A stretch of 39,646 bases of DNA from a bacterium (lineage in GTDB: Bacteria; ARS69). The notes below the pieces were generated by a model. The model ran no database searches, was not told where the DNA came from, and worked only from the letters and a program-made list of their open reading frames with translations. This document shows, one piece after another, positions 1 through 39,646 of the stretch. The position numbers and the translations under genes are program-made. How positions within the stretch are numbered: the first letter of the stretch is position 1; each line of letters opens with the position of its first letter. Location: positions 1 through 39,646 of the forward strand of contig JALGZR010000034.1 in assembly GCA_025774805.1 (NCBI GenBank). The letters run 5' to 3'.

Positions 1-1443
1 CGGAGTCTCGTGCGGCGCCGTTCGGACCCTTTCCGGATCCTCCTCGACCTCACTCGCGATCTCGAGCAGGGCCTCCGCGAACCGATCGAGCGTCTCCAGG
101 TTCTCCGACTCCGTCGGCTCGACCATGAGCGCCTCGTCCACGATCAAGGGGAAGTAGATCGTCGGAGGGTGGAAACCGTGATCGAGCAGACGCTTGGCGA
201 GGTCCAGCGTCCGGACGCCGTGCGCCTTCTGCCGGGCGCCCGAGAGGACGAACTCGTGCATGCACGGGCGATCGAACGGCAGTTCGAACCGGCTCGCGAG
301 CCGCCGCATCAGGTAGTTCGCCCCCAGGATCGCACCCCGCGAGATCTCGGTCAGCCCGTCACATCCGTGGTAGAGGAGGTATGCGTAGGCCCGCACGAGG
401 ATCCCGAAGTTCCCGTGATGGCCGTGCACGCGTCCGATGCTCCTGGGACGATCCCGGTCGAGGAAGAACGTTCCGTCCTCCCGGCGGGAGGGCATCGGGG
501 CGGGCAGGTACGGCGCCAGCTCCTCGGACGCCCCGATGGGACCCGCCCCCGGCCCGCCGCCGCCGTGGGGAGTGGCGAACGTCTTGTGCAGGTTCAGGTG
601 GAGGAAGTCGAACGGCACGTCGCCCGGACGCATCATCCCGACGATCGCGTTGAAGTTCGCGCCGTCCAGATAGAGCAGCCCGCCCGCCCGGTGAACGACC
701 TCCGCGATCTCGAGGACCTTCGACTCGAACAGCCCGAGCGTGTTCGGAAGCGTCATCATCATCACGGCGGTATCGTCGTCGACGACGTCGACCAGCCTCT
801 CGAAGTCGATCTCTCCGCGCGGATCCGAGGGGACCTCGACCGAAGTGAAGCCGGCGAAGGCGGCACTCGCCGGGTTCGTGCCGTGGGCGCTGTCCGGAAC
901 GATCACCTTCTTGCGGTTCTCTCCCCGATCGAGGAAGTAGCGCCGCGCGATCAAGAGGCACGTCAGCTCCCCCTGGGCCCCGGCCGCGGGCTGGAGGGAG
1001 ATCGCGTGCATACCGGTGATCGCGGCGAGCCGCTCCTGAAGGTCGACCATGAGCGCCAGGGCCCCCTGAGAGAGCTCGTCCGGCTGGTGGGGATGGAGGT
1101 CCCGGAACCCGGGATAGGAGGCGGCGACCTCGCTCATCTTCGGGTTGTACTTCATCGTGCAGGAGCCGAGGGGGTACATCTCCCGCTCGATGTGGTGGTT
1201 CAGATTCGAGAGACGGGTGAAGTGCCGGATCACCGCCAGCTCCGCGTTCTCGGGCAGATTGGCGGGCCGGGTGCGGAGGAAGCGCTCCGCGATGCCGTGC
1301 GGTCGTCTTCCCGCGTCCCTCTCCTCCGGCAGACGGAAGCCGCGGCGCCCCGAGCGGGAGAGCTCGAAGATCGTGGGCTCCACCACGTCGAGCTCCTCCC
1401 CCCCGGACCCCGCGCCGGGCGCCCGATCGCTCGGGGGGCTCAT
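1..1443 (-). CDS. gcvPB: Glycine dehydrogenase (decarboxylating) subunit 2, C-terminal edge cut by window
   Basis: PLP-binding half of the two-subunit P-protein of the glycine cleavage system. It decarboxylates glycine and passes the aminomethyl group to lipoyl-GcvH. The frame opens with ATG at 1443, whose ATGA overlaps the gcvPA stop, and stays open to base 1 (481 codons, so only the extreme C-terminus is likely missing). The N-terminal part reads [17 protein letters not shown], a GcvPB signature. The PLP lysine is in [16 protein letters not shown], Lys about 287. It is the last gene of the gcvT-gcvH-gcvPA-gcvPB operon, all joined by short gaps or 4-base overlaps. Identity is certain from family motifs; the end lies outside the window. 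Confidence 0.95.
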
Positions 1444-2843
1444 CGGTCGCTCCGTGACGCGACCGGCAACGCCTCGGGAGCCGTGACCCCGGTGACGACC
1501 GAACGGAACGCCTTCGCGTATTCCTCGATCTCGTTCTCGAGCCGCTTCTCGGTCACGGCGACCAGGAGTCCCGACCCTCCCCCCGGCAGGGGGTCCAGCG
1601 GTATGCCCCCCAGGAACCCGGCCGCGATCAGGGTGCGCAGAGCCTCCTCCCCGCTCCGTCCCTCGGGCAGGCGCAACGCGAACTCCCGAAAGAACGGCGC
1701 GTCCGGATCGGCGAGGCTCACCCCCGGGACCTCGGCGAGCCGATCCGCGAGAGCGTGCGCCTTCTCGGCCGACAGCGTGGCGGCGAGACGCCGGCCGGTC
1801 TCCCCCAGGAGCGTGGTCGTCACCGTGGCGGCGAGCGCGATCAGCGACTGGTTCGTGCAGATGTTCGACGTGGCCCGCGCGCGGCGAATGTGCTGCTCCC
1901 GCGTCTGGAGCGTCAACGTGAACGCCCGCTGGCCGCGGGAGTCCCGTCCCATCCCCACGATCCGTCCGGGCATTCTCCGAAGGTAGTCGCGGCGGGCCGC
2001 CAGCACGCCCGCGCCCGGTCCGCCCCAGCTCATGGGGACCCCGAGAGGTTGCACGTCTCCGACGGCCAGATCAGCCCCGTAGTCGCCGGGGGGTTCCAGG
2101 ATCGAGAGGGAGGAGAGATCCACCGACGCGATGTAGAGCGGGCGGTCCTCGCCCTCCAGGGAAGCACCGGTGAGACGGACGTCCTCGAGCGCCCCGTACC
2201 AGTTCGGGTGCTGCAGGACGACCGCAACCGCACCTTCGAGGACGTCGGGCGTGAGGCCGGATACGTCGGTCCGCAGTCCCCGGGCGGGAAGCTCGATCCG
2301 ATCGAGCCCGGCCGGCTCGAGAATCGTCTCGAGAATCTCGCGGTGATGGGGATGGAGATGGGGGGAGAGCAGGACCCGGTTTCCCGGGCGGACGCTCGCG
2401 GCCAGGAGCACCGCCTCGGCGAGGGCGGTCGCCGCGTCGTACATGGAGGCGTTCGCGAGGTCGAGAGCCGTCAGCCGCGCCACGATCGTCTGGAACTCGT
2501 AGATCGCCTGGAGCGTGCCCTGGCTGACCTCCGCCTGGTAAGGCGTGTAGCTCGTCGCGAACTCGGGGCGGGACACGATCGCGGCGGTGGCGGCCGGGAC
2601 ACAGACGTCGTAGACGCCGCCCCCCGCGAAGCAGATCAACTCCTCGCCGCTCCGGTTCCGCTCCGCCAGCTCCCGGAGGCGCCCCAACGTCTCCGGCTCG
2701 GAGAGACCCTCAGGGACCGGGAGCGGACCCGGGTGGCGGACCGCGGCGGGGATCTCCGCCACGAGCTCCTCGAAGGAGGAGACTCCGATCGTCTCGAGCA
2801 TCGCGCGTCGGTCTTCCGGGCTGTGCTGTACGAACGCGGTCAT
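1440..2843 (-). CDS. gcvPA: Glycine dehydrogenase (decarboxylating) subunit 1
   Basis: Partner subunit of GcvPB in the split P-protein; 467 residues, usual for the family. I chose ATG 2843 ([16 protein letters not shown]) over an in-frame upstream start because it overlaps the gcvH stop by four bases (ATGA) and fits known GcvPA N-termini. Recognisable segments are [28 protein letters not shown] and the C-terminal [11 protein letters not shown]. The split-subunit arrangement differs from the single-chain P-protein of proteobacteria such as E. coli. It works with GcvH and GcvT encoded just upstream in the same operon. Confidence 0.95.
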
Positions 2844-3229
2844 TCGGCCTCCGCCCCGATGTAGTCCGCGTACTCCTCGGGGGTGAGGAGCTGGGACACC
2901 TCGGAGACATCCTTCGGCTCCATCCGGATCAGCCACCCCTCTCCGTAGGGATCACTGTTCATCAGCTCGGGGGAATCGCCCAGTCGCGTGTTGATGTCGG
3001 CCACGGTCCCGGCGACCGGACAGTAGAGGTCCGACACGCTCTTCACGGACTCGACGTTTCCGTAGGCCTCCATCGCGGCGAGCTCGGTACCCACGGTGGG
3101 GAGCTCCACGTAGACGATATCCCCGAGCTCGGTCTGCGCAAAATCGGTGATGCCGATGATCACCACACCGTCGTCGAGGAGGACCCACTCGTGCTCCTTC
3201 GTGTACCGGAGTTCCTGAGGGATGTTCAT
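2840..3229 (-). CDS. gcvH: Glycine cleavage system H protein
   Basis: Lipoyl carrier of the glycine cleavage system; it shuttles the aminomethyl group from the P-protein to GcvT. 129 residues, the normal size. The start MNIPQELRYTKEHEWV and the lipoylation motif ESVKSVSDLYCPVAG are both present; the modified residue should be Lys63. It lies 33 bases downstream of gcvT, and its stop overlaps the gcvPA start, so translation is likely coupled. No lipoate ligase or dihydrolipoamide dehydrogenase gene is in the window. Confidence 0.97.
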   Translation of the reverse strand: MNIPQELRYTKEHEWVLLDDGVVIIGITDFAQTELGDIVYVELPTVGTELAAMEAYGNVESVKSVSDLYCPVAGTVADINTRLGDSPELMNSDPYGEGWLIRMEPKDVSEVSQLLTPEEYADYIGAEAE

Positions 3230-3262
3230 CGATTCGCCTTTCCGTCCCGTGGGACGTTGCTC

Positions 3263-4351
3263 CTATACGAACGACTTCCGGACCTTCTCCGCCCGTACGT
3301 CCCGATCCCGGATGCGGATCGCGAACTCCTTCTCCTTCGCGATCCGCTTCTCGACGCGGGCGAGAGCGATCCCCTTCTCGAGAGTCGGACTGAATGTGCC
3401 GCTGGTGACCTCCCCGACCGTCTCGGAGTCGAACCGCACCGGTTGCCCGGACCGGGGAACGTGCCGACCCCGCTCCGTAACTTGCAGCCCGATCGTGGTC
3501 CGGGGTACCCCCGCCTCCCTCTGGGCCAGGAGCGCGTCCCGGCCGATGAACTCGCCCTTCTCCAGACGGATCACCCAGCCGAGACCCGCCTCGAGACCGC
3601 TCACCGATTCGTCCATGTCCTGCCCGTAGAGCCGGTACTGCTTCTCCAGCCGCAGGGTGTCCCGCGCGCCGAGCCCGGCGGGACCCGCCCCGCGGGGACT
3701 CCCCGCGGACAGAATGGCGTCCCACACCGCCCCGGCGCTGTCTGCCGCAGTGAAGATCTCGAAGCCGTCCTCCCCCGTGTACCCGGTGCGGGCGAGAATC
3801 ACCGACACGTCCGCCAGGCGGGCTTTGGCGATCCCGAACGAGGGGATCCCCGTGAGATCAACGTCCACGAGCGGACCGAGGATCTCGGCGGCCCGGGGCC
3901 CCTGCCAGGCCAGGAGAGCCGTCTCGTCGGAGACGTTCCGGAAGTCCACGTCGGTCGGAAGACGGCTCGTGAGCCAGTCGAAGTCCTTGGCGATGTTGGC
4001 CGCGTTGACGACGAGCAGGTACCGATCGGCGAGGCGATAGACGATCAGATCGTCCACCACTCCTCCCTGGCGGTTCAGCAGGAGCGTGTACTGCGCCTCG
4101 AACGGCCCGATCGCGGCGATGGCGTTCGTGGTTACCCGATCGAGAAAGGACTGGGCCTCGACGCCGCGCACCTCGGCCTCTCCCATGTGGGAGACGTCGA
4201 AGAGCCCGGCGATCGTTCGGACCCTCCGGTGCTCGGCGATGATCCCGTCGTACGACACGGGCATCGAGAACCCCGCAAAGTCCCTCATCCGGGCCCCGAG
4301 GGCCACGTGGCGGTCGTGGAGAGGGGTCTTCAGCGTCGGCGCGGGGGCCAT
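3263..4351 (-). CDS. gcvT: Aminomethyltransferase (glycine cleavage T protein)
   Basis: Transfers the methylene group from lipoyl-GcvH to tetrahydrofolate, releasing ammonia. 362 residues, full length. It starts MAPAPTLKTPLHDRHVALGA and contains GLFDVSHMGE and LLNRQGGVVDDLIVYR, whose acidic pair (D100, D101) matches the catalytic and folate-site aspartate region. The C-terminal barrel ends near SGTFSPTLEKGIALARV. It is the first gene of the operon; a GGAGG lies about 11 bases before the ATG. A 210-base spacer separates it from thrS and contains an inverted repeat (see 4458-4524). Confidence 0.96.
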   Translation of the reverse strand: MAPAPTLKTPLHDRHVALGARMRDFAGFSMPVSYDGIIAEHRRVRTIAGLFDVSHMGEAEVRGVEAQSFLDRVTTNAIAAIGPFEAQYTLLLNRQGGVVDDLIVYRLADRYLLVVNAANIAKDFDWLTSRLPTDVDFRNVSDETALLAWQGPRAAEILGPLVDVDLTGIPSFGIAKARLADVSVILARTGYTGEDGFEIFTAADSAGAVWDAILSAGSPRGAGPAGLGARDTLRLEKQYRLYGQDMDESVSGLEAGLGWVIRLEKGEFIGRDALLAQREAGVPRTTIGLQVTERGRHVPRSGQPVRFDSETVGEVTSGTFSPTLEKGIALARVEKRIAKEKEFAIRIRDRDVRAEKVRKSFV

Positions 4352-4457
4352 TCGACGTCAGTCCTCCGAACCGGTCCTTCCGGATGGGCATCGTGCGGCG
4401 CGGGGAAGAAACCCGGTTCCGCGGACCCGACAGGCTAGCAGAAGAGACCCGAGGTCC

Positions 4458-4524
4458 CAATGGATTTGTCTTCGGAGAGCTCCCCGCTTCGAGCGGTCGT
4501 TGAGAAGATCGGTCGAATCCATTG
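4458..4524 (-). promoter_or_regulatory. Inverted repeat in the thrS-gcvT spacer, possible leader or terminator structure
   Basis: CAATGGATT at 4458-4466 is the exact reverse complement of AATCCATTG at 4516-4524. The roughly 50-base interior has further small hairpins when read on the minus strand, including CCGCT-CGA-AGCGG. A near-direct repeat (ATCTTCTCAA) occurs twice on the minus strand beside the arm. It could end thrS transcription or form part of the gcv leader. It does not carry the conserved core of the glycine riboswitch. The pairing is visible; function is guessed. Confidence 0.4.
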
Positions 4525-4561
4525 AGAAGATTCGATTTGTGCAGTGTCCACGCTCCCGGGA

Positions 4562-6445
4562 TCAGCCGACGAAGATCGGCCGGAGGCTCAGCCGGCGCGG
4601 CGTGTTGAGCGGCCGGAAGGGCCGGTCCGCGACGCGCTCGTCCATCCGGGCGATCAGGGAGGACCGGGTCCCCACGAACTCCTCCTCGCCGCGGACCCGG
4701 ACGTGGAGATCCCCCCCGTCCCTCTCCCGGTCGCCGATGATCGCGATGTAGGGGACCCACTCCTGCTCGGCCAGCTTGATCTTCTTCCCCATCGACATGT
4801 CCCGGTCGTCGACGTCGGCCCGATAGGGCCAGCCCTCCGCCAGCTCGTCGCAGAACGGAACGTGGTGGTCCGAGACCGGAACGAAGCGGATCTGCGTCGG
4901 GGAGAGCCAGAACGGAAAGCGCCCCTTCTTCCCCTCCTTCATCTGCGCGGCCTGGTGTTCGAGCAGGGCGTACAGATTCCGGTCGATCGCTCCCGGAATC
5001 GAGGCGTGGAGAATGAGCGGCGTCCTCCTCTCCCCCCGCTCGTCGGTGTACTCGATGCCGAACTGGGCGCAGTTCTCCACGTCGATCTGAACGGTCGACA
5101 TCGCGGCGGCCTTGTCGTGGTTGTCCACGAAGTTGAACTCGAACTTCATCACGAAGTAGAAGAACCGCTCCTCCCAGACCTCGAGCAGGATCGGAGAACC
5201 CGCCTTTCGGGCGAGGTCGAACACGAAGTCCCGGTTCTCCTCGTAGAAGCTCCTCACCACCCGGACGCCCGTGGCGAACGGGAGGCCCATGTCGGTCATC
5301 CATCCCCGGGAGAGATCGAACTGCCGGGCGAACTCCTCCCGGGCCTGGGCGATGTCCCGGCAGAGGGTGTGCATGTCGGGCATCGTGAACGTGCGCAGGC
5401 GCCGCAGCCCTGCCAGCTCTCCGGACTGCTCGCGCCGAAAGGAGTAGTGCGTGAGCTCGTAGAGCCTCAGGGGAAGCTGGCGGTAGCTGATCTGCATGTC
5501 GCGCTTGATCAGGTACTGGCCGAAGCAGGCGGCGAAGCGGAGGAAGTAGTCCTTTTTCTCGCTGCGGAGGACGTACTGGCGCGCCGGAAACCGGTCCAGG
5601 TACTTCGCGAGATTCGGATGGAGGTAGTCGTACATGATCGGCGTCTCGACGCGCATCGCTCCGTACCCGTTCATGATCTGATTGGCCCGATCCTCCATCA
5701 GGCTCTTGACCAGGAGCCCCTTGGGGTACCAGCGGAAGTTCCCCGCGTCCGAGCCCGGCTCGTAGTCGACCAGCTCGTGCTGCCGCATGAGCCGCACGTG
5801 GGGGGGCTCTTCGGTGGAGATCCGGCTTCCCGCGGTCTCGTACGAGTGGAACCGGGCCAACTCCGGGTGGGCGGTGAAGTCGAACTCGTCGTGAGGGATC
5901 TCCTCGCCGTCCGGGGTCAGGACGTAGAACGAAGAGCCCAGCTTCTTCTCGGCCTCCAGCGCCCGGGACTCCTCTTCCCCGTCCGCCCCGACGTCTCCCG
6001 CGGCCTCTTCGCCCGTCACGGTGAAAGCGAGCTCGGAGAGCGGATGCCCCTTCGCCCGGAGGTCGAACGCCTTGTAGTAGCCGAACGGGGCACGGGCGAG
6101 TCTCCGGACGCCTTCCGCGCCCGCGCAGGCCTTCGCCATCCGGTCGAGGACGTCCTGGGCCATCCGGGGGCTCGCCAGGTCGGAGGACAGATGGGCGTAC
6201 GGGTAGAGCCAGAGGGTCTCGGCCTTCACGCGGTGGTAGTGAGAGAGGATCTTCGCCGTCGCCGCCGCGGCCGCCCGGTCCGGGGCGTCCTCGTCCCGTT
6301 TCTCCACCGACAGGAAGCAGACGAGGGAGTCGCCCGAGGAGCCGCTCTTCTCCTCCTCGGCGACGTCTCCGGCCGCCGCCGCCACGCTCGTCTCCTCGGT
6401 CACGCGGAACGAAAACTCGCTCGCGTGGATCATCAGGACTCGCAT
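4562..6445 (-). CDS. thrS: Threonyl-tRNA synthetase, archaeal type with DTD-like editing domain
   Basis: Charges tRNA-Thr in the cytoplasm. 627 residues. The N-terminus (MRVLMIHASEFSFRV, then YPYAHLSSDLA near 81-91 and APFGYYKAF near 119-127) is the D-aminoacyl-tRNA-deacylase-like editing domain of euryarchaeal ThrRS. The bacterial TGS domain and HxxxH editing module are absent. The class II core spans about 205-510: motif 2 around LTHYSFRREQSGELAGLRRL, motif 3 around SIPGAIDRN. Likely zinc ligands are C307, H359 and H480. The anticodon-binding domain follows (515-627) and ends near PFRPLN. Start is ATG 6445 with GGAG upstream. It lies between uvrA and gcvT and is the only ThrRS seen here. 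Archaeal origin is an inference from domain content and motif wording. Confidence 0.95.
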   Translation of the reverse strand: MRVLMIHASEFSFRVTEETSVAAAAGDVAEEEKSGSSGDSLVCFLSVEKRDEDAPDRAAAAATAKILSHYHRVKAETLWLYPYAHLSSDLASPRMAQDVLDRMAKACAGAEGVRRLARAPFGYYKAFDLRAKGHPLSELAFTVTGEEAAGDVGADGEEESRALEAEKKLGSSFYVLTPDGEEIPHDEFDFTAHPELARFHSYETAGSRISTEEPPHVRLMRQHELVDYEPGSDAGNFRWYPKGLLVKSLMEDRANQIMNGYGAMRVETPIMYDYLHPNLAKYLDRFPARQYVLRSEKKDYFLRFAACFGQYLIKRDMQISYRQLPLRLYELTHYSFRREQSGELAGLRRLRTFTMPDMHTLCRDIAQAREEFARQFDLSRGWMTDMGLPFATGVRVVRSFYEENRDFVFDLARKAGSPILLEVWEERFFYFVMKFEFNFVDNHDKAAAMSTVQIDVENCAQFGIEYTDERGERRTPLILHASIPGAIDRNLYALLEHQAAQMKEGKKGRFPFWLSPTQIRFVPVSDHHVPFCDELAEGWPYRADVDDRDMSMGKKIKLAEQEWVPYIAIIGDRERDGGDLHVRVRGEEEFVGTRSSLIARMDERVADRPFRPLNTPRRLSLRPIFVG

Positions 6446-6606
6446 GGGGTCTCCGGCTCCTCCGTCGGGTGCGCGGCCGGCGCGCGGGAGCGCGACCGAC
6501 GACGGGGTGATCCCGTTCCGGCTCCTCCGCGGGATGCGCGACCGTGAGGCTTCACGACGCGAAGGAGCGTGGAAGCTCGCAAGTTATCGCCGTTCGCCCC
6601 GGCCGG

Positions 6607-9561
6607 TCAACTCCCCCGGGAGACCCGACCGGTGACGGGAGCCCGGTCGCTCGCGGAGTCCGTTCGGCCGCGCCCCGACGCGGTCGAATCCGCCGTCGAG
6701 CGCCGCCGGCCCGCGCCGCTCCGGACCCCGGCCGGCGCCCGGGAGGCGCCCGGCAGCACGGCCCGGAGGACCCTTCCGGTGTGGGACTTCCCGGCGCTCG
6801 CGACCTCTTCCGGCGTTCCCTCCGCCACGATGCGACCCCCCGCGTTCCCCCCGTCGGGCCCGAGGTCGATGAGGTGGTCCGCCGTCTTGATGACGTCCAG
6901 GTTGTGCTCGATCACGATGACCGTGTTCCCCCGGTCGACGAGCACCTGGAGCACGTTCAGGAGGTTCCGGATGTCCTCGAAGTGGAGACCCGTGGTCGGC
7001 TCGTCGAGCACGTAGAGGGTCCTTCCGGTCGAGCGTCGGGCGAGCTCGGTGGCGAGTTTGACCCGCTGGGCCTCCCCGCCGGAGAGCGTGGTGGCCGGCT
7101 GTCCGAGGTGGATGTACCCGAGACCGACGTCGGCCAGAACCTGGAGCTTCCGTCGGATGCGCGGGATGTTGCCCAGGAACTCCAGCGCGTCGTCCACGGT
7201 CATCTCGAGCACGTCGCTGATGTTCGCGCCCTTGTACCGGATCCGGAGCGTCTCCCGGTTGTACCGGGCGCCGTGGCACTCGTCGCACTTCACGAAGACG
7301 TCGGGCAGGAAGTGCATCTCGATCCGCACGAGGCCGTCCCCTTCGCAGGCCTCGCACCGCCCGCCCCGGACGTTGAACGAGAAGCGTCCCGGGCGATACC
7401 CGCGCACCTTCGCGTCTCTCGTCTCGGCGAAGAGGCTCCGGATCTCGGTGAAGACCCCGGTGTAGGTAGCCGGATTCGACCGCGGTGTCCGTCCGATCGG
7501 CGACTGATCGATGTTGATGATCTTGTCCAGGAGGTCGAGGCCCCGGATCTCCTCGTGCTCGCCGGGGCGATGCCGCGCGGAGTGGAGCTCCGCCGCCGCC
7601 GCCTTCGCCAGGATCTCGTTGATGAGCGTGCTCTTTCCCGATCCGGAAACCCCGGTCACGCAGACGAACTCCCCGATGGGCACCTTCACGTCGAGATCCC
7701 GCAGATTGTGCTCGGAGGCCTTCACGATCTCGAGGAATCCCCGGTCGGCGTGCCGGCGTCCCTCGGGCACCGGGATCGAGCGAGTTCCCCGCAGGTACTG
7801 CCCGGTGAGTGAGTCCTTCACCCGCATGACCTGCTTCGGCGTGCCCTGGGCGACGATCCGCCCCCCGTGGCGACCCGCCCCCGGCCCCAGATCGATGAGG
7901 TGATCCGCCTTGAGCATCGTGTCCGCGTCGTGCTCGACGACGAGCACGGTGTTCCCCAGGTCCCTCAGGCGCAGCAGGCTGTCGAGCAGACGCGCGTTGT
8001 CGACGTGGTGCAGGCCGATCGAGGGCTCGTCGAGAATGTAGAGAACACCGACGAGGCTGGATCCGATCTGGGTCGCGAGCCGAATCCGCTGCGCCTCGCC
8101 CCCCGAGAGAGTGTTCCCGGTTCGATCGAGCGAGAGGTAGCCGACGCCGACGTTCGTGAGGAACTCGAGCCGCTCGCCGATCTCCTTGAGGATCGGACCG
8201 GCGATGGTCCGCTCGCGCCGGGTGAGCTTCAGCCTTCGCAGGAATTCCGCGGCCTCGTCGATCTGCATCGCCGCGACCTCGGCGATGCCCCTTCGGCCGA
8301 TCCGGACCGCACGGGACTCCGGCTTCAGGCGCGTCCCCTCGCAATCCGGACAGAGAATGCGGCGCATGTACCGCTCGATCAGGGCCCGGCTCCGATCGCT
8401 GTCGGTCTGGCGGTAGCGCCGCTCCAGGCTCGGGACGACTCCGTCGAAGGGAGCGCGGTAGGTGCCCGACGTCCGGCTCCCCTCCCAGGAGAACTCGATC
8501 TCCTCCTTCGTGCCGTGGAGAACGGCCCGCCTGGCCTTCGCCGGAAGCCTTCGCCACGGGACGGAGAGGGAGATGCCCAGGTGTCGGGCCACCGAGCGGA
8601 GCATCGAGCGATACCATCCGCTCTTGGCGTCGCGCCACGGATGCACCGCCCCGCGCGAGAGGGAGAGATCCGGATCGGGAATCACGAGATCGGGATCGAC
8701 CGAGAGGCGGCTGCCCAGGCCGTTGCACGTCGCGCACGCCCCGTAGGGGCTGTTGAAGGAGAACAGGCGCGGCTCGATCTCCCCGAGACCGATTCCGCAG
8801 GCGACGCAGGCGAAACGCTCCGAGAGGACCGTCTCCTCGCCTCCCACGACATCGAGGATGATCGTTCCCTGGCCGACTCTCGCCGCGGTCGAGAGGGAGT
8901 CGGCGAGGCGCGGTCGCACTCCCTCCTTCACGACCACCCGGTCCACCACGACCTCCACGTCGTGCCTCTTCTTCTTCTCGAGTCGGGGGGGATCGTCGAG
9001 ATCGTGGATCTCGCCGTTGACCCGGACGCGGACGAAACCGTCCCGCTTCGCCGCCCGCAGGACCGACCCGTGCTCCCCCTTCCGCCCCCGGATCAGCGGC
9101 GCGAGGATCCGGACCCGCCGTCCCTCTCCGAGATCGAGCACCGCATCGGTCATCTGGTCGATCGTCTGTCGGACGATGGCGCGACCGCAATCGGGACAGT
9201 GCGGGTGGCCGACCCGAGCGAAGAGCAGGCGGAGGTAGTCGTAGACCTCCGTGATCGTCCCGACCGTGGAGCGGGGATTCCGGGAGGCCCCCTTCTGCTC
9301 GATCGAGATGGCGGGCGAGAGGCCCTCGATCGAGTCCACGTCCGGCTTGTCCATCTGCCCGAGAAACTGCCGGGCGTAGGCGGAGAGGCTCTCGACGTAA
9401 CGACGCTGACCCTCGGCGTAGATCGTGTCGAACGCCAGCGAGGACTTGCCGGAGCCGGAGAGCCCCGTGATCACGACCATCCGGTGGCGGGGGATGACGA
9501 CGTCGAGGTCCTGAAGGTTGTGCTGACGCGCGCCCCGGACATGGATGACAGGACTCGACAA
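6607..9561 (-). CDS. uvrA: Excinuclease ABC subunit A
   Basis: Damage-recognition ATPase of nucleotide excision repair; acts with UvrB on DNA. 984 residues from the chosen start. The frame is open for another 750 codons upstream, but homology begins at [22 protein letters not shown] 9561 follows a GAGG by five bases, and no ATG or GTG sits closer. Seen in order: Walker [13 protein letters not shown]; zinc modules starting CPDCGRAI and CVACGIG; signature [12 protein letters not shown]; second Walker [11 protein letters not shown]; zinc module CEACEGDG...CDECHG; second signature [13 protein letters not shown] basic, low-complexity tail of about 45 residues follows the usual end. Divergent from the glycosyltransferase gene at 9820, with repeat element A between. 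Confidence 0.96.
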
Positions 9562-9611
9562 GACGACCTCGGACGGACGGGAGGAAGACCGGAGGACGGT
9601 GATCGTGACTC

Positions 9612-9685
9612 GCCTGCATATCTCACCAGACTCCGCTGCGGCAGCGGCGAAGCCGCGCGACGAGCCTGGTGAGTAATGCAGGCTA
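9612..9685 (-). repeat. Palindromic element, copy A (short form)
   Basis: End arms GCCTGCATATCTCACCAG (9612-9629) and CTGGTGAGTAATGCAGGC (9666-9683) pair with two mismatches. The interior reads, on the minus strand, GGCTCGTCGCG then CGGCTTCGCCGCTGCCGCAG, so it equals the outer parts of copies C and D without their central domain of about 100 bases. It lies in the divergent spacer between uvrA and the gene at 9820, the only copy that does not touch a stop codon. Family and function are unknown. Confidence 0.85.
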
Positions 9686-9819
9686 GCGGACGCGAGGGAG
9701 CGAAATATAGGGGCTGGCACCGACAGGGTCAAACGAGGCGGGCCATTTGCGCCCCGGCGTCGGCTCGGATAGGATTCTCGGGGTACCCCGCCCCGATCTC
9801 CGCCCACCGTGAGGCCGCC

Positions 9820-11835
9820 ATGTTCGCGCTCGAGAGGCTCCGCCGGGCGGCCGTTCCCGCCGGGGTGTTGCTCCTCGCCGCGGCGATTCGGCTCCGGGGG
9901 ATCGGCTGGGGACTTCCCGAGCTCTACGAAGAGGCGATCCCCTTTCTCCGGGCCTGGACGATGTGGGGCTGGGGCGGATCCGAGGGGATCGACCCGAACC
10001 CCCACTTCTTCCACTATCCGAGCCTCGTCTTCTACCTGCAGTTTCTCGGACAGGGAGGCCTGTACCTCGCCCTCCGGGCGGCCGGAGCCGTCGAGTCCAC
10101 GTTCGATCTCGCGGTGCTCTACGCCGTCGACCGGACACCCTTCGTCGTCGCGGCCCGGGTCGTCACGGTCGCCTGCGCGGTCGGGACCGTGGCGGCGACC
10201 GCGCGCCTGTCCCGGGAGGCCGGATCGAGCGCGGCGCCGTGGGTGCCGGCCCTCCTGCTCGCCGCGAATCCGTACCACGTCACCCGGTCGCAGATGATCG
10301 AGGTCGACGTGCCGTTGACCCTGTTGGCGACCGTGGCGCTCGGGTCCGCCCTGCGGATCGTCTCCGCCCCGACCCGACGGCATCACCTGCTCGCGGGCCT
10401 GGCCGTGGGGCTGTCCGCCTCGGCCAAGTACAACGGAGCCCTGCTGGCGCTTCCGTTGGCGGTCGCGCATCTCCTCGCGCGCCGGGAGGCAAGACGGGCC
10501 GGATCCGCAGAGGCGACCGCGCCTCCGGTCGGGCGGCTCCTCGGCTCTCTCGTCGTCGCCGGGCTCGCGTTCGCCGTCACGTCCCCGTTCGTCCTCCTGG
10601 ATGCGGCCTCCTTCCTCGAGCACTTCAACCGGGAGGCCGTTCACATGCGGGCCGGGCACTTCGGTCGCGAGGAGCTCGCCACGCCCGTGTTCTACCTGCG
10701 CGCTCTGTCGACGAAGGTGCTCGGGATCCCGGCTCTCGCCCTGGCCGGGGGAGGACTGTTCCTCGCCGCCGGCATCCGCCGCCGTCCCGGCGCGATCGTG
10801 ATCGCGTCGTTTCTCGTCCCGTACGCGCTCGTCATCTCCACGTGGGAGATGAAGGCGGACCGCTACCTCCTCCCCCTCCTGCCGGGCGCCCTCGTGCTGG
10901 CGGGGGACGCGCTGACCCGGCTGGCCGCACTCGCCGCCCGGTCCCGGGGGATCGGCGTGCGCTCGGGTCTCGTCCTCGCGGTCGCCGTTCCCCTTCTCCT
11001 GCTGCCCCTGCCCTCCGGCTGGGGCGAGCTCCGCGCGCGCGGGAAGCCCCCCGTCCTCACGCGGGTCAAGTCGTGGATCGAGACGAACGTCCCGAGCGGA
11101 TCCCTCCTCTTCCTGGAGCCGCACGGCCCCCGGCTGCTCGGGCCGCTCGACCTCTGGGCGCTTCCCCCCGAGGTTCGGGCCCGGGTGGCCCACCGACGGG
11201 CCGAAGACGCCTTCTACGCGGTGCAGTGGATTCCGATGTTTCAGGTCGATCCCGAGCGCTCCGCGATCTTCTACGATCTCGCGCCGTGCCGGATCGCGGA
11301 CTACGTCGTCAGCACCCGTGCCACGCGCGCTCGCTACGAGCTCGACCCCGGGCGATTCTCGAGGCAGATCGCCTTCTACACCGCGCTCGACGAGGATTGG
11401 GAACGGCTTCGCGAGTTTCGCGACGGCCCCGGCGGGGAGCCCGAGGTCGTCCTCTACCGGAATCCGCTCCAGTCCGTCCCCTTCGCGCAGCGGGGATCGG
11501 TCGAGGGTCCGATTCCGCTGTCTCCCGTGCCCGGTGCGCCCACCCCGCCCGTCGATCAGTTCTACTTCAATCTCGGGTTGAACTATCAGTTCTTCGGGTA
11601 CCTCGAGGAAGCGGTCGCCAGCTACGAGCATGGTCTGCGATCGCCGCCCGCCGACCCGGAGATGTACGAGCGGCTCGTGACCGGAATCACCTGGTGCCTG
11701 GGGCGCCGCGACCTCGGAAGGGCGGCGGAGTTCGCGGGACGGGCGGCGGAGGCCGCGCCCACGGAGCCGGTCCGGGACCGGCTGCGGCGTCTGCGCGACA
11801 GGATCGGACACGCGGCGGCGGAGGCCGACCGGTGA
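9820..11835 (+). CDS. Glycosyltransferase family 39-like membrane protein with C-terminal TPR-like region
   Basis: 671 residues, predicted polytopic inner-membrane protein of the ArnT/PMT class that moves sugars from polyprenyl-phosphate donors to periplasmic targets. ATG 9820 ([13 protein letters not shown]) was chosen because GAGG lies five bases upstream; the frame extends further but is not protein-like. The first helix is followed by an acidic loop ([15 protein letters not shown]), where the family's catalytic acids lie. About ten hydrophobic segments follow to near residue 420, then a soluble part. The last 90 residues ([26 protein letters not shown]) look like TPR units, unusual for this family. 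The acceptor is unknown. It ends 30 bases from the convergent gene at 11866. Confidence 0.72.
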
Positions 11836-11852
11836 CCGGACCGCCCGTCCGG
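11836..11852. terminator. Possible bidirectional hairpin between convergent genes
   Basis: CCGGAC (11836-11841), loop CGCCC, GTCCGG (11847-11852), directly after the TGA at 11833-11835 and just before the opposing stop at 11866. The stem is short and lacks a clear T-run, so termination is only suggested by position. Confidence 0.3.
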
Positions 11853-11865
11853 AGGCCGCTCTATA

Positions 11866-12423
11866 TCAGATCGGCAGCCCGAGGGCCGCGCCGGCGGTCA
11901 GGTATCGGAGGTCGTCGTCCTCGAAGATCACGTTGTGAAGGCGGGCCTCGACCTCCACCAGAAACAGCCCGAGGGGCACGAGGAATCCCAGACCCGCGTT
12001 GAGGTCGAGACCGTGCTCCGTGTCGAGGTCGCCGCCCGGACGGTACCGGGCATACCCGGCCCCTCCGGTGACGAAGAAGGGCGCGACCCGGGAGTAGGCC
12101 CGCACGCCCAGACCCACCTCGAGCAGGGAGGGATCCTCGTCGCTTCCTTGCGCGAGGAGGGCGGACTCGACCGCGGCCTCGTGGGAGAGCGCCGCATACG
12201 ACGCTTCGACGTGGAAGGACAGGAGCTTCCTCTGCCCGAGGACGTTCATCGATTGGAGCTCGGATCGGATTCCGAACCGCGGCGAGGGCTCGACCCAATC
12301 CCCGAAGTCCCCCAGCGGCACCAGGGCGCCGCCGTGGACGGAGAACCGCGACTGGGCGGCCGTGACGTCGGGCCCGAGAAGAAGGCCGGCCGTGACGACC
12401 AGCACGAACGCTCTCCCGATCAT
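11866..12423 (-). CDS. Small outer-membrane β-barrel protein, function unknown
   Basis: 185 residues. ATG 12423 was chosen: GGAGG sits seven bases upstream, and the product then begins with a classic signal peptide, MIGRAFVLVVTAGLLL...VTAAQS, with likely cleavage after TAA or TAAQ. The mature part alternates polar and hydrophobic residues with many aromatic and glycine positions (FSVHGGALVPLGDFG, FFVTGGAGYARYRPGG, LNAGLGFLVPLG) and ends in strand-like LTAGAALGLPI, typical of an eight-stranded barrel. The ligand or role is not apparent. It lies downstream of the TPR gene on the same strand and may share its transcript. Confidence 0.7.
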   Translation of the reverse strand: MIGRAFVLVVTAGLLLGPDVTAAQSRFSVHGGALVPLGDFGDWVEPSPRFGIRSELQSMNVLGQRKLLSFHVEASYAALSHEAAVESALLAQGSDEDPSLLEVGLGVRAYSRVAPFFVTGGAGYARYRPGGDLDTEHGLDLNAGLGFLVPLGLFLVEVEARLHNVIFEDDDLRYLTAGAALGLPI

Positions 12424-12547
12424 GGGATTCCTCCAGACGATGAGTCGGATGGGGTCGACGGGAGGGGTGCTCCCCGTGACGATAGGACGACCGCCTCCTC
12501 CCGGCAAGCCCGGCGGAACGTCGGAGCGCCGCCTCCCGGGGCCTTTC

Positions 12548-13675
12548 TCAGGTCTCGCCGAGGAGCTGCTCGGAGCGGCGGTAGGCCTCGCGCGCCTCGT
12601 TGGTCGCCCCCTTCTTGTCGTACGCGATGCCGAGACGGTAATAGGCGCGTCCGTTGTCGGGCGCGAGGGCGATCGTCCTTTCGAACGCGGTGATGGCCTC
12701 GTCCACGTCGTCCAGACGGTTGTAGATGCATCCGAGGCTGTAGTAGCAGCGGGGATCATCGGGGAAGATCTCGAGAGCGGCCCGGAACTCCTTCACCGCC
12801 TTCGTGTAGAGGCCCTTCTTCTGATAGGCGTCGCCCAGCGAGTAGTGGACCCGGGCGCTCTCCGGCGCGACCTCCGCGGCCCGCCGGAGCTCGGTGATGG
12901 CCTCCTCGTGCATCCCCCGGTCGAGGAACGCGATGCCGAGGTTGTAGCGGGCCTCGGCGTTGCGGGGATCCAGCCGCAGGGCGGTCGCGAACTCTTCGAT
13001 GGCATCGTCGTAGAGCTTGTGCTCTCCGTAGAGCGCGCCGAGATTCGAGTGCCATTCCGCCCGCTCCGGCTCGAGCGAGACCGCCTTCTTCAGCTCGAGA
13101 ATCGCCTGCTCGAACTCGCCGCACCGGTCGAGCAACACTCCGAGATTCCCGTGGGCGCGGGCGAAGTCGGGGTCCCTCTCGAGCGCCTGCAGGTACGCCG
13201 CCCGCGCCTCCTCGTCCCTGTCGTTGCGGGCACACGTCACGCCGAGGTGGTAGTGAGCCTCGGCCGACATGGGATCGAGCTCGATCGCCTTGCGGTGATG
13301 GACCAGCGCCTCGTCGAGCATTCCCGCCAGATCGAGGGCTTTCGCGTACTGGGTGTGGTGACGGGGCTCGTCGGGAGCGAGGGCGAGGCAGCGCGAGAAG
13401 TAGTCGATGGCCTCCGGGATTGCCCCCGCCTTCCGGGCGGCGATCCCGCACCGGAGGGCGGGCCCGGGATCGTCGGGAAGGAGATCGGCGTAGCGGCGGT
13501 ACGCGTTGAAGGCCCCCTCGTGGTCGCCGGCGTCGCTGCACGCCTCGGCGAGGCGCCTCCAGTTGCCCGGATCGGTCGCGCCCCGCCCGCGAACGCGTCG
13601 CTCCGCCTCCTGGACCTCACGGGGCGGCCCCGGCTTCGGTTTCCGGTTGCGTCTCCAATCCAGCTTGCCGAGCAC
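12548..13675 (-). CDS. Tetratricopeptide repeat protein
   Basis: 375 residues made almost wholly of TPR units. About nine or ten 34-residue repeats run from residue 35 to the end, with usual wording such as AEAHYHLGVTCARNDRDEEA, AEARYNLGIAFLDRGMHEEA and GRAYYRLGIAYDKKGATNEA. No signal peptide or membrane segment is seen, so it is probably a cytoplasmic scaffold. Start is GTG 13675 with GGAGGGGG upstream. It lies 160 bases downstream of the MglA gene on the same strand, so a link to MglA-dependent polarity or motility is possible but unproven. TPR content alone does not give a partner. Confidence 0.8.
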   Translation of the reverse strand: MLGKLDWRRNRKPKPGPPREVQEAERRVRGRGATDPGNWRRLAEACSDAGDHEGAFNAYRRYADLLPDDPGPALRCGIAARKAGAIPEAIDYFSRCLALAPDEPRHHTQYAKALDLAGMLDEALVHHRKAIELDPMSAEAHYHLGVTCARNDRDEEARAAYLQALERDPDFARAHGNLGVLLDRCGEFEQAILELKKAVSLEPERAEWHSNLGALYGEHKLYDDAIEEFATALRLDPRNAEARYNLGIAFLDRGMHEEAITELRRAAEVAPESARVHYSLGDAYQKKGLYTKAVKEFRAALEIFPDDPRCYYSLGCIYNRLDDVDEAITAFERTIALAPDNGRAYYRLGIAYDKKGATNEAREAYRRSEQLLGET

Positions 13676-13835
13676 CGCAATCCCCCTCCCCGCATCGCGC
13701 TGTTCTTCCCCGGGCTCGACCGAGGGGCTCGAACGAACCGCTCGGGCCGCAGCCTACCGGGGAGGTTCGATGGGGTCAAGCGGGCCGGGCAACCCGCTCG
13801 CCGCGGCTGCGGTCGAGCCGGGCGAGAGGGGGCGG

Positions 13836-14813
13836 CTAACCCTCGGGTCGGATCTCGAGATCCAGGACGAGGCGGATCCGACGCGCGCCCTGCGCCAGTT
13901 CGGCCCGGGGCACGGGGAGAACGAGCGACTTCTCGAGAACGAGCGGGGAGGGATCACCGACACCGCCCGCCAGGGAGGGGGTCCCCGCGAGGGGAGCGCG
14001 AGCCGGCGCACCGATCGGCGCCGCCAGAGGGGTGACCGACATCGCCCCGACCGTCGCCGCGACCGGCTCGGCGGCAGGTCGAGGCACGACGCCCGAAGCC
14101 CCCGGAACCGCGGCCGGGGATGCGGACGCGGGGATCGGCGCCGGGCGGGCCGGAGTCACGGGGGTCGGTGCCGCCGAAGGAGCGGCCGGGATCGCGGGCC
14201 GCACCTGCGACCGGGGGGCGTCTCCCCGGAGCTGTCCCTCCAGACGGTGCATCAGCATCTCGGAGACCTTCTCGAACGCCTCGAACACCCCCTCGCCGGT
14301 CACCGCGACCTGGCCGAAACTCGGAACGCCGTGGGGATTGAGCTCCCGGTCGAGCTCCTCGATCGACATCGCGTCCGGCATGTCCCGCTTGTTGTAGCCG
14401 ATGACCCAGGGCAGGTCGTCGAGACACATGCCGTACTCGAGGAGGTTCGTCCGGAGGTTGCGCAGGCTGTCGATGTTCGCGGCGAGCTGCGAGCGCTGGG
14501 AGTCCGCCACGAACACGATCGCGTCGGCTCCCTTGAGGACGAGCTTCCGGGTCGCGTTGTAGTAGACCTGACCGGGCACGGTGTAGAGGAGGAACCGGAC
14601 CTTGAAGTCCCCGATCATTCCCCGGCTGATCGGGAGCAAATCGAAGAAGAGGGTCCGCTCGGCCTTGGTCTTCATCGAGACCATCTTTCCCCGCGTGGTG
14701 GACGGGGTCTGGCCGTAGATGTGCTCGAGATTCGTCGTCTTCCCCGAAAGCGCGGGTCCGTAGTAGACGATCTTTCCGCTGAGCTCGCGTCCCGTGTAGT
14801 TGAAGACGACCAT
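13836..14813 (-). CDS. MglA-like small GTPase with long C-terminal extension
   Basis: 325 residues. Residues 1-200 form a bacterial Ras-like MglA GTPase, the cytoplasmic switch that sets cell polarity for gliding and twitching. P-loop GPALSGKTT is 19-27, the TVPGQ motif gives Gln82 (the position of the catalytic Gln in MglA), and NKRD is 141-144. ATG 14813 has GAGAGAGG just upstream and places MVVFNYTGRELSGKIVYYG at the normal MglA start. Typical MglA stops near 195; here about 125 more residues follow, first Pro/Ala-rich (200-290), then a compact end with RIRLVLDLEIRPEG. No MglB partner is in the window, but two PilT ATPases are encoded 8 kb away. Confidence 0.9.
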   Translation of the reverse strand: MVVFNYTGRELSGKIVYYGPALSGKTTNLEHIYGQTPSTTRGKMVSMKTKAERTLFFDLLPISRGMIGDFKVRFLLYTVPGQVYYNATRKLVLKGADAIVFVADSQRSQLAANIDSLRNLRTNLLEYGMCLDDLPWVIGYNKRDMPDAMSIEELDRELNPHGVPSFGQVAVTGEGVFEAFEKVSEMLMHRLEGQLRGDAPRSQVRPAIPAAPSAAPTPVTPARPAPIPASASPAAVPGASGVVPRPAAEPVAATVGAMSVTPLAAPIGAPARAPLAGTPSLAGGVGDPSPLVLEKSLVLPVPRAELAQGARRIRLVLDLEIRPEG

Positions 14814-15141
14814 GATGGACCTCTCTCCTGCTCGGTTGCCGACCCGGCTCCCCGCCGGGTCCGCAGCACACTGCGGACTCTCCGTGGCCGTGTGAACACG
14901 CAAGGCCTGTGCCGACTTCGATCCTCGGAGCCCCACGCCGGTTCAGGGACTCAACCCGTTGGCCCGACTCGCATTGGGCGGTCGGCCGGCCGGGACCGGT
15001 CGGCGGTCCCACTGCCCCGACGGCGTGCATCCTGCGAATCGCCGCACCCTGCAACGCCAGGAAGGGTCGCGTCTTGACATGGAATCCGGCGACTGAGACG
15101 TTTTCCCGACCCCCGCCGGGAACGGGCATGGACACCAAGGA
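14814..15141. other. Divergent spacer between the mglA-like and acyltransferase genes
   Basis: About 330 bases without a supported gene. It should hold promoters for both directions. On the plus strand TTGACA at 15074-15079 is an ideal -35 box, but the hexamer 17 bases on (GACGTT) is a poor -10. A hairpin GGGACC (14992-14997) / GGTCCC (15005-15010) is also present. Short open frames here have no coding character that I can support. Confidence 0.4.
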
Positions 15142-16011
15142 GTGGAGTTGCTCCTCGCGTTTCTCACCGGTTTGGCTCGGCGCATTCCCCTTCGAGTCGG
15201 ATACCGGCTCGCCGACCTGGCGTCCGAGGCCCATCTCCTGCTCTTTCCCCGGCGGCGGATCGCGGTCGAGGAGAATCTGCAGGTCCTCCGCGGGTACGAT
15301 CGCGACGGCCGGGCGCTCGTGCGACAGGTCTTTCGCAACTACGGGCGCTACCTCTTCGAGCTCCTCCGGGGCCCCGACGTCCCCGAGATGAGGGTCGTCT
15401 TCCAGGGGCGGGAGATCCTGCGCCGCGCCCTGTCCGCGGGCCGGGGAGTGGTTTTCGCGCACCTCCACACGGGCAACTTCGACGTCGCCGGAGTCCGGAT
15501 CGCCCGGGAGGGGCTGAGGATCAACACGGTGTCCGGGATCCGGCTGACCCGGGGGTGGACGGAGGAGCTCACCCGGAGGCACGAGGAGTGCGGGATTCGG
15601 GTGATCCGGCCGGAGGGCTCGGTGACTCGGGAGCTGGGCCGGGGGCTCGGGAGGAACGAGGCGGTCGCCCTTCCCCTCGACGGAAACGTGTTCCGCCGCG
15701 GGATCGCAGTTCCCCTGTGTGGACGCGTGATCGAGCTGCCGACCGGCCCGGTCCGCCTGGCCGGGCGCTTCGGGGCCCCCCTGATTCCCGTGTATTGCGT
15801 TCGCGACGGTGACCGGACTATGGTGACCCGGTTCCTACCCGAGGTGCCGGTGGAATCGACCTCGGAGGAGTCGGTGCGGCGGGCCATGGTCCTGCTGGCC
15901 GACCGGTTGGGACGGTCCCTCGAAGACCACCCGGAGCAGTGGATGATCTTCCGGCGGTTCTTCGCCCTGGGGTCGGAGGAGCCGTCGTCGAGCGCGGAGG
16001 AGGCGGCGTGA
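15142..16011 (+). CDS. LpxL/PatA-superfamily lipid acyltransferase
   Basis: 289 residues. Member of the lysophospholipid acyltransferase superfamily (lipid A LpxL/HtrB, actinobacterial PatA), acting at the inner membrane. A hydrophobic N-terminus is followed by the HxxxxD catalytic motif in HLHTGNFD (H109, D114), then RPEGSVTRELGRGL and ALPLDGNVFRRGIAVPLCG, and the end RPEQW-type motif DHPEQWMIFRRFF seen in LpxL. The start is uncertain: GTG 15142 is used, but TTG 15148 has AAGGAG five bases upstream. Its stop overlaps the start of the next glycosyltransferase gene (GTGA), so the two are co-translated. That pairing resembles PatA-PimA and suggests a glycolipid substrate rather than lipid A. 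Confidence 0.85.
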   Translation: MELLLAFLTGLARRIPLRVGYRLADLASEAHLLLFPRRRIAVEENLQVLRGYDRDGRALVRQVFRNYGRYLFELLRGPDVPEMRVVFQGREILRRALSAGRGVVFAHLHTGNFDVAGVRIAREGLRINTVSGIRLTRGWTEELTRRHEECGIRVIRPEGSVTRELGRGLGRNEAVALPLDGNVFRRGIAVPLCGRVIELPTGPVRLAGRFGAPLIPVYCVRDGDRTMVTRFLPEVPVESTSEESVRRAMVLLADRLGRSLEDHPEQWMIFRRFFALGSEEPSSSAEEAA

Positions 16012-17144
16012 GGATCGCGATCGTGACGCAGCCGTACTACCCGCAGAACGGGGGCGTCTCGGAGAACGTGCACTACACCGCGAGGGAGCTCCGAGGGCTC
16101 GGTCACGAGGTGGACATCATCACCTCCCGGTTTCGAACCGAGCGGCAGAGTCAGAACGGTGTCCGACGCATCGGCCACAACATCCTGCTCCCCCACCTGG
16201 GCGCGTTCGCCAACGTCAATGCCGGCTTCCGTCTCGGCCGGGAGATGGAGCGGATCTACGGCTCGGCGGACTACGACGTGGTTCACGTCCAAGAGCCGCT
16301 CTCTCCCACGCTTCCACTGGTGGCCATCGAGCGCGCGCCGGAGAACGCCGTCGTCGTGGGGACCTTCCACGCCTCCTCGCCCCAGGCCGTCGGGTACCGG
16401 CTGGCGCGACCGTTCCTTCAGCGTCACTCCCAGCGGCTCGACGGCCGGATCGCGGTCTCCCAAGCCGCGCGCCGTTTCATCGCCCGCTACTTCGACGAGG
16501 AGTACCGGATCATCCCCAACGGCGTGGACCCCGGGCGATTCCACCCCGGCGTGGATCCTCTGCAGGACTACGGATCGGACCGCCCCACGATTCTCTTCGT
16601 CGGACGCTTCTATCCGCGCAAGGGCCTGCCCATCCTCCTCTCCGCCCTTCCCCGAATCGCGAGCCGGATTCCCCGACTGCGGGTGCTCGTCGTCGGGGGG
16701 GGGCCTCTCGGGCCCTGGTTTCGCTTCCTGGCCCGGTCGGCGCCCTGCGAGATCCGATTCCTGGGGGAGCTCGACGCCGGGGAGATTCCCCGCGCCTATC
16801 GCACGGCCGACGTCTTCGCGGCTCCCTCGACCGGACAGGAGAGCTTCGGCATCGTCCACCTGGAGGCCATGGCCTCGGGCGTACCGATCGTCGCGAGCGA
16901 CATCGAGGGCTACCGGGAGATCCTCGACTCGGGCCGGGAGGCCATCCTGTTCCCCAACCGGGACCCCGTCGCCCTGGCCGACGCCGTGATCCGCGTCCTG
17001 ACCGACCCCCTTCTGAGTCGCTCGATGGCCCTCGCAGGGAGGGAGAAGGCGTTGCGCTTCTCGTGGGCCACGGTCGCGCGGGAACTGGAGACCTACTTCT
17101 TCGATCTCCTCGACCGGAAGCAGCGGATCCGCCTCGCGTCCTAG
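16008..17144 (+). CDS. GT4 glycosyltransferase, PimA-like
   Basis: 378 residues, GT-B fold retaining glycosyltransferase. Start GTG 16008 overlaps the upstream stop (GTGA) and has GGAGGAGG before it. The N-terminal domain begins VRIAIVTQPYYPQNGGVSENVHYTARELRGLGH, as in PimA and related mannosyltransferases. The donor domain has PTILFVGRFYPRKGLPILL and the E(x7)E-type motif in TGQESFGIVHLEAMASGVP. A NDP-sugar, probably GDP-mannose, would be transferred to a lipid at the membrane face; the exact acceptor is inferred from the neighbouring acyltransferase. The TAG stop (17142-17144) forms the first bases of repeat element B. Confidence 0.9.
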   Translation: MRIAIVTQPYYPQNGGVSENVHYTARELRGLGHEVDIITSRFRTERQSQNGVRRIGHNILLPHLGAFANVNAGFRLGREMERIYGSADYDVVHVQEPLSPTLPLVAIERAPENAVVVGTFHASSPQAVGYRLARPFLQRHSQRLDGRIAVSQAARRFIARYFDEEYRIIPNGVDPGRFHPGVDPLQDYGSDRPTILFVGRFYPRKGLPILLSALPRIASRIPRLRVLVVGGGPLGPWFRFLARSAPCEIRFLGELDAGEIPRAYRTADVFAAPSTGQESFGIVHLEAMASGVPIVASDIEGYREILDSGREAILFPNRDPVALADAVIRVLTDPLLSRSMALAGREKALRFSWATVARELETYFFDLLDRKQRIRLAS

Positions 17145-17170
17145 CCCGCATTTCTCACCAGGCTCGTCCC
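17142..17170 (+). repeat. Palindromic element, copy B (single arm)
   Basis: Begins with the stop codon TAG of the preceding gene, then CCCGCATTTCTCACCAGG and CTCGTC, matching the left arm of copies C and D. No matching right arm occurs in the following 130 bases, so this is a remnant or solo arm. Confidence 0.75.
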
Positions 17171-17223
17171 CGCCTCCGACCCGATGCGCTCCGCCCCGCC
17201 GCGGCGGGCCCCGCACCGCGTCG

Positions 17224-17257
17224 ACAAAAGAGGCCCCGGGACCGAGGTCCCGGGGCC
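17224..17257 (-). terminator. Rho-independent terminator of the SWIB gene
   Basis: Perfect 11-bp stem GGCCCCGGGAC (17232-17242), loop CGAG, GTCCCGGGGCC (17247-17257). Read on the minus strand it is followed by CTCTTTTG, a short T-run, about 25 bases past the SWIB stop at 17283. Confidence 0.8.
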
Positions 17258-17282
17258 ACTTCGGATCGGGTCGATCGGGCGA

Positions 17283-17945
17283 TCAGGTCACGTGCTTCGA
17301 GACGAGCTTCGTCATCTCGAACATGCTCACCTGGCGCTTGCCGCCGAACACTTTCCGCAGCTTCTCGTCCGCATTGATGTTCCGCCGGTTGACGTTGTCC
17401 TGAAGCTTGTGCCGCTTGATGTAGTCCCACAGCTTCTTCGTGATCTCGGTTCGAGGCAGGGGCTTCGAACCGACGACCGCCGCGAGATCGGCGTCCGGCG
17501 TCAGCGGACGCATGAACGCCGGGTTCGGCTTCCGCTTGGATTTCACCTTGCGCTTGGTCTTGCGCTTGGCCTTGGCCTTCACCTTCCGCTTGACCTTGGT
17601 CTTGCGCTTGGTCTTCCGCTTCGCCTTGGCCTTGGTGCGGCGCTTGGTCTTCCGCTTCGCCTTGGCCTTGGTCTTGCGCTTGGTCTTCCGTTTGGCCTTG
17701 GCCTTCGTGCGGCGCTTGGTCTTCCGCTTGGCCTTGGCTTTCGTGCGGCGCTTGGTCTTCCGCTTGGCCTTGGCTTTCGTGCGGCGCTTGGTCTTCCGCT
17801 TCGCCTTGGCCTTCGTCTTGCGCTTGGCCTTGGCTTTCGTGCGGCGCTTGGTCTTCCGCTTCGCCTTGGCCTTCGTCTTGCGCTTGGCCTTCGACTTCGC
17901 CTTCCGTCTGGACTTCGCCTTGGACCGTGACTTGGCCATCGCCAC
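17283..17945 (-). CDS. SWIB-domain protein with histone-like Lys/Arg-repeat N-terminal tail
   Basis: About 220 residues. Residues 1-137 (counting from ATG 17939) are almost only Lys, Arg, Ala and Thr: KAKAKRKT occurs nine times, mostly alternating with KRRT or KRKT. Residues 138-218 form a SWIB/MDM2-like domain (PNPAFMRPLTPDADLAAVVG, ELTKKLWDYIK-like EITKKLWDYIKRHKLQD, then RRNINADEKLRKVFGG). SWIB domains occur in eukaryotic chromatin remodellers and in some bacteria, including chlamydiae. The tail should bind DNA non-specifically, so a nucleoid-associated role is likely. GTG 17945 is preferred as start because AGGAGG lies seven bases upstream; ATG 17939 is the alternative. A strong terminator follows the gene. 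Confidence 0.88.
   Translation of the reverse strand: MAMAKSRSKAKSRRKAKSKAKRKTKAKAKRKTKRRTKAKAKRKTKAKAKRKTKRRTKAKAKRKTKRRTKAKAKRKTKRRTKAKAKRKTKRKTKAKAKRKTKRRTKAKAKRKTKRKTKVKRKVKAKAKRKTKRKVKSKRKPNPAFMRPLTPDADLAAVVGSKPLPRTEITKKLWDYIKRHKLQDNVNRRNINADEKLRKVFGGKRQVSMFEMTKLVSKHVT
17556..17873 (-). repeat. Intragenic tandem repeat coding the Lys/Arg-rich tail
   Basis: Mostly 36-base units coding KAKAKRKT plus KRRT or KRKT, with one 24-base unit. Units differ mainly at third codon positions, so the protein pattern is kept. Copy number may vary between strains and may be prone to assembly collapse. Confidence 0.85.
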
Positions 17946-18196
17946 CGCGATACCTCCTGGAAGCGGGGAATCGGAAACACACCCGTGACGGACACGCCGC
18001 AAAATTGGACCGGAAGCGGTGGGAAGACAAGCTTTTTTGGCAGGGTCGAGAGGAAATCGTCACCCCTCGCCGCGACGGCCGCGGCCGCGCCTCGGGTCCG
18101 GCGGGGGCGTCGCCGGACGCCACCACGGCGAAGTCACCCCACTCCTGGACGGGACCCCGAGGCCGTGAGACCATGCGGCCCGGCCGGGAGGTGTCC

Positions 18197-18826
18197 ATGA
18201 GCCGGGACGGCTTTCAACTGAGGGCCTTCTGCTTTCTCGACAGCATGCAGCCGCAGTTCGCCGCGTTCATCGGGACGATCACTCAGGGGGACCTGCCGGT
18301 GGAGGGCATGGCCTCCCTCTACGTCGAGATGGCCCCGGGCAACGAGGTGTTCCGGGTCGTCGACGTGGCGGTCAAGGGGACCGAGGCGAAGCCGGGGGCC
18401 CAGGTCGTCGAGCGCGAGTTCGGGATGTTCGAGGTCCACTCCCCGTCCCAGGCCGACGTGATCCAGGCCGGCGACACGGTGCTGGAGCACCTCGAGATGA
18501 CCGTGGAGGATCGGGTCAAGCCCGAGATCGCCTCGCTCCAGGTCATCACGAACGTCGATTCGTACCAGGCCCAGCTCCTCAACCGGTTCCGGCGGGGGTC
18601 GATGCTCGTTCCGGGCGAGACGCTGCTCGTCGTGGAGGTCGCTCCCGCCGCCTACATCAACCTCGCCGCCAACGAGGCCGAGAAGGGAGCCAACATCAAG
18701 ATCGTCCACATCTCTTCGGTCGGGCGGTTCGGGCGGATGTGGCTGTGCGGATCGGAGGCCGAGAGCCTCGCCGCCCGCGCGGCCGCCGTATCTGCCCTCG
18801 AAGACGTCTCCGGCCGGACCGCCTGA
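18197..18826 (+). CDS. CcmP-like tandem BMC-domain (BMC-T) microcompartment shell protein
   Basis: 209 residues with two BMC domains (about 38-98 and 140-205). The wording closely follows the cyanobacterial carboxysome protein CcmP: LRAFCFLDSMQPQFAAFIGT, SLYVEMAPGNEVFRVVDVAV, then the second domain with EVAPAAYINLAANEAEKGAN and SVGRFGRMWLCGSEAE. CcmP forms stacked trimers with a gated pore. ATG 18197 is chosen because GGGAGG lies five bases upstream; a longer in-frame start at 18173 lacks such support. No other shell protein, RuBisCO, aldehyde dehydrogenase or encapsulation-peptide enzyme is encoded in the window, so it stands alone. Identification is by family recognition; what it encloses, if anything, is unknown. 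Confidence 0.85.
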   Translation: MSRDGFQLRAFCFLDSMQPQFAAFIGTITQGDLPVEGMASLYVEMAPGNEVFRVVDVAVKGTEAKPGAQVVEREFGMFEVHSPSQADVIQAGDTVLEHLEMTVEDRVKPEIASLQVITNVDSYQAQLLNRFRRGSMLVPGETLLVVEVAPAAYINLAANEAEKGANIKIVHISSVGRFGRMWLCGSEAESLAARAAAVSALEDVSGRTA

Positions 18827-19023
18827 GCTCCGGACCCGTAGTTCCCCCCGCTCCCCCGCGCGGTCCCCCGGGGAGGACTCGCGGCGTCAAGATCCGCAAA
18901 GCATCCCCGATCCTGCAGCGGATTCCGTCGCACCCCCCGAGAAAGAACGAAGCTCCCGCCGCGACCCTTCCGATAGGGTAGGCGAGGCCCGGGAACCGCC
19001 CCGAGTTTGGAGTGAAGCGCTCG

Positions 19024-19590
19024 ATGCCGAATCTGCTAAAGGTCCGGCTGTCCCTGAAAGGCCGGCCCATACGCACCTTCACGTTCAACCAGAAGACCGT
19101 TTCGATCGGGCGAGACCCCGCCTCCGACGTGTTCCTGGACAACACCGGAGTCTCCCGCCAGCACGCTCGGATACAGCGGACTCCCGGGGGCTACGTCGTG
19201 GAGGATCTGGGGAGCGCGAACGGGACCCTGCTCAACGACCAGGCCGTCCGTCAGGACTTCCTCGGAGACAACGACGTCATCCAGATCGGGAAATTCTCGC
19301 TGTGGATGTCCATCGAGGAGGATCGGCGCGACCAGGCGCTCCTCGATACCGGAGGGGTGAGCCACGGCGCGTTCGAGGGAACCACCGTTCTGAGTCCCGA
19401 TCAGCTCAAGAAGATGCAGCGGAGCGCGAAGGAAGAGGAGGTCTCGGTCGAGAAGAAGGGAAAGGCCTCCCGCTCTTCGAAACCGGATCGCGCCCCGACC
19501 TGGACCGCGTTCGCCTCGGCCACGATCGCCGCCTTCGTGCTCGGGATCCTGGTCGGAGTGGCCACCACCATTCTCTACCACAGGGGCTGA
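19024..19590 (+). CDS. FHA-domain protein with C-terminal membrane anchor
   Basis: 188 residues. Residues 5-95 form a forkhead-associated domain that binds phosphothreonine: SIGRDPASDVFLDN (Arg30), GVSRQHARI (Ser44, His47) and GSANGTLLN (Asn66). A charged linker (KKMQRSAKEEEVSVEKKGK) leads to one transmembrane helix near 160-183 (TAFASATIAAFVLGILVGVA), so the FHA domain should be cytoplasmic and tail-anchored. ATG 19024 is used; GTG 19012 in the same frame is possible. The kinase gene starts 13 bases after its stop, so it is probably a reader of that kinase's phosphorylation. Confidence 0.9.
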   Translation: MPNLLKVRLSLKGRPIRTFTFNQKTVSIGRDPASDVFLDNTGVSRQHARIQRTPGGYVVEDLGSANGTLLNDQAVRQDFLGDNDVIQIGKFSLWMSIEEDRRDQALLDTGGVSHGAFEGTTVLSPDQLKKMQRSAKEEEVSVEKKGKASRSSKPDRAPTWTAFASATIAAFVLGILVGVATTILYHRG

Positions 19591-19603
19591 GACGCCGCGA
19601 CCC

Positions 19604-22030
19604 ATGCGCATCGTCGACCGGCTACGCATCGGCAGGCACCTGCGGGTTCTCCGGTCCGAGCGGTCACCCTCGGCGCAGGAGCTGGCCGAGGCGACCGAGG
19701 GGCTGGCCCGCATCGGGGGATCCGCCCTGGATCTTCTCTTCGAGGCGCTGGGCGACTCCCGCTCCCGGGACGCCGTCTCGGGAGTTCTCGAGCGGCTTCT
19801 CAACGACGAGACCCTTCCCACCTTCCTGGAGAAGATGGCGCGCTCGGAGCGGAGGATCCAGAGCGGCATCGCGGAGATTCTCGAGCGGAGCCACAACTTC
19901 GATCCAAAGGAGATCCTCCCCTATCTCTCCGGTCGGGACGTGCCGCTCCGTCTCCTGAAGTCGATCCTGCTCGCCCGGGAAGGGGATCTCCCGCTGGACG
20001 GGCTGATCGACCAGTTCCCGGTGCTCGAGCGCGAGAGCCGCACCGTTGTGTTCCGGATTCTCGAGGAACGGGTCGGACCCGAATGCCTCGGGAAGCTCCT
20101 GCTGCTGCCGGAGAACAAGGACTGGTGGATCCGTCTCCACGCCGCGAAGCTCCTGGGCCGGATCTCGGGAGAAGAGTCGGAGCGGAGCCTGGAGCGCCTG
20201 CTCCACGACCGGAACAAGAACGTCCGCCTGGAGGCGGTGAAGGGGTTGCAGGAGAAGAAGGCCCGCTCCGCAATTCCCCATCTCGCGCACATGCTTCGGG
20301 ACCCGGATCTCACGGTCCAGGCCGCGGCCATCGACGCCCTGATCACGATCGGGGACGTGGCGGCGGTTCCGCACCTCGTGGAGGTCCTCCAGGACGAATC
20401 GGAGCAATCGCGCCGCGGGGCGGTCGAGGTCCTCAACGAGATCGCCACGAGCGAGGCGATCCAGGACCTCGTCCTCGCGCTGCGGGACGCCGACTGGTGG
20501 GTCCGGGTCCGGGCGGCCGACGCCCTCGGGACCCTCGGAGGGGAAAAGGTCGTGGAGGCGATCCTGGGTCTGATGGACGACGAGGACGTCCACATCCGCC
20601 GGTACGCGGTCGAGATCTTGAACACGGTTCCCGACGGTCGGGCGGTGGACTCACTGATCCGGGCCCTGGAGGACGAGGACTGGTGGGTCCGCGAGCGAGC
20701 CATCGACGCGCTCGGCCGGACGGGCGACGCCCGCGCGGTGGCCCCGCTGAGTGTTCTTCTCTTCCAGGACATCGAGGCCGCCCCGCTCTGCGTCCGGGGT
20801 CTCGGGGCGATCGGATCGGTCCAGGCTGTGGAGCCCCTCCTCCGCGTGGCCGAGTCGGAGCCCGCCCCGGAGCTTCGGCAGGAGGTCGTCACCGCCCTGC
20901 GCGGTTTCGTTCGCGAAGAGCTGCCGAGCGACATCCAGGGTCGGCTGGAGAAGGCGCTCCGCGAAGAGGGCATCCGCATGGAGAAGACGCGGCTGAGACC
21001 GATGGCCATCCGGACCGGGGGGAAGGGCGTGACGGCGCGTCCGGAGTTCCAGACTCCGATCACCCCCGAAGCCGCCCCCGCCGCCGCGATCCGGAGCGGG
21101 GAGTTCGACGCGAAGCCCGCCGCTCCGGCGGTTCCGGTCACCGCGCCGGGCGAGCCCGCCGCGGTGGAGGCGGCTGCGACCCCGCCCTCTTTCCGCGCGG
21201 AGGACGTCCGACCGGGCACGGTTCTTCTCGGTCGCTACGACGTGATGCGGCGCATCGGTCGGGGCGGATTCAGCACCGTGTTTCTGGCGCAGGACCGCGT
21301 GATCTCCGAGGAGGTTATCCTCAAGATCATGAACCCGCACATCTCCACGGACGAGCGGATGAACCTCCGGTTCGTCCAGGAGCTGAAGGTCGCGCGGCGC
21401 ATCTCGCATCCCAACGTCATCCGGATCCACGATCTCCTCGAGGTCGGAGAGGCGCGCGCCATCTCGATGGAGTACTTCCCCGGCCGCGACATCGGCCGTC
21501 TGATCGAGGACATCGGGTCGTTCGAGCCGAGCCGCGTGCTCAAGATCACGAAGCAGGTCGCGGCGGGTCTCGCGGCGGCCCACGAGGTCGGGGTCATCCA
21601 CCGGGACATGAAGCCGGCGAACATTCTCGTCGGTGAGGGGGACGAGGTGAAGATCGTGGACTTCGGACTGGCCTCGGCAACGTACGAGCTCGGGCCGCGG
21701 CTGACGAAGACGGGCCACCTCGTCGGGACCCCCCACTACATGGCTCCCGAGGTGATCCGGGGCGAGGAGGTGGACGGCCGCGCCGATCTCTACTCCGTCG
21801 GAATCGTGATGTACGAGATGCTGGCCGGGGTGCCCCCCTACGACGGCGAGAACGCGATGAACATCCTCTTCCGGCACCTCGACGGTGGGGCGACCCCCCT
21901 CGGCACGATCCGAACCGATCTCCCGAAGAGCCTCTGCGTTTTCGTAGAGGGCGTGATGGCCCGGGACGTCGAGAACCGTCCGGCGGACGCGATCGCGTTC
22001 GCGCGCGAGCTGGATGAGGTCGAGCTCTGA
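19604..22030 (+). CDS. HEAT-repeat protein fused to a C-terminal Ser/Thr protein kinase
   Basis: 808 residues. Residues 1-470 hold about eight to ten HEAT/PBS-lyase-type repeats, three of which carry a DWWIR or DWWVR motif (ENKDWWIRLHAAKLLG, DADWWVRVRAADALG, DEDWWVRERAIDALG). A Pro/Ala-rich linker follows, then a Hanks-type kinase from about 541 to the end: glycine loop RIGRGGFSTVF, Lys574, HRDMKPAN with Asp668, DFG with Asp686, and GTPHYMAPE. All catalytic residues are present. Bacterial kinases usually place the kinase first, so the order is unusual. No membrane segment is seen. It is translationally linked to the pilT gene (TGATG) and follows the FHA gene. Confidence 0.93.
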   Translation: MRIVDRLRIGRHLRVLRSERSPSAQELAEATEGLARIGGSALDLLFEALGDSRSRDAVSGVLERLLNDETLPTFLEKMARSERRIQSGIAEILERSHNFDPKEILPYLSGRDVPLRLLKSILLAREGDLPLDGLIDQFPVLERESRTVVFRILEERVGPECLGKLLLLPENKDWWIRLHAAKLLGRISGEESERSLERLLHDRNKNVRLEAVKGLQEKKARSAIPHLAHMLRDPDLTVQAAAIDALITIGDVAAVPHLVEVLQDESEQSRRGAVEVLNEIATSEAIQDLVLALRDADWWVRVRAADALGTLGGEKVVEAILGLMDDEDVHIRRYAVEILNTVPDGRAVDSLIRALEDEDWWVRERAIDALGRTGDARAVAPLSVLLFQDIEAAPLCVRGLGAIGSVQAVEPLLRVAESEPAPELRQEVVTALRGFVREELPSDIQGRLEKALREEGIRMEKTRLRPMAIRTGGKGVTARPEFQTPITPEAAPAAAIRSGEFDAKPAAPAVPVTAPGEPAAVEAAATPPSFRAEDVRPGTVLLGRYDVMRRIGRGGFSTVFLAQDRVISEEVILKIMNPHISTDERMNLRFVQELKVARRISHPNVIRIHDLLEVGEARAISMEYFPGRDIGRLIEDIGSFEPSRVLKITKQVAAGLAAAHEVGVIHRDMKPANILVGEGDEVKIVDFGLASATYELGPRLTKTGHLVGTPHYMAPEVIRGEEVDGRADLYSVGIVMYEMLAGVPPYDGENAMNILFRHLDGGATPLGTIRTDLPKSLCVFVEGVMARDVENRPADAIAFARELDEVEL

Positions 22031-23133
22031 TGCCCCGGATCGACGCCTTCCTCCAGCTCGGCCGGGAGCAGGGTGGCTCCGACATCCACTTCACCGTGGG
22101 TCTGCCCCCGCTCGTTCGCCTCGACGGGGATCTCCTTCCGCTCAAGTACCGGGAGCTCACGGAGGAGGAGGCGGCCGCCCTGGTCACCGAGATCCTCGAC
22201 CCGGATCACCGCCGCGTCTTCGACGAGAGAGGCTCGGTCGACCTCTCCTACTCGTCCGAGGAGGTGGGACGCTTCCGGATCAACGTCTGCCGCCACGTCC
22301 GCGGGATCGGAGCGGTCTGCCGGGCCGTGCCGAGCACGCCGCCGCGCCTGACCAACCTCGGTCTGCCGAAGACCGTGGGGCGCTTCGTGAAGCTCCACTC
22401 CGGTCTCGTTCTGGTGACCGGATCCGCCGGCACCGGCAAGTCGACGACGCTGGCCGCGATGATCGAGGAGATCAACCGGGCGGAGTGCCTGAACATCATC
22501 ACGTTGGAGGACCCGATCGAGTTCGTCTACCAGAGTCGAAACTCCCTCATCGTCCAGCGGGAGCTCGGCGCCCACGTCGCCTCGTTCCGGGACGGCTTGC
22601 GCGCAGCGCTCCGCGAGGATCCGGACGTGATCCTCGTCGGGGAGCTGCGGGATCCCGAAACGATTCAGCTCGCCATCGAGGCGTCGGAGACCGGACACCT
22701 CGTCTTCGGCACCCTCCACACGCGCGGCGCCGCCCAGACGATCGACCGGATCATCGACTCCTTCCCCGCGGAAGCTCAGGCCCAGGTGCGGATCACCCTC
22801 GCCGACAACCTCCGCTGCGCGGTTTCCCAGGAGCTCGTGCGGGCGGCGGACGGACGGGGGCGGCGCGCGGTGTGCGAGATCCTCGTGGTGACTCCCGCGG
22901 TCTCCCAGCTCATCCGCGACGGCAAGACGTTCCAGATTCCCAGCGCCATCGCCACCGGTCGCCGCTCCGGCATGCAGCTCATGGACGCGGCGCTCCACGA
23001 CCTCGTCCGCGTCGGAGAGATCGATCCGGACGAGGCGTTCCTCAAGGCGGCCGACAAGAAGGAGTTCATCCCTCACGTGACGCGCTTGGAGCTGCTCGAC
23101 ATGGTCGGGCCGCCCGCCCCGGAGGACCCGTGA
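22030..23133 (+). CDS. PilT/PilU-type retraction ATPase, paralogue 1
   Basis: 367 residues, hexameric secretion-superfamily ATPase that powers type IV pilus retraction at the inner-membrane base. N-terminal PAS-like domain begins MPRIDAFLQLGREQGGSDIHF. Walker A is GSAGTGKST (131-139), differing from the usual GPTGSGKS; the Asp box is ITLEDPIEFVY, Walker B DPDVILVGELRDPET, and the His box GTLHT. The ATG shares one base with the kinase stop (TGATG), and its stop overlaps the next start (GTGA). The divergent P-loop and longer acidic tail suggest an accessory PilU-like role, but this is inferred. Confidence 0.92.
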   Translation: MPRIDAFLQLGREQGGSDIHFTVGLPPLVRLDGDLLPLKYRELTEEEAAALVTEILDPDHRRVFDERGSVDLSYSSEEVGRFRINVCRHVRGIGAVCRAVPSTPPRLTNLGLPKTVGRFVKLHSGLVLVTGSAGTGKSTTLAAMIEEINRAECLNIITLEDPIEFVYQSRNSLIVQRELGAHVASFRDGLRAALREDPDVILVGELRDPETIQLAIEASETGHLVFGTLHTRGAAQTIDRIIDSFPAEAQAQVRITLADNLRCAVSQELVRAADGRGRRAVCEILVVTPAVSQLIRDGKTFQIPSAIATGRRSGMQLMDAALHDLVRVGEIDPDEAFLKAADKKEFIPHVTRLELLDMVGPPAPEDP

Positions 23134-24203
23134 GCCGGATCCACGCCTTCCTCGAGCTGGTCGTGAACCAGGGCGGCTCCGACCTCCACGTCGTTTCCGG
23201 CCTCATGCCCCGAATCCGCATCCACGGACGGCTCGAGCCGGTCCGGTTCCGAGAGCTCTCCTCGGAGGAGATCCAGCGGATCCTCGCGGAGTTCATGAGG
23301 GGGGATCAACGCGAGCGGTTCGAGCGGGGCATGTCGGTCGACTTCGCGTACGTGGCCGAGGGCATCGGGCGGTTTCGCGTGAACGTCTACCGCCACCTGC
23401 GTGGAATCGCGGCCGCGTTCCGGGTCATTCCCTCGAAGATCCCCACGCTCGCCGAGGCGGGACTCCCGGACGTTGTGGGTCGCACCGTCCAGACCCCCCG
23501 CGGGCTCACCCTCGTGACCGGTCCCACCGGGTCGGGAAAGTCGACCACCCTCGCCGCGATGGTCGACCACGTCAACAGGACGCGGAAGGGTCACATCATC
23601 ACGATCGAGGACCCCGTGGAGTTCCTCCACGAGTACCGGAACTGCGTCATCACCCAGCGGGAGATCGGAGTGCACTCTCCGACGTTCCACGACGCGCTCG
23701 TCGACGCGGTTCGCGAGGACCCGGACGTCATCCTGGTCGGGGAGATGCGCGACCTCGAGACGATCCAGCTCGCGTTGACCGCGGCGGAGACGGGGGTCCA
23801 GGTGCTCGCCACGCTTCACACGAACGGCGCCGTCCGCTCGGTCGAGCGGCTCGTGGGGGTCTTCCCCGCCCGGATCCAGGAGCAGATCCGGTCCGTCCTC
23901 GCCGGCTCGCTTCGTATGGTGGTCTCGCAGCAGCTGGCGCGGAGGGCGGACGGCTCGGGTCGGGTGATCGTTCCGGAGATCCTCATCAACAACCAGTCCG
24001 CCGCCGCCATGATCCGGAAGGGGCGACCCCACCAGCTCGCGTCGGTGATTCAGGCCGGCGGACGGGCGGGCATGTGCAGCCTGGACGCGAACCTCCAGGA
24101 GCTCCTCCGGAAGGAGATCATCTCGGGCGAGGAGGCCTACAACCTCGCCGTCGACAAGGCGCGATTCGAGCGATTCCTGGTGGGGGAGACGGCGCTCGCC
24201 TAG
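23130..24203 (+). CDS. pilT: PilT-type twitching motility ATPase, paralogue 2
   Basis: 357 residues. GTG 23130 overlaps the previous stop (GTGA) with GGAGG four bases upstream. It starts MSRIHAFLELVVNQGGSDLH and has the canonical Walker A GPTGSGKST, Asp box ITIEDPVEFLHEY, Walker B DPDVILVGEMRDLET, His box ATLHT, and the C-terminal PilT region SAAAMIRKGRPHQLASVIQAGG. This closer match to canonical PilT makes it the likely main retraction motor, with its neighbour as partner. It is the last gene of the FHA-kinase-PilT-PilT operon; its TAG stop (24201-24203) is the first triplet of repeat element C. Confidence 0.93.
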   Translation: MSRIHAFLELVVNQGGSDLHVVSGLMPRIRIHGRLEPVRFRELSSEEIQRILAEFMRGDQRERFERGMSVDFAYVAEGIGRFRVNVYRHLRGIAAAFRVIPSKIPTLAEAGLPDVVGRTVQTPRGLTLVTGPTGSGKSTTLAAMVDHVNRTRKGHIITIEDPVEFLHEYRNCVITQREIGVHSPTFHDALVDAVREDPDVILVGEMRDLETIQLALTAAETGVQVLATLHTNGAVRSVERLVGVFPARIQEQIRSVLAGSLRMVVSQQLARRADGSGRVIVPEILINNQSAAAMIRKGRPHQLASVIQAGGRAGMCSLDANLQELLRKEIISGEEAYNLAVDKARFERFLVGETALA

Positions 24204-24380
24204 CCTGCATTTCTCACCAGGCTCGTCGCGAGGCTGCGGATAGTCGTGGCTGGCGAGGAGATGGGGTGCTTTCGCCCGAGGCGGGGCCGTAGCCCCGTCG
24301 CAGGGCGGAGGCGCCCCAACGACGAAGCCAGGCGCGGCTTTGCCGCTGCCGCAGCAGAGGCTGGTGAGATATGCAGGCTA
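24201..24380 (+). repeat. Palindromic element, copy C (long form)
   Basis: Outer arms GCCTGCATTTCTCACCAG (24203-24220) and CTGGTGAGATATGCAGGC (24361-24378) pair with one mismatch. Inner helices: CTGGC (24250-24254) with GCCAG (24327-24331); CGCCC (24273-24277) with GGGCG (24303-24307); apical CGGGGC-CGTA-GCCCCG (24282-24297). Colinear with copy D with a single-base length difference between the arms. Its first bases are the pilT stop. Confidence 0.9.
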
Positions 24381-24398
24381 GACTGCATATCTCACCAG
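24361..24398. terminator. Perfect 16-bp palindrome between convergent genes
   Basis: CTGGTGAGATATGCAG (24361-24376), loop GCTAGA, then its exact reverse complement (24383-24398). It is made from the right arm of copy C followed by a second, solo arm. It covers the stop codon of the minus-strand dehydratase gene (TGA in the arm) and lies where pilT and that gene converge. A bidirectional terminator role is inferred. Confidence 0.6.
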
Positions 24399-25357
24399 GG
24401 CAGGGCGTCGAGGTTCACGTTTCCGCCGCTGAGAATCACGCCGACCCGCTCGATGTCGTCGAGCGCCCGAAACTCCTCGGACAGGACGGCCGCCACCGCG
24501 ACGGCCGCGCTCGGCTCGATGAGGAGTTTCGTCCGTTCCCAAAAGAGCCGCATCGCCTCGACGATGGCCTCGTCGGGAACGGTGAGAACCGCCTGGACCC
24601 GGTCGCGCAGGATCGGCCAGGTCCGCTCCCCGAGGCTCGTGAGGAGGCCGTCCGCGATCGTGTCCGGGCTCTCTTGGGGAAGCCGTCTCCCGGCCGCTTT
24701 AGACCGGGCGGCGTCGTCCGCTCCGCGCGGCTCGGCCGCGAACACGCGGACACGAGGATCGGTCTCCGTGGCCGCGACCGCCACGCCCGCGACGAGGCCG
24801 CCGCCGCCGACCGGAGCCACGATGGCGTCCAGTCCCTCGACCTGTTCGAGCAGCTCGACACCCACGGTCCCCTGGCCGGCGATGACGTCGGGATGATCGT
24901 AGGGAGGGATCAACGTGCCCCCCGTCACCCGGAGGACCTCCTCCGCCGTCTCTTCACGGGCCGCCAGGGTGGGCGCGCAGGTCACGATGCGGGCGCCGTA
25001 CTCCTCGGCCGCCCGCCGCTTCACCGGGTTCGCGTTCTCCGGCACGACGACGTGCGCGGGTACGCCGACCACTCGCGCCGCGAGCGCCAGCGCCTGCGCG
25101 TGGTTCCCGGAGCTGTGCGACACGACGCCCCGCGCGGCCACGTCCGGAGCGAGGCGCACGAGGGCGTGATACGCGCCCCGGATCTTGAAGGTTCCCCCCC
25201 GCTGCAGGTTCTCGCACTTGAAGTGGAGGCGACGTCCCGAACGGAGGTCGAGCGATCGGGACGTCGCGACCGGCGTGCGGTGCACGATGTCCGCGATACG
25301 AGTCGCGGCGGCCCGCACCGAGGCGAGATCGGTGTCCTGCGGTCCGGCCTCCTCCAT
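24392..25357 (-). CDS. PLP-dependent threonine/serine dehydratase-like enzyme
   Basis: 321 residues, fold-type II PLP enzyme of the threonine dehydratase/serine racemase group, without the C-terminal ACT-like regulatory domain of biosynthetic IlvA. PLP Lys58 lies in GGTFKIRGAYHA. Also seen are the substrate loop SHSSGNHAQALALAA, the phosphate-binding glycine run APVGGGGLVAGVA, and the end SGGNVNLDAL. The likely reaction is threonine to 2-oxobutyrate or serine to pyruvate; racemase activity cannot be excluded. ATG 25357 shares one base with the stop of the DUF456 gene. The final TGG-TGA lies inside a repeat-element arm, so the native C-terminus may have been altered slightly. Confidence 0.88.
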   Translation of the reverse strand: MEEAGPQDTDLASVRAAATRIADIVHRTPVATSRSLDLRSGRRLHFKCENLQRGGTFKIRGAYHALVRLAPDVAARGVVSHSSGNHAQALALAARVVGVPAHVVVPENANPVKRRAAEEYGARIVTCAPTLAAREETAEEVLRVTGGTLIPPYDHPDVIAGQGTVGVELLEQVEGLDAIVAPVGGGGLVAGVAVAATETDPRVRVFAAEPRGADDAARSKAAGRRLPQESPDTIADGLLTSLGERTWPILRDRVQAVLTVPDEAIVEAMRLFWERTKLLIEPSAAVAVAAVLSEEFRALDDIERVGVILSGGNVNLDALPW

Positions 25358-25911
25358 CAGGATCCTCCGGTCAGGGTCTCGAAGGCGGCCCCGGCGACGA
25401 CCACGGCCCCCGCCGTGGCGAGAGCGCCCTTGACGGTCACGGCCAGAAAGCGGCCGGTGGTCGCGTGCGCGCCGACCCTCAGGGAGGGCTCGAGCCGTCG
25501 ATCCCGGGCGTACTCACCCAGCACGGCGCCCGCGAACGCCCCGGCGAAGCCGCCGACCAGCGTCCCCAGCACGGGAACCACGGGGGTCCCGAGGACGGCG
25601 CCCGCGATGCCCCCGACGAACGCGCCGACGACGCCCTGGCGCGACGCGCCTTTCCGTGCCACCCAAACGCTGCCGAGCAGGGCCTCGACGACCTCTCCGA
25701 TCCCGAGGAGCGCGGCGAAGACGAGCAGGCGGGGCCAACCGATGGCGTGGAAACCGTAGGCGAGATCGTAGAGCACGGCCAGGGCGAGGGCGATCCACCC
25801 TCCGGGGAGCGCGAGAAGGACCGCGAAGCAGGACGCCGCCAGAAGGGCAATCCAGACGATCGCCGCCGTCCACTGGCCGACGCTTCCCGCCGTCGCAAGG
25901 GCGCCCTCCAC
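25357..25911 (-). CDS. DUF456 family membrane protein
   Basis: 184 residues, Gly/Ala/Val-rich polytopic inner-membrane protein. The N-terminal pair of helices has LLALPGGWIALALAVLYDL, the middle has GIGEVVEALLGSVWVARKGASRQGVVGAFVGGIAGAVLG, and the end a helix rich in Ala/Val. The GGIAGAVLGTPVVPVLGTLVGGFAGAF stretch is typical of DUF456 with glycine-zipper helices. Function of the family is not established. Start is GTG 25911 with GGGGAGG upstream. It sits between the slipin and dehydratase genes and is translationally linked to the latter. Confidence 0.8.
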   Translation of the reverse strand: MEGALATAGSVGQWTAAIVWIALLAASCFAVLLALPGGWIALALAVLYDLAYGFHAIGWPRLLVFAALLGIGEVVEALLGSVWVARKGASRQGVVGAFVGGIAGAVLGTPVVPVLGTLVGGFAGAFAGAVLGEYARDRRLEPSLRVGAHATTGRFLAVTVKGALATAGAVVVAGAAFETLTGGS

Positions 25912-25949
25912 GGCGTTCGGTCCTCCCCCATCCGGATCCCTCTCCCGGT

Positions 25950-26705
25950 CTAGCCCGTCTTCTCCGGGTTCGGCATGAACGCCTTCAGCAGATCGAGGGG
26001 CAGGGGGAACACGACCGTCGAGTTGTTCTCCGCCGCGACCTCGACGAGCGTTCCGAGAAAACGGAGCTGGATCGCGGCCGGCTCCCGGCCGATCACGGCC
26101 GCGGCCTGAGCGATCTTCTCGGATGCTTGGAACTCGCCCTCGGCCGTGATGATCTTCGCGCGTCGCTCGCGCTCGGCCTCGGCCTGACGCGCCATGGCCC
26201 GCTGCATCTCCTGGGGGAGATCGACGTGCTTGATCTCCACCGTCGAGACCTTGATTCCCCAGGGATCCGTCTGCCGGTCGAGGATGTCCTGGAGCTGCGA
26301 GTTGATCTCGTCGCGCTGGGACAGGAGCTGATCGAGCTCCGACTGGCCCAGGACCGAGCGGAGCGTCGTCTGGGCGAGCTGGGAGGTGGCGTACATGTAG
26401 TCCTCGACCTCGACGATTGCCCGACCCGGATCCACCACCCGGAAGTAGAGGACGGCGTTGACCTTCACCGAGACGTTGTCCTTGGTGATGATGTCCTGAG
26501 GGGGCACGTCGTAGGCGATCGTCCGCAAGCCCACCTTGACCATCTTTTCCACGAACGGGATCAGCAGAATGACGCCCGGTCCGCGCGCCCCGGTCAGGCG
26601 TCCGAGCCGGAAGATGACCCCCCGCTCGTACTCGCGGAGGATCTTGATCATGTTCGTGAGCAAGAAGAGCACGAAGACGAGAACTGCGATCAGACCGACT
26701 GGCAT
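25950..26705 (-). CDS. Slipin (stomatin-like SPFH/band 7 protein)
   Basis: 251 residues. One N-terminal membrane helix ([20 protein letters not shown]) is followed by the SPFH domain: [47 protein letters not shown] helical coiled-coil tail follows ([22 protein letters not shown]). Slipins form membrane-associated oligomers. The nfeD gene lies 47 bases upstream on the same strand; NfeD-type proteases in archaea cleave the C-terminus of their partner stomatin, so the pair very likely acts together in membrane quality control. Start is ATG 26705. Confidence 0.95.
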
Positions 26706-26752
26706 GACTGCCGCCTTTCCAACCCTTTACGGCGGGTTGCTCAAGAAACGCT

Positions 26753-28108
26753 TCAGGTGCTGGTCCGTTTCCTCACGGTGAGGAGAAGTCCCTTGACGGC
26801 CACCACCTCGATGGAATCCCCGACCCCGATCGTCTCTCCGGCGGTCCCGGAACCGGGTCCGACGGCCTTCCAGATCTCGCCTCGGACCTCCACCTGCCCC
26901 TGGGGGTCCAGCGCGGTCCGGGCGATTCCCGTCAATCCGACCAGCCCTTCCAGCCCGGTCGTCGGCTGCGTTCGCATCGTCTTCACCGAGAGCCACACGG
27001 CCACGATGAACACCAGCGCGGACACGAGAGTGATCGGGAGAATCACGGAGAGGGAGGCCCGCAGCGCCGGCTCGGGTGAATCGAAGAGCATGAGCGCCCC
27101 CAGGACCGAGCAGGTGACTCCCCCCAGAGTGAGCAGTCCGTAGCTCGCCACCTTGACCTCCAGGATGAACATGACCCCCCCGAGAACGATGAGCAAAAGG
27201 CCGGCGAGATTCATGGGCAGGGTCTGCATGGAATAGAGCGCGAGAATGAGGCAGATGGCCCCGATCGCCCCGGGGAAGATGGAGCCCGGGTTCTGCAGCT
27301 CGAAGAAGAGCCCGTAGATCCCCAGCATCATCAGGATGTAGACCACGTTCGGATTCACGAGGTAGGAGAGGATCCGGAACTTGAGCGGGACTCTCTTCTC
27401 CACGACGTCGGCCCCGACGAGACGCAGCGTGACCGTCCCCTCTGCGACCTCCACGGTGCGTCCCTCCACAGCGGCAAAGATCGCCTCCACGTCGTCCGCC
27501 ACGAAGTCGACGACGTCCAGCTCGACGGCCTCCGTCTCGGTGATCGACTCCGCGTCGCGTACCGCGCGCTCGGCCCACTCGGCGTTGCGTCCCCGCCGCT
27601 CCGCGATCGTGCGGACGAACGCCGCGGTGTCGTTGAACATCTTCGAGGCCATGGTGGAGTCGACCCCTCCCCCGAGCATGCTCACGGGGGAGGCGGCGCC
27701 GATGTTCGTGCCGCGCGCCATGACCGCGACGTGCGCCGCCATCGTCAGGAAGGTGCCGGCGGACGCGGCCCGCGCACCGGGCGGGCCGACCCAGACGATC
27801 ACGGGAACCGGGGCCTCGAGAAACTCGGAAACGATGTCGCGGGTCGCGTCGAGCAGCCCTCCCGGAGTGTCCAGCATGATCAGGAGCGCGTCGGCTCCCT
27901 CCTGCTCCGCCTCGGCCAGCGCCCCACTGAAGACGGTGCCGGTCACCGGCGTGATCGCGCCGTCCCAGCGGAGAAGATGCACCCGCGCCGTTCCCTGGGC
28001 GGACCCCTCGCCCGTCGAATCCTCGGCCGCGTCCGCCGGGGGCGACGTGCCGGCGAACGCGGCCAGGATCAGGAGGGCCGGGAGAAGCTCCTTGAATCTT
28101 GCGTGCAT
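26753..28108 (-). CDS. NfeD-type membrane-bound serine protease (ClpP-class)
   Basis: 451 residues. Signal peptide 1-27 (LLILAAFAG...PADA), then a ClpP/SppA-like protease domain with the Ser in GARAASAGTF (S116) and Lys in MASKMFND (K156), matching the Ser-Lys dyad of the archaeal 1510-N protease. Four or so membrane helices follow (about 235-370), then a C-terminal OB-fold NfeD domain (TGLEGLVGLTGIARTALDPQGQVEVRGEIW). This is the long NfeD form. Start is ATG 28108 with GGGGAGG upstream. The first 40 bases overlap the end of recG, and the slipin gene follows, so the protease-slipin pair is kept. Confidence 0.95.
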   Translation of the reverse strand: MHARFKELLPALLILAAFAGTSPPADAAEDSTGEGSAQGTARVHLLRWDGAITPVTGTVFSGALAEAEQEGADALLIMLDTPGGLLDATRDIVSEFLEAPVPVIVWVGPPGARAASAGTFLTMAAHVAVMARGTNIGAASPVSMLGGGVDSTMASKMFNDTAAFVRTIAERRGRNAEWAERAVRDAESITETEAVELDVVDFVADDVEAIFAAVEGRTVEVAEGTVTLRLVGADVVEKRVPLKFRILSYLVNPNVVYILMMLGIYGLFFELQNPGSIFPGAIGAICLILALYSMQTLPMNLAGLLLIVLGGVMFILEVKVASYGLLTLGGVTCSVLGALMLFDSPEPALRASLSVILPITLVSALVFIVAVWLSVKTMRTQPTTGLEGLVGLTGIARTALDPQGQVEVRGEIWKAVGPGSGTAGETIGVGDSIEVVAVKGLLLTVRKRTST

Positions 28109-30141
28109 GATTCCTCCCCGGGGAGGTCTTCCTCCCTCTCGAGCAGAAGGTCCGCCACCTGCCAGGCCCGCTCACAGAGATGGGCGATCCGGCGCGGCGC
28201 GCCGGAGCCGAGCCCCGCGAAGAGCCCGACGTGCCCGCTCTGGCGGAGTCCCAGGAGCTCTCCCGGACCACGGATCGCCAGATCGATCTCCGCGAGGCGC
28301 ATTCCGTCGTCCACCGTGACGAACGCCTCCAGCCGTCGGCGGGACTCCTCGGAGGCATCGCCGCTCTCCACCACCAGACAATAACCCCTCTGGCCTCTTC
28401 GCGCGATCCGTCCCCGCAGCTGGTGGAGCTGGGCCAACCCGAGACCTTCCGCTCCCTCGACCCAGAGAATCGTGGCGCCCGGCACGTCGATGCCCACCTC
28501 GACGAGCGTCGTCGTCACGAGGGCGGCGAGCTCTCCGGACTGGAACCTCCCGAGAATGCTCTCCCGCTCCTCCGGCGGAGCGCGCCCGTGGATGAGCCCC
28601 ACGTCGAGCCCGGAGAGCGCCCCCTGAATCAGCTCCGCGTGGAGCCCGGCCGCCCCCCGCGCGTCGCCCTCGATACGGGGGCGCACGAAGAAGGCCTGCT
28701 CGCCGGCGAGCAAACGCTCTCGGATCCGCGCGAGAAATGCGTCGCGCCCGCTCTCGGGAAGGATCCGGGTGAGTACCTCTCCGCGGGCGTCCGGCCGGGG
28801 CGCGAGCCGCGAAATCTCGGAGTCGCCGAAGGCGAGGAGCGCGAGCGAGCGGGGGATCGGCGTCGCGGTGAGGGAGAGACGGTGCGGGGTCCGCGCCTTT
28901 GCCAGCAGCGCTTCCCGCTGTCCGACACCGAAGCGGTGTTGCTCGTCGATCACGACGAGACCGAGTCGGGCGAAGCGGGTGCGTTCCGCCAGCAGCGCGT
29001 GCGTGCCGATCGCGAGATCGGCGTCCCCCGCCTCCAGGCGTGCGCGCGCGCGCCGCGCGTCCCCCGCCGTCAGGGTGCCGCTGAGGAGGACCACCCCCTC
29101 CGCCCCTCCCGGCAGCAGGGCCTCCGCCGTCCGGCAGTGCTGGCGGGCCAAGAGGTCGGTGGGGGCCAGCAGCGCGCACTGGAATCCCAGGGAGCGCGCC
29201 TCCTCCATCGCCGCGAGAGCGACGACGGTCTTCCCCGAGCCGACCTCGCCGCAGAGCATGCGGCCCATGGGGCTCGAACCGTGGAGGTCCCGGGCCGCCT
29301 CCTCGATCGCGGCGCGTTGCGACGGAGAGGCCGCGAACGGAAGGCGGCGCAGGAACTCGTCCGCTCCCCCGCCCCGGCCGTCCGCCCGGGGTGCCCGCCG
29401 ACGCTTCCGAACGAGGAGTCGGCGCTTCATCGCGACCTCGATCGGAAGGAGCTGGTCGAACAGCAGCCGCTCGCGTCCCCGCTCCGCCTCCGAGAGGTCC
29501 CGGGGACGGTGCGCGAGGCGGCAGGCGCGCGCGAACGTCACCACCCCGGCGCCGGCGCGGACCTCCTCCGGCCACGGATCGGGCAGGTCGTCCAGCCGCT
29601 CCAACGCGTCGAGGATCGCCTCCCGGAGAAGCCGCTGCGACACCCCCTCGGTGATCGGATAGATCGGTCGGATTCCCACGAGCCGATCCGGGGCGGGCTC
29701 CTCGGGTCCCTCGAGCCGGGCGAACTCCGGGTGGAGCAGGGCTCGGTCCTTCGAGAGGCGCCCCGAGGCCGCGAGCTCGGCGTCGACCGTCAGATCCCGG
29801 GCCAGGTACGCGGCGTGGAACCAGAGAAGCTCGATGCGGCCGGTCCCGTCCTCCAGCGTGGCGCGCAGCGTTCCTCCCCTCCGGCCGAACCGCCGGAGCG
29901 TCCGCTTCACGACCTTGCCCCGCACGGCGACACACTCTCCGGGGGTCGCCTCCCGCGCCCGCCGGATCGGGATCCACTTCCCCCGATCCTCGTAGCCTCG
30001 GGGAACGTGCCGCAGCAGATCGACGACGCGCTCGATCCCCAGGCGGGACAGGCGCTCCGCCGTCACCGGACCGATGCCCGCGAGTCCGGTTACGGGGGAG
30101 ACGGGAGTGAGGTCGGAAGGCGCGGGGCAGGGCGACGGCAA
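28069..30141 (-). CDS. recG: ATP-dependent DNA helicase RecG
   Basis: 690 residues, near the usual length. Regresses stalled forks and branch-migrates Holliday junctions. An N-terminal HhH-like and OB wedge region (about 15-150) is followed by the helicase core: Walker A MLCGEVGSGKT, DEQH box (VVIDEQHRFGVGQRE), motif III LTATPIPRSLAL, and the end VEGAEGLGLAQLHQLRGRIARRGQRGYC. The start is TTG 30141 with GGAG six bases upstream; no ATG or GTG gives a complete wedge domain. Its last 40 bases overlap nfeD. Repeat element D lies between its start and the ftsZ stop. Confidence 0.95.
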   Translation of the reverse strand: MPSPCPAPSDLTPVSPVTGLAGIGPVTAERLSRLGIERVVDLLRHVPRGYEDRGKWIPIRRAREATPGECVAVRGKVVKRTLRRFGRRGGTLRATLEDGTGRIELLWFHAAYLARDLTVDAELAASGRLSKDRALLHPEFARLEGPEEPAPDRLVGIRPIYPITEGVSQRLLREAILDALERLDDLPDPWPEEVRAGAGVVTFARACRLAHRPRDLSEAERGRERLLFDQLLPIEVAMKRRLLVRKRRRAPRADGRGGGADEFLRRLPFAASPSQRAAIEEAARDLHGSSPMGRMLCGEVGSGKTVVALAAMEEARSLGFQCALLAPTDLLARQHCRTAEALLPGGAEGVVLLSGTLTAGDARRARARLEAGDADLAIGTHALLAERTRFARLGLVVIDEQHRFGVGQREALLAKARTPHRLSLTATPIPRSLALLAFGDSEISRLAPRPDARGEVLTRILPESGRDAFLARIRERLLAGEQAFFVRPRIEGDARGAAGLHAELIQGALSGLDVGLIHGRAPPEERESILGRFQSGELAALVTTTLVEVGIDVPGATILWVEGAEGLGLAQLHQLRGRIARRGQRGYCLVVESGDASEESRRRLEAFVTVDDGMRLAEIDLAIRGPGELLGLRQSGHVGLFAGLGSGAPRRIAHLCERAWQVADLLLEREEDLPGEESCTQDSRSFSRPS

Positions 30142-30230
30142 CGGGGTCTCCGCGGCGGCTCAGGACACGAGATCGCGTCGATCATGGAACGATGGGGTAC
30201 ACAGCGCAAGCCACACCACGCCGTCGATTC

Positions 30231-30408
30231 AGCCTGCGTCTCTCACCAGGCTCGTCGCGAGGCTGTGGCTCGTCGTGTCTGACGAGGAGACGGGGGGCTT
30301 TCGCCTGAGGCGGGGCCATAGCCCCGTCGCAAGGCGGAAGGGTCCCGAAGACGAAGTCAGGCGCGACGAGCCGCTGCCGCAGCAGAGGCTGGTGAGAGAC
30401 GCAGGCTA
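30231..30408 (+). repeat. Palindromic element, copy D (long form)
   Basis: Outer arms GCCTGCGTCTCTCACCAG (30232-30249) and CTGGTGAGAGACGCAGGC (30389-30406) are perfectly complementary over 18 bases. Inner helices: GGCTCGTCG (30267-30275) with CGACGAGCC (30364-30372); CTGAC (30279-30283) with GTCAG (30356-30360); CGCCT (30302-30306) with AGGCG (30332-30336); apical CGGGG/CCCCG. The ftsZ stop TAG (30408-30406) is the last triplet of the element. No coding frame inside is credible. Confidence 0.92.
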
Positions 30409-31584
30409 ATCCATCTGCTTGCGCAGGAACGTCGGCGTCTCGAGATCGTCGTCGAGGAACGAGCGAATCACGCGCTTCGCCGGCTCTTCCCCCCGTCCCG
30501 TCTGGGGATCGCTCCGCTGGTACGCGGGCCGGTCGAGCTCCACCGGAGAGAGCGCGGGAAACGTGACGGTCTCGGCGGCGACGGCCTGAACCCGCTCCCG
30601 TTCCTCGACCCGCTCCGCGACCCCGGATTCTCCGATTCCCGTGGCGATGACGGTGACCAGGATCTTCCCCTTCACCGCGGGGTCGATGACCGCGCCGAAG
30701 AAGAGATTCGCCTCCTCGCCGGCCGCCTCGTAGATGATCGACGTCGCGTCGTTGACCTCGGTCAGGGAGAGGTCCTCGCCCCCCGTGATGTTCACCAGGA
30801 CCCCCCGGGCTCCGGACACCGACACCTCCTCGAGGAGCGGACTCGTCACCGCCTGCCGCGCGGCGTTCTGGGCCCGGTCGTCGCCCTCGGCCGATCCGGT
30901 GCCCATGAGCGCGTCCCCCATCTTCGACATGACCGTGCGCACGTCGGCGAAGTCGAGGTTGACGAGCCCCGGAACGCTGATGAGATCGGAGATACCGCGG
31001 GTCGCCTGGAAGAGGACGTCGTCGGCGATCCGGAAGGCCTCCGTGAGGGGGGTGTCCTTCTGGACGATCGACAGCAGGCGCTGATTCGGAATGACGATCA
31101 GGGTGTCGACCTTCTCCTTGAGAGCGGCCAGCCCTTCCGTCGCCTGCCGCATGCGGTGGAGCCCCTCGAAATCGAACGGCTTCGTGACGACCCCGACGGT
31201 CAGCGCTCCGAGCTCCTTGGCGACTTCGGACACGATGGGTGCGGCCCCCGTTCCCGTGCCGCCGCCCATCCCTGCCGTCACGAAGACCATGTCGGATCCC
31301 TCGAGGGACTCCGCGATCAGTTCCCGACTCTCCTCCACGGCGCGACGGCCCAGCTCGGGATTGCCCCCCGACCCGAGGCCGCGGGTGACGGAGTTCCCCA
31401 GTTGGATCCGAACCGGAGCGATGGCGGCTCCGAGCGCTTGCAGGTCGGTATTGGCGGCGATGAAATCACAACCGGTGAGGTTGCCCTCGATCATCCGGTT
31501 GATGGCGTTGCCGCCGGCCCCGCCGACTCCGATCACCCGGATCGAAGCGGGATTCCGGGGGTCATCGGCAAACTCGATGGCCAT
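30406..31584 (-). CDS. ftsZ: Cell division protein FtsZ
   Basis: 392 residues, tubulin-like GTPase that forms the division ring. Seen: [18 protein letters not shown], tubulin signature [13 protein letters not shown]7-region [13 protein letters not shown], and a variable linker from about 320 (rich in Glu, Arg, Pro). The C-terminal peptide [12 protein letters not shown] is the likely FtsA-binding tail. ATG 31584 follows GGGAGGGGAAGG. It is last in the dcw cluster but separated from ftsA by about 195 bases that hold repeat element E; element D follows its stop. It may therefore have its own promoter or be processed from the dcw transcript. Confidence 0.98.
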
Positions 31585-31708
31585 GTCCTTCCCCTCCCAT
31601 GAGGGCCCGGGCGGGCCCTGCCCACATCCACACCACGCCTTGCATACACCATTCGAGCGGCCGTGCCTAGCTTTTCCAAGCGCTCGAGAGAGACTTCAGG
31701 GGCTTCCA

Positions 31709-31782
31709 GCCCGCCTGTCTCGCCAGCCTCTGCGGCGGCGCCGGCAATGCCGCGCGACGAGCCTGGTGAGAAACGCGGGCTA
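31709..31782 (-). repeat. Palindromic element, copy E (short form)
   Basis: Arms GCCCGCCTGTCTCGCCAG (31709-31726) and CTGGTGAGAAACGCGGGC (31763-31780) pair imperfectly. The interior on the minus strand runs GGCTCGTCGCGCGGCATTGC then CGGCGCCGCCGCAGAGG, the same short layout as copy A. The ftsA stop TAG (31782-31780) is its first triplet. It lies in the ftsA-ftsZ spacer. Confidence 0.82.
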
Positions 31783-33009
31783 GAAAAACTCCGCGACCCA
31801 CCGTCGCACCGAGCCGGTCACGCGCTCCAGGATCCGCCGCCCCCCGAACGAACCCCTCTGACCCTCCGCCTGACGGTAGGCATAGTGCAGAAGCCCGACC
31901 GCGGTCGCGCACTCGGGCGACTCGAGATCCTCCTCGTACCCGAGGGTCCCGCCCGGGATCCCGAGCTTGGCCGGCAGGTTGAAGAGGTGCTCTGCGAGAG
32001 CGACCGTTCCGTCGAGCATCGCCCCCCCTCCGGTGAGAACGAGCCCCGCGGCGAGGAGATCCCAGTAGTCGGTCTTCTTCACCTCCCGGTAGGAGAGCGC
32101 GAGAATCTCCTCCATGCGGGGTCGGACGATCGAGTTCAGGATCTCGCGGCTCACCGCCCGCTCGGGGCGGCCGTTCACGCCCGGCACGACGAGCGGCTCG
32201 TCCTTGCGCTCGATGGCGAGGAGGGAAGCCTGACCCCGCTTGATCTCCTCGGCGGCGGCCAGCGGCGTCCGAAGCCCGATCGCGATGTCGTTCGTCACGT
32301 TCGATCCGCCGACGCCGACCACCGCGGTGTGCTTCAAGCCCCCGTCCGCGAAGACGGCCACGTCGGTCGTGCCGCCCCCGATGTCCACGAGCACCGCGCC
32401 CAGCTCCATCTCGTCCTGGGTGAGCACGGAGCAGCTTCCCGCGACCGATCCGAGGACGACGTCGTCCACGTCGAGCCCGGCCCGGCGGACGCACTTGAGG
32501 AGGTTCTGAATGGGGGTGCTGGCCCCGGTGATCACGTGGACCTCGGTCTCGAGGCGCACGCCGATCATCCCGACCGGGTCGAGGATCCCGCTCTGATCGT
32601 CGACCGTGAACTCCTGAGGGAGAACGTGGATGATCTCGCGATCACCGGGCAGAGCGATGGCGCGGGCGGCCTCGATCACCCGCTCGACGTCGCCGCGGCT
32701 GATCTCGTTGTCCGGGTTGCGGACCGCGATGACGCCCCGGCTGTTGATGCTCCGGACGTGATCGCCGGCGATGCCGACCGTGACCGAGCCGATCTCGACG
32801 GCGGCCGTCTTCTCCGCGGCCGCGACCGCCTCCTCGATGGAGCGGATCGTCCGCTCCAGATTGACGACGACGCCCTTCTTGATTCCTCGCGTCGCGCTCG
32901 TCCCGACCCCGAGGATCCGGAGCTGCTCGCCCTCCGTGGGCTCGGCGACGATCGCCACCGTCCGAGTCGTGCCGAGATCCAGTCCGGCCAGGATGCCGTT
33001 CGATGCCAT
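31780..33009 (-). CDS. ftsA: Cell division protein FtsA
   Basis: 409 residues, actin-like ATPase that tethers FtsZ to the membrane. It opens with MASNGILAGLDLGTTRTVAIVAE (phosphate 1 loop). The SHS2-like 1C insertion follows (VTVGIAGDHVRSINSRGVIAV), then VLVDIGGGTTDVAVF (phosphate 2) and GLVLTGGGAMLDG (adenosine site). The end RRWVAEFF is the expected amphipathic membrane helix, complete just before the TAG stop, which is shared with repeat element E. ftsQ ends 33 bases upstream. Confidence 0.97.
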   Translation of the reverse strand: MASNGILAGLDLGTTRTVAIVAEPTEGEQLRILGVGTSATRGIKKGVVVNLERTIRSIEEAVAAAEKTAAVEIGSVTVGIAGDHVRSINSRGVIAVRNPDNEISRGDVERVIEAARAIALPGDREIIHVLPQEFTVDDQSGILDPVGMIGVRLETEVHVITGASTPIQNLLKCVRRAGLDVDDVVLGSVAGSCSVLTQDEMELGAVLVDIGGGTTDVAVFADGGLKHTAVVGVGGSNVTNDIAIGLRTPLAAAEEIKRGQASLLAIERKDEPLVVPGVNGRPERAVSREILNSIVRPRMEEILALSYREVKKTDYWDLLAAGLVLTGGGAMLDGTVALAEHLFNLPAKLGIPGGTLGYEEDLESPECATAVGLLHYAYRQAEGQRGSFGGRRILERVTGSVRRWVAEFF

Positions 33010-33042
33010 CTCTCGCTCCTCCGACCCGTCCCCGTCTTCCCG

Positions 33043-33915
33043 TCAAGTGCTGGCAGCGGCCGTCCAGACGGCGGTCCCCTCCGACATCAGCCGCAGAGTA
33101 CCCCGGGACGCCCCCGAGGCGTCCAGCTTTTCGAGGAACGCCGCGACGTTTCGCACTGCGCTCTCGGGGGAGACCGCGTTCTCGATCTGAACGGTGAAGT
33201 CCCGATCCGGGAACCGGATCCGGTCGGTTCCCGACTCGAGGTCTTCCCGTCCCAGCTCCACCTCCACCGGCTCGTCCCGGGCCAGACGGCAGCGGAGCAG
33301 GGTCTCCACCCACCGCACGCCGCGGGCGAGCGCCGCGGGATCGAGACCTCCCCTCCGGTCCCCGCGAATCAAGGGGAGGGCGTCCAGGTCGGCCGGGGCC
33401 AGGCCGGGCAGGATCCGAAGATCGGAGGCCACGCCGTAGCTCGATCCCTCCACGATCACGCGGGCGAGCGCCCGGCACTCCCTGACCTCGAGGCGAACCC
33501 GCCCCGGCCAGGGCCGGCGCACGGCCACCGACTCCACCCAGGGGCTCGAGCGGATGCGCCGGCCGACCGCGTCCCGGTCGATCGCGAGCCACGACTCCCC
33601 CTCCCGCAATCCGGAGAGCTCGAGGATCTCCTCGGCGGGCACGCGCTCTCCTCCCGTGACCTCGATCTCCCGTATCTCGAGCGACTCGAGCTCAGCGACC
33701 CGGTCGAACGCGATCGGGCCTCCGAACCAGACCGCGGCGGCCAGCGCGCCTCCCAGGATCCCCGCGAGGATTCGACTCCACCGCACCGGGGTTCGGGGCG
33801 GCCCCGGAGAAGTCCGTCGTGCCGGGCTCCGGCCCCTTCTCCGCGGGGTTCGCCCCGCCGCCCGGGACGTGCGGCGGTGGGAAGCCCCGGGGCGGCCCGC
33901 GGGAGCGCGTCTCAT
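33043..33915 (-). CDS. ftsQ: Cell division protein FtsQ (DivIB-like)
   Basis: 290 residues. A very basic cytoplasmic N-terminus (MRRAPAGRPGASHRRTSRAA) is followed by one membrane helix (ILAGILGGALAAAVWF), a POTRA domain (LESLEIREIEVTGGERVPAEEIL...SPWVESVAVRRPWPGRVRLEV) and the FtsQ β-domain. ATG 33915 overlaps the true-frame murB stop (ATGA at 33915-33912). The reading frame is also continuous with the N-terminal part of murB because of the murB frameshift, but that fusion is not meaningful. FtsQ recruits FtsL/FtsB and FtsW/I at the septum; the order murB-ftsQ-ftsA is classic dcw. Confidence 0.9.
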   Translation of the reverse strand: MRRAPAGRPGASHRRTSRAAGRTPRRRGRSPARRTSPGPPRTPVRWSRILAGILGGALAAAVWFGGPIAFDRVAELESLEIREIEVTGGERVPAEEILELSGLREGESWLAIDRDAVGRRIRSSPWVESVAVRRPWPGRVRLEVRECRALARVIVEGSSYGVASDLRILPGLAPADLDALPLIRGDRRGGLDPAALARGVRWVETLLRCRLARDEPVEVELGREDLESGTDRIRFPDRDFTVQIENAVSPESAVRNVAAFLEKLDASGASRGTLRLMSEGTAVWTAAAST

Positions 33916-34761
33916 GCGAAGCCCACCTTGCGCACCTCGAGCTCCAGCTCCACGCCGTGCTCGGCCAGGATGCGCTCCCGGATCCGGTCCACGAGCTCCA
34001 GCACGTCGGACGCCGTCGCCCCGCCCCGGTTGATGATGAAGTTGCCGTGGACGGGAGAGGCCGGGCGGATTCCGGAAGATGCACCCGGCGGAGGGCTCCC
34101 GCTCCGGTTGGTCGCGCCGTCGCTCCGCCTGGTGGCCGCGAATCGTCTCGGTCACGCGGGCCGGATCCTCCCCGCGGATCTCGAATCGGACGGATGTCAC
34201 GACCCCGTTCTCGGGAAGACCGTCCGCCCCGCGATACCGGAACCGGAGGTCCTCCCGCGACAGGACGCGCGGCTGCCCGTCGGCGTCCAGCAGCGTCGCG
34301 TCGAGCAGGGCCTCGGCGGTCGTGCCGCCGCGGGTACCCGCGTTGGTCGCGACCGCTCCCCCGATCGTTCCCGGAATCCCCGCTCCGAACTCGAGACCGC
34401 TCCACCCCTCCCGCATGGAGGAACGCAGCACGCGACTCCAGAGGACGCCCGCTCCGACCCGGAGCGTCTCGGGGCCCTCGAGGTCGATTCCGCCCAGTCC
34501 GCTCGCGATCCGCACGACGACGCCGTCGAACCCCGCGTCGGAGACGAGGAGATTCGAACCGTTTCCGAGGACGAGCATCGGCGCCCCCGCGTCCCGGATC
34601 CGGCGGAGCACCTCCGCGAGGACGGCGCTCGACTCCGGGGTGACGACCACGGCGGCCGGACCGCCGATCTTGAACGTCGTCAGGCGGGCGAGCGGCACCT
34701 GCGTCCGGACCTGGAGCCCGTCCATTCCGGCGAGGTCGTCGACGAGCCGGGCGGTCTTCAT
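33912..34761 (-). pseudogene. murB: UDP-N-acetylenolpyruvoylglucosamine reductase, internal deletion and frameshift
   Basis: FAD enzyme that makes UDP-MurNAc in the cytoplasm. Start ATG 34761 (MKTARLVDDLAGMDG) gives a normal FAD domain (RLTTFKIGGPAAVVV, LGNGSNLLVSDAGFDGVVV, FGAGIPGTIGGAVATNAG) up to SAGCIFRNPPG near residue 234. The proper C-terminus, PVHGNFIINRGGATASDVLELVDRIRERIL...VRKVGFA, is read in another frame from 34055 to the TGA at 33914-33912. About 22-25 conserved residues between these parts are missing, so the reading frame breaks at 34055-34062. The intact ends and ATGA overlaps on both sides suggest a recent deletion or an assembly error rather than decay. Confidence 0.88.
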
Positions 34762-36200
34762 GCTCCCTCGCTCGAGGTCCTGATCGGGACGCCGGCTGGG
34801 CTCGCGGCCAGACGGGCCGCGAGGAGATCACCTGCCTTCCACACGTCGCCCGCTCCGAGGGTCATCACCAAATCCCCGGGACGGGTCTCGGGCGCCAAGA
34901 GGTCCACCGCATCCTCCCACGTCTCGATGAGACGGACGTCGGAGTGGCCGGCCGCCCTCACCGCGTCGACCACGATACGGGCGTCGATCCCCGCGATCGG
35001 CTCTTCACCGGCGGGGTAAATCGAGGTGATCAACACTCGATCCGCTCCGCGGAGGGCCGGTCCGAACTCGGTGCCCACGTCTCGGGTCCTCGTGTACCGG
35101 TGCGGCTGGAAGAGAACGACGAGGCGACGATCGGGCCATCCCTCCCGGATCGCCGAGAGCGTCGCTCGAACCTCGGTCGGATGGTGTGCGTAATCGTCCA
35201 CGATGAGCACCCCATCCACTTCGGAGCGCACCTCCATTCGCCGGGCGATGCCGGAGAACTCCCCGATCGCCTCGCGGATCGCATCGAAGGAGACGCCGAG
35301 CTCGAGCCCCACCGCGACCGCGGCGAGCGCGTTTCTCACGTTGTGGTCGCCGGGGACCGCCAGCGAGACCTCCCCGAGCTCCTCCTCTCCCCGCGAGACG
35401 GCAAAGACGGTCCTCGCCCCCACCTGCCGCTTCCGTCCGGCGCGCACCTCGGCGTCCTCCGAGAACCCGTAGGGGATCACCCGTCTCTGGAGGTCCCCGA
35501 GGAGTCCACGGGCCAGCGGATCGTCCACGCAGAGGATCGTCGCCCCGTAGAACGGCACCTTGTTCGCGAAGTCGACGAACGTGGATCGCAGCGTCTCCAG
35601 CGACCCGTAGTGGTCGAGGTGCTCCCGATCGACGTTCGTGACGACGGCGATCGTCGGGTTGAGCTTGAGGAAGGACCCGTCCGACTCGTCGGCCTCGGCC
35701 ACGAGGAAGTGTCCCTGCCCGAGACGTGCGTTCGAGTCGAAGGCGCGAAGCCGCCCCCCGACCACGATCGTCGGATCGAGACCGCCCCGGTCGAGGACGA
35801 GCGATGCGAGCCAGGTCGTCGTGGTCTTTCCGTGGGCGCCGGCGACGGCGATCCCGAACTTCATCCTCATGAGCTCGGCCAGCATCTCCGCCCGGGGAAT
35901 GACCGGGATTCCCGCGTCGCGGGCCGCCACCACCTCGGCGTTCGTCTCGCGCACGGCCGTCGAGACGACCACGACCTGCGCGTCTCCCAAGTTTTGCGGC
36001 GCGTGGCCGATGGAGAGCCGGCACCCGAGCCGCCCGAGCCTCCGAATCGAGTCGCCGTCGGCGAGATCGGAGCCCGAGACCTCGTAACCGAGATTCGCCA
36101 GCACCTCGGCGATGCCGCACATGCCGGTGCCGCCGATTCCCACGAAGTGGATCTTCCGGATCTTGTGGAACATCGCCTCGGTTCGGTCCTTCGTCGTCAT
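34758..36200 (-). CDS. murC: UDP-N-acetylmuramate--L-alanine ligase
   Basis: 480 residues, full length. Adds L-Ala to UDP-MurNAc in the cytoplasm. Domain 1 begins IRKIHFVGIGGTGMCGIAEVL; the ATP loop is GIAVAGAHGKTTTTW; the central domain has VAEADESDGSFL and NVDREHLDHYG; the end has DDYAHHPTEVRATL and FQPHRYTRT. ATG 36200 (MTTKDRTEAMFHK) has GAGG five bases upstream and is preferred over an in-frame start 26 codons upstream. Its stop overlaps the murB start (ATGA), and murG ends about 58 bases upstream. Confidence 0.97.
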   Translation of the reverse strand: MTTKDRTEAMFHKIRKIHFVGIGGTGMCGIAEVLANLGYEVSGSDLADGDSIRRLGRLGCRLSIGHAPQNLGDAQVVVVSTAVRETNAEVVAARDAGIPVIPRAEMLAELMRMKFGIAVAGAHGKTTTTWLASLVLDRGGLDPTIVVGGRLRAFDSNARLGQGHFLVAEADESDGSFLKLNPTIAVVTNVDREHLDHYGSLETLRSTFVDFANKVPFYGATILCVDDPLARGLLGDLQRRVIPYGFSEDAEVRAGRKRQVGARTVFAVSRGEEELGEVSLAVPGDHNVRNALAAVAVGLELGVSFDAIREAIGEFSGIARRMEVRSEVDGVLIVDDYAHHPTEVRATLSAIREGWPDRRLVVLFQPHRYTRTRDVGTEFGPALRGADRVLITSIYPAGEEPIAGIDARIVVDAVRAAGHSDVRLIETWEDAVDLLAPETRPGDLVMTLGAGDVWKAGDLLAARLAASPAGVPIRTSSEGA

Positions 36201-36258
36201 CCCCACCTCACGGTTTCTCGAGCGCCGAGATGAGCGCTCGGTCGTCGGGATCCCTCGC

Positions 36259-37362
36259 TCAGGCGAGATACCTCTCACAGGCGGTCGCGATCCGCTCGCG
36301 CGCCCCCTCCTCCCCCTCTCGCCGGGCGGCCTCGGCCATGCGGTCCAGCGCCCCCGGCTCTCCGATCATGCGCTCGATCTCGTCGGCCAGCCTTCGCGCG
36401 TCGAGCTCCTCCGGATCGAGGACCCGCGCCGCCCCGCTCGCCGCGTATCGCCGGGCGTTCACCCGCTGGTGGTCCTCGGCGGCGTGCGGGTAGGGCACGA
36501 GCAACGCCGCCGTGCCCGCGGCCGCGAGCTCGGCGAGCGTCATCGCTCCGGCCCGGGCGACGATGAGATCCGCCGCGGCGTACGCGTCGCCCACGTCGTC
36601 CAGGAACGGAACGACGCGAATTCGGTCGGGAGGAAGGTCGGCCGCGAGCCGCCGCGCCGATTCGTACTCCCGCTCTCCCGACTGCAGGACCATGCCGAGA
36701 TCCGTCCCGGCGCCCAGGAGTCGGGTCGCCCCGATCGCCGCCTCGGTGAGGGACCGGGCGCCCTGGCTCCCCCCGAGCACGAGCAGAACCGGCCGGCCGG
36801 CAGGCAGGCCGTGGACCGCCCGGAATCTCGCGGCGTCCCCCTCCTCCACCGATCGGCGGACGGGGTTCCCGGTCACGGCGGCGCGTCCCTTTCGAAAGAG
36901 CCGATCCACGCTCTCCGGAAAGGCCACGTGGACTTCCCGGGCGACGAGGGACGCGAGCCGCGTGGACACTCCGGGGATCGAGTTCTGCTCCAGGACGATC
37001 GTGGGGATCCGCAGCAGCGAGGCGAAGGCCACGAACGGCCCGGAGACGTAGCCGCCCGTCCCGATCACGAGATCGGGCCCCTCCGCGACCAGCAGAGCGA
37101 GCGCGGCGAGACCGCCCACGACGAGAGTGAAGGGGAACGCGAACCAGGAGAGACCCGGCCGCCGGGCGAAGCCCCGCAGCGGGACCTGCGCGACCTCGAA
37201 TCCGGCGCTACCGATCCATTCGACGCCCGGCTTGCCCCGGGCCGTGGCGAAGAGCACCCGCACGTCCCGTCGCCGGGCTCGGAGCTCCTCGGCCACCGCG
37301 ATGCCGGGGTAGACGTGCCCCCCGGTGCCCGACACGGCGATCAACACCTTGCGCACCACCAC
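36259..37362 (-). CDS. murG: UDP-N-acetylglucosamine--lipid-linked MurNAc-pentapeptide transferase
   Basis: Up to 367 residues. Converts lipid I to lipid II at the inner face of the membrane. GT-B fold: N-terminal glycine loop SGTGGHVYPGIAVAEEL, second loop GTGGYVSGP, donor domain LVLGGSQGARSL, and ARAGAMTLAELAAAGTAALLVPYPHAAEDHQ. The start is one of three consecutive GTG codons (37362, 37359, 37356); the G-rich stretch just upstream fits any. It lies between ftsW and murC in the dcw cluster. Confidence 0.96.
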   Translation of the reverse strand: MVVRKVLIAVSGTGGHVYPGIAVAEELRARRRDVRVLFATARGKPGVEWIGSAGFEVAQVPLRGFARRPGLSWFAFPFTLVVGGLAALALLVAEGPDLVIGTGGYVSGPFVAFASLLRIPTIVLEQNSIPGVSTRLASLVAREVHVAFPESVDRLFRKGRAAVTGNPVRRSVEEGDAARFRAVHGLPAGRPVLLVLGGSQGARSLTEAAIGATRLLGAGTDLGMVLQSGEREYESARRLAADLPPDRIRVVPFLDDVGDAYAAADLIVARAGAMTLAELAAAGTAALLVPYPHAAEDHQRVNARRYAASGAARVLDPEELDARRLADEIERMIGEPGALDRMAEAARREGEEGARERIATACERYLA

Positions 37363-37395
37363 CCCCCGGGGAGCGCATCCTGCGCGCTCGCCCGA

Positions 37396-38526
37396 TCATC
37401 CCCTCACCATCCGACGGTGGGCCGGACGGGAACGACGCGCGATCGAGAGGAGGAGCCCCACTCCCCCCAGGTTCACGAGCATGGCCGATCCCCCGTAGCT
37501 CACGAAGGGGAGCGGCAGCCCCGCGGTCGGGGCCATACCGAGAGCGACGGTCATGTTGAGCGCCGCCGCGACCCCGATCATCGAGGTCAACCCCACGGCG
37601 AGATGGCGGCCGAAGGGGTTGCGGGCGTCCCGGGCGATCGCGAGCCCTCGCCAGATCACCACCGCGAAGAGTGCCACGACGGACGCGGTTCCGAGAAGCC
37701 CGAATTCCTCGCCCAGAACCGCGAACGCGAAGTCGGTGTGGCAGTCCGGTAGGAAATACTCGGATTGCCGGCCGGCGCCCGGTCCGACCCCGAAGAGGCC
37801 TCCCGAGCCGAAGGCCACCAGGGACTGGTGCACCTGGAAGCTCGCGCCGAACGGATCGGCCGAGGGATCGAGGAAGCTGTGGATGCGACGCACCACGTGG
37901 GGCTTCTGAAAGGAGACGAAGGCGACCGCCGGCATCGTCGCGACCCCGGAGGTGAGGAGGTGGGAGATCCGGGCGCCGCCGACGAAGAGGAGAGTCCCGG
38001 TGAGCAGTCCCAGACTGAGAACGCCTCCGAAGTTGGGCTGCATCATCAGGAAGACGACGAAGATGCCCAGGAGGGTGAGCACCGGGACGAAGCCGCGACG
38101 GTAGTTGCGGATCCGCCCCTCGCCGTGCGAGAGAATCGAGGCGATGTACACCACCAAGGACAGCTTTCCGAGCTCCGCCGGCTGGATCACCATCGAGCCG
38201 ACCCGGATCCACCGGGTCGCTCCGTTCGCGGACACCGCCAGGGGGAAGTCCGGCACGAGGGTGAGCGCGAGCAGCACCAACGAGGAGACCACGAGAGGGA
38301 GCGCCAAGCGCTGGATGACGCGGTAGTCGATCCGCGAGAGAATCACCAACAGCCCCAGGCCGAGCGCCACCTTGACCAGGTGATTCAGGATCAGTCGCGT
38401 GCTCGATCCGCTCAGATCGTGGGAAATGGTCGTGCTCGACGAGAAGACGGTCACGCTCCCCAGGCCCAGCAACAACAGCACCGCGAGGAGCATGACACGG
38501 TCCCCGAGTCCGCCCCGCACCCTCAT
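37396..38526 (-). CDS. ftsW: Lipid II polymerase FtsW (SEDS family)
   Basis: 376 residues, about ten membrane helices. SEDS glycosyltransferase of septal peptidoglycan. Typical segments are NGATRWIRVGSMVIQPAELGKLSLVVYIA, MMQPNFGGVLSLGLL (with the catalytic-loop region FLMMQPNFG), SLVAFGSGGLFGVGPGAGRQSEYFLPDCHTDFAFAVLGEE-type periplasmic loop, and PTAGLPLPFVSYGGSAML near the end. ATG 38526 overlaps the murD stop by four bases (ATGA). Its partner FtsI is not in the window and probably lies beyond the right edge. Confidence 0.97.
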   Translation of the reverse strand: MRVRGGLGDRVMLLAVLLLLGLGSVTVFSSSTTISHDLSGSSTRLILNHLVKVALGLGLLVILSRIDYRVIQRLALPLVVSSLVLLALTLVPDFPLAVSANGATRWIRVGSMVIQPAELGKLSLVVYIASILSHGEGRIRNYRRGFVPVLTLLGIFVVFLMMQPNFGGVLSLGLLTGTLLFVGGARISHLLTSGVATMPAVAFVSFQKPHVVRRIHSFLDPSADPFGASFQVHQSLVAFGSGGLFGVGPGAGRQSEYFLPDCHTDFAFAVLGEEFGLLGTASVVALFAVVIWRGLAIARDARNPFGRHLAVGLTSMIGVAAALNMTVALGMAPTAGLPLPFVSYGGSAMLVNLGGVGLLLSIARRSRPAHRRMVRG

Positions 38527-39646
38527 TCCGCACCTCCCTCGTCTTGGGGTGCCCTCCCCTGTCGCCGTACGAGCTCCCGAAATCGGTCGCCCCGCTGAAC
38601 GTAGTTCTCGAATTGATCGAAGCTGGCGCAGCCGGGCGAGAAGAGGACCCGCTCTCCCGGTCGCGCCTCGTCCCGCGCCCGGAGGACCGCGGTCTCGAGC
38701 GTCTCGACGATCTCGCAAGAGACCGCCGCGCTCCACGCCGCCTCCATCTCCCGTGCGCCCTCGCCGATCAGGAAGACCCGTCGCGCCCCGCCCGCGACGG
38801 AGTCGACGATCGGGACGAAGTCGCATCCTTTCGTGACCCCTCCGGCGATCAGGAGCGTGGGCACCTCGGGATCGAGCGCCTTCTCCAGGGATCCCGGGTT
38901 CGTGCTCTTGGAGTCGTTCACCCATTCCACGCCGTCGACCTCGGTGACCCGCTCCATGCGGTGGGCGAGTCCGGAGAAGCCGCACGCTCCCTCCCGGATC
39001 GCCTCGTCCTCCAGGCCGATGAGGCGGGCACAGAGCGCGGCGCACAGGAGGTTCTCCCGGTTGTGACGACCGGGCAGCCCCCACTCCGAGAGAGAGAACA
39101 CCGACTCGTAGATCTCCTGTCCCATCCGCAGCACGACCCGCTCATCCCGGATGAACGCGCCCCGCGGTGGCGCCGGGGCCTCCCGGAACGCATAGACCTC
39201 GGCGGGAAGATCGACGAAGCGGCGGGACACCTCGCCGTCGCCCGCGTTGAGAACGGCGGCGTCGTCGTCTCGCTGGCGGGCGAAGAGGTTTCCCTTGGCG
39301 GCGGCGTACTCCTCGAAGTCGGCGTGCCAATCGAGATGGTCGGGGGTCAGGTTCAGAATCGCTCCGACGTGGGGTCGGAAGTCCGTGCACAGGTGGAGCT
39401 GGAAGCTGGAGACCTCGAGCACGATCAGCTCCGGCCGCTCCGCCACGACCGAGGAGAGCGGAGTCCCTACGTTTCCCGCCACGATCGCGGGGCGCCTCGC
39501 GGCGCGCGCCATCGACCCCAGGAGCTCGGAGGTCGTCGTCTTCCCGTTGGTGCCGGTGATCGCGACGACCGGCGCGTCCGTGAACCACCAGCCGAGCTCG
39601 AGCTCGCTCCGCACGGGGAGCCCGGCCGCGAGGGCGGCCGCGAGGA
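38523..39646 (-). CDS. murD: UDP-N-acetylmuramoylalanine--D-glutamate ligase, N-terminus cut by window
   Basis: The frame is open through the right edge (last full codons read LAAALAAGLPVRSELELGWW), so roughly the first 90 residues are missing. Adds D-Glu to UDP-MurNAc-Ala. Seen: ATP loop VVAITGTNGKTTTSELLG, VLEVSSFQLH, NLTPDHLDWHADFEEYAAAKGNLF, WVNDSKSTNPGSLEKAL, and the end VLFSPGCASFDQFENYVQRGDRF. GTG 39614 should not be taken as the start. Its stop overlaps ftsW (ATGA). Confidence 0.96.
   Translation of the reverse strand, partial: LAAALAAGLPVRSELELGWWFTDAPVVAITGTNGKTTTSELLGSMARAARRPAIVAGNVGTPLSSVVAERPELIVLEVSSFQLHLCTDFRPHVGAILNLTPDHLDWHADFEEYAAAKGNLFARQRDDDAAVLNAGDGEVSRRFVDLPAEVYAFREAPAPPRGAFIRDERVVLRMGQEIYESVFSLSEWGLPGRHNRENLLCAALCARLIGLEDEAIREGACGFSGLAHRMERVTEVDGVEWVNDSKSTNPGSLEKALDPEVPTLLIAGGVTKGCDFVPIVDSVAGGARRVFLIGEGAREMEAAWSAAVSCEIVETLETAVLRARDEARPGERVLFSPGCASFDQFENYVQRGDRFRELVRRQGRAPQDEGGAE

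Follow-up and report, generated by a model that had tools for sequence, protein, structure and literature searches.

The locus examined here raises the question of what two long palindromic copies, designated C and D, represent, and of whether their base pairing is maintained independently of their sequence. The window, i.e. the whole stretch of 39,646 nucleotides that was analysed, is contig 156 of a 5.1-Mb draft genome (G000), and five genomes represent its phylum in this work.

Hairpin copies in the window

The first-pass annotation aligned C with D and described paired changes in three helices. The two copies (178 and 177 nt) are indeed colinear, with an identity of 86.6% and a single 1-nt indel, and all three changes are present: pair A24209-T24372 in the outer arm of C becomes G30238-C30400 in D, CTGGC/GCCAG in the second helix becomes CTGAC/GTCAG, and CGCCC/GGGCG in the third becomes CGCCT/AGGCG. 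Copy D also has the 9-bp inner stem and the perfect outer stem attributed to it, although the latter comprises 19 rather than 18 bp. The window is richer in such sequences than was first seen, containing in addition two short copies, a solo end, and a partial copy fused to C (Table 1). Gene calls rely on a simple codon-usage script with Pfam backing in the window, and some are uncertain, e.g. around 6600–11800.

Table 1. Hairpin elements in the window and their edges; positions are those of the window.
Feature	Position	Strand	Remarks
Copy C, long form	hairpin 24202–24379; between its two CTAG 24204–24377	+	strand set by GA-rich loops
CTAG, left edge of C	24200–24203		supplies the TAG stop of the T2SSE-family ATPase gene lying upstream (23130–24203, +)
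CTAG, right edge of C	24378–24381		common to C and the adjacent partial copy
Partial further copy	24382–24399	+	left end only, fused directly behind C
Loop 1 of C, 5' side	24223–24233	+	TCGTCGCGAGG
Loop 1 of C, 3' side	24349–24358	+	CCGCAGCAGA
Copy D, long form	hairpin 30231–30407; element 30233–30405	+	flanked by TCAG and CTAA; outer stem perfect when counted from 30231; adjoins the ftsZ stop on its right (ftsZ 30406–31584, −)
Short copy (ends and loop 1)	9611–9684; element 9613–9682	−	flanks CTCG and CTAG
Short copy between ftsA and ftsZ	31708–31781; element 31710–31779	−	CTAG at 31780–31783 contains the ftsA stop codon
Solo left end with CTAG	17141–17168 (end at 17143)	+	TAG is the stop codon of a glycosyltransferase gene (15939–17144, +)

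Abundance and anatomy of the family

The ends of this family (family 1) read CC(C/T)GCATTTCTCACCAGG. Allowing up to 2 mismatches, 440 to 455 matches are found genome-wide (e.g. 233 + 207), as against 6 to 11 for a reversed-pattern control (e.g. 3 + 3), which is far more than chance would give, and a covariance model of the core recovers approximately 95 long copies. In a 440-kb sample strong inverted repeats number 27, compared with 7 in shuffled sequence; paired ends in this sample lie 51 to 204 bp apart, many of them at 177–178 bp, short forms retain the ends and often loop 1 as well, and solo and degenerate ends are common. The copies are thus many, dispersed, alike, short and non-coding, with terminal inverted repeats in common, as expected of MITEs. 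One copy, L082 (G000:C79:72988-73191), is 204 nt long and is tandemly duplicated internally over ∼26 nt near its tip.

The layout of a long copy is CTAG, an arm of ∼20 bp, helices parted by asymmetric purine-rich internal loops, and a GC-rich tip. The loop pairs consist of TCGTCGCGAGG opposite CCGCAGCAGA, GGCGAGGAG opposite CGACGAAGCC, and CCCGAGGCG opposite CGTCGCAGGG. The genome harbours two or more additional hairpin families, among them two edged by CTAG (family 2, CCCGGACTATTCATGAAG; family 3, CCTTGATCTTCCGGAAAA), and loops 1 and 3 reappear in family 2 despite its different helices. Rfam covariance models applied to the window and 17 related loci gave no match to the element, their sole hit being a tRNA in L145. 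A separate near-perfect palindrome with 27-bp arms (L071, G000:C8:76974-77100) has no CTAG edges and lies outside these families.

Transposase type of the ends

The earlier suggestion of a MITE is borne out, and the type of transposase can be named as IS1380; the suggested connection to RAYT/REP elements is not supported, as the genome has no Y1 transposase. More broadly, the draft genome yielded no DDE_3 (IS630), Y1/RAYT or DDE_Tnp_1 transposase genes. In other genomes the family-1 end bounds or precedes four IS1380 transposase fragments (L261, L262, L266, and L275), and IS1380 transposase matches occur in 8 of 12 genomes with this end. A complete IS1380 element from another genome (L108, 1629 bp) carries a TTAG duplication and the ends CCCGGATATTTCATAAA, which are near those of family 2. 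The ends of the hairpin elements match those of an IS1380 element. Equal non-palindromic 4-bp flanks (TCAA, CTAA twice, and TTAG) enclose 4 of 48 related elements from other phyla where 0.67 would be expected (p = 0.002), indicating target-site duplication in related elements with non-palindromic flanks. For comparison, piggyBac elements have CCC ends and a TTAA target, with TTAG, CTAA, and TCAA duplications being rarer, and IS1380 transposases served as the outgroup for piggyBac in one study (PMC10813416).

Taken with their abundance and anatomy, C and D are very probably non-autonomous elements (MITEs) with IS1380/piggyBac-type ends. The only trace of IS1380 found in their own draft genome is a 115-residue remnant on contig 17, with no intact element, and the elements are accordingly described as having IS1380-type ends rather than as proven IS1380 derivatives. 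The IS1380 source of the elements in this genome may since have been lost.

Insertion site and stop codons

The target is YTAR, mostly CTAG. CTAG stands on both sides of 26 of the 52 long copies, and 21 of the 52 start or end exactly at a coding-frame stop codon. In 440 kb there are 112 CTAG, a count that takes in element edges, and 67 of them (∼60%) are at gene stops. Because CTAG is rare and found mostly at gene stops, many copies, C and D included, begin exactly at the TAG of a neighbouring gene, and the preference for CTAG combined with selection against insertion within genes can explain the position behind stops. The placement at stop codons was for this reason dropped as proof of a host function. 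Among copies that abut a gene, 13 lie in sense, 5 in antisense, and 3 in both, which amounts to only a mild bias in orientation.

Adjacent copies have one CTAG in common in five cases and two CTAG in none, indicating that CTAG belongs to the target and not to the element. These common CTAG lend indirect support to target duplication in this genome; CTAG is its own reverse complement, so that a duplication is unreadable from C itself, and the two flanks of D differ. L200 contains a nested insertion that is compatible with a YTAG target. The genomes compared all belong to other genera; an unoccupied site corresponding to a family-1 copy of this genome was seen in none of them, and the ftsA–ftsZ gap of two (G003 and G004) contains neither a hairpin of this family nor CTAG. 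In the sister genus (G002) a hairpin of the superfamily lies directly behind the ftsA stop (L140), in the orientation opposite to that of the copy between ftsA and ftsZ in the window. Orthology of these two hairpins was considered and dropped, given their opposite orientation and identical CTAG target, which make coincidence plausible.

Conservation of base pairing

The claim that base pairing rather than sequence is kept holds between families and genera but is overstated within the family of C and D. Across the 52 long copies the pair is kept in 164 changed cells (116 one-sided and 48 two-sided) and broken in 114. The two-sided cells exceed the 14 expected from shuffles, although they derive largely from a few changes common to many copies. 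Subfamilies have inherited the majority of the compensatory changes, and a single change breaks a pair nearly as often as it keeps one; the evidence from within this young family is modest.

Comparison with G002 is more telling. The outer arms of its four complete copies agree at only 7–11 of 21 positions (33–52%), yet 17–21 of the 21 positions pair. Across the cores of G000 and G002 there are 14 two-sided pairs, as against 5.5 in shuffles and 4–9 in slid controls, and none of 500 shuffles reaches this number; both the core alignment and the structure come from these very sequences, a circumstance that biases the comparison towards the structure. The idea that the loops are more conserved than the helices was rejected for C versus G002, where alignable loops are 65% and helices 70% identical.

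On the strand with the GA-rich loops, family representatives have 87 G-T and 47 A-C mismatches (p = 7e-4, uncorrected for relatedness). The excess of G-T over A-C points tentatively to selection on one single strand, which would be RNA in the simplest case or else single-stranded DNA.

Distribution in other bacteria

Relatives of these elements are found in Gammaproteobacteria, Acidobacteriota, Planctomycetota, and Myxococcota. When GTDB genomes were scanned for exact matches to the family-1 end, most of the matches listed came from Gammaproteobacteria and others from Acidobacteriota, Planctomycetota, Verrucomicrobiota, Myxococcota, and Rhodospirillales; many of the genomes listed contain two such ends ∼240 bp apart, flanked by YTAR and enclosing a long hairpin. 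Acanthopleuribacter pedis KCTC 12899, a cultured bacterium, is among the carriers of related elements. Loop 1 accompanies the same end in contigs of bacterium PFL40, of a gammaproteobacterium, and of a member of the Thermoanaerobaculales (Acidobacteriota). In G002 the core is present in only 5–6 copies, and family-1 ends are not in excess; 5 of 6 core copies are at or near a gene stop, in the orientation opposite to the majority in G000. The family-1 end was absent from IMG/VR viral contigs, and a plasmid collection queried with a 240-bp relative gave no match.

Two individual loci may be added. In G004, a genome from another genus of the same family, a 48-bp palindrome of family-1 type has TTAG and CTAA as its edges (L280, 1499–1550), and in Acanthopleuribacter pedis an element with the same ends contains, in its middle, a run of GGGGCCGACCTTTCGC-like unit repeats (L190, 5855–6163).

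Proposed mechanism and alternative explanations

According to the preferred reading, an IS1380-family transposase supplied in trans would recognise the family-1 ends and direct the element into a YTAR site, in most cases CTAG, with duplication of those 4 bp. In this GC-rich genome CTAG is rare and mainly found at TAG stop codons, and the duplication, by returning CTAG to both edges, would restore the stop codon and leave a hairpin of up to ∼178 nt just behind the gene. Mobilisation by IS1380 would have to have taken place in a lineage where only a remnant remains. The transcribed strand with GA-rich loops would fold as RNA, which may be the reason for the fold being kept. We propose tentatively, as a possibility well short of an even chance, that the GA-loop hairpin is a structured RNA or single-stranded DNA module carried by IS1380-type MITEs in many phyla and kept by compensatory change as a folded strand needed for spreading or for tolerance behind stops.

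Two alternatives concern the mode of transposition. That the elements are MITEs of IS630/Tc1-mariner type, which target TA as Correia and RUP elements do, appears very improbable. TA is indeed present at both edges, CTAG could plausibly serve as the target of elements of that type, and the edges of the short copy in G004 are compatible with TA only; however, a DDE_3 transposase together with a TA-only duplication was not found, the gene being absent from the genome, while relatives have equal non-palindromic 4-bp flanks and the same ends are found on IS1380 fragments. It is likewise improbable that the fold is needed for transposition, i.e. that a hairpin-recognising enzyme or host factor requires the loops. 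Fold matters for transposition in other single-strand mobile DNA, and such a requirement would agree with the reappearance of the loops in other phyla and in families whose ends differ, and with G002 stems that vary while their pairing is retained. Against it, the genome lacks a Y1/HUH-type (Y1_Tnp) transposase, and the IS1380-type ends and 4-bp duplications are signs of a conventional DDE mechanism that acts on double-stranded DNA.

The remaining alternatives concern the reason for pairing, and both seem rather unlikely. The hairpin could be a host-functional RNA (a 3'-UTR stabiliser, processing site or attenuator) selected at gene ends, its mobility being past or secondary. This would accord with copies located just behind stop codons, with the few G002 copies whose divergent outer stems still pair and which mostly lie at or near gene stops, and with the strand bias of G-T over A-C. 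The CTAG target, however, largely accounts for the position, single changes in the young family break pairs almost as often as they keep them, and orientation relative to genes is mixed, with that of G002 opposite to the G000 majority. Alternatively, pairing could be passive, the palindrome arms being homogenised by template switching or gene conversion with no selection on the fold. Quasi-palindrome correction is known in general, and matched arm variants are found even in young short copies, e.g. CATGTCTC/GAGACATG and CATCTCTC/GAGAGATG. Homogenisation would nevertheless tend to erase loops, whereas these stay unpaired and recognisable across families, and the strand bias is not predicted by it.

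Relation to known elements

The elements form a superfamily of hairpin MITEs with IS1380/piggyBac-type ends, a kind of element that is itself already known. No description of the transposase link, breadth, or fold conservation of IS1380-type hairpin MITEs was found in the open literature, most subscription journals being outside the scope of the search. Like the IS1380 family, whose members are relatives of eukaryotic piggyBac, they have CC(C/T) ends and 4-bp duplications of YTAR type (TTAG, CTAA, TCAA, and TAAA; PMC10813416 for piggyBac), and near-identical ends adjoin IS1380 transposase fragments. Unlike that family, they are 50–320 bp long with no coding capacity and carry a long hairpin, for which no origin in an IS1380 element was found.

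Correia/NEMIS, ERIC, and RUP elements are mobile, non-autonomous, and shorter than approximately 200 bp, with inverted ends and long stem-loops when transcribed, some having borrowed their transposase ends from an IS (PMC2229807). The present elements resemble them as short non-autonomous hairpins with inverted ends of the IS-borrowed type but differ in having 4-bp YTAR duplications and IS1380-type ends, whereas in those families the ends carry TA, and RUP has a link to IS630. REP/BIME sequences (GTAG- and CGTC-tagged) are imperfect palindromes that lie outside genes, for the most part downstream of them (PMC3733652). The elements described here are likewise extragenic imperfect palindromes mainly behind genes; REP units, however, are 20–40 bp long, those of GTAG type being tied to RAYT (Y1), whereas the present elements are longer, have another edge, and occur with no Y1 gene.

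Correia/NEMIS, ERIC, and RUP are reported from few genera, in contrast to the several phyla of the present group. For the ERIC and Correia hairpin MITEs, each from a few genera, the reason for keeping the fold is mostly unexplained. A superfamily that spans several phyla, with identifiable transposase-type ends and families of differing sequence but the same fold, opens the question of why a hairpin should be kept to tests, both comparative ones and ones in a host that can be grown in culture. The proposed mechanism would also offer an element a simple route to settle at stop codons with the protein unchanged.

Other features of the window

Three further features of the window were noted. Within the predicted gene at 17292–17930, units of 12 and 18 bp are repeated in a degenerate tandem array (17499–17954; 24 overlapping matches). 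Two neighbouring genes repeat each other at 22493–22769 and 23593–23869 (71% identity over 277 nt, 1100 bp apart), the second being the T2SSE ATPase gene that precedes copy C. Adjoining ftsA and ftsZ, a single open reading frame (33046–34761, −) matches both FAD_binding_4 and an FtsQ-type POTRA domain, and by these matches appears to join an N-terminal part of MurB type to FtsQ.
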